A stretch of 64,000 bases of DNA, taken from the NCBI GenBank assembly GCA_951799445.1, contig OX637296.1, positions 6,138,001 through 6,202,000 on the forward strand, read 5' to 3'. Below, piece by piece: positions 1-64,000 of the stretch. Under the pieces are notes generated by a model that did not search any database, had not been told where the DNA came from, and saw only the letters and a program-made list of their open reading frames with translations. A program made the position numbers and the translations under genes. Source of the stretch: Pseudisothecium myosuroides. Taxonomy: Eukaryota; Streptophyta; Bryopsida; Hypnales; Lembophyllaceae. Every line of letters starts with the position of its first letter. The first letter of the stretch is position 1.

Positions 1-1167
1 GGATTATGGTATCTAAGAGAGGTTGTAATCTTCTGGCCAGTATTTTAGCGATTATCTTGTAAACCGTCCCTAATAAAGTGATTGGTCGCCAGTTTTTTAG
101 GTTCGTTTTAGGACCTCCCTTTGGAATTAAACAAAGTACACTAGTATTGAGTTCGTTGAGAAGCTTACCTGTGTTTAGCGTTTCTTGACTTGCCTCGAAG
201 ATGTCATTGCCAATTGAGTCCCACAGCGCCTGGAAGAACTCTGCCGGTAGTCCATCTTCCCCGGGGGCCTTTCCAGCTGGGCAAATGCATGGTTGAGTGG
301 CTCAATTTCTTGTCGCACTTTTAAAAACTGCAAACAACTCATTTTCAAATTGATCTATAGGTCACTTATATTTATTTTTTTCTATGAAACAACTTGATTT
401 AGGTAAAATAACTTGATGTCCAATAGTTCTATGATTTTTTTAATTTTTTTTATATATAGTATGTGAATGCTAGGGACTTTTGAAAAAAAGTGGGTGTAAC
501 AAATCTGTTATCAACAAAATTAGAAAGGACTTTTAAAACTTCTTTGCCTTAACCAAATGAATTATAGGTACTACGTTTCTAATAGAGTTTAAACTAATGT
601 TTCTAGAAAACAATGTCTCCTAACGTAGATCTTCTTTATGTGTTTGCTAGGGACTTTTTAACAACTTTTCAAACACTGAATTTTATGAAGTCCTTTTCTC
701 TTAGCCAATATTTTTTTTTTCCAAAAATCATTTTCCTAAAGTATAATAATTTTCAACGTCTAGGGGCGCCCAAAAAGCTAGGTATTTTTAGATTTTTTTT
801 TAAATTTGTTCTTATAGAATTCACTCTCAAGCATTTCACTCAAACATTTTACTCACAAAAAAGGACTTTTTTGGACTTGGACTTTTGCCAAAAATGAGCC
901 ACTCAACCATGCATCCACCCAACTGGTAGCTCCTTCAGGGCTTGCAGAAGTTCGTCTTTAGATATCTCCTTTGTGAGTAGCTCGTTCATTGATTCGTTGA
1001 CTTTTTTTGGTATCGTGCTCCAACATCTTGCCCTGGCTTGCAGACATTCTACTGATTCTCCCTGGGTGGAGAAAAGTTCCTGATAGTATTTTGTTGCATA
1101 CTCCGCCATCTCTCGGTTAGTGTTATATTCTTTCCCTTGTTCATCAATTAGCTGCTGGATAAGGGGG
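1..1167 (-). pseudogene. L1-type LINE reverse transcriptase fragment, interrupted
   Basis: The minus strand encodes a piece of a plant L1-like reverse transcriptase in two parts. About 1167-914 reads through an EYATKYYQELFS-type region to KELPVG. About 285-1 continues with PAGKAPGEDGLPAEFF, then CLIPKGGPKTNLKNWRPITL and YKIIAKILARRL, the usual order of the N-terminal RT motifs of plant LINEs. The palm motif with the catalytic FADD is not in the window, so the copy is cut off by the window edge or truncated. A 0.6-kb inverted-repeat insertion separates the halves; ELPVG on one side and PAG on the other look like a duplicated target. No function is expected. The family assignment is firm; the extent beyond base 1 is unknown. 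Confidence 0.85.
280..919. mobile_element. 0.6-kb TIR element inserted in the LINE
   Basis: The 18 bases TGCATGGTTGAGTGGCTC at 286-303 recur as an exact reverse complement at 896-913, and weaker matching continues outward on both sides. The LINE frame stops at one side and resumes at the other. The flanks share an imperfect 9-bp direct repeat (on the minus strand ACCAGTTGG and CCCAGCTGG), which would fit a Mutator-like element. The interior (about 304-895) is AT-rich with no credible gene, so this is a non-autonomous copy. Exact ends may be off by several bases. Confidence 0.75.
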
Positions 1168-1599
1168 TTAAAAACAACTAATAAGTTACTTAGTGGCTAT
1201 AGAACTTCCAAATGGTGGTATATATAATCTTACAAATCTCCATATAAAGCAATGATTATAATCCCAAAATCTAAGCTAACAAATGGGAGGGTGGGTGGAA
1301 AAATGTATTCTAGTTTCATGGCATAAAATATTCCCATAAAATCTCTTGACTTTAAGGATATTAGAACCCCTTGTCTTCCAAACTTATTATATTGCAATCT
1401 AAGGAAATCAACTCCAAAATTTCTAATCATAGTACATGTCAGGAGACTTGCACTTAAAGAGGATTCTAGGGAAAAAAAAAAAAAAAAATCACGAAATCTG
1501 AGTGCTTTGGCAAGATACAGCTTGGCTGATTGCCTGATTACTCACTGCGGCACTTTTTTAGAGTGACAGACTAAGCTTTGAAATAGCTTGGTTTGTCAC
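1168..1599. other. AT-rich spacer, no gene seen
   Basis: There is a short A-run near 1471-1488 and otherwise nothing recognisable. The stretch has no counterpart in the second duplication copy, so it lies outside the duplicated block. Confidence 0.5.
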
Positions 1600-1845
1600 T
1601 CTGGAGGAGCCCTCCGGAGGGTTGAAATTTTTTGTAATAGTTTCAGGCCTATTCCCTTGTTCTGAACAAGCAATATCACCATTAGATTTTTTATTTATTT
1701 ATAATTATTAAAAAATAAAAATAAAAAATAAAAATTTGACGTGGCACTCTCTCGACCACGTCAGATTGTTGACGTGGCAAGTTCCCACAGTCTGGGAATT
1801 CAAAATAACTCGCGGTCCTCCCTAGCCTACAGCTCTCTGCTAATG
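1600..1845. mobile_element. CATTAG-family element remnant
   Basis: The right end reads GCTCTCTGCTAATG, the reverse complement of a CATTAG end. The interior contains the GACGTGGCACTCTCTCGACC motif and the AGTTCCCACAGTCTGGGAA palindrome seen in the other members (37680-37982, 40176-40295, 32970-33245). A poly-A/T low-complexity core lies at 1686-1735. The left boundary is unclear because another GC-rich inverted fragment (AGCCCTCCGGAGGG near 1608) abuts it. It marks the start of duplication copy 1. Confidence 0.55.
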
Positions 1846-2408
1846 AAATTTGTGTCCCTAAAATAACAAGCACTGATGAGATCAAGTGGGCAAGGATTTG
1901 GGGATGAATGGGATGGATTTGGGGACAAATGGGACAGATTTTGGCATTGACCATTGCAGCTTTCCTAACACAAAGGGTCGACAATTAACTTGGCAATTAA
2001 TTAGCTTGCATGGTCCAATTAGAATTAGCTAGCTCCTCGTGCCACCTAGACGGGGTACAATTTCCCAAGCTCTTGATTTGGTGCTCCACGGCTTTGTTAA
2101 CGCTATTGGATGCATATTAAAAGTGACAACAGCAACAACGTCAAAGTCTTCATGTGGTTGAGATAGAGTTCATTACTGGTTACAATTAGTTTGAATAGCA
2201 CTTAGTGAAGGAAAGGAGTTCAGGTGGCCATACTATTGGTATATTGGTTACTATAGAGATTTAATAGTCTTGACTTTGGACTTGAATAAAATTATTTCTA
2301 CGATATTATTTGAAGGTTTTTTGTTGTCTACGCAATGGGCTTGAAAAGGTTAATTGATTCCATGTTCTCTTCAATTTCCTTGAGTTCTCCTAGTACCCAT
2401 TCCCCTTA

Positions 2409-2655
2409 TTCCTTGAGCGCCCAGCGCAAATTTACTCAAATTCAAACCCTTTGGATTTCATTCCAATCAAACTATCACCTAAAAAGATATTCAAGCAAAT
2501 TGACTCTACCGATTGGTAGTGGACATAGGCCCAGAGCTCCAAGGAAAGGAACACGTTCTTTTGATCAAACCACTGAAAAGATTATAATGGTCAAATAAGG
2601 AAATCTTTCAAAACCGAGAGGCCATATTTTGGCCTGTGTGGCGCTTAGGGGTTAA
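2409..2655. mobile_element. Decayed TTAA-family element (copy 1)
   Basis: It corresponds to the better preserved element at 34714-34961. The right end GCGCTTAGGGGTTAA is intact. The left end reads TTATTCCTTGAGCGCC, with the TTAA and CCCC mutated. About 240 bp, non-coding. Confidence 0.55.
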
Positions 2656-3450
2656 ATAGGTGGGTACGGGGTATGGATTTAGCTACCTTAGTTTTCTCCT
2701 ACTTTACGATCAACTCCATTGCCTTTAAAGGTAAAATGCGAGTGACGCCAAGACTACGTACCTCTCTTAGGAAGGAGGTTCTATAGTATCCAGTAACATA
2801 GAAGGGCCGAGAGAGCAAATAGAAATTAATAAATGTGAAGGAGTTGAGGTAAATTCATGTATAATAAGCTGTATCAAAATTGTATGTATTGGTTTTATAA
2901 TGTGTGGTGGATCTCTTGGTGATGTCAAGACCATCGCCGGATATGATTTAGTGTTGGTGATGTAGGATTTAGCATTACGAAGGGTTAGGGATCAAAGGTC
3001 TTCATTGAAATAAAGTTTTGAAGGTTGCTAAAGTCTTTTGGTAGCTCTTTCAATGTCAATTCATTGAGATGCAATTTTAAACTTCTTTAAGTTGCTTGTG
3101 GAATCTTTGAAAATCATACCTACTTGCAAACTAAAACTCCTCAAAACTTTCATTTCATTAATCAAAATTGAATGATTTCAAAGCTTCCCACGTATATAGA
3201 ATTCTAAAGAACTAATTCAAATTTTTATTTTTTTGAAAAGCGATTTTAAAACTCAGCTACTTAGGTTGCCCAAAGATCAATGAAAATTATATATCATGCA
3301 ATAACTTTTTAACTATGCTGTCAAAAGTTATGAAAATTGTTGCACCTTAAAGCTACTCTTTCGGCACATGTTGTGTGAAATTTTCAAAGAAAAAAAATAA
3401 AAATTCCATTTGTAGTGAGCTGCCCAAAATCAATGTATTGCCAAAAAATT
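2656..3450. other. AT-rich duplicated spacer
   Basis: It is shared with 34962-35690. I see no credible coding potential; short ORFs are not conserved between copies. It ends at the Ty3 insertion point, inside an A-run. Confidence 0.5.
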
Positions 3451-3981
3451 TGTTGCGGACGCAACTCTGAGGACAGACTGAGATCGGAATCAAGGGTACT
3501 CCTTGAATAAGCACAAGAATAAGACTAGAATGGAGGAGGTTCCTCCAACAAGAGCTAGACTAGAATCAAGAATACTTGAACAAGGCTTAGATTGCTTTGG
3601 AACAAGAGTAGGTACAACTAGTGTTGACGAGAGTGAGAAGCAATGTCTCCTAACTCTCTATTTATACTAATCTAGAAGTAGGCTAGCCTGCTTCGCCTTC
3701 AAGAGCAAGTTACCTAGCTTGCTTGAGGCCTAAGGCGACTTGGAGTATACTCCAAGTCAACTAAACTACTTTGCTTTGCCTTCAAGGCGAATTTACTTGT
3801 CCCGCAAGGCGTTGTAAACTTCCTAGAAACTTCTACTAAGGCGGTGGCTTGTCCCTAAAGGTACCGCCACCGCTATGTGTAGCTTCTTAAGAAGCTTCCT
3901 ATGGTCTTCGTCTTTCTTCGTCGGTCTTGAATCGTTGGGCATGGGTTTTCCGTCCTTGTCTTGTATGTCACGTCCGTGACA
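3451..3981 (-). repeat. Ty3 element 3' LTR
   Basis: 531 bp, the same length as the partner at 9510-10040. In element orientation it begins TGTCACGGACG and ends CGTCCGCAACA, a proper TG...CA pair with short terminal inverted repeats. It lies at the 3' end of the element because coding is on the minus strand. Confidence 0.95.
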
Positions 3982-3998
3982 TCACCCCCCCTTCAAGG
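3982..3998 (-). promoter_or_regulatory. Ty3 polypurine tract
   Basis: On the minus strand the bases just upstream of the 3' LTR read CTTGAAGGGGGGGTGA and abut TGTCACGG. This is the expected plus-strand primer position for a Ty3 element. Confidence 0.8.
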
Positions 3999-4491
3999 GG
4001 TGAGTTCCACGAGTCCCTCTGTTGTCCAATGACATGACAGTAACCCACATGGAACCCACGTGTATTCACGTGGGTTGCGCTAGAAGACAGAACTAACGGT
4101 TCTCGGAATTTCGTTAGCGGAGAATGTTTGGAAGGCGGCGGAAAACGGCCGAAGTACGGCGGAATCTGGTCGGGAACAGTAGCGAAGTCGACGGCGGACA
4201 ATAGGGCAGTGCGTTGGCAAGAACAGTGGCGGAGGCGGACGACTGTATAAAGGTAATATGGTCGCAAAACGAAGACATCGGCGAGGTGGCACAAGAGAAG
4301 AAATAACTTACAAGTGACGAGGGGTCGAGCCCGACCTCGGCTTGTAGGCGCATCCCTCAACTGAGCTATCTTGACTGTCGCCTCGTCGGTCACACCAACT
4401 TTTCGATGCTTCTGTTCAATGCTTCTGCATCTGCACCCGCACCTATCTGAAGTCTTGATATGGTGCTGGTGTTGGTCCAGACGTCTTGGGC
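3999..4491 (-). other. Ty3 3' untranslated region
   Basis: This lies between the chromodomain stop and the polypurine tract. Small overlapping ORFs here share no homology signal that I recognise and are not conserved features of the family. Confidence 0.6.
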
Positions 4492-4866
4492 TTAAGCATT
4501 TTTTGATTTTGATGGATGCTCATGATGAAATTCTGCGATCATCTCCGGAGCGTTTGCAAGGTTGGCAGCAGGTTCCCAAGTTCGTTCATGAATTTCGTAA
4601 CCCTGCCAATGGACAAGATATTCCAACTTTCCTCGGTTGACACGAGAATCAAGGATCTCTGAGACTTCAAATTCTTCTGTTCCATCAATTTCAATTGAAG
4701 GAGGGGGTGCTTGTAGCCGTCCAGGAATATTGGAGTCTTTATACGGCTCAAGAAGAGAAACGTGAAATACTGGATGAATCTTCATGGAGGGTGGTAATTC
4801 TAACCGGTAAGCCACATCATTGACTTGTTTGATGACCGAGAATGGTCCGAGGCGTCGATAGTCCAA
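4492..4866 (-). pseudogene. Ty3 integrase C-terminus plus chromodomain
   Basis: The frame starts with DYRRLGPFSVIKQVNDVAYR, the GPF/Y-type module of chromoviral integrases. It ends with the chromodomain EFEVSEILDSRV...LEYLVHWQGY...RTWEPAANL, which carries the aromatic residues used to bind methylated histone tails in this group. It is in the same frame as the integrase core upstream (5709-4972). A TAG stop at about 4969 and a missing start codon separate it from the core, so it could be translated only by readthrough. Confidence 0.9.
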
Positions 4867-4971
4867 TTTATCGCTTGGTCGATGCGTTTTGAGATTCCGA
4901 CGAAGCAGCCAGACTTTATCTCCAACATGAATAGGTGGATGTTGCTTGCGAGACTTATCTGCATTCTGCTT

Positions 4972-5709
4972 CTAACGTTCTTGGGCTTCAATGAGCTTGA
5001 GCTTCAATTCCTTCTGAATCTCCAATAGTTGAGTTGCAAGATCTTTAGCAGCAGGATTTTTCGAAGTAGAAAGCTGGAATTGATCAAACCTTGGATGGTA
5101 ACTATAGTTGGCAAAGAAAGGCGTTTGTTTTGTTGAATCTTGAAAGGTGTCGTTGTACGCAAACTGCGCAAGTGGTAACAGGTCCCTCCAATTGTCTTGA
5201 TGATAGTTGATGAAGCATCGGAGATATTGCTCCAAAACTTGATTAACTCTTTCTGTTTGACCATCCGTTTGGGGATGATATGCCGAAGACAATTTGATCT
5301 CCACTTGTAAGATTTTGAACAATGATTGCCAAAACTTGGAAGTGAATTGCGTACCGCGATCAGAGATGATGTCGTCAGGAAGTCCATGATACTTATATAC
5401 GTAGTCAATAAACAATTGTGCAGTTTCTTCGCCGGTCACTGTTTTATTGCATGGCACAAAGTGTGCCATCTTGGTCAATCGATCAACCACCACAAAGATG
5501 GAATCAAATCCCGTTGAAGGCGGTAGGTCCACGATGAAGTCCATGGATATGGATGTCCATGGCTTCTCCGGAATCTCAAGGGGCCGTAATAGTCCATACG
5601 GTCGATGTCTTGGGATCTTAGAACGCGAACAGATGTCACATGTTGTGATAAACTCTTTGACAGATTTCCACATTTGTGGCCACCAAAAGTCTCTGGAAAT
5701 AAGCTCCAT
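4972..5709 (-). pseudogene. Ty3 integrase core
   Basis: It contains the end of the zinc-finger region (CDICSRSK) and the catalytic core: the first Asp in SISMDFIVDLP, the second in ISDRGTQFTSKFW, and the Glu in PQTDGQTERVNQVLEQ. The length and motif order are normal for Ty3 integrases. The ORF ends in QER followed by a TAG; related proteins usually have Gln here, so a C-to-T change is likely (inference). Confidence 0.93.
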
Positions 5710-5757
5710 GGTTTTGTTGAAACCAAAATGTCCCGCCGATGGAAAATCGTGTCGAGA

Positions 5758-6627
5758 CTAAAGCACTCGAAGTCGACATGGGCCTTCCGGGACATAAAGT
5801 AGTCCCTCATAGTACAAGAGCCCATCACAAAACTGGAATTTTGGATCGGTATCATCTCGGGGCATCTCACCTCCTTGTGATCTATGGATCCGTGGACTAG
5901 AAGTGATTTCATTCAGGGATTCCGAATCTATAACCACTGAATTAGGGATTTGAGAGTCCAAGGTTTGGATCTCTCCAGAATTTGAAGTATCAGAATGGCT
6001 CTTGAATTTCAAAGCCAAAGGATCAGATTGAAGACTTACTCGAATATCTTGAAGAAACGTTACATCCATTGAAGTTGTAATGTGTGTTGTTCTGAGTTGG
6101 AGTCGCTCGGGCTTGAGTAGAGTAAATCGTTGTTGGTCGTAAGCTGTGTCTCCCTCCTTTGGTGCAAAATATGCTCTTTTGGATAGAGCATCGGATCGAA
6201 CCTGTTGAGTCCCAGGACGATACATGATGACAAAGTTGAAACGCGATAGCGATATGCTCCACCGGGCTTGTCGTCGATTCAAAATCTTAGCAGACATGAA
6301 ATACTCGAGATTCTTATGGTCTGTATAGACTGTTACTGGATGTTGAGCTCCTTCAAGAAAATGTCGCCATTCTTGGAATGAGTCAACAATGGCAAGTAGC
6401 TTCTTGTCGTGGATTTCGTAGTTGATCTCCGCGGCTGTGAATTTTCGCGAATGGAACGCGACAGGATGGAGGCGTCCATCTTCGCTGGTTTGCGAGAGAA
6501 CTGCTCCCAAGGCAAAGTCAGAAGCATTGCTTTCAAGGAAGAAAGGCTTCTGATAATCAGGATGAGTTAAGATTGGCGCTGTAGTAAACGCCCTTTTCAG
6601 ATTCTCAAACGCTTGCTCCGCCTCCAT
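5758..6627 (-). pseudogene. Ty3 RNase H and linker
   Basis: RNase H motifs are visible: an SNASDFALGAVLSQ block, SRKFTAAEINYEIHDKKLLA, and TDHKNLEYF. The first block normally reads TDASD, so its first Asp is altered to Asn here. The frame is the same as RT upstream and integrase downstream. A TGA near 6655 separates it from RT, and a TAG near 5756 separates it from the HHCC/integrase region. Confidence 0.88.
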
Positions 6628-6657
6628 ACTCCACTCGAGTTTGTTTTTGCATGTGAG

Positions 6658-7722
6658 TCAGGTTAGCGGTGCAGTGATCTTGGAGTAGTTCTTGATGAAG
6701 ATCCGATAGAAATTGGTAAAGCCAAGAAAACATTGAACGTCGCGAATAGTTGATGGTCTCTTCCAGTCAATAGCTGCTTCGATCTTCTTAGGGTCCATCA
6801 ATAGACCTTCTCCCGAAATAATGTATCCAAGAAACTCAATCTGGGGTTGGTGAAATACGCATTTCTCTAGCTTGGCGTAAAGTCCAGCAGAGCGTAGTTT
6901 GTCTAGTACCATCCGAACATGGTTTTCATGGTCTTTCTCATTTTTTGAAAAGATCAAAATGTCGTCGAGATATATGACCACAAAATGATCAAGGAATTCA
7001 CGGAAAACATCGTTCATCAGATGTTGGAAAATAGCCGGTGCATTGGTAAGACCAAAAGGCATGACATTATACTCGAAGTGTCCATACCTTGTCCGGAACG
7101 CAGTCTTCCATTCGTCACCCGCCTTGATACGGATTAGATTGTAAGTTCCTCGAAGATCAATCTTGGTGTAGATCTTTGCTTGACTGAGTTGATCAAAAAG
7201 TCCAGAAATGAGAGGTAACGGATATCGATTCTTGATGGTGATTTTATTCAAACCACGATAATCCACGCACATCCTAAGTGATCCATCTTTTTTCTTCACG
7301 AATAGGATAGGAGCTCCTGCTGGGGACTTTGAGTGTTGAATGAAGTTCTTCGCAAGATTCTCGTCCAAATACTCCCGTAATGCAGCAAGCTCGTTTTGCG
7401 AAAGACTATAGATTGGTCCAAATGGAGGTTGAGTACCTTCTTGGAGATCAATCCCACAATCGTAAGGCCGGTGTTGAGGTAGTATGTCCGCATTCTTTTT
7501 TTCAAAGACGTCTCGATACTCCTTGTATTGCTCGGGTAATACACTTGATTTCTCGGTTGATTCAGCAATCGGGGTTGCAAAAATCATATAGGTAGTTCCT
7601 TTCTTGGCAGCTTTTACAAATGCTCTAGCTCCGATCATCAAGATAGATTTTGGCTGGGATGCTACAGATTGGTATATCTTTGGTTTCCGAGGATTAAGGG
7701 GTTCAGGCTCTTGACTATCCAA
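6658..7722 (-). pseudogene. Ty3 reverse transcriptase
   Basis: It carries the complete set of Ty3 RT motifs: [68 protein letters not shown], the catalytic [12 protein letters not shown] (YLDD), and [11 protein letters not shown]. The active-site aspartates are intact. Translation would need to bypass stops on both sides. Confidence 0.95.
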
Positions 7723-7872
7723 ATTTTCTATTTTTTGAATTTCATCTAACTGAAATTCTAATTTTCATTTTTTTCAGTCTATATTGGGATTATATCTATC
7801 TAGCCAAGAAAGTCCTAAGATAATGGGATTCGACGGAGATTTGATGACGTTGAAGATAACGATACTCTGAAA

Positions 7873-8163
7873 CTATTTTATACAAATAGTTAAAGGCTTG
7901 GTTTCTTGGATTACATCTCCAGATACTAGAGGTCTACCATCAATGACTTCTACAGATACTGGACATTTTTTTGTGACTAACGGAAGTTTATGACGCTCTG
8001 CAAAGTTTTTATCAATAAAACACGCTGATGCTCCGGAATCTAATAAAGCATTTGTTTCTATACTATGGTTGTCAAATTTAATCCTAAGCGGAATGATAAA
8101 GCAAGAAGAGGGTTCAGAGGATAGAATAGGACCTGTAGACTGTACACTATTGGCCAGCCGCAC
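7873..8163 (-). pseudogene. Ty3 aspartic protease
   Basis: It holds the active-site motif ALLDSGASACFID and a following flap-like region. It is in frame with RT, but several stops lie between 7873 and 7722. Confidence 0.85.
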
Positions 8164-8387
8164 GGTCCCTAATGTTGCTGGGCTTCCCCGTTTTCCGAGT
8201 TAGTAGACTCGTGACTAGTTTCCACGTTTGTCGAAGTATATCGGAATTTGTAAGGTTTTGTACTTACAACCTTTGCTGGACAGTTGTGAGCTCTATGTCC
8301 TTTTTCTCCACAATACATGCAGAGATCTTCTCTTCGACGACGATCTTTTTCTTCTGGAGTAAGTTTCTTGATTCTTGATGCGTCAAT

Positions 8388-9220
8388 CTACATTGGTTCA
8401 GGCATTGATGCGTTGGTTTGCCGGGTTGGTGTTACAACATCGGCTCGATATAGCCCTGACGAGGATCGGCGCTCTTGTCGTCGTTCAAAAAGTCGATTGT
8501 CGCAGCGTACCGCTTGTGTAATGGCTTCTGAAAGTGTAGTTGGATCTGGAAGATTTAACAACAAGTCCTTGACGTCGTCTCGTAATCTCCAACGGAAAGC
8601 GCTGATAAGAGCTTTGTCGTCCCAATCTACGTCGCAAGCAAGTTGTCGAAATTCTGCAACGTAAACAGCGGCTGCACGTGATCGTTGTTGTAGTGAACGA
8701 ATCTTTGTTGTTGCCGTCCTTTCTTTGTCCGTTTCACCAAAAGTATTAGCAAATTCTTCAATGAAGCCATCAAAATCTTGAAGTAGTGGTGAGTCTTTCT
8801 CCATAAGTGGTGAGTCTTTCTCCATAAGTGGTGAAAACCATGATGCCGCAGCTCCAGATAACAAAGTTTCAATCAATCCTACTTGAGTTTCTTCGGTAGG
8901 ATATTGCGATGGTTGCATGCGGATGATCATTCGGATGTGATTAACAAACGCCCGAAACTTTGAACGTGTTCCATCAAATTTGTCTGGAAGTCCAACTCTT
9001 GGTTCTTTTGCCGCCTGCGGTACTGGAGTTGCGACAGTAACTGTAGGTCTTGAAGGTCTTGAATTTGAGGCTTAGAGCTGTTCGAATGCGCTCCGCAGAT
9101 TAGCATTCTCCACCTGCAGTTCTTGAAGTACCCGAAGGACTTCTTCCATTGGAACAGAAGACATATCGCCCATTTTGAATAAGAAAACTTATAGATAGAT
9201 AAAGTAGCAAAGTTTTCCAC
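8388..9220 (-). pseudogene. Ty3 gag, frameshifted
   Basis: The 8930-8388 part shows the retrotransposon gag domain (AASWFSPLM, FANTFGETDKERTATTKIRSL, YVAEFRQLACDVDWDDKALI, FRWRLRDDVKDLLL). The N-terminal part lies in another frame up to 9220 (around 9130-8930). A 21-bp unit (TCTCCATAAGTGGTGAGTCT and one base more) is tandemly repeated at about 8786-8830, giving PLMEKDSPLMEKDSPL. A cysteine-rich nucleocapsid stretch lies near 8290-8340 on the minus strand. Frameshifts separate gag from protease. Confidence 0.85.
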
Positions 9221-9509
9221 TGCGTACTCTCGGGATGACTATCGGACGTGAGGATCTCAACAAGTTTAGATAGAATTCCTCTCCGTGCTCGCTAACAATG
9301 AGATTTCGAAGTTCAGTTTTTGATTTGAACAAAAAATGAGTTTGTAGAATGACTGTTGTACTTATAGTCAGAAGTCGATTCAAGTCCATAAGACAACTAA
9401 AAAGAGACTATCTATAGAGACTTCTAAACGTAATTTTAACAAGAATACGGATAGAAAAACCAAGAAACTCTGATGAAACAGAGTTTAGTTCTTCACACTC
9501 TCGTCAAAC

Positions 9510-10040
9510 TGTTGCGGACGCAACTCTGAGGACAGACTGAGATCGGAATCAAGGGTACTCCTTAAATAAGCACAAGAATAAGACTAGAATGGATGAGGTT
9601 CCTCCAACAAGAGCTAGACTAGAATCAAGAATACTTGAACAAGGCTTAGATTGCTTTGGAACAAGAGCAGGTACAACTAGTGTTGACGAGAGTGAGAAGC
9701 AATGTCTCCTAACTCTCTATTTATACTAATTTAGAAGTAGGCTAGCCTGTTTCGCCTTCAAGAGCAAGTTACCTAACTTGCTTGAGGCCTAAGGCGACTT
9801 GGAGTATACTCCAAGTCAACTAAACTACCTTGCTTTGCCTTCAAGGCGAATTTACTTGTCCCGCAAGGCGTTGTAAACTTCCTGGAAACTTCTACTAAGG
9901 CGGTGGCTTGTCCCTAAAGGTACCGCCACCGCTATGTGTAGCTTCTTAAGAAGCTTCCTATGGTCTTCGTCTTTCTTCGTCGGTCTTGAATCGTTGGGCA
10001 TGGGTTTTCCGTCCTTGTCTTGTATGTCACGTCCGTGACA
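9510..10040 (-). repeat. Ty3 element 5' LTR
   Basis: Partner of 3451-3981, 531 bp, about eight differences. In element orientation the sequence after the LTR starts GTTTGACGAGAG, which I do not recognise as a standard initiator-Met primer site. Confidence 0.95.
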
Positions 10041-10397
10041 AAAATGCATCTTGGTCCTTTAGGAGTTAATAGCTTTGTTTGTCATTGCAAAGCGGCCTTC
10101 CATACTCAATTTTTTTGTAATGCTTTAAACACAAGTTTCAAGGGTCCACATCCCAATGTGAGGTGAAGGTGGTCAAAAGGAAATTTGAAAATAATCCTTC
10201 AATGCTCACCGCCTTGGGTTTTTTTTCAAAATTCCTTATAAACCTACCTTCACCCTATGTGTAAGATCAACCAACCCAAAACTGTATATTATTCACAATC
10301 ATCACTCATAGGGGCACCCATTTCCATCTGATTGCACATTGTTTATCAAAGAGGGCGTATCAACTTTTGAATGGATTGAAATAGTGTGGTTTTGAGA
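10041..10397. other. Duplicated spacer
   Basis: Matches 35690-36074. It begins with GGTCCTTTAGGAGTTAA, a decayed end of a TTAA-family element. No gene seen. Confidence 0.5.
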
Positions 10398-11253
10398 GGG
10401 TGATTGTAAGAAACACTTGTCCTACTTTCTGTCACACGTTCAATGCGGAAGTTGTTTGTGCCATAAGTATTGCAAAAATGATTGATTGAACCTAAAATTC
10501 AAAATTAAACTTTCTATCGAGCTTCCTATAGCTATAGAAATTGTACTTGAATTATTTCAAAATTTTCAAAATTAATTCAATAGGTGAGGTTGAATTTTGA
10601 ATAAATATCACACTTACAGTTTGGGTGTTTTTTTAGTACTATCAAATACCTTTTTTGAAGAGTTACATCGTCAAATTTGCTAGGCCATGTCTTCTAACAG
10701 AAATACACCTTCTCAAGATAGAAATTTCCAAAAACATGTTTCAAATGTGTTTTGCATTAGCCTAAAGTGTACTATGTTTAGGTTGAGTTTATATTGAATT
10801 AAAAAATATTTTTTAGTTTGAGCTTTGATCTTCCTTTTTTGTTCTTAGTTGGCAACAATGACCACTTTTAAAACAAATTTTTCAAGTACATTTTCTAATT
10901 ATTAACAATAGAAATGTTAAAGTCTCATTTTCTATCATAAATTGCAACATGTGGCTCAAAATAGTATTTCAGGGTACATAAAAAGACTCAATAGTACTGG
11001 TGGGGGCCCAAAACCCCTTCAATTATGCCAATATGGATTGTTTTATTGCAAATTATATATTGTCAACCATCCTTGCTATCTAATGATGAACATCACGTGT
11101 TGTTAGATTAGTAGATTTGAAATCCAATGGGTCGTCTAGATTTTATGTTCCATGCCCCCAATAGTACTGAAGGTGACTCATAATACAAAAACTACTGAAA
11201 GGCTGAAAATAAAAAAACGCAACAAATAGTACCAATGTTTCTTGCAATCACCC
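10398..11253. mobile_element. GGGTGATTGCAAG-family TIR element
   Basis: It starts GGGTGATTGTAAGAAACAC and ends GTTTCTTGCAATCACCC. The interior is AT-rich and non-coding. The same element sits at the matching site in copy 2 (36075-36929), so it predates the duplication. Confidence 0.8.
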
Positions 11254-12514
11254 TTGACCAAATGATTGCAAAATCCAACAAACTATGCAAGGTGATATGG
11301 ACAAGAAGGGCAATTCAATATAAATAACGTGGTTGTATACAAACTCTTCTCACAAATTCTAGAAACTCAATGAGGATAGTAGTTCCCAAGATATTCTAGA
11401 AAGCTTTGCAAATGGGCTAAAGTGGGAGAGAGAATAATTATGGGCCACCTTTTTACAACTTAGAGCCCACCTACTAACTTTGATAAATCAGTGTACAACT
11501 TCTATGGTTTGACCTCCAAACATGGTTCCAATTGCATTTTTTAGGCTCAACTTTCTAGCATTTGAAAAGTTATATTAGCAACATTCTTGGTGCCTCCAAT
11601 ATATTATGTTCATGAATAACTTGGTGATAGCAAGGTTTATCTAGGATGCAACTTTCATATGAACTTTATATAATCCGAAGTCTCAATAACATTTTGATAG
11701 TAACAACTTCATAACAAATGCAAAAAAGGAAAGTTATCATTTTGTGAATTTTTTTTAATAATAATATAAAATGTCAAAAATAAAGAAGATTTCATAAATT
11801 ATGGTAACTAATCTAAAGTTGTAACTTTGAAAAAAGTCATTGGAATTTAAAATCATATGAAGTTTGAATAGAAGTTGCATTTTGTGCCGGGTAAAAGTCA
11901 TATCAAAGTCGTATTCAATGACAAAAAGGCATTTTTTAGATGAAATTAACCCTTGAAAGATGTTGAAGACCAATAGTGTTTGATGTTCAACTAATGACTT
12001 TATTGTTCACTGTAGAAACAAAGAATATACCTATTGGTCTAATAATTGAAGCATTTTGGTGACTACCTTGGTCATGGAGGGCCGTACCTTTAGGAGTTAA
12101 ACAAATAATAAGCTAAGCTATTATGCACTCTCAAAATGAATGACTAAAGTAGTAACAATACACAAGTAAACAAATGATATACAAGTGTATTCAAGGCTTC
12201 AAGCTCTTTTGAATTTTTGTTTATAGAGCTTGATTTTGACCTTCCAATGATTTTCTTTGACTTTTGTGCAAAACTATTTAAATAAAACTTTCTAGGCCCA
12301 ATTTCTACTCAGCAAAAAAACTTCCAAATCATCTAGAAGTGAAGGTTCCATAGTAATTTACAATTACATTATCAACTTTGTGGTTTACACTATAATACTC
12401 TATACTATAATGTATAGCTGTAGTGAAATTTTGAGATTTTTTTTAGCAAACTTTGTATTTTTGTGCATTTCCTTCATTTTTTTGTTCAAAAGTTCAAGGT
12501 CATTATACATCTTT
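11254..12514. other. AT-rich duplicated spacer
   Basis: Matches 36930-38817 apart from two CATTAG elements inserted in copy 2. No coding signal. Confidence 0.5.
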
Positions 12515-12518
12515 TTAA

Positions 12519-13434
12519 CCCCTAAAGGACCAGTCTGCTATTTTTAGCAACATAGCAATTTTGGGCAGGTACGTGTGACTAGAGATTTTCATATTTTAAG
12601 CTGAAATTTTAATAGAAGGTGGAGACAAGGAATATTTTTCATGTGCACTAAATTTCATGACATTTCAAAATAGAAGTCAAAAGTTATGGCCTAATATGTT
12701 ATTTTTTTCACCGAGCGGGCAGTCCGGGCAGATCTGAAAAAATCACTTTTTTCAAAAATAAAAATTTGAAATTGGTTTTCGAAATTTATATATATGTGGA
12801 AAGCTTTAAATCATTCCATTTCGATCAATGGATCAAAAATTATGAAGAATTTTAGTTTGCGGGCAGTTATGGATTTTCTACTCTAAAATAAACTTTGAAG
12901 TTGTTTATTTCACTCAATTTTCAATATTTTTTGAAAAAAATAAAATTATAGGATATAGATTGTTTATTACAACATTACAACCAAAATTTTCAATTCCATA
13001 ATTAAATTCTTAACAATTTAGTGCTTTGAATCATTCTCTATTTTTTTTCTACTTACTATTTTTTTCCTATATGTTTTACAATTCCAAATGATTTGAAATT
13101 TTTTAAGCATGTAGCCAACTTGTTTAGAAATAAGAATTAAAAGAAGCACCACCATTTTGGACATTTTTTCATACAAATGTGACCTTGTGAAGTGCAGCTG
13201 CCCTGTTTTTTGCAGGGACAAAAAAAAGATCTTTGCCAATTCAAATGCTAATATCTTCCAATCTGCACATGGAAAATTCTGAAATTTTTTCCACGTCTTC
13301 TAAAACTAGAATACTATAAAATCCTATGGTTATATGTGTCTAAAATTTTTTTTTTCCTAAAATTTGGTAACTTGCACTAGAAATGGCAATTTTGGAGCGT
13401 TTTTGATGAAAACATAGTCAAGGAACTTTAGGGG
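12519..13434. mobile_element. TTAA-flanked piggyBac-like element
   Basis: The ends read CCCCTAAAGGACCAG and CAAGGAACTTTAGGGG, with TTAA on both sides (12515-12518 and 13435-13438). Copy 2 has the empty site with a single TTAA near 38820. TTAA duplication with CCCC/CCCT ends is typical of piggyBac-type elements. About 0.92 kb, no transposase ORF. Confidence 0.82.
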
Positions 13435-15898
13435 TTAAGACACTAAAAAGTTATGACTTATAGAGAACATCAAGAAAATTGAAAATAATCCTACGAGTTA
13501 TTGAAGACATGCAATTTCATCTTTAAAACATAAAGATGAAAAAAACTTATTTACATGTAGTGGCAAATGGATCATATGTATAGTGAAAGGTTTTAATGTT
13601 TGCTTGTACGTGGCCATAAGCTTTGTCCTTGCATGGTAAATCCATAGGAAGGAGGTGCTCAAGTAGTTCATGCTCTAAGTGAGTAAATGTTTCCTCTAAT
13701 ACGCAAGCAATCAAGTACACACATTTACATGGACTCTTCAATGTATGGATAATGAACTTTTTTGGAGTGGAGACTAACACTTTCATATCCATAATCCCAT
13801 ATGCCATTCCAACTTCAAAATTTCATAACTGATCCACAATTGTCCAAAATTTATGTCCAAATGTGGCTTCTATTTATCTTTCAAGAAAACGTTACTTACA
13901 AATACTTGGAGACATACAAGAATAGAGAATTAAAGGCTAGATAAGCTCTTTTCAAAACCAGCAACAACATCTAAAAAGAGAGCTAGTCTAGGTGAACTGC
14001 TTCTAGATAATGCTGAGCAGTGGAGTATCACGGGATTTATAGCCACCACCGACAACCTTCTCAACGGGCGCTTTATTCACCAATCTGCAAAGACATTGAT
14101 GACATTATTTAGTACAACACTTCATTGTCAACAAAACTTAAGAAGCTCCGATAAGGGAGTGGAATTTTATCATCCTTGATACACAAATTGACTAGACAGA
14201 GACTGAAGGACATGGAACTACCATATTCATACTAAATGCAAACTACAAACTGTCTAAGGTTTGGATATTTGTAGATCAATTCTATTGAACAACTTGAAAC
14301 ATACCAATTCACAAATATTGAGTTGATAATGTGGATGTGAATTACTTATGGATTCAACAGGTGGCACTGGTGGCACTGGTGGTAGGCAACGGAAGTTAAT
14401 GTGTATTGGTCCGAGGAGATTTGATTACTAGAGTATGTGATTCCTCGTTCTCTCACCGTTGGGATCATCTACATCTGCAATAAAATATTTACTACCTAAT
14501 TGAAATTAATTTGTCTTCATTATGTTCCTGTGTAAGGATGACATGAGTCTAGAATGGATGCACAATGTGGGCGATATATTTAAGGCACACACAAGCTTGA
14601 TGATAGGTTCCATATCAAAGCAACTTCCTCCTGAAGAATGATTGATAAAATGTGGATTTCTGAATCAATTCAGGAGTAAAATATGACTGCTCAAATTTAG
14701 CACATTCAACTACCCGAATGTTTTCATTTAAACAAACAAAAGATATGAAAGCAGCAGAATGCAAAGAGGTGAAGTACAGTGCAATCTCACCCTCACCGCC
14801 GTTTAGTGTTGCCATTTCCAAGTCATGCTTAGCTATGGACTCTCCACCTGTGCATCAAGAACTCAAGAGTTCAAGGAATTTCTCTGCCACACAAAGTAAC
14901 ATGGAGAATGACAACAATAATAGGCTACATACACTCAAACATTCTCCTCCCTTGTTTAAACAGGCTAGGGCATCACACTTGTAGAGTTGTCAAATTTTCA
15001 GAGTCTGCGAGAAAGAAGCACTAACGATATAAGGTTCTCCTACCTTAACATAAGGTAGAGCTAGCACAGAGACATCAAACTAAACAAATGACAACTTCGT
15101 TGTGCTGTCTCATCTCAAAAGCTTTCTAGATACATATGTGCATTGCAGGCATAAGACTTGGGACTCTAAATGGTAGATTTGCCATGCAATCAAAAGATGA
15201 GCACCACCACTTGAGACATGAAATCCAGTGTGTTTCTTTGAGCCAGGGTGAAATGACTCCTTGGAACTCTGTTTTCTACAGCAAATTCTTCAAGCGGGAA
15301 AAGAATGCAGCGACAATCCAAAACAAGGTTTCCAAGGAAAACAGGGTGCACACTTTCACAGCAATTTTACTTGCTTTGCCTACTTATTCATATGTAGATA
15401 TACTGTATAGATAAATAGATATGTAGATATGAAGGGCCAACATCCAATTGCAAACAAGCGGGAATGCGGCGTTCCAAAAATGAAAGTTAACGAGATTCAC
15501 AAAACCAGATGCAAGAGAGATTACATCTCACTTATACAAAACAACTACAAAATTATTAGCCACAGCAGGCAATTAGATTTAGATGCCTACACAAAATAGT
15601 GAAATTAAGTTGCCTTAACAATTAGGTTGCCTTACCTCAAGAAAGTTACTTTACTATCCATCAAAGTCAACAAATACTTCTCTAGATATTTTCATTTTTA
15701 CACATGGAGGTTCATGAGTCTGAGTTAAAACAATACCTAATTCAAAAGTAGTGCATTCTTGTATAGTAACTGTAAATATTTATTTGGTGTCAAATGTCAA
15801 GAAATTAGTATGGAAATACCTAATTTCACTATTTTGTGTAGAGCTCTAGAGTTCACTAGGACACATTGTGACAAAATCATTGTTATCAAACTCTAGGA
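13435..15898. other. Duplicated region with possible exon scraps
   Basis: Matches 38820-39670 and 52215-53591. Apart from the small conserved exon-like piece at 14803-14853, I see no gene. Minus-strand 14000-14090 also shows a splice-acceptor-like TCTTTGCAG followed by an open stretch, but the copy 2 equivalent is broken. Confidence 0.4.
14803..14853 (-). pseudogene. Candidate exon of an unrecognised minus-strand gene
   Basis: A TTGATGCACAG acceptor is followed by an open stretch encoding GESIAKHDLEMATLNG, then a GTGAGG donor. Copy 2 at about 52782-52832 keeps both splice signals and the frame (GESMAEHDLEMAMLNG). That argues for a real or formerly real exon. I do not recognise the family. 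Confidence 0.3.
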
Positions 15899-17548
15899 GG
15901 GTGATTGCAAGAAACACAGTCTGTTGATTTTGTTGTGGTTTGAACAATACTCATGTTTTTTTTCTAGAATACTTTAAAAACAAAAAATAATTTTTAAATT
16001 TAAAAAAAAATATAGCTATTGTATACACCTTTAAGCTGAAGGTAACCACCGAAGCAAAAGCATAGAAAAATTCTTTAAGTAGGAAATTTTGAAAAAAGCC
16101 AAATCTCAAGAAAATAGATATTTTGATGTTTTAACCCTTCAAGGACTAAGAGGACACAATGTGTCCTCTTCAAATTTTCAATGGCAAATTCTTGGTAGGG
16201 TGAAACAAATCTCAATATTTTATAAACTAAGGACTTGTAGAGTAATAAGTTTATAAACTTGTTTCACTTTTCGATTTTAAAATTTTCAATGTTAGAAGTA
16301 TTTTAAAAATTGTTTAGGAAAGGTAGTCTAATAGAAAAATGGGAGCAAATATAGTATTTTCCAATAAAAGGAATAGTTGGGATGGAAAAAACATATTCTT
16401 GAACATTCCTAGTCATTACTTTGCACAAACAAACTGGGTCTAAAGAGAAAAGTTTTGAATTTGTATTTATAGCAATTTAAAAAAATACAAGGTTCAATTT
16501 GGTGCAATTAAGAATACAAAAATAATTAAAATGATTCCAGTTTTTTTGAAGATGTTCCAAATAATATTTTAATAATAAAAATTGCTAAATTTCAAAAATT
16601 TCCATATATATAATTTTTTTTAAATTTTAGGATCCAATATGGTCAGTTTGGGCTTTCTACTCTTTCTGCTTGAAAATGTGTACAAATTTTAGAGAGTTTT
16701 TTATTTTTCATTTTTTAGAATTAAAAAATACTGTATTTGCCTCAGATTCCAATGCAATTTTTTTGGGGGAGAAAAAAAACATTATTCATCTTCTTATAAT
16801 TTTTCTTCCTCAAAAGCTGCATTTTTTGCCTATAAAGTGAATCATCCAAAATTGTTATAATCTAAAAATCCAACTGTCAATATTTTCCACAATTAATTCC
16901 ATGCATACTAGACAAAGTAGTCTTTACTTTTGTACGGTAAAATTAAAAAATTTAAGTACAACTGTGTGCAAAAAAAAATCAAAGTGGGAAGATTCATTGA
17001 AAACTTTCATTGTCAAAACATTGTTAGGCTTTGAGCCTTGAGGGGTTAATTAGTTAGAAATAGGAAATCATTAAAATAAAATAAAATAACAACTATCCAT
17101 TTGTAACAATTCTATGGAGATGGTCATTCACCAAAAGAACCACCAAAATAATATGTTACATGATTTGAAATGCAAGGTGAAAGAAGCTCATTTGGTAGAC
17201 CTCCACGCCACATACAATTAACTATTTTTATAAATCCTTTAGATAGCAGCTACAAGTCTATTAGACGACCATCTCTTCCAAATTTCAATTTGAAATTTGT
17301 TTTTTCAAGTACTAAATAGTACTAAAAACTCCCAAATTGGCAAGTGTGATTTAAAATAGGGTGCTATTTTTGGGTAGTAAAACATTTTCAAAAATTTCAA
17401 AAAAATAAAGCAAGGTGTATACTAGTCATGAATATCTTAATTGTATATCTTGAGTCATTTGAAGCCCAAACACAAAAGTTATAGTCAAAAAACAAATCAA
17501 CATGCAAGGTGTGACGCAAAATAGGACAAGTGTTTCTAGCAATCACCC
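15899..17548. mobile_element. GGGTGATTGCAAG-family TIR element with nested TTAA element
   Basis: Starts GGGTGATTGCAAGAAACAC and ends GTGTTTCTAGCAATCACCC. It is flanked by AGGA at 15895-15898 and 17549-17552, a 4-bp target duplication. Its copy 2 counterpart (53592-54333) lacks the nested TTAA element. Confidence 0.85.
16135..17045. mobile_element. TTAA-flanked piggyBac-like element (nested)
   Basis: Ends CCCTTCAAGGACTAAG and GAGCCTTGAGGGG with TTAA on both sides (16131-16134, 17046-17049). Two empty sites with a single TTAA occur in this window (near 32400 and 53820). 0.91 kb, non-coding. Confidence 0.85.
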
Positions 17549-17721
17549 AGGAATAAGAAAGGAGGCCTCAGTAGCATCGAGAGTAGCATGAGCTTGTTTA
17601 TGAAGAACTTCCAAAGTCCACCACTAAGTAAGCCAAGAGCAGTGACTACAGTTTGAATGGCCAGGCCAATCAACAGCGGCAGCCACACTTGACTCCTCAA
17701 GCTGTCTCCCATCCAGTTCAC
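17536..17721 (-). pseudogene. Candidate membrane-protein exon, unrecognised
   Basis: The minus strand encodes MGDSLRSQVWLPLLIGLAIQ followed by TVVTALGLLSGGLWKFFINK, one strongly hydrophobic membrane-like segment. In copy 2 (about 54870-54340) the same frame is kept (QVWLPLLIDLAIQNVVT, GGFWKCFINKLM) although it is split by private sequence. Frame conservation suggests former coding. It overlaps the end of the TIR element at 17548, so the 3' part is not genuine. Family unknown. Confidence 0.3.
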
Positions 17722-17759
17722 ACCATAATACGGAGTACGAATTTACCAGCTGGATCTGC

Positions 17760-18695
17760 ACACAAGAAATCATGGTTCAATTTGCAGTCAGAATCAGCAT
17801 GCATATTAAGCGACGTATAATTGTAAGCGCTCGATCAGCCAGACGACGAGAGGCAGGAACTGAATGAATACACCAGAATGCAGGAATGCACCGAATCTAA
17901 AATCTCAAGGAAAGTTCCAGCCTGCCGGCCAGCGCGCATGCATATGCACTTCCCCGCTCAGTAGCTAGCTACTTGAACTGCTGCTGGCAACCATCCAGTC
18001 TGCAAACGTCGTATTGAATCATGAACATGTATAACAAAGAACTGCAGCCAGCCTCCGATCCGGTCGACGACGACAGGCAGGAATGCCAAGTGTAAGAGTG
18101 CCACAAAGCTGAAAAATTTGAAGTTGACAACCCGAGGATCGGCGTCGGTATGTTAATGTAGGTCTCGCGGGCGTGGAATCCTTGAGAGGTCGTCGCACGT
18201 CCTACAATTGCAAGCGCTAGTCAGACGATGAGAGGCAGGAATTGCATGAATGAATACATCAGAGGGCAGGAATGCACCGAATCTAAAATGTCGAGGACAG
18301 CTGGGACTTGAGTCAATATGCGTTTCAATTTCCCTTTTCCTTAGCTAGCTACTTGAATTGCTGTTGGCAACCGTCCAGTCTACAAACGACGTATTGAATC
18401 ATGAACCATGCGTGCATGTGTGGTATAAATGAATGAAGAACTGCAGCCAATCTCCGATCCATTCGATCAAGGTGAGAGGCAGGAATGCCAAGTGTAGGAG
18501 CGCAACGAATTGAAGCTGAGAACTCTGAAGGTGACAACCCAAGGGTCAGCTCTTGTATGTACGTATATATAGCTTTTGTGGGCATGGGATCCCTGCGAAT
18601 ATTACAGCAAGTTTTCAACACCTCCGCCTACTTGGTCGCGCTTATAGTTGTGCACTGAGCCGACTGCGGGGTTCTCCAGCCAACTGGGTGAATGT
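17760..18695. repeat. Local degenerate tandem repeats
   Basis: Variants of a segment with GAGAGGCAGGAAT, AGGAATGCACCGAATCTAAA and GCTAGCTACTTGAA recur near 17830-17990, 18220-18370 and 18470-18500. The same family is in copy 2 (54960-55400), with fewer units. Non-coding. Confidence 0.6.
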
Positions 18696-19022
18696 CATTA
18701 GAGAAAATCTGGATCCTCTGGAGGGCTACTCCACAGCCCTCCGGAGGACCCTGAAATTTACTTTTTTTTTTGCAAAAAAATTATTTTTTCCCCTATTTTC
18801 GCGCAGCAGTTTCTGTTGCAACAGTGGCGCAGGAAACAAAATATACAAGTAAAAAAAAAAATTTAAAAATTTAAAAAAATTCGATTTCTGACCGTTTCGG
18901 CGAGCAGTCAACCAAGCTGATTGCTCACCGAGGAATAGTTTAGCAGTGACAAGCCAAGTATTTTAATAGCTTGGCATGTCATTGCGGAGCAGCCCTCCGG
19001 AGGGCTGCTTTTTTCTCTAATG
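18696..19022. mobile_element. CATTAG-family element A
   Basis: Starts CATTAGAGAAAA and ends TTTTTTCTCTAATG. The interior carries GGAGGGCT inverted repeats and a T/A-rich core. It is immediately followed by a second member. Copy 2 has the empty site at 55504/55505. Confidence 0.8.
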
Positions 19023-19293
19023 CATTAGAGGAGATTTGGGCTTCTAAGAGCCTGCGAGTTCCCGAACTGTGGGAACTCTGCAGGACTGCTGCGACGCTGC
19101 CGCATGGCCAATCTGACATGGCCAAGCGATTGCCATGTCATTTTTATTTATTTTTAGTATTCTTTTAACATTTTAATTAATTTTTTTAATTTTTTTAATT
19201 TTTTATAAAAAAAATTTTTGATAGCGGGGGCTGGTTCCCAGCATTGGGAATAGCCCCGAAACGGTCTTCTAAACGCTCAGATATCCTCTAATG
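19023..19293. mobile_element. CATTAG-family element B, abutting A
   Basis: Starts CATTAGAGGAGATTTGGGC and ends GATATCCTCTAATG. It joins element A with no base between (CTAATG then CATTAG). Together the pair interrupts GAATGT/AAAAAC, which is contiguous in copy 2. Confidence 0.8.
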
Positions 19294-20055
19294 TAAAAAC
19301 AACCCCCGTATTTTGTGCTTGATTACAAAATAAATTTTTGCCACTCAAACGGACCGCTTGGCGCTTGGTCGGGGCTGGTTGCAACCCTATTGCTTCGTTG
19401 GGTTTGGATCTGGGTGGTCTTAATAATAATAGTTTAGTTTTTTTGGATTTGTTTGATTAATTATGTGCATCATGAATTCTATTCTTTGGACAAAAACATT
19501 GAGGCTAAAAACACATTATACAATTGTGAAATATAAATTGAACGCATTGTCTTATTCATTTTTTTGTTGCCCCCTCTCCCTTGTTTTGAGCTTATTTGGG
19601 CATAACTTTTGTTCTTGGGCACCAATTGAAAAAAAGAAGTATATTCCCACAAAGCTAATCAATTTTCCTATCTTTAAAAAAAATTCAAAAAATCAAGACA
19701 AAAATTGAGACCGTAGGTACTTGCCTGAAATCCCATTTGTTCCCTGGAGTGACACTGGTCCTTTAGGGGGGGTAATAGCTAAAGTGGTCTTTGACTATGT
19801 TTTCACCAAAAACGCCCCAAAACTTCCATTTCTAGTATAAGTACCAAATTTTGGAAAAAGAACATTTTTGGGCACATGTAACCATAGGATCTTGTAGTTT
19901 ATTGGTTTTAGAAGATGTGGAATGTTTTTTAAGAATTTCCATTATGTGAATTGCAAGACATTAGTGTTTGAATTGGCAAAAATCATTTTTTTGGCCTTGC
20001 TATAAATAGGATTGTTGCACTTCACAAGGTCACATTTGTATGAAAAAATGCCTAT
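19294..20055. other. Duplicated spacer with TTAA-element remnants
   Basis: Matches 55505-56294. It contains a truncated interior of a TTAA element (GAGCTTATTTGGGCATAAC, also at 34220) ending in TCCTTTAGGGGGGGTAATAG. No gene. Confidence 0.55.
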
Positions 20056-20364
20056 ATGGCAAATTTCATTAAAATGGCGGTATTCCATGTGCCATTTCCA
20101 CACCGTGACATCTAGGACAAGTGTACATTGCTAACATCTAGGTTGTTTTTAGATTTCAGAAATTTAGGACTGACATAAATATTAAACCGTGCAGTTTGAA
20201 AAATCTAGGATTGGTATAGATTTTAAATATCTATGACAAATGTAGATTTCAAAAATCTAGTACACTTATAGATTTTGGTATAGAAAAAACAATTTAGACT
20301 AGGCGGTCTGAATTACTAAAAGTGCCAAATTAACGGAATCCCACCATTTAATGAAATTGGCCAT
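20056..20364 (+). mobile_element. ATGGC-TIR element, 4-bp target duplication
   Basis: Starts ATGGCAAATTTCATTAAA and ends TTTAATGAAATTGGCCAT, flanked by CTAT on both sides (20052-20055, 20365-20368). Copy 2 has a single CTAT near 56291. The interior repeats motifs such as TCTAGGACAAGTGTA. Confidence 0.85.
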
Positions 20365-20630
20365 CTATGTTGGTGGTGCTTCTTTGGATACATTCTTCAA
20401 TGCAAGTTGGCTACTTACTTGAAAAATTTCAGATCATTTGGTATTATACAACATATAGGAAAAAAATAGTAAGTAGAAAGAAGTGGAGAATGATTTAAAA
20501 TGCTAAATTATTAAGAATTTAGTTATAGAATTGAAAAATGCCAATCCAATGGTTGTAATGTTATGATGAACAATCTACATCCTATAATTTTATTTTTTTC
20601 AAAAAATATTGAAGACCAATAATTGAGACC

Positions 20631-20940
20631 ATGGCCAATTTCATTAAAATGGCAGTATTCCGTTAATTTGGCACTTCTAGTAGTTCAGACCGCCCAGTCT
20701 GAACTGTTTTTTCTGTACCAAAATCTATACCTATATTAGATTTTTGAAATCTATATTTGTCCTAGATATTTAAAATCTATACCAATCCTAGATTTTTCAG
20801 ATTGCACAATTTGATATCTATGTCAGTCCTAGATTTTTGAAATCTAAAAATGATCTAGATGTTAGCAATGTACATTTGTCCTAGATGTCATAGTGTGAAA
20901 ATGGCACATGGAATACCGCCATTTTAATGAAATTTGCCAT
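20631..20940 (-). mobile_element. ATGGC-TIR element, inverted partner
   Basis: The same element as 20056-20364 in the opposite orientation, flanked by GACC on both sides (20627-20630, 20941-20944). Copy 2 has a single GACC near 56550. The two copies could pair as a long hairpin across about 270 bp of spacer. Confidence 0.85.
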
Positions 20941-21136
20941 GACCAATTTCACTTAATTTGAGATCCAAAAAATTGTACAATTCCATTTGCTTTGAAATGG
21001 TCCCCATGGAAAGAACAAAGTGTTTTCATGATTTCCACCATTGAAAATTTTAACATGCAAGTATTGATTTGGAGTTATTTAGAATTTCTACTTATAAAAA
21101 ATAATTGCATTTCAACAATTGCAAGGTGGATTGTGT

Positions 21137-22472
21137 GAGGTTATTGCATCTTCTGAATACATTGTGAGAGAATGTAAATTACAGAGAAAGACACAAATCA
21201 TTTTCAAAAGGGATACACATGTCATTACTCCATTTGTTGTAAAGTTTTTACCAAAAAATTACAAGGGGTACATGTGTCACTTTCGTATTGGTTGTAAAGC
21301 TTTAAAAAGAAGTTGAATTTTCATTAAAAAAATTAATTTGCTAAAATCTCCGCAACTTCAATCCTAAATCCTAATGCAACCCTAATGCCACAGCATGAAT
21401 TCTCGAATTCTCAATTTCTGAACACTTCAAGAGTTACTGCATCAACCACAAAGCCACCTTCTTTGTTCAAATGCCAAGCTGTTATCCTCATTGCATCCAC
21501 AAATGCCCACATACTCACCAAAATTGGCAACTTTGCTTGCATCTGCACCCAATTCAACAAACACTCAATTCACCCAATTCAGCACCCAATGCACCATAGA
21601 ACATCAACAGGACCAAATCCACACTAAACATACCCTAAATTCTTACTCTTAAAATTCTGTTTTGGAGGGAATGAAGCTTTTCATTGCAGGAAAACTGACC
21701 TCAATATGTACTACTTTAAAGCAAACAAGAAGGAAACTATCAACACAGAAAGAAACTAAACCCCAATCTTCTGTCAATCTCTGAAAGACATCTCCACCGA
21801 AACTGCTCTGTCCACCCGAAAATGCCAAAGAGTAGGCCATTCAGCTGCACCTACGTCACATCAACAAACTCTATCAATTACATTAACACACAATTGCTCG
21901 CCCCCAAGACACAATTGGACACCTCCCTCGAAATCACAGACCCTGATCCAAACTTGAGTCAATTCAAACTTCAAAAGCCAATTCTAGAATACAGACCTCA
22001 GAAACAACGCCAACGTCGGAGTAGAACAGGAACACACCAAGCAAAGCAATCTCCGAGCCTTGAAGCAAAGTCGGAAGTCGAAAGCGAAGACAGATGACGC
22101 CGCAGTCTCCGAGTTAGACCACCTTCGTTCCCACTCCCACTCCCATACCAATTTCAATCATGTTGACCACCCAATCGAAGAACGTGGAGAAACGCGGAGC
22201 CTGAGTTCACCCGCGTCGGAGGAAGTTCAAACGCTAAGAAGACGGAGTGCCAAACCCTAATTCTGTAGATCAACGGCTGAGATTCAAAGTTTCTCAGATC
22301 AATCGGATGGCTCTTGTAAATTTGCCGACCCCAAGATCCACGGTGCGGGAGCCGGGAGGGGGGGGGGTAATTTTTTTAAAAATCGATCTGACGGTGGAAG
22401 TTTTTTGGCAGCAAGGGGAGGGGGCAGGTTTTGGTAGACCAGGCAGTTTCACCTCTTTTTGGTACATTGTGT
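21137..22472. mobile_element. Copy-1-only 1.34-kb block of unknown type
   Basis: Copy 2 (near 56740) lacks this block. ATTGTGT lies at both edges (21130-21136 and 22466-22472), as a target duplication would. I see no clear TIRs, LTRs or transposase. A G-run lies at about 22359-22368. Short ORFs exist, none recognisable. Insertion in copy 1 is favoured over deletion in copy 2 by the flanking repeat. Confidence 0.5.
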
Positions 22473-23550
22473 AACGAGTTTGATAGCTCTTCATTTGAAC
22501 TTAAGGTTTTTGGAAGTACATTTTGGTGTGCTAATACAATTTCTAGTTGTTCATGTCACCTCCAGTCCCCCAAAATAGGATATGTACATTTCTCTTCTTA
22601 TAATCTCACAACTCTTATGCAATTTCACACTCAAAACTGGTAAGCACATTTATAAGCAAGCTCTTTAAACATCTATATGGTTAGATTTTGAAAAGACAAC
22701 AATTTACTTCATTGGGGATAACTATAAGCCCATACTCATTTTACACAGGAAATACACACTTCAAAAGGCTTAGGCACTTGGGGATTAAAGCCACAATCCC
22801 TTGGAGAGCTTTATTTGTCACATATGAATCCATTACACATCCCTCAAAACCAAGCCATTCTTTGGAGACAAATGGACAGTGAACTTGCATCTGGTTTCGT
22901 GCCACTTCCAATGTGAGGGTCGATAGATCATATATTGAGTTCGAGGGCAAAATCAATGGTGATTTCCAACAATGAGTGGTTTGGATTACACACGATACTT
23001 GAACTTGAAACTTCCATTTCATTAAATTGGCAGAATTTCAATACTTTGGCACCTTTTTGAACACTAAATCTATACTTGTCCTACATATTAGACCTTTATG
23101 TCAAAAAAATTGGCACTAGAATCGCGCCACTTTAACGAAATTGATGTTTTTGAATTCATGTTTGCACATGTGCAGGTATGATACATATCGTGATTTCACC
23201 ATTCTTTTTTCAAATTCACTATTTCTCTCCGAATTTGCATTGATCCCACGCCATTTTGAGCCAAAGTAGTGTCTCCAAAATTCTTTGTCTAAACTCAAGC
23301 CTCAAAGATTTCCTAGTGGTGACTACTGACTAGTGCTTGTGAATGGTGGAGATCGAGAAAGTCTAGCAGTAAGGAATTTAATAGTGACTAAAGATGGCTC
23401 AGACGAAACAGTAAATGGAGAGAGTATATTTCAAACCATCAAATAAACCGCCATTTGTTCTTGGTCTTCTTGGAATAAACTCCGGGTTTAAAAATATAAA
23501 AAAACCCATCAAATAAACTATCCACCCCAAAGATGCATGCACTGCTATCC

Positions 23551-23626
23551 CTGTCCCCCTGCACTCAGTTGATTTTGGAGAATCCCTATGTCCCCCTGCA
23601 CTCAATTGATTTTGGAGAATCCCTAA
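23551..23626. repeat. 38-bp tandem duplication
   Basis: Two adjacent units beginning GTCCCCCTGCACTCA and continuing TTGATTTTGGAGAATCCCTA, almost identical. Confidence 0.8.
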
Positions 23627-24689
23627 CCGTTGATCTGGAATTGAATAAACTTGAAACCCATCTTTGTGCCGTCGATAAAAAAATGAGAATTTCACCGATT
23701 TGAACCCCCCACCGTCAATCTGCTCGCCCAAAAAACTTGAAACCTTCCTCATTGCCATCGATTTCCAGAAAATCCTGCACCGTTCATGAAGTCGGCTCTG
23801 AATCTTGGCCGCTGAGAACAAATTAGGGTCCAAGGCTTGTTCAGTGCTTGTTCGTGCAGGCGAGGAGGTAAGTTGTCTCTTCCTTGTGTAGTGTAATCTG
23901 AAGGTCTGTGAGACTCCGGTCTGTGAGAATTTGTCAATTTCGTGGTTTAGAGGTCACCTTGGGGAACAAGTGGCAACGATTCGCAAAGAAACGACTTGTT
24001 GCAGGTGGTTTAGAGGTCACCATGGCTTAATTTAGGATTTTAGTTTCGACCTGAGCTTGCAGAAATATGGCTTTCCAGGTTCTGTGGTTGCTAAATGTAG
24101 TGCGTGGATGACAAGTTGGGCACTTCATTTTATTGCTTTTGTTTTTGGAGTTCATTGCGTTTTAGGGTGTGAGTACTAGTGAAGATTTTCTGAGTAGATT
24201 GTTTCCTTAAGTTATTAGGATTTTGTGCGCTTACAAGAGCATTTATTCGATTATTGTATGGCTACAATATTGATGTTTAAGGAACTGATGGATGGTATTA
24301 TAACTCATGGCAAAGGCAAATGCGTGGGCAACCGATCTTGAAGTGGCTTAGGAGAATCTGGCAGGCTTTCACGCCATCATAATTTAGCTCGTCACAGAAG
24401 AACTCATGCTTCCTTGAATTGGTTTCACATCAATTGTGTTTTTGATCTAGGTTGGTGTTTTTGGGCGTGTGTGGAATGGTTCATTCCCCGCAATTCTTTG
24501 GGCTACTTGAGCAACCGTTGTTTCAAAAATGCATCTGAGACTCCGGTTTGAATTTGTGGTGGTCTTCGTTAATGTTGTCATTAATGCTTTTTGATTCACC
24601 TGTATATATGTTTCTGAATGTTTTTTTTTCCTTCATCTGTGTACAATTTCAAGAATCAACAAGCAGGGCAAAGGAGACAATGAGATTAA

Positions 24690-25588
24690 CCCCTAAAGGC
24701 CCAAAGTCCCCTTGGGAGACACTTGGGATTTCGGGCAAGTTCCTTGAATGTGGGTTTTCGATGTGATTTTTTGAAACTTTTTGTGAGTGTGTAGTTCGTC
24801 ACAAGCTTCGTGTACATATGTGTTTCATAGAATTCCGACATGATTGGTAGAAGTTACAATGTCGTTTATCATCAAAGCAGTTCGTAGGGCAATTGGGGCA
24901 GTAGAATTGCCATTTGACTGTGCGGGGGCAGCAGTAGTGATAAAAAGAATGGGAGGAGGGGAGGGTTGTTTCCCTTCCTACAAGGGCTGCCCAGTCCAGA
25001 TCTTTGTATTGAGGCCGCTGCAGACTTCAGTTGCTCTTAAAAACCTCAGATTTTCACTTTTTTCAAATTTTTTTTCCTACTTGTCAAGTATAAGTATATC
25101 TTTCAATTCACCGTTTGGATTTCCAATACCTATAAGTATGTGGTGGGAAAACTGATTCAAAGATGTCCAAGTACATTGCCAATTCTTGGGACATTGTGGC
25201 ATTACAAGTTTTTTTTCCATGTACTAGATATGTTCGATTCATTTGAAAATTGGTATGCATATGCCTAAATTCATTACCTATAAGAAAAAAAAATTTAACT
25301 TATGGTAAATAGTGCAAAAAATTTCAACAGAAGGTGGTCAAAGCCATCTAAAATTCTGGGGCACAGTGGAAAAAAAAAACTTTGACTTTGAATGCCAATA
25401 TCTCTCAATCCATACGGTGAAACCTCACGAAATTCTTACCACATCTTCTCATACAAGCTAACTTCAAGATCCAATGGTTCCATTTTCAAAAAATGTAATT
25501 ACTATTTTCAAAACCTCGGCAACAAACGCAGCAGAAAGGGTTGTTTTCAGTGATTTCGGAGCCAGAAAATGGCTTGGGCCTTTAGAGG
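24690..25588. mobile_element. TTAA-flanked piggyBac-like element
   Basis: Ends CCCCTAAAGGCCCAAAG and CTTGGGCCTTTAGAGG with TTAA at 24686-24689 and 25589-25592. The ends match 33476-34410 closely. 0.9 kb, no transposase seen. Confidence 0.8.
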
Positions 25589-26277
25589 TTAAGGATGAGG
25601 TTGTTCAAGAGATTAGGGTCCAGAATTCTGGCATGCTCATTTTGAGTGTTTAGGGAAGCTTTGAAGATTTTAGCATTCAAACGCTCCTGGTTTTTTGAAT
25701 TGGAAATTTGGAACTTTGTTTTTAAAAAAAAGATTACATGTGTATTCCTTTCAGATTTTTGTAATGTTCCAAGCTTTACAACCAATAGAAAAAAAGGCCT
25801 AATACCCCTTTCAATTTTTTTGAAATAGTTTAACCACCAATGACAAAATGACACGTGTACCTATCGATTGTTCACGTCAGGTTTTCACACAAACAACACT
25901 TCTGTGTCACTATCCACTCAAAAGATAGCGTATTTCAAACCATCAAATAAACTACAACAAGCTCAAAGACGACCTCAGTGCAAGGCAAAATATAACAATT
26001 TGTTTCCAGCAGTTCAGAGTGGGCTTCGGAGATCTAAAATAAATGCTTTCCCCTCCAGTTGCCGATGCGGTGTAATACAGTCAAGGGCTTGGATTTCTAG
26101 TCCAAGAGATCTCGTTTGCAAAATTAAAGCAGGCATCTAGCAGATCTGAAATGCTAACACAAATACCGTAACACTCTGTTGCAAAGAAGAAGTTTACATT
26201 TGCATTAATTGCTTATTTATATGGACTCATCACATGATGAAATCCCTGCTTTCCTACCCGAGAAAAAAGAGAGGCGG

Positions 26278-29200
26278 TCAGACAAGTGTGATCTCAAGCA
26301 CTCCCTTGTTCGGAGTGATGCATCTGTTCTCCTCTCTTGTTGCTGATGCGGTGTAATACATGGAGCTGGGATTGGTACTAGTCCAAGAGAAGTTGTCATG
26401 AAGTGCGCTTCTCGGAATGTAGTCAAATTGGGGTTTAGAGGGAGGCACTTCAGGAAGGTGGACATCGCCATTGAGGATGAGGAGCACTTGGCGCATGGAG
26501 GGTCGCATGATAGGACTGGGGTGAGAGCACAAAAGTCCTAAACAAAGCACTTTGGTCATTTCATGGGCATTGTACACCCCAACAAGGCGCGCATCTGCCG
26601 CGTCGAGAATGCTTGAATTCCCCCACAATTGCCACACATGCTCCACCAATAGCTTCACCTCCTCATCTTCGTGGTAGATGGGTTTCTTCCCACACGCCAC
26701 TTCCAGCAAGAAAGCCCCAAAGCTGTACACATCTGTATGCTCCGTTTGTTTTCCTACCATCCCCAATTTGACCACCATCATGAGTCCAAGAAAGTCCTCA
26801 TACTTATCAAGATTCAAACTGCTTGCCAGTGAGGTACCTTTTGTCACATAGTATGATTGTCAGCATGCAAACAAAGGTTTTCCAAGGATCAAGAAATAAT
26901 GATTACATATTGAAACTACAAATCTAGCTTGACAACCATATAAATTCTTTGAAATCCCAACCAAGGTGATCGTACAAAAAAATGCAAAGGAGTCGGCAAC
27001 ACCAATAGGATCGATTTCCCAACCACAAGAGAGAAGGAAAGAAGCTAACACTGAATAAACATAATCAGATGCAGTAATCAACTCTGATTGTTGGTGTGCA
27101 TCTGGCTGCATGACGGTGTTTTATGCATGAGCAGGATAGTTTGTTTGTAACCTTACGATATTCATCCACGAAGGCAACAGTAACATGAGTTTTCTTCCAG
27201 GGACAAATATGGTTATGCCCAGTAAGGGCATTGCCAATGCATAATGGAATTTGGCACGCCAAATACATATCTAACTTTTCCCTATTTTGCACTTTGAAGT
27301 TGAAATTTCTATCATTGGAAGCGCATTCAAAAGTACTTTGGATAGGTACAAGAAAACTCAAATTTAGACATTGGACAAAGAAAATAAATCACTTCATAAA
27401 CTCGCTAAAAGATAGAAATTATAGTGGTATTGGCAAATCTTGGTTACCAATGCACTTTGCACTCCAAATTGGTGGGTTTTGGAGTGACGTGTGCATTGGT
27501 CACCGTGATTTTCCAACTCTTTTACAATTTTTGTGTATTTAGCTAACTTTGAAGTGGTTTATTTTCATTGTCCAATGTTTAAATTTGAAGGGTTTTTTGC
27601 ACCTATGTAAAGTACTTTTGAATGCGCTTTCATTGGAAAAAAATTCAAGTTTTAATTATAAACAAATCAAAAGTTAGTAAAGTTCATTTGGAGGGCCAAA
27701 TTCTAATATACATTGAAGAAGCTCTAACCCTCTCGCCACTCCCAGCAGCTCGAGGGTTACCTAGTCCATAATTGACAATTGTTAGTATTGCACAACCTTC
27801 CTAGGGAACCATTCTGGACATGCACATGCAAATGCAAGGCCTTGGAAAAAATGTCATACATCTGTAAAGGTGTGGTGCTCATAGTTTCCTTCATGTACTA
27901 GAAACAAGCATTAGCTTTAAGTGAAAGTACAAGAAGGGTCACCTGTGTGGAACAATTCTGGAGCAAAGTAACCAAAGGTGCCTGCCACATTGGTACTCTC
28001 CGGGGTCAATAAGCTGTGGTTGTAAGAGCGGGCTAGGCCAAAGTCACCCAATCGTGCATTAAACTTGGCGTCCAACATCACATTGGCTGCCTTCACATCA
28101 CGATGGATGATGCGCTCTTCACACTCCGTATGCAAATACACTAGTGCCGTGGCCACATCCACTACCACTTTGAACCTGTAAAAATGCAAACATTCTTTCA
28201 ATTGTCATTTGTACAAAACTTTAGAAGTTGTGCTAGAGCATTTAAGTACTTTTACGCAGTTGCTTGCATTTGTGAATCCACTTGATTAAAGCAATTTATC
28301 TTACACATTGTTTCAATGAGATCTTCTGGTCCATATAAGATGAAGATTCATTTCCATGTAATAAAAAGAAATTAAAATAAGCCATAACCATTGCCTTCCA
28401 TGCTCTAAAGAAATTGTCACTTTTTGTTAATCAAGTAGGAAGAGATTGTAGGGCAGAAGTGAGCTACATTAGGTGAACCCTCTTCTAAAAGACCGAAAAG
28501 TATTTTATCCACAATCCCATGCATGTCAACCATTCATCAAGTATTTTAGTCCATAACTACTCCATTTTTTCTAGACTCCACTTTGACACCTATTCTAAAA
28601 CACAATTTCTTAGCACCTTCTTTGCACACTCATTTGATCTCCCAAGCTCCTACTTTGTTATCCAACTCAAAAGTAAAGTGCGAGAGTGGCAAATGGACAT
28701 ATATCTAATGCCTCTTGTGTGGCTCAACATTTACACTACCTAGGCTTGAGAAATTCAAATCAATCTCTTCTTGAAACACATCCTTGATTAGGATTAGAAT
28801 GGACTAGGTAATGAAAAAGTAAAAAGCCTCATTATGAAAAATAACATGTCAAGCCTCAAGAGAGGCAAAGAATGTTATTTTTCATAATGAAACTTTGCTT
28901 TTGCATCACTTATAGACATAACCTCAATGTTGGATGGTTGAACCTTGATCAACATGTTCAACCAAGGGTCTACAAAGAAGGTCATCATGATGGCAAATCC
29001 AACCTACATTATAGAGAAGAATATGCCTCCCTTCAATGTCCTCATGCAAAGAGAGGCTCCCATCCATTAAAAAATAAGCTCTATTGAGGTTACGCTATCT
29101 TACCTCTTCTCCCAAGGGAAGCCAATGACCTCTTCCTCCTCAACAACATCCAATTTATCCACCCCATCTGCTTCTCCATGTGCACCGGGCAAAACCTCTT

Positions 29201-30611
29201 TTACTATGGCAGGGGACTTGAACAAATGCTTGTCAAGACTGCCTTGGGGCATGTAGTCATACACCAGAAGAAGCTCGCCTCGCTCATGGCACCAGCCTTG
29301 CAAACGCACCAAATTGCGGTGTTGAATTTTGCCAATGATCATCACCTCCGCCAAAAACTCACGCTCACCTTGATTGGACTCGGGCGCCACACGCTTGACA
29401 GCCACATACTGTTGGTTGCCAGACAAGAAACCTTTGTACACACTCCCAAAGCCTCCTCGCCCAAGCGTTTGCTTAGAGTCGAAGTTCTTCGTGGCCATGG
29501 CCAGTTCCTTGTACGTGAACTTGTGCGGATCCACCTCTCCTAGGTCGTTGGCGTCAATGTTGAACCTCCATCCACGCCTCTCCACACACAGACGGTAGTA
29601 CTTGTACAGGACGTAAATGGCAGATATAGCGGTGAGAGGCAGCAGAATCGACATCAGGATTACTTCATATGCGTGCGACTCGAAGAAAGTGAGTTTAAAT
29701 TTATCGCATGGGTACTCGAAACTGGGAGCAGCAGGCGAGGTGGAGTTCGACGTCCTCAGACTCCAATGATAAATATATACGAAGGGCCTTTCGAAACGCA
29801 ATTGACGAAGTGAAGCAATTGACAAAGTGAAGGCGACGTACATATGTTCATTGAGCACTTTGGAAAGATCGATCTGGTAACTCAAGGAATTATAAGGTAT
29901 CTCACTGGCCTCATTGGTGTCATTAGACAACATCATTAATGGTCCTGGACGCTGGTCCTGGCTCAGAGGACATTCGAGCCCACTAATGTCCGCCGTGCTA
30001 ACATTCAGAATCTGCAACGAAGCATCATAATCGATCCACACTTGCAGCAGCCAATATAGAAGGTCTTCTGGTCCCTGTAAGCGAACCCAACTGCTCGAAT
30101 TCATGCTGTTCACGTCGATGCCGATGTGAAACCCGTCCCCCGGGTCTGAAAACTGGGGGCTGTTTCGGAAGTCAAATTCGACTGCAAAAGTGTGCGATTG
30201 AGGGTCGCCATTGGACGTGGCGTTGAGCAGGCCCAGGTAGCCTCCAGCACTGCCAAGGGATGCGTTCGGGTCGGGAAGCATGGCAAAGGTGAACCCTTCC
30301 AGAAGGTTGAGCTCGGATCCTCCATAGCCAAACTGCCTCGAAGCTAGCGCGGCGCCAAGATCGATAAAGGCTACGAAGTTCGTGCTGAAGGAGAACACGG
30401 GGCCAGTGGGGTTCTCCTTAAGCCGGATCTTTTCTTCATAGAAACACCTGTGCGAAGGCTCTTGCCAATAACTCATGAAGCAATTTGGAATACTTGTCAA
30501 ATTGACGAAGGGTTCAGATGTCTGAGCAGAGTTGGCAACGTAGCTTTCTCGGAGCACCATTACAACACAAACCAGCAGCACACGACTCACGTGTTGGACG
30601 AGGAGCGCCAT
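26278..30611 (-). CDS. L-type lectin receptor kinase, intact (copy 1)
   Basis: Predicted exons are 30611-29104, 28175-27943 and 26753-26278. All introns are GT-AG, and the total of 2217 nt gives 738 residues and a TGA. The product is a plasma-membrane receptor: signal peptide (VLLVCVVMVL), legume-lectin ectodomain (GGYLGLLN, TFAVEFDF, HIGIDVNS metal-site region), one membrane span ([17 protein letters not shown]), then a Ser/Thr kinase. Kinase motifs are complete: [49 protein letters not shown] poorly conserved insert of about 40 residues precedes PWEKRFKVVVDVA. The segment before TFAM reads LLEGF where many family members have a DGLAF-like motif, so sugar binding may differ. The start is the first ATG before the signal peptide, identical in copy 2. 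The ligand is unknown. The family call is certain; splice sites are inferred from signals and frame. Confidence 0.93.
26754..27942 (-). other. Copy 1 lectin kinase intron 2
   Basis: A 1.19-kb intron with a GTGACC donor and GGTAG acceptor. It contains a diverged inverted repeat (about 27306-27634) whose copy 2 equivalent is nearly perfect. Confidence 0.75.
28176..29103 (-). other. Copy 1 lectin kinase intron 1
   Basis: A 0.93-kb intron with a GTAAGA donor and TTTTTACAG acceptor. It joins AAG AG to G TTC, giving KRFKVV across the junction. AT-rich, no further feature. Confidence 0.8.
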
Positions 30612-31104
30612 GAATCTGTCTTACACCTTGCTATATACTAGCGGCCTCATCGAGCATTCAACTCGCACCCGAATGAACTTGGGTAGGCGGCACAACTGGT
30701 TCAATTTCATTCGTCACTACCGACAAGGTGCTCTAACTACTGGAACACAGACCGGAATCCCCCTCACTATGATCCGAGTGCACGCTAGAACATGCACAGC
30801 AGCATCATGACTGGAAATATCACAGTTGCTCAATTAAACCATCTGCTCTCTGCTCTCGTAACGCTCTACAAGGACATGAATAATCGTCACAGTGAGAGCA
30901 GCAATCAACAGGCTAGCTAGCTAGGTCGTAGCTAGACGCACTAAGCTTGGTTCGTATTGCAACAGGAGCGTCAGTCTGATCCCATTCCTGATCAAGTGGG
31001 AATGCAAGGCTTGTGATCGAATTGCTGCATCCTCGTTCATATTCACGCTTAGAAATCACTCGCTCTTGAGGAGCTTCCATCTTTGGTCAGGGATGATGAG
31101 CAAG

Positions 31105-31179
<75 letters not shown>

Positions 31180-31407
31180 TTCAAGCACCTCTCTATGATT
31201 GATGTGGTTCACCAGCAAAGCAATAAGAGAATGCATCCTTGGTGGGATCATTAAAGCTGGGTCGGGTTGCTGCCGCTCCGCGTTGTGACCTCTGTCAGTC
31301 TTCTGCTGATTTTCCTTCCGGGATCCCTCGTTGAATTTTTGGCTCAGGAAGTTTGTCCCCTAGCGGATTTGGGGTCCACATACTGTCGGTATCGGTATCG
31401 GGATAAT
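30612..31407. promoter_or_regulatory. Upstream region of copy 1 lectin kinase
   Basis: A TATATAG on the minus strand lies about 30 bp before the start codon, identical in copy 2. It is rather close for a core promoter. The first 250 bp are almost identical between copies. Farther upstream is a long AT microsatellite. Confidence 0.4.
31107..31177. repeat. (AT)n microsatellite
   Basis: About 35 uninterrupted TA units. Copy 2 has a shorter CA/TA/T compound repeat at 62164-62219. Confidence 0.98.
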
Positions 31408-31531
31408 GTAGGCACACCTAGAAGCGACACTCACGTAAATGCGCCACTTATCTACCCACTCACGTATATGCGACACTCACCCAATTGTGCCACGTGTCTA
31501 CCACTGTGAATGTCGCTTCTGGGTGTGACTA
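31408..31531. mobile_element. Small TIR element GTAGGCACACC
   Basis: Starts GTAGGCACACCTAGAAGCG and ends with its imperfect reverse complement (TGTCGCTTCTGGGTGTGAC). A related shorter one is at 62647-62728. Internal copies of ACTCAC/GCGACACTCAC are present. Non-coding. Confidence 0.7.
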
Positions 31532-32160
31532 AGGTAGGAATACCATAAACGGTGCCAGTACCATAAGCGGTTTGATTGTACATGTTCTTGTCATTTATGC
31601 TTTGAAATGACAAGAATAGGTGCATTGCAACCGTTGATGGTATCATCATGGTTTATGACATTTCTTCTGCACCGTGCTTAAGATTGTGGTGTTGGGCTTG
31701 AATAAATTGAGAATCTATTCATCAATCTAGTGTTCCAATTGAAAGATGATGTAGTATATTGTGTATTGTACTTATGATTGTAGTGAGAGAAAAAGAAGAG
31801 ACTCCAGTCTCTTTTTGAAGTTTAACGTGAATTGAGAGTTTGTTCATCTTGGATCCCACACATTTGAGTTAATCAAGAAGTGGTTGAGCACATCGTTTGC
31901 ACTTGCAAGCTAATTTTGAAATATGGCCCCAATTAAATGCACCATGCTTGATCTCGAGTTAAGCTCTTAACTCAAGATTCTCATCTAGAGTTACAATCCC
32001 TTTTTTTACATGTCGCATGTTTGTAAGTTTTCATTGGTGATTTAAGCAAAACAAGAGACAAAACCCAAAACTCCAAAAGAGCTCCATTTTGGACACAGAA
32101 GGAATTAGATCCCTAGTTCTTTGTTTTTTGATGTTCTAAGGGAAAGGAATCCTAAGGTAG
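31532..32160. other. Duplicated spacer, end of copy 1
   Basis: Matches 62730-63930 minus the TIR element in copy 2. No gene. Confidence 0.5.
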
Positions 32161-32167
32161 CCAATAT

Positions 32168-32899
32168 GGGTGATTGCAAGAAACACTTGTACTATTTGTT
32201 GCGTTTTACAACAATACTTATGATTTTTTCTAGAGTACTTTAAAATTAGGAAATCAATTTTTTTTTAAATTAAAAAATATTGCCAATGTATGTACCTTTA
32301 AGATGAAGGTAACCACCAAAGGAAGTTCATTAAAAATTCTCTAAATAGGAGAACTAGAAAATTGCCAAATCTCAAGAAAATAGATACATCAATGTTTTAA
32401 TTAATAAAAAATAGGAAAAAACTTAAATTAAAATAAAATAAAAATTGTCCATTTGTAGCAACTTTATGGAGATGGTCATTCAGCAAAAAAGCACCAAAAT
32501 AATTTTTTACATTTTCTGAAATGCAAGTAGAAAGAGGCTCACTTTGTGGACGTCCACATCACATGAAACTAAGTATTTTTAGAATTACTTTGGACAGTAC
32601 CTACAAGTCTATTAGAAGACCATCTCCACCAAATTTTAGCTCCAAATTCGTTTTTATGGGTACTAATTAGTACTAAAAACCTCCAAATTGGCATTTGTGA
32701 CATATAATTGGGGTCTATTATTAAATAGTAAAGTATTTTTAAAAAATTCCAAAAAATTAATCAAGGTGAATAATAGTCATGAGTACCTTGTTTTTGAATT
32801 TTGAGTCATTTGAAGTCAAAACGCAATAGTTATGGCCAAAAAACTAATCAGCACGCAACGTGTGACAGAAAAAAGTACAAGTGTTTCTTGCAATCACCC
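32168..32899. mobile_element. GGGTGATTGCAAG-family TIR element at the duplication junction
   Basis: Starts GGGTGATTGCAAGAAACAC and ends GTGTTTCTTGCAATCACCC, flanked by ATAT on both sides (4 bp). 0.73 kb, non-coding. It lies between the two duplication copies. Confidence 0.85.
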
Positions 32900-32969
32900 A
32901 TATCATTTCCAACTCATTCCGAATCCCGCACCATACATAAGTCGTGTTCAACATTCGGTGATGAACTTT

Positions 32970-33245
32970 CATTAGGGGAGATTTGAGGGCAAGGGAGGAC
33001 CGTTTTAGGCCTATTCTCCTTGTCTATTTTGAACCCAGCAATAACGTTGTCAGAATTTTTATTTTTTTATTTTTTTATTTTTTTATTTTTTATTATTAAA
33101 AAGTGGAAAAAAAATTAAAATTAAAATTAAAAAATTTGACGTGGTACTCTCTTGACCATGTTAGATTGCTAATGTGGCGAGTTCCCACAGTCCGGGAACT
33201 CAAGATAACTTGCGGTCCTCCCTAGCCTACAACTCTCTTCTAATA
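32970..33245. mobile_element. CATTAG-family element at the duplication junction
   Basis: Starts CATTAGGGGAGATTTGAGGG and ends CAACTCTCTTCTAATA. The interior is homologous to the remnant at 1600-1845. It marks the boundary where copy 2 begins. Confidence 0.65.
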
Positions 33246-33475
33246 AAACTTGTGCCCTTGAAATAACAAGCACTGATGAGATCAAGTGGGCAAGGATTTG
33301 GGGACAAATGGGACGTATTTTGACGTTAACCATTGCAAATTTCCTAACACATGGGGTCAACAATTAACTTGGCAAATAATTGGCTTGCATGGTCCAATTA
33401 GAATCAACTAGCTCCTCGTGCCACCCAAACGGATTACAATTTCCCAAGCTCTTGATTTGGTACTCCACGGCTTAA

Positions 33476-34410
33476 CCCCTAAAGGCCCAAGGTCTGTTTT
33501 CTGCCAAAAAACACTGAAAACTGCCATTTCTATAGCAAAAAGTAAAAAAAAATTAAAATTGTTTTTTTTTCACATCTAACCGTAGGATCTTACACCTAAT
33601 TGGTACGAGAATGTGTGGAAAAAATTTCAGAATTTTTGACCGCACAGATTGCAAGATATCTGCGTTTAAAGTGGAAAAAACAAGTTTTTCAGCACATTGC
33701 AGGACCAGATTTTTTGTCTTTAAACATTTTTAACTTAAAAATTTTGCACTACAGCGTTTTGAGCTTTAAATCTTTATAGTGGAGAATTGAGTTGAGAGTC
33801 TAGGAAAAAAAAAGAAACTCAAAAAAACTTAATTTTCATCCTTAAAAAAATTGTTAAGTAGAAGTAGGTATGAGATAGAAGGAAAATCTAAAATATTAAT
33901 ATCTCTTAGATGGAATTAAAATGCACTAATCCCAATGGTGAGATTGTTCTAGCAAGTAAACTTAACCATGCCAAAAAAAAAAATTTGAAAAATTTGAAAA
34001 ATTGCATTCAGAAATGAGTCCTGCAAGTTATTTTTTTCAAGAAGATGCTCAAACTGCCCGAAAAACAAGAATGTCCATAACTTTCTCATAACATATCCAA
34101 ATGAAATGAATCAGAGCTTTCTAGATAGGCAAAAATATAATCTATCAGAAAAAAAATATTAAAAAAAAAAATTCAAATTTTTGTCCATTTTTTTTCTGCT
34201 GCCCGAGCTGCCCGCCGTCCCCTGTTTTGAGCTTATTTGGTCATAACTTTTTTTCCCGGGCACCGATTGACAAAAAAATTATATTCCCACAAAGCTTATC
34301 AGTTTTTCTGTCTCCAAAAAAAATTTCAAAAAATCAGAACACAATTTCAGCCCGTAGGTACCTGCCCGAAAACGCATTTGTCCCCCGAAGGGACAACGGG
34401 CTTTTAGGGG
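33476..34410. mobile_element. TTAA-flanked piggyBac-like element
   Basis: Ends CCCCTAAAGGCCCAAGG and ACGGGCTTTTAGGGG, TTAA on both sides (33472-33475, 34411-34414). Absent at the equivalent copy 1 position near 2095. About 0.94 kb, non-coding. Confidence 0.82.
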
Positions 34411-34717
34411 TTAATTAACGCTACTAGATGCATATTAAAGAGTGACAACAGCAACAACGTCAAAGTTGAGATAGAGTCTATTACTGGTTACAATTAGTTT
34501 CAATAGCACTCAGTGAAGGAAAGGAGTTCATGTGGCTATACTATTAGTATATTGGTCACTATAGAGATTTAGTAGTTCTGATTTTGGACTTGAATAAAAT
34601 CATTTCTACAATATTATTTGAAGGTTTCTTGTTGTCTATGCAATGGGCTTGAAAAGGCTAATTGATTCCATGTTCTCTCTAGTTTCCTTGAGTTTTCCTA
34701 GTACCCATTCCCCTTAA

Positions 34718-34957
34718 CCCCTGAGCACCAGCGCAAGTTTACTCAAATTCAGACCCTTTGGATTTCATTCCAATCAAACTATCATCTAAAAAGAGATCCA
34801 CATAAATTGAATGTATCGACTGGTAGTGGACATTGGCCCAGAGATCCAAGGAAAGGGACACGTCCTTTGACCGAACCGTTGAAAAGATTATAATGGTCAA
34901 ATAAGGAAATCTTTCAAAATGGAGAGGCCATATTTTGGCCCATGGGGCGCTCAGGGG
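34718..34957. mobile_element. Short TTAA-flanked element
   Basis: Ends CCCCTGAGCACCAGCGC and GGGGCGCTCAGGGG, TTAA on both sides. 240 bp. A decayed copy is at the same place in copy 1 (2409-2655), so it predates the duplication. Confidence 0.75.
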
Positions 34958-36074
34958 TTAAACAGGTGGATACAGGGTATGGGTTCAGCTACTTTAGTTT
35001 TCTCCCACTTTACAATTAATCCCATTGCCTTTAAAGATAAAATGAGTGACGCCAAAACTACGTTCTTCTCTTAGGAAGGAGGCTCTACAATATCCAGTAA
35101 CATAAAAGGGCCGAGAGAGCAAATAGGAATTAATAAATGTGAAGAAGTTGAGGTAAATTCATGTATAATAAGCTGTATCAAAATTGTATATATTGGTTTT
35201 ATAATATGTGATGGATGTCTTGGTGATGTCAAGACCATCGCCGGATATGATTTAGTGTTGGTGATGTAGGATTTAGCATTACGAAGGGTTAGGGGTCAAA
35301 GGTCTTGATTGTAATAAAGTTTTGAAGGTCGCTAAAGTCTTTTGGTAGCTCTTTCAATGTCACTTCATTGAGATGCAATTTTCAACCCCTTCAAGTTGCT
35401 CGTGATTGAATGATTTCAAAGCTTTACACGTATATATAAATCTAGAGAACCAATTCAATTTTTATTTTTTTTAAAAGTGATTTTAAAATTGAGCTACTCC
35501 GGTTGCCCAAAAATCAATGAAAATTACATATCATGCAATAACATTTTAACTATGCTGTCAAAAGTTATGAAAATTGTTGCACCTTAAAGCTACTCTTTCG
35601 GCACATGTTGTGTGAAATTTTCAAAGAAAAAAATTAAAACTTCCATTTGTAGCGAGTTACCCAAAATCAATGTATTGCCAAAAAAAACGCATCTTGGTCC
35701 TTTAGGAGTTAATAGCTTTGTTTGTCATTGCGAAGCAACCCTCTATACTCAACTTTTTTCTAATGCTTTAAACACAAGTTCCAAAGGTCCAAACCCCATC
35801 TTCCAAAAGAGAGAAATTTGGTGCCACATCTTTATGTGAGGTGATGATGGTCAAAAGGAATTTTGAAAATAATCCTTCAATGCTCCCCGCCTTGGGGTTT
35901 TTTCAAAATTCCTTATAAACCTACCTTCACCCTATGTGTAAGATCAACCAACCCAAAAACGTATATCATCCGCAATCATCACTCATAGGGGCACCCATTT
36001 CCATCCAATTGCACATTGTTTATTTAAGAGGGCGTATCAACTTTGGAATGGATTGTAATAGTGTAGTTTTGAGA

Positions 36075-36929
36075 GGGTGATTGCAAGAAACACTTGTCCT
36101 ATTTTCCGTCACACGTTCAATGCGGAAGTTGTTTGTACCATAAGTATTGCAAAAATGATTGATTGAATATAAAATTCAAAATTAAGCTTCCTATCAAGCT
36201 TCCTATAGCTATAGAAATTGTACTTGAATTATTTCAAAATTTTCAAAAATAATTCAATAGGTGCGGTTGAATTTTGAATAAATGTGACATTTACAGTTTG
36301 GGTGTTTTTTAGTACTATCAAATACCTTTTTTGAAGAGTTACATCGTCAAATTTGGTAGGCTAGGTCTTCTAATAGAAATACGCCTCTTCAAGATAGGAA
36401 TTTCCAAAAACATGTTCCAAATGTGTTTTGCATTAGCCTAAAGTGTACTATGTTTAGGTTGAGTTTATATTGAATTAAAAAATATTCTTTAGTTTGAGCT
36501 TTGATCTTCCTTCTTTGCTCTTTAGTTGGCAACAATGGCCACTTTTAAAACAAATTTTTCAAGTACATTTTCTAATTTTTAACAATAGAAATGTGAAAGT
36601 CTCATTTTCTAGCATAACTTGCAACATATGGCTCAAAATAGTATTTCAGGGTACATAAAAAGACTCAATGGTACTGGTGGGAGTCCATAGCCCCTTCAAT
36701 ATGCCAATATGGATTGTTTTATTGCAAATTATATATTGTCAACCATCCTTGCTATCCAATGATGAACATCACGAGTTGTCGGATTAGTAGATTTGAAATC
36801 CAATGGGTCGTCTAGATTTTATGTTCCATGCCCCCAATAGTATTGAAGGTGACTCATAATACAAAAACTACTGAAAGGCTGAAAATAAAAAAACGCAACA
36901 AATAGTACCAATGTTTCTTGCAATCACCC
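36075..36929. mobile_element. GGGTGATTGCAAG-family TIR element (copy 2)
   Basis: Counterpart of 10398-11253 at the same site, with the same ends. Confidence 0.8.
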
Positions 36930-37679
36930 TTGACCAAATGATTGCAAAATCCAACAAACTATGCAAGGTGATATGGACAAGAAGGGCAATTCAATATAAA
37001 TAACTTGGTTGTATACAAACTCTTCTCACAAATTCTAAAAACTCAATGAGGATAGTAGTTCCCAAGATATTCTAGAAAGCTTTGCAAATGGGCTAAAGTG
37101 GGAGAGAGGATAATTATGGGCCACCTTTTTACAACTTAGAGCCCACCTACTAACTTTGATATATTAGTGTACAACTTCTATGGTTTGACCTCCAAACATG
37201 GTTCCACTTGCATTTTTTAGGGTCAACTTTCTAACATTTGAAAAATTATATTAGCAACATTCTTGGTGTCTCCAATATATTATGTTCATGAATAACTTGG
37301 TGATAGCAAGGTTTATCTAGGATGCAACTTTCATATGAAATTTATATAATCCGAAGTCTCAATAACATTTTGATAGTAACAACTTCATAACAAATGCAAA
37401 AAGGAAAGTTACCATTTTGTGATTTTTTCTTTATAATAATAAAAAATGTAAAAAATAAAGAAGATTTCATAAAATTATGGTAACTAATCTAAAGTTGTAA
37501 CTTTGAAAAAAGTCATTGAAATTTGGAATCATATGAAGTTTGAATAGAATTTGCATTTTGTGCCGGGTGAAAGTCATACCAAAGTTGTATTCAATGACAA
37601 AAAGGCATTTTTTAGGTGTAATGACCCCATCTTTTTGAATTTCTAGGACTCGAGTTGAGTTAGTCTTGGGAACTAAAGT

Positions 37680-37982
37680 CATTAGAAGAGATTTGAGGGC
37701 TCTAAGAGCCCGCGAGTTATCAGGCAGTTCCCTGCCTGGGAACTCTGCCACACGCGCAGGCTGACGTGGTTGAGAGAGTGCCACGTCGGATTTTTTTTTT
37801 TTTTTTTTTTTTTTTTCTTCTTACTGTTTTTTTTAAATTTCAGAAGCAAAAATTTTATTTTATTTTATTTTATTTTGGGTAATTAGGATCTGACAGCAGC
37901 CCGATGCTCCCTTCCTGCATCGAGAACAGATCTGGGAACGGGCCTGAAACGGCCCTCCAATGCCCCCAAATCTCTTCTAATG
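37680..37982. mobile_element. CATTAG-family element, unoccupied relative of the retroelement host
   Basis: Starts CATTAGAAGAGATTTGAGGG and ends CCCCCAAATCTCTTCTAATG. It shares both halves with the element that hosts the 40296-47273 retroelement. Where that insertion sits, it has a long T-run (37788-37816) and AT-rich sequence before GGGTAATTAGGATCTGAC. About 80 extra bases beside it (37616-37679 and 37983-37992) are also absent from copy 1. Confidence 0.8.
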
Positions 37983-38398
37983 CAATTGGAGGAATTAACC
38001 CTTAGAAGGTGTTCAAGACCAATAGTGTTTGATATTCAACTAATGACTTTATTGTTCATTGTAGAAACAAAAAATATACCTATTGGTCTAATAATTGAAG
38101 CATTTTGGTGACTACCTTGGTCATAGAGGGCCATAGCTTTAGGGTTCAAACAAATAATAAGCTAAGCTATTATGCACTCTCAAAATGAATGACTAAAGTA
38201 GTGACAATACACAAGTGAATAAATGATATACAATTGTATTCAAGCTCTTTTGAATTTTTGTGTATAGAACTTGATTTTGACCTTCAAATGATTTTCTTTG
38301 ATTTTTGTCCAAAACTAATTAAATAAAATTTTCCAGGTCCAATTTCTACTCAGCAAAAAAAATTCCAAATCACCTAGAAGTGAAGATTCCATTGTAAT

Positions 38399-38664
38399 CA
38401 TTAGAAGAAATTTCAGCCCCTGAACGGGCCGCGAGTTTTGACCCCCCGGGTGCAATTGCAGAAAAAATTCAAATAAAAAATTATTTGATTTCGGGTGCTG
38501 ATGTGGCACTACTTGTACCACTTCAACCTTTTTTATTTTTTTAATATTTTTAAATTAAAAAATTATTATTATTATATTAGTTTTTAATGTTCTGTAATTG
38601 CACCGCAGGGGTGCCGAAAATGATCTATTACCAACCTCTTTCAGGGCTGAAACTTCTTGTAATG
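38399..38664. mobile_element. CATTAG-family element without target duplication
   Basis: Starts CATTAGAAGAAATTTCAGCC and ends GGCTGAAACTTCTTGTAATG. The uninterrupted sequence is in copy 1 near 12358 (GTAAT/TTACAATTACATT), and no base is duplicated. Confidence 0.82.
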
Positions 38665-38973
38665 TTACAATTACATTATCAACTTTGTGGTTTACACTAT
38701 AATACTCTACATTATAATGTATAGCTATATTTAAATTTTGAGATTTTTTTAGCAAATTTTATATTTTTGTGCATTTCCTTCATTTTTTCTTCGAGAGTTC
38801 AAGGTCATTATACATCTTTTTAAGACACTAAAAAATTATGACTTATAGAGAACATCTAGAAAATTGAAAATAATCCTATAAGTTATTGAAGACATGCAAT
38901 TTCATCTTTAAAACATAAAGATAAAAAAAACTTATTTACATGTAGTGGCAAATGGATCATATATATAGTGAAA

Positions 38974-39482
38974 CATTAGAAAAAAAATCAGCCCTCGAGA
39001 AGGCTCCTTCCCTTTGCAAAGGGGCTTTAAGTTCCCCGCAATGGAACTCACAGCCCCTTTGAGGGATAGTGGCTACTATTCATCATCAATGATGAATAGT
39101 GGCCACAAAAAATATATATTCAAAAAAATTAAAAAAATTAAAAATTAAAAAAAAATAATTAAAAAATAATAATAATAATAAAAATAATAATAAAATAATA
39201 TTTCAGGCTGACAAGGATAATTTCGGCCACATCAGATTTGGAAATTTGGAAATTTTATATTTATTTTATTAATAATATTTTTTAAATATTTTTTAAATTA
39301 AAATACTGACCTGACCCGCGCAGTCCTGTGCAGATCAGGCCCTCCAATTTGCCGGCCAAAAAAAATTATTTTTTTATTGTTATTTTTATTTTTTTTCGAT
39401 TTTTTTTCCTTGTTTATTCAGCCAACGTTCCCTGCTGTCCGAGAACTCACAACCCTCCCGAGGGCTCATCTTTGTTCTAATG
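38974..39482. mobile_element. CATTAG-family element without target duplication
   Basis: Starts CATTAGAAAAAAAATCAGCC and ends GGCTCATCTTTGTTCTAATG. Copy 1 near 13588 reads GTGAAA/GGTTTTAATG uninterrupted. 509 bp with a CATCATTGATGATG-like palindrome and low-complexity A/T core. Confidence 0.8.
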
Positions 39483-40295
39483 GGTTCTAATGTTTGACTG
39501 TACGTGGTCATAAACTTTGTCTTTGCATGGTAAATCCATTAGGAAGGACGAGCTCAAGTAGTTCATGCTCTAAGTGAGTAAATGTTTCCTCCAATACGTA
39601 GGCAATCAAGTACACAAATTACATGAACTCTTCAATGTATGGATAATGAACATTTTTGGAGTGGGGACTAATTACATTATAAGAAAAAACAATGTCCGAT
39701 CCAACATGGTAATCAACTTATATATATTGGTTAGGACAATTGATTAGGACATTTTGATTTGAACAAAAATCAGCACATATATGTTGATTTTATATCTTGA
39801 TTTTGTCAAATTTTAAATATATTCTTATTATTCAATAATTTGCCACATAAACTGCCACATCAGCAAATCTTGCCACATAGGCAGGACTACCACGTCAGTA
39901 ACCAACAAATTGGTGCTGAATAATGAATTAAAGTTTCCAAAATAAATTTTACACTTTAAAATTTAACTTTAAAAAACTGAACATTATATTTAAAGTAATT
40001 CAATATATATAGCAATTGAACTTTGAATGCCAAAATTCACCACTATATTCCAATAAGTTCAATGCATACTGCAATTAAACTTTGAAGGGTGCTTACCTTG
40101 GTGATAGAAGGGAAGAGAAGACAAGGTCTTTACACAAAAGGGGGGGGGTAGGAGGTAGGACAACCTACATGGCAGCATTAGAAGAGATTTGAGGGCTCTA
40201 AGAGCCCGCGAGTTATCAGGCAGTTCCCTGCCTGGAAACTCTGCCACATGCGTGCGCTGACGTGGTCGAGAGAGTGCCACGTCGGATTTTTTGTG

Positions 40296-41690
40296 TTTTT
40301 TCTTTTTTTTTCTTTTTTTCTTTTTTCTAGCTTTCATATTCTAGAGCTAGACACAAGAAATTCTAGACATTTGTGAATACGCTCACAATACTAGACACTT
40401 ATTATAGCTGGGATGATTTATTCAAAAAAATTCTATTCCTGGTTCTTCAAAATTGCAAAATTTCGTGATGTAATCACAAGTTCTCTAGACCATGATATGC
40501 TATATCACAATGATCTGGACCCTGATGTAAAGTACCATCTATGTTCAGAAAGAAACAACCAATCATACTGGTCAGCATGACACATTCGTCAGATATGATC
40601 AAAATTGATACAGTAACCAGCAGGATTCAGGTTAGTAACAAAAACTAACAGCTAGTATAACCCAATTATGGTGACTGAGTAACCAAGCCTGTAAGGAGAT
40701 TACGCAAATCCCAGCCTTTTACTGCCGATATTCAAGAGTAATAGACTGAAACGGAATGGTGGTGCACCTAACACGGTGACCAGTAACCATTTGGGGGCTA
40801 TTTTAAATACTCTAATACAACTGGCAACCTTCGTACAAACGGATGAAAAAGCTTATCATTCAACAAAAGAACGAAAGTACCAGGCCATCCTCCAACTTTT
40901 GCTTTACTCTTTAGCAAAGCAGTCACAGTTCTCGCACTCTCTGGAGCTTGCAGTAGCAGTTTGAGTCTGTTTTTTGTGCGGTGGTTAAGAACTGTAAGGA
41001 GACTTTGGAGACTTTTGTGAGTATTCTGGTTGGTTGAAGAGCGCTGAGGAACTTACACACGGAAAGATGTCTACATCACAACAATCTTGCAACACCCAGG
41101 TTGATTGACGAAACTTTGTGGAACTATTGTAGTATTGCCATGCATATTTGTCTGATTTTTTGTTATTTTCACTCTGAGTGAAGGCGATAACAAGCGTACT
41201 AGGGCTGCAGACACCTATTGCAACCTCTCTAACCTCACTATGTGTTATGTGTTATTGGGATGGGCACAGGTGAGGCCCTATACCTCTCGGAGTTTTTTGG
41301 CTGAAAATAAGACAAGTTGGCATATCTTTCTTCCCATGCAACTAGACTATGCTCTTAGAGTTTTTTATATACATAAATTGTCAAAATAATGGTCATATAG
41401 TTGTTTATGACTACACTACTGTTAAGTAGATACTTACGACTTCCAGAACTGCATTCCTGGTGCTTAGCAAAATTTGACAAAACTTAGCTAAGACTCCCCA
41501 GGAAAGAAAGTGAATGTATAAATAGATATATTTGACCAAATGTAGATACAATGCTCAACTTGTGCACACAAACACAAGTAGAAGAGACTTATGGACATGG
41601 TTTTGATATTTTGTATGTTTTTAGACATGAGAGTAAGTGCCTGGAAATTAGCAGAATGATGCCTCTGAAAAGAGGATGTTCCAGAAGCAG
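40296..41690 (+). repeat. 5' long direct repeat (LTR-like)
   Basis: Begins with a pyrimidine tract (TTTTTTCTTTTTTTTTC) and ends CCAGAAGCAG. It matches 45880-47273 base for base except about seven substitutions and one T in the leading run. It contains a TATAAATAG box at 41517 and three possible splice donors (41100, 41270, 41633). Confidence 0.92.
41517..41525 (+). promoter_or_regulatory. TATA box in the 5' repeat
   Basis: TATAAATAG lies about 170 bp before the end of the repeat. It would place transcription start near 41545-41555, giving U3 of about 1.25 kb and a short R-U5. The same box is in the 3' repeat at about 47100. Confidence 0.6.
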
Positions 41691-43449
41691 ATTTTTTTAC
41701 ACTAAATCCATGAGGCACTGGTGAAGTCCCTCCGTCAATCTGCCTATTTCCATGCAAATGCGCTTTTTCTAATTCAAGTGACAAGTTGCAATCTTGCAGG
41801 TCCCACGAAATGGACCAAATTGGCATCCTGATCTGCTGGCAATTGGATACAAGGAGCCCCTGCCGCCCCCCATTCCAGGAGTCCAAGCTACTCTGGCCGC
41901 AATCAACCCTGCCGAAGTGCACAAGTTCATCCAAGAGACCGATTTATCTTCAATCAACTCCGTAGGAGAAGACGGTGAGCCGGCCCTTCTTCTCACAGTA
42001 CTTGACCTTTCTCAATGGTCTCGCATCTTTGAGTGCGCGAACACTGACCTACAAGAAACTCTGAAACGATTACGGGAATTTCATGAAATGTTGCTCCAAA
42101 TTCTGACTGATGATGAGACTGAGCTAGCCAATGCCAAACGGGACACAACGATTGTAGAAGTTGCCATTAGGCATGCTAACAATCAGGTGGAGGAGTCAGT
42201 TTCTCTCTCACAATTGACGATACCAGAGGCTGGTACTTTCAACCACCCGTTTTTAGCAAACCTCAACATTGACGAGGCTCACAAAGCAGCCCTGGAGGAC
42301 TTGCAAGAATCAATTATGACGACACAATTCGAAAAGGAGCAGGACAACTTGGTCGCATCAGGACGGCACCTTTCGGTACCCTTTGTGCCGCAGAGGACGA
42401 TTGAGGATCAGATGGCCGCCAAAGACCACCGTGTCTGGGCAGCAGGCAACATGAACTCACTAGCACCGGTACGTATTTCGACCTGGCGCATCTGGGCTGG
42501 CTTGCAGAAGGGTGATATCGATGAGTGCAAAGATGCTGCTTTGCATGCTAAGAGACTCATCTCCAATGGACAAAACTTAACCAACGCGTTTGCCTTATAC
42601 GGATATGACCACAGCAAGTGCCCAGTAACTTCTGTGAAATTGCATATCAAGCTTGAGGTTCCAACGGCTAATGACCGACGTGACAAACACCCTCAAGAAA
42701 TGTGGAACGTCCACAGGCCTTATCTGCGTTGCGTTTGCCACCCAAAGTCTAGTAACGGCTGCAATGGATCATTCATATGGTGGGATCATGCATGCTATTA
42801 CATGATCAATCATCTGGAGAAATTTTTCCCAGATGACAATTTTCCCACCTTGAAAGCAAAATTCATCGCCTTCCTGATCTGGATGCAAGGTGCAGGCAGA
42901 ACCGCTGTTAGATGCCAGATCGCTTTTGCACAATCACGTTCCTGGATGTGCAAAGGCGCGATACAGTTTGCAAAGAATCCGACTGGGAAGGTACTGGCGG
43001 AGGTGCATGATCTGCCCGGTCCACGTCAAATTGAGCGCATGCTTAAACCTGCATCGTTCTCAATTGCGAATCCAGGTACTCCTAGCAACGCACCTCCTTC
43101 TAAAAGACAAAAAATCAATTTAAACACCCCCCCGAGTGGTAATCGACAGCCTGTTAACGGCGGTTACGGACGAGGCAGGGGTGTAGCGACGATGAGAGGC
43201 CGCGATAACGGCAGAGGGCGTGGGAACGAGAATCAGCATCGCAGATACAACACACCAGCCCAGAGTTCGGCATTTCAATATTTTCCAGCTACACCGTGGA
43301 CTAATAGACTGCAGGTGTTCCAGAGCCCAAGTACTGAACTTGGGGTTACCACAGTAGCTCGCTCGGAATACGCAAACAATGGACCGCGTATTCAAGAAAT
43401 TGATCAGTCTCCCGTTAGAGGAAAGGTTTTAAGTTTTGATGAGGATTAG
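41591..43449 (+). CDS. ORF1, gag-like RG-rich protein (spliced start)
   Basis: The open frame runs from a stop at 41779 to TAG at 43449, but has no ATG for its first 90 or so codons. It begins just after an acceptor (CAATCTTGCAG ending 41799). The best model joins exon 41591-41632 (MDMVLIFCMFLDMR, donor GTAAGTG) to 41800-43449, giving 563 residues. The product has a coiled-coil-like helix (LQETLKRLREFHEMLLQILT), a Cys/Trp/His-rich segment (CVCHPKSSNGCNGSFIWWD), a basic PPSKRQKINL nuclear-type signal, and an RG-rich tail (GGYGRGRG, MRGRDNGRGRG) suited to RNA binding. No CCHC knuckle or protease DSG is seen. A role as nucleocapsid-like partner of the RT is inference. It could also be the N-terminal half of a longer spliced protein with ORF2. 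Confidence 0.75.
41633..41799 (+). other. Predicted intron spanning the repeat/internal border
   Basis: The donor AGA/GTAAGTG at 41633 and the acceptor CTTGCAG ending at 41799 define a 167-nt intron in phase 0. Two other donors in the repeat, CAG/GTTGAT at 41100 (after ATG 41067) and CAG/GTGAGG at 41270 (after ATG 41240), would also join in phase 0. The TATA box favours the 41633 donor. Confidence 0.55.
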
Positions 43450-43510
43450 CAGTTAATCTCAAAGTTACAAGTTCTGTTTTTCTTACGTGAACTTGGTGGG
43501 TTTAGCAGAG

Positions 43511-45658
43511 ATGCAACGGTACCTGTGCAAGGACCAACTTGGCAGACTTGTCATACGAAAGTCTAATGAAAGGCCTACAAAAGGCTACATTATCATTACC
43601 TATCCATGTCGGGCTTTGGAGTGGATAAATTTGCGTCAAATCTTTTCTAACTGTCTGAGTAATTTCGGTTTGGAACACTTAGTTCCTGAGATTGCAAACG
43701 TCATGTTTGCATGGCGTTATCATGAAAATATGGCAGCGTCAATGTATCGACCATCTGAGATTTTTAAAAAAATTTCGTTCTCACAGTTACTTGATCCACA
43801 ATTTGGCTGTGTATGCTTGAAGGTGAAGAGATTCTCGAGATTTCTGGACAGCAGAACTCTGCAGGAGACCTCGAGCTTTGTAAAACCGCAGATCCATGTA
43901 CGTACAACGGACGTCAATATCATTCAGCACCAGGACCTGCGACAAGCAGTTGGAATGGGACTTAACCACATTCCGTTAAAACCGACAAATATCTCAGTGA
44001 GTATCGCTACCGCACTCGATGCATTCTATCAGCTGGTTAGCATTCTTGATCTTGAAAATGCCGGACTTCCCTTAGCTCAGGCTACTGAATGGGTCCGTTT
44101 GCATTGTTTGGACTTGCTTAAAATAGCCTCACAAACCAACAAGGCGGGACTTAGATTCTCGGGTACAGATCTCCTAATGCAGCGTAACGTAAAGAACGAG
44201 ATCAACTGGCTTACAAACCATCTTTTCTGCGCTGGCTTGGACAAAGCCTCCAACAACGCGTGTTTTATCTGCGTTAGACACATTCGGTTGCTTGCTCTCG
44301 AGAGACTCTCAGGTCCCAAGTTCATACCGTGCAGAATTGACTCAAACTGGACTCTTACGTCTAGTATTATAGAACAAATGTCTAGTGAGATTACCAAGCT
44401 TGTACCGGGACTAAGTATCCCGTTTTCAAATTTGCCATACCTAATGGCTACATACAAGCTACACAAAGACAAATATAGATGGTTAACAAATGCTTTCCAA
44501 ACAATTTATTCAAACGTAGCCCAGCTTCTCACGCTTGCTACCATGCAAATACTTGAACAAGTGAAACAGTGGGCTGCCGATACAGTGAAAGGATACACTC
44601 GCTTCCTTCGATGTCACACTTCGATGTTCTGGATGGTCAACTCTTCAGTTGAAGCCGCACTAAATTTTCCTGACAAGATGCATGACATATTTGTTGCTGA
44701 TATTACACGGTGTTACGAGTCGATCCCCCTGGAGGGATCAGACAACCTTCCTGACGCAGTTGCTCATATCATCAAGCTGGGATTTACCCAAGCTAAGATA
44801 GCACATCCCAGAGCTCAACCGTTAATCTGGATCAGGACTCGGAACAACGGACAAGTCGCCCGAGCAACGTGGAATACCAACTGTCCTTCTTACGGGACAT
44901 GGTTCTCCTTAAACGAAATACAACTTGTGGAGATCCATACGTGGCTGATGAAAAATTGTCATGTAGCCCTTGGTGACCGAGTATGGATTCAACAGCTGGG
45001 TATTCCTATGGGTTTCTCCTGCTCACCTTTATGGTGTAACGTATACCTTCTCCACTACGAGATCACCTTCATTCAGCGGTTAGCACGCCTTGGCAGAACA
45101 GATCTCCTGAGCCGCTTTCGATACGCGTATTGCTATATCGATGATTTGTGCTGGGTTAACGCAATCAACCCAATGCAATTCTTATCACCTCAACAAGACA
45201 GATCCAAGGATAATCCATTTTGGATCTATCCGTTAGATGTCTTAGAAATCAAAAGTGAAGTTAGTCGATACTCTGCAACTGATCCTCTGCGAGGTATGCA
45301 GGCGAACTTCATGAATATCGAAATTTCCATCTCTGATGAGGATTCTCAGACATACAAAACGCAAAAGTACGATAAGAGGAGGACTCTTCCCTTTGAGTAC
45401 ACACAATATATCAAGTTCAAGTCCAACCGCCCCATTAAGCAATCGTACAACATCGCAATTTCACAGACAGTTCCCATTCTCTATATCTCGAGCTCTTGGG
45501 AAGCTGCTGCAGCAGAAATTAGAGTGCTGATCAACACCTTGGTCGGCAATGGATTTCGTGAAGATCGGCTCAAACGGATCATAGGACAATTTCTTGAGTC
45601 AGATTCCTTTCCAGGGATCAAATTTGACATTCAAGCACTATGTAATACTCTCAAGTAG
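43511..45658 (+). CDS. ORF2, Penelope/rvt-type reverse transcriptase
   Basis: A 715-residue intact ORF from the first ATG, 61 bases after ORF1 and in another frame. The motifs are those of the Penelope/rvt/telomerase side of RT diversity: GLNHIPLKP (150), DKASNNACFICVRH (244), LMATYKLHKDKYRWL (311), FVADITRCYESIPLEG with catalytic Asp397, GIPMGFSCSPLWCNVY (497), and YIDD (542-545). A thumb-like C-terminus follows (YIKFKSNRPIKQSYNIAISQ, LVGNGFREDRLKRII). All three catalytic Asp are present. The C-terminus ends without a GIY-YIG nuclease, RNase H or integrase. Translation may use a spliced RNA, since TTTTTCTT...TTTAGCAG immediately precedes the ATG. The RT call is near certain. Choosing between the rvt gene family and endonuclease-lacking Penelope elements needs a tree. 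Confidence 0.9.
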   Translation: MQRYLCKDQLGRLVIRKSNERPTKGYIIITYPCRALEWINLRQIFSNCLSNFGLEHLVPEIANVMFAWRYHENMAASMYRPSEIFKKISFSQLLDPQFGCVCLKVKRFSRFLDSRTLQETSSFVKPQIHVRTTDVNIIQHQDLRQAVGMGLNHIPLKPTNISVSIATALDAFYQLVSILDLENAGLPLAQATEWVRLHCLDLLKIASQTNKAGLRFSGTDLLMQRNVKNEINWLTNHLFCAGLDKASNNACFICVRHIRLLALERLSGPKFIPCRIDSNWTLTSSIIEQMSSEITKLVPGLSIPFSNLPYLMATYKLHKDKYRWLTNAFQTIYSNVAQLLTLATMQILEQVKQWAADTVKGYTRFLRCHTSMFWMVNSSVEAALNFPDKMHDIFVADITRCYESIPLEGSDNLPDAVAHIIKLGFTQAKIAHPRAQPLIWIRTRNNGQVARATWNTNCPSYGTWFSLNEIQLVEIHTWLMKNCHVALGDRVWIQQLGIPMGFSCSPLWCNVYLLHYEITFIQRLARLGRTDLLSRFRYAYCYIDDLCWVNAINPMQFLSPQQDRSKDNPFWIYPLDVLEIKSEVSRYSATDPLRGMQANFMNIEISISDEDSQTYKTQKYDKRRTLPFEYTQYIKFKSNRPIKQSYNIAISQTVPILYISSSWEAAAAEIRVLINTLVGNGFREDRLKRIIGQFLESDSFPGIKFDIQALCNTLK

Positions 45659-45814
45659 CATTTGTTGCAGCTATTTCATATGTATACATATATGTACTGA
45701 ATAGAGGTCATATGATATGACAAAGAAACAAAAAGAAAAAAAGTTATTTCCTATTAGTTCTGAGCAAAAACAAGGTTTTACCAGACTTTCAGAACAGCAG
45801 GGGCCTGGTGTGCA

Positions 45815-45851
45815 CCTCAATATGAGGGTACACCAGGTACCCTCATTGAGG
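45815..45851 (+). other. Stem-loop upstream of the 3' repeat
   Basis: CCTCAATATGAGGGTAC pairs with GTACCCTCATTGAGG across a five-base loop (ACCAG). It sits between ORF2 and the purine tract and might be an RNA structure for the RT. It is unique to the internal region. Confidence 0.6.
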
Positions 45852-45863
45852 CTTAGCACTTCC

Positions 45864-45878
45864 AGGGGAGGAGGCGGG
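45864..45878 (+). promoter_or_regulatory. Polypurine tract of the retroelement
   Basis: AGGGGAGGAGGCGGG ends one base before the 3' repeat at 45880, exactly where LTR retroelements prime plus-strand synthesis. No such tract is expected for a target-primed Penelope element. Confidence 0.7.
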
Positions 45879-45879
45879 C

Positions 45880-47273
45880 TTTTTCTTTTTTTTTCTTTTT
45901 TTCTTTTTTCTAGCTTTCATATTCTAGAGCTAGACACAAGAAATTCTAGACATTTGTGAATACGCTCACAATACTAGACACTTATTATAGCTGGGATGAT
46001 TTATTCAAAAAAATTCTATTCTTGGTTCTTCAAAATTGCAAAATTTCGTGATGTAATCACAAGTTCTCTAGACCATGATATGCTATATCACAATGATCTG
46101 GACCCTGATGTAAAGTACCATCTATGTTCAGAAAGAAACAACCAATCATACTGGTCAGCATGACACATTCGTCAGATATGATCAAAATTGATACAGTAAC
46201 CAGCAGGATTCAGGTTAGTAACAAAAACTAACAGCTAGTATAACCCAATTATGGTGACTGAGTAACCAAGCCTGTAAGGAGATTACGCAAATCCCAGCCT
46301 TTTACTGCCGATATTCAAGAGTAATAGACTGAAACGGAATGGTGGTGCACCTAACACGGTGACCAGTAACCATTTGGGGGCTATTTTAAATACTCTAATA
46401 CAACTGGCAACCTTCGTACAAACGGATGAAAAAGCTTATCATTCAACAAAAGAACGAAAGTACCAGGCCATCCTCCAACTTTTGCTTTACTCTTTAGCAA
46501 AGCAGTCATAGTTCTCGCACTCTCTGGAGCTTGCAGTAGCAGTTTGAGTCTGTTTTTTGTGCGGTGGTTAAGAACTGTAAGGAGACTTTGGAGACTTTTG
46601 TGAGTATTCTGGTTGGTTGAAGAGCGCTGAGGAACTTACACACGGAAAGATGTCTACATCACAACAATCTTGCAACACCCAGGTTGATTGACGAAACTTT
46701 GTGGAACTATTGTAGTATTGCCATGCATATTTGTCTGATTTTTTGTTATTTTCACTCTGAGTGAAGGCGATAACAAGCGTACTAGGGCTGCAGACACCTG
46801 TTGCAACCTCTCTAACCTCACTATGTGTTATGTGTTATTGGGATGGGCACAGGTGAGGCCCTGTACCTCTCGGAGTTTTTTGGCTGAAAATAAGACAAGT
46901 TGGCATATCTTTCTTCCCATGCAACTAGACTATGCTCTTAGAGTTTTTTATATACATAAATTGTCAAAATAATGGTCATATAGTTGTTTATGACTACACT
47001 ACTGTTAACTAGATACTTACGACTTCCAGAACTGCATTCCTGGTGCTTAGCAAAATTTGACAAAACTTAGCTAAGACTCCCCAGGAAAGAAAGTGGATGT
47101 ATAAATAGATATATTTGACCAAATGTAGATACAATGCTCAACTTGTGCACACAAACACAAGTAGAAGAGACTTATGGACATGGTTTTGATATTTTGTATG
47201 TTTTTAGACATGAGAGTAAGTGCCTGGAAATTAGCAGAATGATGCCTCTGAAAAGAGGATGTTCCAGAAGTAG
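45880..47273 (+). repeat. 3' long direct repeat (LTR-like)
   Basis: 1394 bp, partner of 40296-41690. Differences seen are C/T, C/T, A/G, A/G, G/C, A/G and C/T, mostly transitions. Confidence 0.92.
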
Positions 47274-48186
47274 ATTTTTTGTGGTAATTAGGGTCTGACA
47301 ACAGCCCGACGCTCCCTTCCTGCATCGAGAACAGATCTGGGAACGGGCCTGAAACGGCCCTCCAATGCCCCCAAATCTCTTCTAATGGATATGTGAAGTG
47401 AGGATTAGTAGTTATGGTCAAGTCAAAAGTTGGAATCGTGGTTAAAAAGTAGAATTTTAGACCTCATTTAGACAGCGTTGAATAACTTTATTCAAAAACA
47501 TTTGAACTAAGAAAAGTTGTAAAATAAATCCAATATTCATTTTCAAAAATCCGTTTGAGATTTTGAGTCTCCAATAAAAAGTTATGCACAAATTGCAAAG
47601 AGGGGTTGGAAGGGACATTTCTTTTAACAATTTCAAACATGCTCGTTGCAATTTGTGCATAAATTTTTATTAAAGATTTGAAATCTCAAATGGATTTTTG
47701 GAGGTGAATACTGGATTTATTTTACAACTTTTCTTAGTTCAAATGTTTTTGAAAAAAGTTATTCTACACTACCTAAGTGAGGTTTGAAATTCTACTTTTT
47801 AACCACAATTTCAACTTTTGACTTAACTATGAGTCCCTTCCAACCCCCTCTCTAAAATTTGACCATAACTTTTGATTGGAAACTCAAAATCTCAAACGGA
47901 TTTTTGGAGATAAACATTGGCTTTATTTTACAACTTTTTTTAGTTCAGATTTTTCTGAAAAAAGTTATTCAACGTTGCCTAAATGAGGTCTGAAATTCTA
48001 TTTTTTAACCACAATTCCAACTTTTGACTTGATTATAATTACTAATTCTCACTTCACATATCCCATATGGGTTGTTCTACCTCCTACCATCCCACTTATA
48101 TAAAGACCTTGTCTTCTCTTCTCTTATACACTATAGTAAGCACCATTCAAAGTTTAATCACCACATGCATTGAACTAATTGGATTA

Positions 48187-48291
48187 TTTATTATTAGGCT
48201 TACTTTTAAATATTTATTTTTTGCCAACCCTACCCTAATACTACAATTTGACAAAAAATGAAAATGATGTTTAGAGGATTGCCGAATCAAC
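48187..48291. other. CACTA interior, unassigned
   Basis: It contains GATGTTTAGAGGATTGCCGA, which recurs at 52133 beside the right CACTA end. Confidence 0.4.
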
Positions 48292-48305
48292 TATTGTGCT
48301 ATTCT

Positions 48306-48870
48306 CTCGGGGGGGGGCACCTAGTATTTTACTACAAACCACGTGCGAACAAGTGGTTTCTAATGAACTATAATTCCAACTTAAAATTTTGAGGGTTGCT
48401 TAATAATGACTATAGGTTTCTATTGCCAAAATTTCAAACTAAAATAATAGTTGAAATGATTTGTACAAGAGGTTGAAAATGGCCTAAAACGGCATGTTTT
48501 TCAACTCAAATATTTATAGAGATCACATTTAGATGACCATTGCATCAATACTCAACTCAAAATGAACTTTCAATAGAGAGCTATTTTTAGGAATTTTTTG
48601 TTCATTTTTTAGACAATTTTTTAGGATATAATATAGGGGTGTGAAAGTTATTTTTCAGTTGTACAATGTATCTAATTACTTCAAAAATTTGTAACTAATT
48701 ATCATTAACAAATAAAAATATCAATAATTCAAAACATAAACTTTTGAAGTAGGAAAATCTAGTCATATTTTTTTTATTTCATTTTATTTAAATTTTAGGA
48801 TATAATATAGGGGGTCCAAAGTTTTGTTCGCACGTGTTTTCTAATGGACACTCTAAGTGACCCCCCCGAG
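48306..48870. mobile_element. TIR element with 8-bp target duplication
   Basis: Starts CTCGGGGGGGGCACC and ends GTGACCCCCCCGAG, flanked on both sides by GCTATTCT (48298-48305, 48871-48878). Subterminal CACGTGCGAACAA is shared with 49132-51141. An 8-bp duplication suggests hAT-like mobilisation. Non-coding. Confidence 0.75.
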
Positions 48871-49909
48871 GCTATTCTGTGAGCTTGCGAGCATGAGCTT
48901 GTAAGCATTGAGTGGGGATTATGTGAGCGTTGAGCTTAGAAATTTGAAAAAGCATTAGAAAATTTCACAATATTTCTAAAACTATACTTTATTAAAAAAA
49001 TTGGTTAAAATTTATTATTTTAATAAGTTTTAATACCTATTATTAAGAGAATTTTTTTCAATGAACAATACATCAAACTATTCTTCACTATAGGACATCT
49101 TATAAAGCCATCATAGGATTATTAAGGACCTCGGGTGGGTCAGTGTGTTAAAAAAATAAGGGGATAGGTGCGAACACCAAGTATTTTTTACAAGGGTATT
49201 ACTTTTTTTTTTTTTTAAAACACGCTATCATTATATAATTTCCTACTTTGGGTTATTAGAGAAGGGTCTTGCATTACTTATAATGCTAAATTGGTATGAA
49301 TAAATGATATGGTAATTTAGATATAAAAAAAAATTCTACTACAATTTTTGTCCTACATTAAATTTCTTTCAAACTTTCTTTTCTTTCCCCCACTAATGAC
49401 TACTTACAACTAGAATTTAACAGAAAAGTGTAGTCAATACTACTATTGTATCTTCCATAAAAATTGTCAATGACACTCATTTACTAGGAAAAAATCATAT
49501 TATCGAATGCTATCAATTGAACTTTAGGTTTAGGTCCTTTTTACATGATTAATATGAATGATATAGAGATCGCTTTTTGATATCAACTTTACTTTAACCT
49601 ACATTGTTTGATTCAATGTACTTGTCTTCACCGTATGCACAATAATATGTAAGAATTATTTTTGCACTATCATGGTAGTATGAAATCATAGTATGAATTA
49701 GAATGTAAGAAATATTTTTGCACAATTATGGTAGTATGAAATGGTAGTATACAATGGTAGTATAAAATAGAATGTTCTCATTGTGTTTACAAACACAATG
49801 AGTGAAAAAAAATGTGCATATCATGTCTAATTATGGAAACACGAACAAAACTGAGCTTGTACACCTAAACTCAAACATGCAGTATTATAACTGATGGGAA
49901 AACTCGAAA

Positions 49910-49954
49910 GCCACCTAAAGCCAGCCACCGTCTACTGTAGAAATTAGTAAAGTC
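49910..49954. repeat. 45-bp direct repeat, unit 1
   Basis: Begins GCCACCTAAAGCCAGCC and ends AAATTAGTAAAGTC. It recurs at 50813-50857 with one mismatch. The 0.86 kb between may be a separate insertion or a local duplication. Confidence 0.8.
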
Positions 49955-50812
49955 AAACACTTGTGTCTACAATGGAAACACCCAAAATCGTCAATATTAA
50001 GCAATTCAGCATAGTTCGAGACACTTTTTTCTAAAAATAACATTTACGTAGTATTAACAAGTGAAAATCATGAATATTCTAAAAAGATTAGATTTTTTGG
50101 ATGTGGTATGTAATTTCTATGATTTTTCAAAGTGCCAGCTCCCTAAACCATTGAAACTGTCACATAGGTGGACCCTAAATTGAAATTTGCAAAAATCCAT
50201 AGTTAGTAAATCAAAGTTAAGTATATTTCTTTCAAAAGCGTCAGCAAATCAAAGTTAAATATTTGTAGGATACATTACTGAAAGTCTAGGGACACATTTA
50301 GTGATAATCTAGGGTACAAAAATGGGAACAAGATCACTTTTGGCTGTCTTTATCTTACTTCAATTCAAAAACATCAACAATCAATGAAGAGGCCCTGCCC
50401 AAGCTGAAGCTATCGGACAACATAACTTTGGCCCATAGGCTGCAATGAATTTCAAAAAAATAAATTTGGGCATGTCATACAAACATCCAACTCCAATATA
50501 AATTTTTAAAAATAATGTGCAAAATTCAAACCGTGTAATCATGCCCAGAGTTTTAAAAAGAGTGCAATGTTTGAAGTTCCCAAAAAATTCTGGTAGAATT
50601 ACCCTTTGGTATTGATAGTATTTGTGTTTCCATTTTTGAATCAAAATCATTCACTACAAATATAAAGTTAAGAGTACTCAAAATTGAAGTTAATTGCAAA
50701 ATTTTACAACCTCATGAGTTCTCACAGGTACTAAATATGAGTGTATGATGCAAGCGAGGATGTCTAAATTTTTAATAATCTGTGATTAGCTCATTTTCTA
50801 AGTTGCATGACA

Positions 50813-50857
50813 GCCACCTAAAGCCAGCCAACGTCTACTGTAGAAATTAGTAAAGTC
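50813..50857. repeat. 45-bp direct repeat, unit 2
   Basis: Partner of 49910-49954. Confidence 0.8.
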
Positions 50858-51358
50858 TATGAAATTATTGAACACTTTGAATGTGCCACTTACAAGGCAG
50901 CAACATTTAATACTTTTGGCAAAAAAAAAGAATAAAAAGGGGGGTATCTTAGGTCTAATTTTTTACTAATTGGACCTATTTTTCTATACCCTATAGTAGT
51001 TTGAAGACATGTCATGGCATTTTTGTACCCTATAGTATAACAAACCAAATTATAATTTTTATCTCAAATGTTTTTTAGGCACCCTATTATTTGTTCGCAC
51101 GTAGTTTTCTACTGCTATCGCTCACTACCCACCCACCCCCGTTAAGGACCTATTACCGTGAACCTATTACCGTGGTTATGTAGAATTCAAATGAAAATTG
51201 TAATTTTTTGTGTTGTCTAAAATATTAGAAGTATAGATTACGACTTTGCTAAATTTAAGAACATAAAACATTGGTGATTAATTAGGATTTGTTTGAAATT
51301 GAATGAAATTGTTTCTTAGAGACTTCAATTTTTCTGGATCAAATCTTTCTTCTTGTTG

Positions 51359-51384
51359 GACTCCCCTCGGCGCCGAGGGGAGTC
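51359..51384. repeat. 26-bp perfect palindrome
   Basis: The palindrome is centred on CTCGGCGCCGAG. A sister palindrome of 22 bp lies at 51439-51460. The two flank an ATTTTT-rich spacer at the tip of a foldback, and both are strikingly GC-rich in AT-rich DNA. Confidence 0.95.
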
Positions 51385-51438
51385 GAAGGTAAAATTTTTA
51401 TTTTTATTTTTATTTATTTTTTAGGCCGGGGGCTGCGG

Positions 51439-51460
51439 CTCCTCTCGGCGCCGAGAGGAG
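51439..51460. repeat. 22-bp perfect palindrome
   Basis: Same core CTCGGCGCCGAG as 51359-51384. Confidence 0.95.
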
Positions 51461-52206
51461 GCCAACATCAAGAAGGGGTTGATAAAAAAAATCAGAATCT
51501 TAGTGGGACAACAATTTCATTCAATTTCAAACAAGTCCTAAGCACTAATTCCCAAGAAACAAGAAGGGAGTAATCAACCAAACAACCATCAGATCAAAAA
51601 TAAAAGAATTAAATCCCACGGAGGTCCTACAAGAGGACAATGATCAACTAATACACAATTTGTTGTAACTAAGCTCATTCCTTACAAAAATAATCCTTAT
51701 CAATCAAATATTTCTTCCAAAATCTTAACAAGTCTGATTACTGCAAGAGGTACCTAGCAACAAGAGGAAAGTGATCTTAAAAATTGAAATCTGAATGGGA
51801 CAATCTCATTCAATTTCAAACAAATCTTAATTAATCATTAATTTCTTTACATCTTAAAATCCAGCAAAGTCCAATAAATATCACATCATTGTTGTTTAAA
51901 GGACCACGGTAATAGGTCCATGGTGATAGGTCCATGGTAATAGGTCCATGGTTAAAATTTACTAGAAATAAAAAAATTTGGCTAAAAACTTTAAATGGAA
52001 TCTCTAAAAAGTTGTATGCTCACAGGCTTAGAAGCTCATGGGCTCACGCTCACACGCTCACAGAATAGCAACCCTGCCAAATCAACTGAGCAAATTTTCT
52101 TTTAGGTCAAATCAACAAAATTATCTTGATTGATGTTTAGAGGACTGCCGAATCAACATAAATGCCTTGATGTTCTGTTAATTGGGACCCCTTTTTTCTT
52201 GTAGTG

Positions 52207-53591
52207 TAATAGTTTCATACCCATATGCCATTCCAACTTCAAAAATTCAAAAATAATCCCACAATTGTCCAAAATTTATATCTAGACGTGGCTTCCATTT
52301 ATCTTTCAAGAAGATGTTACTCACAAATACTTGGAGACACACAAGAATAGAGAATTAAAGGCTAGATAAGCTCTTTTCAAAATCAGCAACAACATCTAAA
52401 AAGAGAGCTAGTCTAACTGAATTGCTTCCAGATAAGTAACCTCAACAAGCGCTTTATTCTTCAATCTGCAAAGACATTGACGACATTACTTAGTACAACA
52501 CTTCATTGTCAACAAAACTTAAGAAGCTCCAATAAGGGAGTGGAATTTTATCATCCTAGATACACAAATTGACCAGACAAAGACTGAAGGACATGGAACT
52601 ACCGTAATCATACTAAATGCAAACTACAAACTGTCTACGGTTTAGATATTTGTAGATCAATTCTATTGAACAGCTTGAAACATGAGAGGTGAAGTACATG
52701 CTTTCATTTAAACTAACAAAAGATATGAAAGCAGCAGAATGCGAAGAGGTGAAGTACAATGCAATCTTACCCTCACCGCCGTTTAGCATTGCCATTTCCA
52801 AATCATGCTCAGCCATGGACTCTCCACCTATGCATCAAGAATTGAAGAGTTCAAGGACTTTATCCGCCACACAGTGATAGGGAGAATGACAGCAATATTA
52901 GGCTACATACACATAAATATTCCCCTCTTGACCTGGCTAGGACATTGCACTTGTAGAGTTGTCAAATTTTCAGAGTCCGCGAAAAAGAAGCATTGATATA
53001 AGACTCTCCTACCTTAACATAAGGTAGAGCTCCTACAAAATCTAAATTTAATGTAGGTTTTAGTGAACATAATCAAAAAAATTTGGTAGATTTTGGAGGC
53101 TCATATTTAACTAATATGTAGATTTTGAATTTTCAATCTCATTGATTTGCACATTTCAGAATTATTGACATTATTAGGTTTCAAGAGTTCAAAATGTTAG
53201 TAATATGTACATTTCATCAATTCAAACATTTTACAATTTCAAATATTAATAAATTTCTTAAACTTTTAAACATTTTAATTCTAAAAATCCTAGATTTCAA
53301 TGAATAGAATTCATTGTATGCAACATAGACAACTTACAAGCCTTATGTGTCCATATCAATTGTCAAGGGTACTGTAAACAAGATTCTTAAAAGGCGGGGA
53401 TGTGGCGTTCCAAAAAATGAATGTTAACGAGATTCACAAAACCAGATGCAAAAGAGATTATATCTCACTTATACAAAACAACTACAAAACTTTAGCCACA
53501 GCATACAATAAAACTTACAGTAGATGCCTAGAGCTCTGGAGTTCACTAGAAGGACGCACTGTGACAAAATCATTGTTAGTAAACTCTAGGA
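52207..53591. other. Duplicated region, copy 2
   Basis: Matches about 13790-15898. It holds the copy 2 version of the candidate exon (about 52782-52832). No other gene. Confidence 0.45.
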
Positions 53592-54333
53592 GGGTGATTG
53601 CAAGAAACACGGTCTATTGATTTTGTTTCGGATTGAACAATACTCATGATTTTTTTCTAGAATACTTTATAGATAATAAATAATTTTTAAAAAATTTAAA
53701 AATATAGCTTATGTATATACCTTTAAGATGAAGGTAACCACCAAAGCAAAAGCATAGAAAAATTCTTGAAGTAGGAAAATTTGGAAAAAGTCAAATCTCA
53801 AGAAAATATAGTTTGATGTTTAATTAGTTAAAAATAGGAAAAATAACTAAATAAAATAAAATAAAAACTATCCATTTGCTCGTCCATTTGTGACAACTCT
53901 ATGGAGATGGTCATTAACCAAAAGAACTACCAAAACAATATTTTACATGATTTGGAATGTAAGTTGAAAGAAGCTCATTTTGTAGACTTCCACACCACAT
54001 AAGATTAATTGTTTTTATTATTCCTTTGGATAGCAGCTACATATCTATTAGAAGACTCTCTCTTCCAAATTTCAACTCAAAATTTTTATTTTTGGGTACC
54101 AAATAGTACTAAAAATTCCCAAATTGGCAAGTGTGATATAAAATCAGGGGCTATTTTTGGGCAGTAAAACATTTGTGAAAATTTCAAAAAAATAAGGTAA
54201 GGTGTATAATAGTCATGATTACCTTAACTATAAAACTTTAGTCATTTGAAGCGCAAACGCAAAAGTTATGGCCAAAAAACAAATCAGCATGTAAGATGTG
54301 ACATAAAATAGGACAGGTGTTTCTTGCAATCAT
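53592..54333. mobile_element. GGGTGATTGCAAG-family TIR element (copy 2)
   Basis: Starts GGGTGATTGCAAGAAACAC and ends GTGTTTCTTGCAATCATCT (one end mutated). Same site as 15899-17548 but without the nested TTAA element. Confidence 0.78.
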
Positions 54334-57300
54334 CTAAGCTTAAGAAAGGAGGCGTCAGTGGCATGAGCTTGTTTATGAAGCACTTCCAAAATCCACCACT
54401 AAGTAAACAAAAGCAATGACTACCAACGTTCACAAAGAAGGCTAAAATTCACTCTATTGCTACTTAAAATTTTCAGTAGCTAAATGTACATTAGAGAAAA
54501 TCTTCCAAAAAATTAGATGTTACTCAAGATTGTAGCAACCAATAGAATTTGATAGCCAATTTGTTACTTCCTCCATGTTGGAATTAGCATCTATTTAGTC
54601 AATTTTGGGTTATAGTACACCCATTCATTCTTTACAAATTACAACTTGCAAAATCCTTTCTCTTCTATTTTTTTTTAATGCCACTCACTTTCAAGGTAGC
54701 CAAAGTTGATGCCTGTTTGTCTTGAACGTAGCATACTGCACTAGTTTCCATAAACTAGTTCCGGGACTAGTTCTGGAATCACTGGTGACTACATTTTGAA
54801 TGGCCAGGTCAATCAACAGCGGCAGCCACACTTGATCCCTCAAGCTGCCTCCCATCGACAACCAGTTCACACCATAATACAGAGTACGAATTTACCAGCT
54901 AACATACAAGAAATCATGGTTGAATTTGCAGTCAGAATCAGCACGCAACTTAAGCGACGAACAATTGCAAGCGCTCGATCAGCCAGACGACGAGAGGCAG
55001 GAACTGAATGAATGCACCAGAGAGCAGGAATGCACCGACGGAATCTAAAATGCCGAGGAAAGTTCTAGCCTGGGACTTGAGTAAGCGTGCATGCATATGC
55101 ATTTCCTCGTTCAGTAGCTAGCTACTTGAATTGCTGCTAGCAACCGTTCAGTCTACAAACGACGTATTGAATCATGAACTATGTGTGCATGTGTGGTACA
55201 ATTGCAAATGAATGAAGAACTGCAGCCAATCTCCGATCCATTCGATCAAGGCGAGAGGCAGGAATGCCGAGTGTAGGAGTGCAACGAATTGAAGCTGAGA
55301 ACTCTGAAGGTGACAACTGACAACCCAAGGGTCAGCTCTTGCGCACATATATATATTCATATATGTGTGTGTATATATAGGTTTTGCGGGCATGGGATCC
55401 CTGCGAATGTTACAGCAAGTTTTTCAACACCTCTAAGTTACTTGGTCACGCTTATAGTTGTGCAATGAGCCTCCTTCGGGGTTCTCCAGCCAACTGGGTG
55501 AATGTAAAAACAGACCCTGTATTTTGTGCTTGACTACAAAACAAATTTCATCCACTCGGATGGACAGCTTGGTCGGGGCTGGTTGCAACTCTACTGCTTC
55601 GCTGGGTCTGGATCTGGTTAATCTTAACTCTTAACAATGATAGTTTAATTTTTTTGGATTTGTTTGATCAATTATGTGCATTATGAACTCTATTCTTTGG
55701 ACAAAACAAATTGAGTCTAAAAACGCATTATAGAGTTGTGAAATATAAATTGAACGCATTGTCTTATTCATTTTTTTGTTGCCCCCTCTCCCTTGTTTTT
55801 GAGCTTATTTGGGTATAACTTTTGTTCCCGGGCACCGATTGGAAAAAAAAGTATATTCTCACAAAGCTAATCAATTTTCCTACTTTAAAAAAAAGTTTCA
55901 AAAAAATCAAAGACAAAAATTGAGACTATAGGTACTTGCCCAAAATCCCATTTGTTCCCTGAAGGGGCAATGGTCCTTTAGGGGTTAATAGCTAAAGAGG
56001 TCCTTGACTATGTTCTCTCCTAAAGTTCCTTGACTATGTTTTCACCAAAAACGCCCCAAAACTCCCATTTCTAGTATAAGTACCAAATTTTGAAAAAAAA
56101 ACATTTTTGGACACATGCAACCATAGGATCTTGTAGTTTATTGGTTTTAGAAGATTTGGAAAAAATTTCAGGAATTTCCATTATGTGGATTGCAAGATAT
56201 TAACGTTTGAATTGACAAAAATCCTTTATTCGGCTCTGCAATAAACAGGGTTGTTGCACTTCACAAGGTCACATTTGTATGAGAAAATGCCTATGTTGTT
56301 GGTGCTTCTTTGGATATATTCTTCAATGCAAGTGGGCTACTTAAAAAATTTCAGATCATTTGGTATTATACAACATATAGGAAAAAAATAGTAAGTAGAA
56401 AGATATGGAGAATGATTCAAAATGCTAAATTGTTAAGAATTTAGTTATGGAATTGAAAAATGCCAATCTCAATGGTTGCAATGTTGTGATGAACAATCTA
56501 CATCCTATGATTTTATTTTTTTCAAAAAATATTGAAGACCAATAATTGAGACCAATTTCACTTAATTTGAGATCCAAAAAATTGTACAAATCCATTTGCT
56601 TTGCAATGTCCCCATGGAAAGAGCAAAGTGTTTTCATGATTTCCACCATTTAAAATTTTAACATGCAAGTGTTGATTTGGAGTTATTTAGAATTTCTACT
56701 TATAAAAAATAATTGCATTTCAACAATTGCAAGGTGGATTGTGTAACGAGTTTGATAGCTCTTCATTTGAACTTAAGGTTTTTGGAAGTACATTTTGGTG
56801 TGCTAATACAATTTCTAGTTGTTCATGTCACCTCCAGTCCCCCAAAATAGGATATGTACATTTCTATTCTTATAATCTCACAACTCCTATGCAATTTCAC
56901 ACTCAAAACTGGTAAGCACATTTATAAGCAAGCTCTTTAAACATCTATATGGTTAGATTTTGAAAAAAAAACAATTTGCTTCATTGGAGATAACTATAAG
57001 CCCATACTCTTTTTACACAAGAAAAACACACTTCAAAAGGCTTAGGCACTTGGGGATTAAAACCACGATCCTTTGGCAGCTTTATTTGTCACATATGAAT
57101 CCGTTACACATCCCTCAAAACCAAGCCATTCTTTGGAGACAAATGGGCAATGAACTTGCATCTAGTTTCGTGCAACTTCCAATGTGAGGGTCGATAGATC
57201 ATGTATTGAGTTCGAGGGCAAAATCAATGGTGATTTCCAACAGTGAGTGGTTTTGGATCACACACACGATACTTGAACTTGAACTTCCATTTCATTAAAT

Positions 57301-57773
57301 TGGCGTGATTTCAATACTTTGGCACCTTTTTTAACACTAAATCTATACTTGTCCTACATGTTAGACCTTTATGTCAAAAAAATTGGCACTAGGATCGCAC
57401 CATTTTAACGAAATTGATGTTTTTGAATTCATGTTTGCACATGTGCAGGTATGATAAGGTCGTGATTTCACCACTCTTTTTTCAAATTCACTATTTCTCT
57501 CCAGCGGTTCAGAGTGGGCTTCGGAGATCTGAAATGCTTTCCCCTCCAGTTGCCGATCAACGCGGTGTAATACAGTCAAGGGGCTTGGATTTCTATTCCA
57601 AGAGACCTCATCCGCAAAATTAAAGCAGGCATTCAGCAGATCTGAAATGCTAACTCAAATACCGTAACACTCTGTTGCAAAGGGGAAGTTTACATTTGCA
57701 TTAATTGCTTATTTACATGGACTCATCAAATGATGAAATCCCTGCTCTCCTACCTGAGAAAAAAGAGAGGCGG
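54334..57773. other. Duplicated intergenic region, copy 2
   Basis: It holds empty sites for the copy 1 insertions at 18696-19293, 20056-20940, 21137-22472 and 23231-26005, plus a copy-2-only segment around 54420-54790. Decayed TTAA-element interior lies at 55750-55990. No gene recognised. Confidence 0.5.
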
Positions 57774-60700
57774 TCAGACAAGTGTGATCTCAAGCACTCC
57801 CTTGTCCGAAGTGATGCATCTGCTCTCCTCTCTTGTTGCTGACGCGGTGGAATACATGGAGTTGGGATTGGTACTAGTCCAAGAGAAGTCATCGTGAAGT
57901 GCGCTTCTCGGAATGTAGTCAAATTGGGGTTTAGAGAGAGGCACTTCAGGAAGGTGGACATTGCCATTGAGGATGAGGAGCACTTGGCGCATCGAGGGTC
58001 GCATGGTAGGACTGGGGTGAGAGCACAGAAGCCCTAAGCAAAGCACTTTGGTCATTTCATGGGCATTGTACACCCCAGCAAGGCACGCATCTGCCGCTTC
58101 AAGAATGCTTGAGTTGCCCCACAGTTGCCACACCTGCTCCACCAATAGCTTCCCCTCCTCGTGTTCATGGTAGATGGGTTTCTTTCCACACGCCACTTCC
58201 AGCAAGAAAGCCCCAAAGCTATACACGTCTGTCTGCTCTGTTTGTTTTCCTGTCATCCCCAATTTGACTACCATCATGAGTCCAAGAAAGTCTACAAATC
58301 AGATTGAATCTGTCTCCAAGTTTCATTCAGTTTCCAAGTAGTACACCGTCCATTTGTAAGTCGGAACTCACTGACACTTATCAAGGTTCAAAATGCTTGC
58401 CAGTGAGGCACCTTTTGTCACATAGTACAATTGTCAGCATGCAGACAAAGGTTTTCCAGGGACCAAGAAATAGTGATTACATATAGAAACTAGAAATCTA
58501 GCTTGACAGCCAAATGAAATCCCAACCAGGTGATTGTATAACAAAATGCAAAGGGGTTGCAACGCCGATAGGATCAACTTCCCAACCACAAGAAGCTAAC
58601 ACTGAATAACCCTAATCAGATGCAGTAATCAACACTGATTGTCGGTGTGCATCTGGCTGCTTGACGGTGTTTCATGCATGAGCAGGATAGTTTGTTTGTA
58701 ACTTCACGATATTCATCCACAAAGGCAACAGTTGTATGAGTTTTCTGCCAGGGACAAATTTGGTTACGTCTTGTAAGGGCATCGTCAATGCAAAACTGAA
58801 TTTGGCACACCAAATACATATTTAACTTTTCACTATTTTGCACTTAGAAGTTGAAATTTCAATCATTGGAAGTGCATTTAAAAGTACTTTGGATAGTTCC
58901 GAGAAAAACTCAAATGTAGACATTAGACAAAGAAATTAAACCACTTCATAAACTAGCTTAAAGACAAAAATTATAGTGGTATTGGCAAATTACGGATACC
59001 TATGCACTTTGCACTCCAAATTGGTGCAAATTGGTGCAATTTGGAGTGAAATGTGCATAGGTATCCGGAATTTGCCAATACCACTATAATTTTTGTCTTT
59101 AAGCTAGCTTATGAAGTGGTTTAATTTCTTTGTCTAATGTCTACATTTGAGTTTTTCTTGGAACTATCCAAAGTACTTTTAAATGCACTTCCAATGAATA
59201 AAGATTCAAGTTTTAATTATAAACCAATCAAAAGTTAGAAAAGTTCATTTGGAGGGCCACATTCTAATCTGCATTGGAGAAGCTCTAACCCTCTTGCCAC
59301 CTCCTTGCAGTTCAAGCGTTACCTAGTTTATAATTGATAGTTGTTAGTATAGGACGACCTTCATGGAGAACCATTCCAGACATACACATGCAAAGCCTTG
59401 GAAAAATGTTACACATCTAGTACCCATGGTGCTCATGGTTTCCTTCCTATACCAAAAACAAACATTACCTTTAATTGAAAGCAAAAGAAGGGTTACCTGT
59501 GTGGAACAATTCTGGGGCAAAGTAACCAAAGGTGCCTGCTACATTGGTACTCTCTGGGATCAACAAGCTATGGTTGTAAGAGCGGGCTAGGCCAAAGTCC
59601 CCCAATCGTGCATTAAATTTGGCATCCAACATCACATTGGCTGCCTTTACATCACGGTGGATGATGCGCTCTTCACACTCCGTGTGTAGATACACTAGAG
59701 CCGTGGCTACATCCACTACGACTTTGAACCTACAAAAATGCAAACATTCTTTTAGTTTTCATCCTTATAGAACTTCATAAATTGTGTTGGGGCATTCAAG
59801 AACTTCTACACCACAATCCCATGTACGTCAACCATTCATCTAGTCTATAACTAATCCACTCTTTCCAAACTACATTCTTTATACCTATTCCAATGCATGA
59901 TTTCTCAACACCTTCTTTGCACACTCATTCAATCTCCCAAGATCCTAAACATCTTCAAAAATATTCCATTATCCAACTCAAAGGGCAAAGGGTGTGGGAG
60001 TGGCAAACATACATATAGCCAATGCCTCTCGTGTGACTCAACATGTATACTACCTAGGCTTGAAAAATTCAAATCAATCTCTTTTTGAAACACATCCTTG
60101 ATTAGAATGGACTAGGTAATGAAGAAGTAAAGCTTCCTTGAGAGAAATAACATGATGAGCCTCAAGAGAGGCAAGGGATGTTATTTATCATAGTGAGACT
60201 TTTCTTTTGCAATACTAAATATAACCTCAATGTTGGATGGTTGAATCTTGATCAACCATGCTCAATCAAGGGTCTACAAAGAAGGTCATCATAATGGTAA
60301 AGCAACCCCACGTTATGGAAAAGAACATGCCTCCCATCATGCAAAGAGACGCTCCCATCTGTTTAGAAATTAGTTGTATTGAGGTTATGGTATCCTACCT
60401 CTTCTCCCAAGGGAACCCAGTGACCTCATCCTCTACAATGTCCAATTTGTCTAGCCCTTGTGCTTCTCCACATGCATTAGGCAAAATCTCGGTTGCTATA
60501 GCAGTGGACTTGAACAAATGCTTGTCGAGACTGCCTTGAGGCATGTAGTCATACACCAGAAGAAGCTCACCTCGCTTATGGCACCAACCTTGCAAACGCA
60601 CCAAATTGCGGTGACGAATTTTGCCAATGATCATCACCTCCGCCAAAAACTCACGCTCACCTTGATTGGACTCAGGTGCCACACGCTTGACAGCCACGTA

Positions 60701-61883
60701 CTGTTGGTTGCCAGGCAAGAAGCCTTTGTACACACTTCCGAAGCCTCCTCGCCCGAGTGCTTGCTTGGGGTCGAAGTTCTTCGTGGCCATGGCCAGTTCC
60801 GGTGTGCGGATCCACCTCTCCCAGGTCATTGGCGTCAATGTTGAACCTCCATCCACGCCTCTCCACCCACTGACGGTAGTACTTGTACAGGCCGTAAATG
60901 GCAGCCATAGCGGTGAGAGGCAGCAGAATCGACATCAGCTTTACTTCAAATGGGTGCGACTCGATGAAAGTGAGTTTAAATTTATTGCATGGGTACTCGA
61001 AACTGGGAGCAGCAGGCGAGGTGGAATTCGACGTCCTCAGACTCCAAAGATAAATATACAAGTAAGGCATTTCGAATTGCGAAGAAGTGATTGACGAAGT
61101 GAAGCCGACGTACATATGTTCATTGAGCACTTTGGAAAGATCGACCTGGTAACTCAAGGAATTATAAGGTATCTCAATGGTGTCATTGGTGTCATCAGAC
61201 CTCACCATTGATGGTCCTGGACGCTGGTCATGGCTCAGAGGACATTCAAGCCGACTAATGTCCGCCGTGCTAACATTCAGAATCTGCAACGAAGCATCAT
61301 AATCGATCCATACTTGCAGCAGCAAAAATCCAAGGTCTTCTGGTCCCTGTAAACGAACCCAACTGCTCGAATTCATGCTGTTCACGTCGATGCCGATGTG
61401 AAACCCGTCCCCCGGGTCTGAAAACTGGGGGCTGTTTCGGAAGTCAAATTCGACTGCAAAAGTGTGCGATTGAGGGTCGCCATTGGACGTGGCGTTGAGC
61501 AGGCCCAGGTAGCCTCCGGCGCTCCCAAGGGATGCGTTCAGGTCGGGAAGCATGGCAAAGGTGAACCCTTCCAGAAGGTTGAGCTCGGATCCTCCATAGC
61601 CAATCTGCCTCGAAGCTAGCGCGGCGCCAAGCTCGATAAAGGCTACGAAGTTCGTGCTGAAGGAGAACACGGAGCCAGTGGGGTTCTCCTTAAGCCGGAT
61701 CTTTTCTTCATAGAAACACCTGTGCGAAGGCTCTTGCCAATAACTCATGAAGCAATTTGGAATACTTGTCAAATTGACGAAGGGTTCAGATGTCTGAGCA
61801 GAGTTGGCAACGTAGCTTTCTCGGAGCACCATTACAACACAAACCAGCAGCACACGACTCACGTGTTGGACGAGGAGCGCCAT
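57774..61883 (-). pseudogene. L-type lectin receptor kinase, frameshifted (copy 2)
   Basis: Exons equivalent to copy 1 are 61883-60399, 59729-59497 (233 nt) and 58249-57774 (476 nt), with intact GT-AG signals. Exon 1 is 23 nt shorter than in copy 1. Part of the loss is in frame in the ectodomain. The other part is a net 11-nt deletion at about 60800-60801, just after GEVDPH, where copy 1 has KFTYKEL. It shifts the frame between the membrane span and the kinase. The lectin domain and membrane span remain open (403-residue frame ending in junk), and the kinase half stays intact in its own frame ([41 protein letters not shown]). It could still make a secreted or membrane-anchored lectin lacking the kinase. 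Otherwise a young pseudogene. Confidence 0.88.
58868..59192. repeat. Near-perfect 140-bp hairpin in intron 2, copy 2
   Basis: Arms 58868-59007 and 59053-59192 are reverse complements with about three mismatches, around a 45-base loop that itself pairs (ACTCCAAATTG/CAATTTGGAGT). It lies in the intron between the DFG exon and the last exon. The copy 1 equivalent (27306-27634) is much more diverged. The transcript could fold into long double-stranded RNA. Confidence 0.9.
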
Positions 61884-62163
61884 GAATCTGTCTTACACCT
61901 TGCTATATACTAGCGGCCTCATCGAGCATTCAACTCGCACCCGAATGAACTTGGGTAGGCGGCACAACTGGTTCAATTTCATTCGTCACTACCGACAAGG
62001 TGCTCTAACTACTGGAACACAGACCGGAACCCCCCTCACTATGATCGGAGTGCACGCTAGAACATGCACAGCAGCATCATGAACGGAAATATCACAGTTG
62101 CTCAATTAAACCATCTGCTCTCTGCTCTCGTGACGCTCTACACGGACATGAATATGATGAGCA

Positions 62164-62183
62164 AACACACACACACACATAAA

Positions 62184-62214
<31 letters not shown>

Positions 62215-62219
62215 TTTTT
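62164..62219. repeat. Compound CA/TA/T microsatellite
   Basis: (CA)n then (TA)n then a T-run, at the position of the (AT)n array in copy 1. Confidence 0.9.
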
Positions 62220-62646
62220 CCAAGCACCTCACTATGTTGTGGTTCACCAGCAATAAGAGAATGCATCCTTTGTGGGATCATAAAAGCTAGGGCCGGGTTG
62301 CTTTCGCTCCGCGTTGTGTCCTCTGTCAGTCTTCTGCTGATTTTCCTTCCGGGATCCCTCGTTGAAGTTTTGGCTCAGGAAGTTTGTCTTCCAGCGGATT
62401 TGGGGTCAACATACTGGCGGTATGAGGAGAGGGAGATAAGGGCCTCCTTACATGTATTGGTGGGTGGGTGCATTCACCAATATCGGGATATAGAAAGCAC
62501 TTTTATGTTTCTTCTAGAGTGTGGAATGCATTGACATGGGTGAAACTCAAATTTCCTACTTCTGTACTCACTGAGCATTGGTGGAATTGTTTTTATCTTT
62601 TAGTACTTTTTCTGTCCATTGACCTTCACATGTAAACCCACCCTAA

Positions 62647-62728
62647 GATAGGTACACTTAGAAGCGACACTCACCTAATTGCACCATGTATGTGCAATTG
62701 TGAGTGTCACTTTGGGTGTGCCTACGTT
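62647..62728. mobile_element. Small TIR element related to 31408-31531
   Basis: Starts TAGGTACACTTAGAAGCGAC and ends TGTCACTTTGGGTGTGCCTA, imperfect inverted repeats, about 80 bp. Confidence 0.6.
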
Positions 62729-62893
62729 ATTTGAGTTTGTGGTGTAATTGTCTAGTATAAACTCAAAGTCTATTTATTTTTGGTCTACTTAAAAAATAAT
62801 GTTATATTGTATGTTGTTCTAATAATTGTAGAGAGAGAAAAAAAAGGCTCCAATCTATTTTTGAAGATTGATGTAAATTAAGTGTTTGTTTAT

Positions 62894-63635
62894 GGGTAGT
62901 TGCAAGAAACACTTCACGTTTTCCGTCAAAACTGTGTTTTCTGGCCATAGGACTGGCAATACTATGCAATATTACCAATACTATGTATTAGCAAAGCCCC
63001 AACAAATCTAAACCGTCGATGATTCAAGGCTCTTACAGATTTGGACCATCGATTTAGTACTATGCAATACTATAAACTACTATGGAGTACTATAGAAGCC
63101 ACAAGCATCAGAAAAGGGGTCTGTGGAGTTTTTCATTTTTAGTAATTAAAAAAAATTCAAATAATTTCCATTAAAAAATTCATTTTGCTAAAAAAGATTG
63201 TGCTTGTATTGCACCAAAAAAATTCATGAACTAAATGTTTTTCCTCTTTGTAGCTTTTGCGCAAAGGAAGGTCACTTTGACCCCATGTGTACAACCGATA
63301 TGTTGCTATTTTCATAAAAACTCATTGTCAACCCTTTTAATATTAGTAGACCTCCAGCATGTTCAATTTGTGGCTTCAAATTTGCATTTTTGGGTAAAAA
63401 ATAGGACTAAACCCCCCCAAAATGGCCAAGGTAGATATCCAATCAAGGGCAGATTAAAAACAGTAAACTAATTTGAAAAAATTTGAAAAAATCACTCAAT
63501 GTTTGCAACTATTGCATCTACCTTCATTCCAAATTTCATGCCAAATGGACAAACAATGCAAAAGTGATGAGCAAAAAACCACCTATCCGGGGACAAGGGG
63601 ACAAAAAATAGGACAAGTATTTCTTGCAATCACCC
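62894..63635. mobile_element. GGGTGATTGCAAG-family TIR element, copy-2 only
   Basis: Starts GGGTAGTTGCAAGAAACAC and ends GTATTTCTTGCAATCACCC, flanked by TTAT and TCAT. Copy 1 shows the empty site with a single TCAT near 31844, so it inserted after the duplication. Non-coding. Confidence 0.82.
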
Positions 63636-63639
63636 TCAT

Positions 63640-64000
63640 CTTGGGTCCTACACATTTGAATTAATCGTGAAGAGATCCAATATGCGGTTTGCTCTTACAA
63701 GCTAATTTTGAAATATGGTCCCCACATTAAATGCACCACTTGATCTTGAGTTAAGCTCTAAATTCAAGATTGTCATCTGGAATTACAATCCTTTATTTTA
63801 CATGTCGCGTGTTTGTGAGTTTTCATTGGTAAAAACAAAACAAGAGACAAAAGTCAAAAAAGCTCCATTTTAGACCCCAAAGGAATTAGATTCCTAGTTC
63901 TTTGTTTTTTGATGTTCCAAGGGAAAGGAATCCCAGTTTGGAAGAATGCTCACATATGAGCATAAATTCTTTGAGCCCATGACTCTAGGAGCCTTTATTA
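63640..64000. other. Duplicated spacer, end of copy 2
   Basis: Matches about 31850-32150 to near 63930. The last bases diverge, marking the end of the duplicated block. No gene seen. Confidence 0.5.

Follow-up and report, generated by a model that had tools for sequence, protein, structure and literature searches.

The window (the whole 64,000-nucleotide stretch of Pseudisothecium myosuroides DNA analysed here) contains a two-gene, multi-copy retroelement with LTR-like ends, whose reverse transcriptase (RT), predicted to fold like telomerase, probably begins copying at a template-like segment and is probably primed by the 3' end of matching simple-repeat DNA. The reading is based on the anatomy of the element and its relatives, the predicted fold of its RT, two predicted and covarying RNA structures, and simple repeats at the ends and flanks of the copies.

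Anatomy and genomic spread

The two terminal direct repeats are 1401 bp each and align without gaps and with 7 mismatches, in line with the direct repeats of about 1.39 kb described in the initial annotation. They enclose an RG-rich ORF1 and an ORF2 with the RT motif YIDD; both frames are open, ORF2 having been called intact in that annotation, and the purine tract and TATA box that it reported are likewise present (Table 1). In contrast, its proposed 10-bp target duplication, ATTTTTTGTG, stands only in part: the letters are there, but the leading ATTTTTT is shared with the end of the element's repeat, so that GTG alone is unambiguous. No consistent duplication was seen in other copies when these were read by eye. 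With a strict pattern, no TATA box was found at the same distance in 17 other families, and one of the 17 has a TATATAT farther upstream. A possible intron would link ATGAGA to the ORF1 frame, thereby excising the RNA three-way junction described below; a similar intron model can be drawn in 4 of the 17 other families. Because the TATA box and splice sites are present in the window and absent from most families, they were excluded from the argument.

Table 1. Coordinates of the element's features within the window.
Feature	Position	Strand	Remarks
Host-repeat paralogue without element (empty site)	37680-37982	+	T-rich tract at the element's position
5' terminal direct repeat, LTR-like	40297-41697	+	Opens with T(5-9)C simple repeat
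TATA-like box TATAAATA	41517-41524 (5' repeat); 47100-47107 (3' repeat)	+
Possible intron GTAAGT...CTTGCAG	41633-41799	+	Putative
RNA three-way junction	41644-41750	+	Predicted fold, covariation support
Junction P1	41644-41661/41733-41750	+
Junction P2	41662-41675	+
Template-like single strand with repeat end (T-tract)	41676-41711	+
Junction P3, loop GGTGA	41712-41732	+
ORF1, 551 aa, RG-rich tail	41794-43449	+	Open frame
ORF2, 723 aa (715 from first ATG, 43511), YIDD	43487-45658	+	Open; RT
H-type pseudoknot	45804-45851	+	S1 45804-45813/45828-45837, S2 45815-45821/45845-45851; predicted, covariation support
Purine tract AGGGGAGGAGGCGGGC	45864-45879	+	Adjoins 3' repeat; kept across families
3' terminal direct repeat	45880-47280	+

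A search of the host genome for further copies, as the initial annotation had proposed, returned 68 ORF2 match rows, some of which are pieces of one copy; 19 are near full-length and stop-free, and partial matches are also present. Near-identical copies were found on different contigs. The possibility that only one copy exists is thus excluded, as is a single-copy cellular gene, and local duplication as the origin of the repeats was rejected because complete elements recur at unrelated places. Elements for reading were picked by long ORF2, and truncated copies are therefore under-counted. Two complete repeats were present in all 16 elements read at both ends, a count that fits true LTRs and pseudo-LTRs (pLTRs) alike, and a repeat was present in six of the eight elements read in part, with L018 and L029 lacking a second repeat in the stretch examined. 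In public sequence there are >100 proteins related to ORF2, including moss and lycophyte records and two distant relatives in Selaginella, so the family is no single-locus oddity. Viral contigs yielded no relatives with a profile and two RT-motif patterns, and no published description of such an element was found in the open-licence literature.

Proteins and RNA structures

Homology to ORF1 was present 5' of ORF2 in 29/30 loci, and the ORF1 family is kept together with ORF2. The protein has a predicted helical core with four invariant cysteines (C276, C313, C315, and C323). Its fold had no match in the PDB or among viral models, which shows no absence. A sub-cutoff Pfam match of ORF1 to CNTF (E 2e-4, 21.3 of 22.7 bits) was taken as a chance helix match.

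The RT of ORF2 is predicted to fold most like telomerase. Its model (pLDDT 94) ranks telomerase first and has the TRBD-RT-thumb arrangement of that enzyme, in one continuous high-confidence chain. This chain starts with a telomerase-like N-terminal part and extends as far as the RT thumb, and no additional domain is evident in it. A hidden nuclease or integrase fold, for which the initial annotation had proposed to look, is thus not evident in this model. At the sequence level, hhalign gave a marginal match between ORF2 and host TERT (E 9e-4, probability 23; other exon E 0.025) and no similarity between ORF2 and the window's own Ty3/gypsy RT (probability 0.6). No TEN-like region aligned in ORF2, and the Pfam TRBD model PF12009, whose single genome match is host TERT, does not match it. 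Pfam returned weak RVT_1 and scattered sub-cutoff matches to ORF2, and no endonuclease, integrase, protease, or RNase H; GIY-YIG was absent from Pfam scans of ORF1, ORF2, and 33 ORF2 relatives. Sequence searches gave no credible relatives of solved structure. Weak RT matches in PADLOC (best to CRISPR-associated RT in 32/34 members, and to Drt2 in 12/34) and weak group II RT matches in NCBIfam (2/4 ORF2 proteins scanned) indicate an RT and nothing beyond. The description in the initial annotation, of an LTR-like element with an RT unlike those of LTR elements and no detectable integration enzyme, is supported in these respects, and the element is multi-copy.

The boundary between repeat and internal region falls inside a conserved, predicted and covarying three-way junction, the single-stranded segment of which carries a short simple repeat, and the repeat end lies 20-25 letters upstream of the invariant loop in 22/22 cases. 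A covarying pseudoknot sits 5' of the purine tract; its "further pair types" measure was not above shuffles (126/500). Both structures were drawn from the same sequences on which they were tested. RNAalifold alone gave P2 and P3 without P1; the latter was added manually before being tested. Of 29 stretches scanned, 24 had the junction, and none was found in L057, L063, and L067; the junction alignment has 18 rows, near-identical copies (L032, L033, L035, L038, L042, and L052) having been removed beforehand. The pseudoknot alignment has 17 rows and leaves out L016 and L029, which have no recognised purine tract. Neither the RNA structures nor the simple-repeat logic figured in the initial annotation.

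The motif in the template-like segment (T-run, GTTT, TTC, or TC) fits the simple repeat that opens each family's LTR, with the caveat that the permutation of LTR starts against templates counts related families as independent. By a strict rule, the genome continues that repeat at 10/22 3' junctions, versus 0/22 inside the element; these ten include all three junctions that were read after the prediction. The other 12 junctions lack continuation by this rule, three of them (E05, E08, and E11) in interrupted arrays, and the window element's own 3' flank does not continue the repeat. With a looser score, the 3' side matched in 7/18 cases versus 91/946 control windows and the 5' side in 7/16 versus 155/3464 controls, 150 of the 155 coming from the T-rich E08 locus. 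Since slippage can expand simple repeats too, some of the sequence in the 5' arrays may derive from the element.

Proposed mechanism and alternatives

In the proposed mechanism, the 3' end of chromosomal simple-repeat DNA would pair with the template-like segment of the three-way junction, much like the pairing of telomerase RNA with the end of a chromosome, at the position where an LTR element has its tRNA primer site. The RT would then copy to the 5' end of the RNA, transfer to the 3' repeat, and continue, thereby rebuilding a full LTR. The second strand could begin at the purine tract, a use that would call for a host enzyme since RNase H is not encoded, or start on the other target strand, annealed to the LTR's opening simple repeat. 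ORF1 protein may coat the RNA. An integrase would not be needed, and pre-existing nicks or breaks would suffice. Should this mechanism hold, a mobile element would prime at internal simple repeats in the manner of telomerase and make LTRs without integrase or tRNA, its target being set by a short RNA template, such that the target rule of an RT amounts to a few RNA letters. The mechanism would also bias insertions towards microsatellites in a new way, and would offer a concrete model connecting telomerase with Penelope-type elements.

It is quite possible that the element is an endonuclease-deficient Penelope-like element (PLE) of the Athena/Coprina grade, with pLTRs arising from partial tandems and with exposed DNA ends, simple-repeat or telomere-like, serving as primers. 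The initial annotation had held direct repeats and a short target duplication to contradict Penelope anatomy. This objection falls away, as PLEs bear pLTRs and some have 8-10 bp target duplications, according to PMC3846280. The cited sources further describe PLE RTs as the nearest relatives of telomerase (PMC12632851), PLE RT as initiating internally near a stem-loop (PMC11167929), the 3' ends of Athena elements as carrying telomere repeats (PMC5537684), and endonuclease-lacking, or EN(-), PLEs in Selaginella (PMC9033089), where the two distant ORF2 relatives occur. Additionally, L028 belongs to a tandem, with the end of ORF2 and the purine-tract region of a different copy upstream of its 5' repeat and an additional repeat start after its 3' repeat. 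However, the conserved placement of ORF1, the precise ends with a purine tract, and the fit between template and LTR start are not among the PLE features described in these sources, and Rfam gave no hammerhead match in the repeat or elsewhere in 40000-47500 at up to E 10. Tandem TTTAGGG telomere repeats are absent within the window. This reading overlaps with template-primed copying, and the two part on mechanism, not necessarily on descent.

It is rather unlikely that some reverse transcription yields LTR-ended linear or circular DNA which host recombination, mediated by homology or microhomology, then brings into simple repeats, with the template-like segment providing homology only. Such a route would suit the missing integrase, the resemblance of LTR ends to target repeats in part of the copies, and the location of L020 and L028 in a simple repeat that starts another such element, yet it leaves unexplained why the repeat end keeps its place before the invariant loop within the covarying junction. 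A mobile rvt gene is quite improbable: RVT genes are known as host genes on a long branch of their own, in the cited part of PMC5718144, and mobile relatives are possible in principle, but telomerase ranks first by fold. Least probable is a conventional, tRNA-primed LTR retrotransposon whose RNase H and integrase escaped recognition. The LTRs, the purine tract, and the gag-like position of ORF1 would fit it; the ORF2 model without a spare domain, the weak Pfam profile, and the dissimilarity to the window's Ty3/gypsy RT do not, and TGG opens 0/16 of the internal starts read.

Template-primed copying, in its fullest form, would tentatively make the element a retroelement of a separate kind, one that bears a telomerase-like system in cis. 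Its genomic RNA would include the template, the three-way junction, and the pseudoknot, and an RT of telomerase architecture would prime on microsatellite DNA ends in telomerase style before LTR-style strand transfer. An exchange of the template repeat (T-run, GTTT, TTC, or TC) would redirect a lineage to another target, and the element might represent a still-living link between telomerase and LTR/Penelope retroelements.

Comparison with known systems

Telomerase RNA is laid out with a template, a junction, and a pseudoknot. The element resembles telomerase in its predicted fold from RNA-binding domain to thumb and in an RNA with a template-like segment, junction, and pseudoknot, and its template, too, would base-pair with a DNA 3' end. 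Unlike in telomerase, the element itself constitutes the RNA, all of which would be copied, and ORF2 has no aligned TEN-like region and no Pfam TRBD match. With LTR retrotransposons (Ty1, Ty3, and BEL) it shares LTRs, a purine tract at the 3' LTR, and the position of ORF1, whereas integrase, protease, and RNase H are undetected, the RT is nearer to telomerase by fold, and a simple repeat presumably serves as the primer site. Similar to Kuafuorterviruses, a new LTR-like animal lineage, it is LTR-flanked and probably outside the classic LTR clades. Microsatellite-targeting LINEs also insert in simple repeats (PMC4640811) but have endonucleases and no LTRs. The rvt genes, described in the cited part of PMC5718144 as domesticated and not mobile, differ from a family with 68 match rows and near-identical copies.

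Among PLEs, the element shares pLTR-type direct repeats with the group at large and lacks the GIY-YIG domain of canonical members, which EN(-) members lack by definition. Frequent 5' truncation, variable ends, and a hammerhead ribozyme in the repeat are further PLE traits; on the first two, the element's family offers partial ORF2 matches in the genome beside the copies picked for long ORF2. As in the Penelope/Poseidon element PAc of Anolis, initiation would be internal, at an RNA stem-loop close to where repeat and ORF meet; both have direct repeats, and part of the element families share its AT-rich targets. PAc has a GIY-YIG endonuclease and a hammerhead, and starts reverse transcription at a place without homology to the cut DNA (PMC11167929), whereas in some copies of the element the start segment and the target repeat match. 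The nearest known system is the EN(-) PLEs, recorded in Selaginella and conifers in the cited part of PMC9033089; the likeness is one of anatomy and predicted RT fold, and common descent is quite possible. Like Athena and Coprina, the element has direct repeats and an RT related to telomerase, here as judged from the predicted fold; no endonuclease was detected, and simple-repeat DNA occurs at its junctions, telomeric in Athena and microsatellite here. Unlike them, it keeps its two ORFs in a constant order, has LTR-like ends that are precise and follow a conserved purine tract, and carries a predicted pseudoknot and a predicted three-way junction that bears the template.

Element structure, insertion site and copy number

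The direct repeats that the initial annotation had claimed are borne out: two gap-free copies of equal length, differing by 7 mismatches, enclose ORF1 and ORF2. The 10-bp target duplication ATTTTTTGTG claimed with them is present as a sequence, but as a duplication it is not secure, because the end of the element's own repeat accounts equally well for seven of the ten letters. The element is inserted within a short inverted-repeat element, a paralogue of which has no insertion; in this paralogue, roughly 80 bp of T-rich sequence occupy the corresponding position. Therefore, the target was probably a T-rich tract, though the tract in the window copy may have been short. The empty-site copy also holds TTTCAGAAGCAAAAATTTT(ATTTT)n, reminiscent of the element's repeat end CCAGAAGCAGATTTTTT, a resemblance that could be fortuitous or could mark a failed insertion.

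Features of the element and its neighbourhood in the window
Feature	Coordinates	Length or sequence	Remarks
Ty3/gypsy element	4975-9071 (-)		fragments of gag, RT, RNase H and integrase, lying in different frames
L-type lectin receptor-kinase gene, two copies	29103-30620 and 60675-61892 (-)		N-terminal sequence common to both; no kinase match in second open frame
Paralogue of host inverted-repeat element	37680-37982		empty site
5' direct repeat	40297-41697	1401 bp
Candidate intron	41627-41799
Predicted three-way junction	41644-41750
ORF1	41794-43449		between the direct repeats
ORF2	43487-45658	YIDD	between the direct repeats
Predicted pseudoknot	45804-45851
Purine tract		AGGGGAGGAGGCGGGC	adjoining 3' repeat
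3' direct repeat	45880-47280	1401 bp
Large inverted and direct repeats	47387-48063		beside 3' end of element

A genome-wide search for further full copies, also proposed in the initial annotation, established that the family is multi-copy. In the host genome, an assembly of 388 Mb in 222 contigs, a first look gave 119 candidates, of which 62 were scored. This produced 68 match rows for ORF2, although a single copy may account for more than one row; 19 rows are stop-free and span nearly all of ORF2. Complete repeats of about 1.24-1.68 kb with 98.8-100% identity occur in 16/16 elements read at both ends (the window's own, five and ten others, selected for long ORF2 frames), with the repeat pairs of copies E12 and E14 aligning in two pieces. 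Eight further elements were read in part; a repeat was seen in six, and L018 and the decayed L029 have none within the stretch fetched. ORF1 homology lies upstream of ORF2 at 29 of 30 loci, and several copy sets at different genome places share 99.3-99.8% identity across about 5 kb. ORF2 matches are clustered at G000:C3:33.53-33.57 Mb, where copy L028 is part of a tandem: the 3' end of one further copy lies ahead of it, and a new repeat begins behind it.

Encoded proteins

Pfam returned only a weak RVT_1 match for ORF2, in 31 of 34 members. Structure prediction for ORF2 gave a model (pLDDT 94.3) that matches telomerase first: Foldseek ranks 1-10 are all telomerase reverse transcriptases (TERTs), and Z scores are 14.1 and 13.5 for telomerase versus 11.4 for a group II intron, 9.5 for LINE-1 and 9.1 for HIV. 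The human TERT match covers residues 325-1075, which comprise the RNA-binding domain through the thumb. By sequence, the tie to telomerase is weak: hhalign aligned ORF2 to host TERT with E 9e-4 (probability 23) for one frame and 0.025 for the other, and to the window's gypsy RT with E 0.1. The host's own TERT (L069, G000:C6:24472203) is the sole PF12009 match in its genome. Relatives of ORF2 number 119 by sequence search and 139 by profile (120 among the matches listed), mostly on metagenome contigs; those from the sequence search that bear organism names are from Ceratodon and Selaginella only. Together with the lectin receptor-kinase genes in the window, these names indicate that the host is probably a moss or some other land plant without seeds.

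For ORF1, a helical protein ending in a disordered RG-rich tail is predicted, and its model matched none of the known folds searched. It has 27 relatives. In at least six ORF1/ORF2 match pairs, the two contigs are equally long, which suggests that they are one contig. Four cysteines (C276, C313, C315 and C323) are invariant in the alignment. In the public protein P0002, the ORF1 N-terminus is fused directly to ORF2, perhaps as a spliced or mispredicted product.

Predicted RNA structures and simple-repeat matches

A predicted three-way junction at the boundary of the 5' repeat and internal region (outer stem P1, hairpin P2, a single-stranded, template-like segment and hairpin P3 with loop GGTGA) was found in 24 of 29 stretches scanned, and not in L057, L063, L064, L065 and L067. 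Across 18 distinct aligned stretches, pairing is 78.8% versus 60.2% when shuffled and 41-50% when slid, and 129 cells are changed on both sides versus 57 in shuffles (reached by 0/500). When arms were exchanged between families, the observed P1 and P3 pairing was reached in 0/2000 trials each. A covariance model recovered the fold in three of six stretches outside its build (L016, L064 and L065) and found none in L057, L063 and L067. Across the 64-kb window, it identified the junction site (E 2e-19) and, where the 3' repeat ends, half of a junction (E 0.04); a third match is at chance level (E 0.11). The candidate intron would connect ATGAGA with ORF1 and remove the entire junction, which would therefore be retained in unspliced RNA only; a comparable intron model was found in 4 of 17 other families.

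Shortly upstream of the purine tract, an H-type pseudoknot is predicted. Its pairing across 17 families is 89.1% versus 36-43% when slid, the outer half of stem S2 being weaker (79.8%). Double-change cells number 31 versus 11.6 (0/500 shuffles), and the count of further pair types is not above expectation in these families (126/500 shuffles).

Right after the purine tract, each LTR begins with a simple repeat (GTTT, TTC, TC or a T-run, the last sometimes with C or A). The same kind of motif lies in the single-stranded segment of the junction, the site of the repeat end, which lies 20-25 letters upstream of the P3 loop in 22/22 elements. LTR starts score 7.25 against their own templates and 5.17 against those of other families (0/5000 permutations; 16 families, of which related ones are not independent). 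By a strict rule, the genome prolongs the template's repeat by at least 4 letters at the 3' junction in 10/22 elements, and internal sequence does so in 0/22. In the other 12/22, the window's own included, the flank does not prolong the repeat by this rule; the interrupted arrays of E05, E08 and E11 are scored zero by it. For the two TC families, the template and LTR start were inspected before the 3' flanks were fetched, and 3/3 elements continue into CT arrays. Past the array, the 5' flank of L026 is non-repeat. By a looser score, 7/16 5' flanks match versus 155/3464 control windows, 150 of these 155 coming from the T-rich E08 locus, and 7/18 3' flanks match versus 91/946. Copies L020 and L028 are located within the simple repeat at the beginning of a different element of this kind.

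Proposed replication and comparison with known elements

In retroviruses and LTR elements, the LTR end is the minus-strand start and the LTR beginning is the plus-strand start. Here, copying would begin in the template segment, primed in telomerase fashion by the 3' end of simple-repeat DNA. The RT would then proceed to the RNA 5' end, transfer to the 3' repeat and continue. Either the purine tract or the second target strand would provide the start of the plus strand; the latter can anneal to the simple repeat that opens the LTR.

Penelope RT is likewise reported to initiate internally, in a stem-loop near the boundary of the pseudo-LTR and ORF (PMC11167929), and the element's mode may therefore have elaborated that of Penelope in a telomerase-like direction. 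For endonuclease-deficient Penelope-like elements (PLEs), the passages found in the open-licence literature searched, which lacks key PLE papers, describe no junction that bears a template, no pseudoknot and no LTR starts matched to microsatellites. Compared by description, these PLEs are the nearest known kind (PMC9033089, PMC5537684, PMC3846280), and PLE RTs are reported as the nearest relatives of TERT (PMC12632851).
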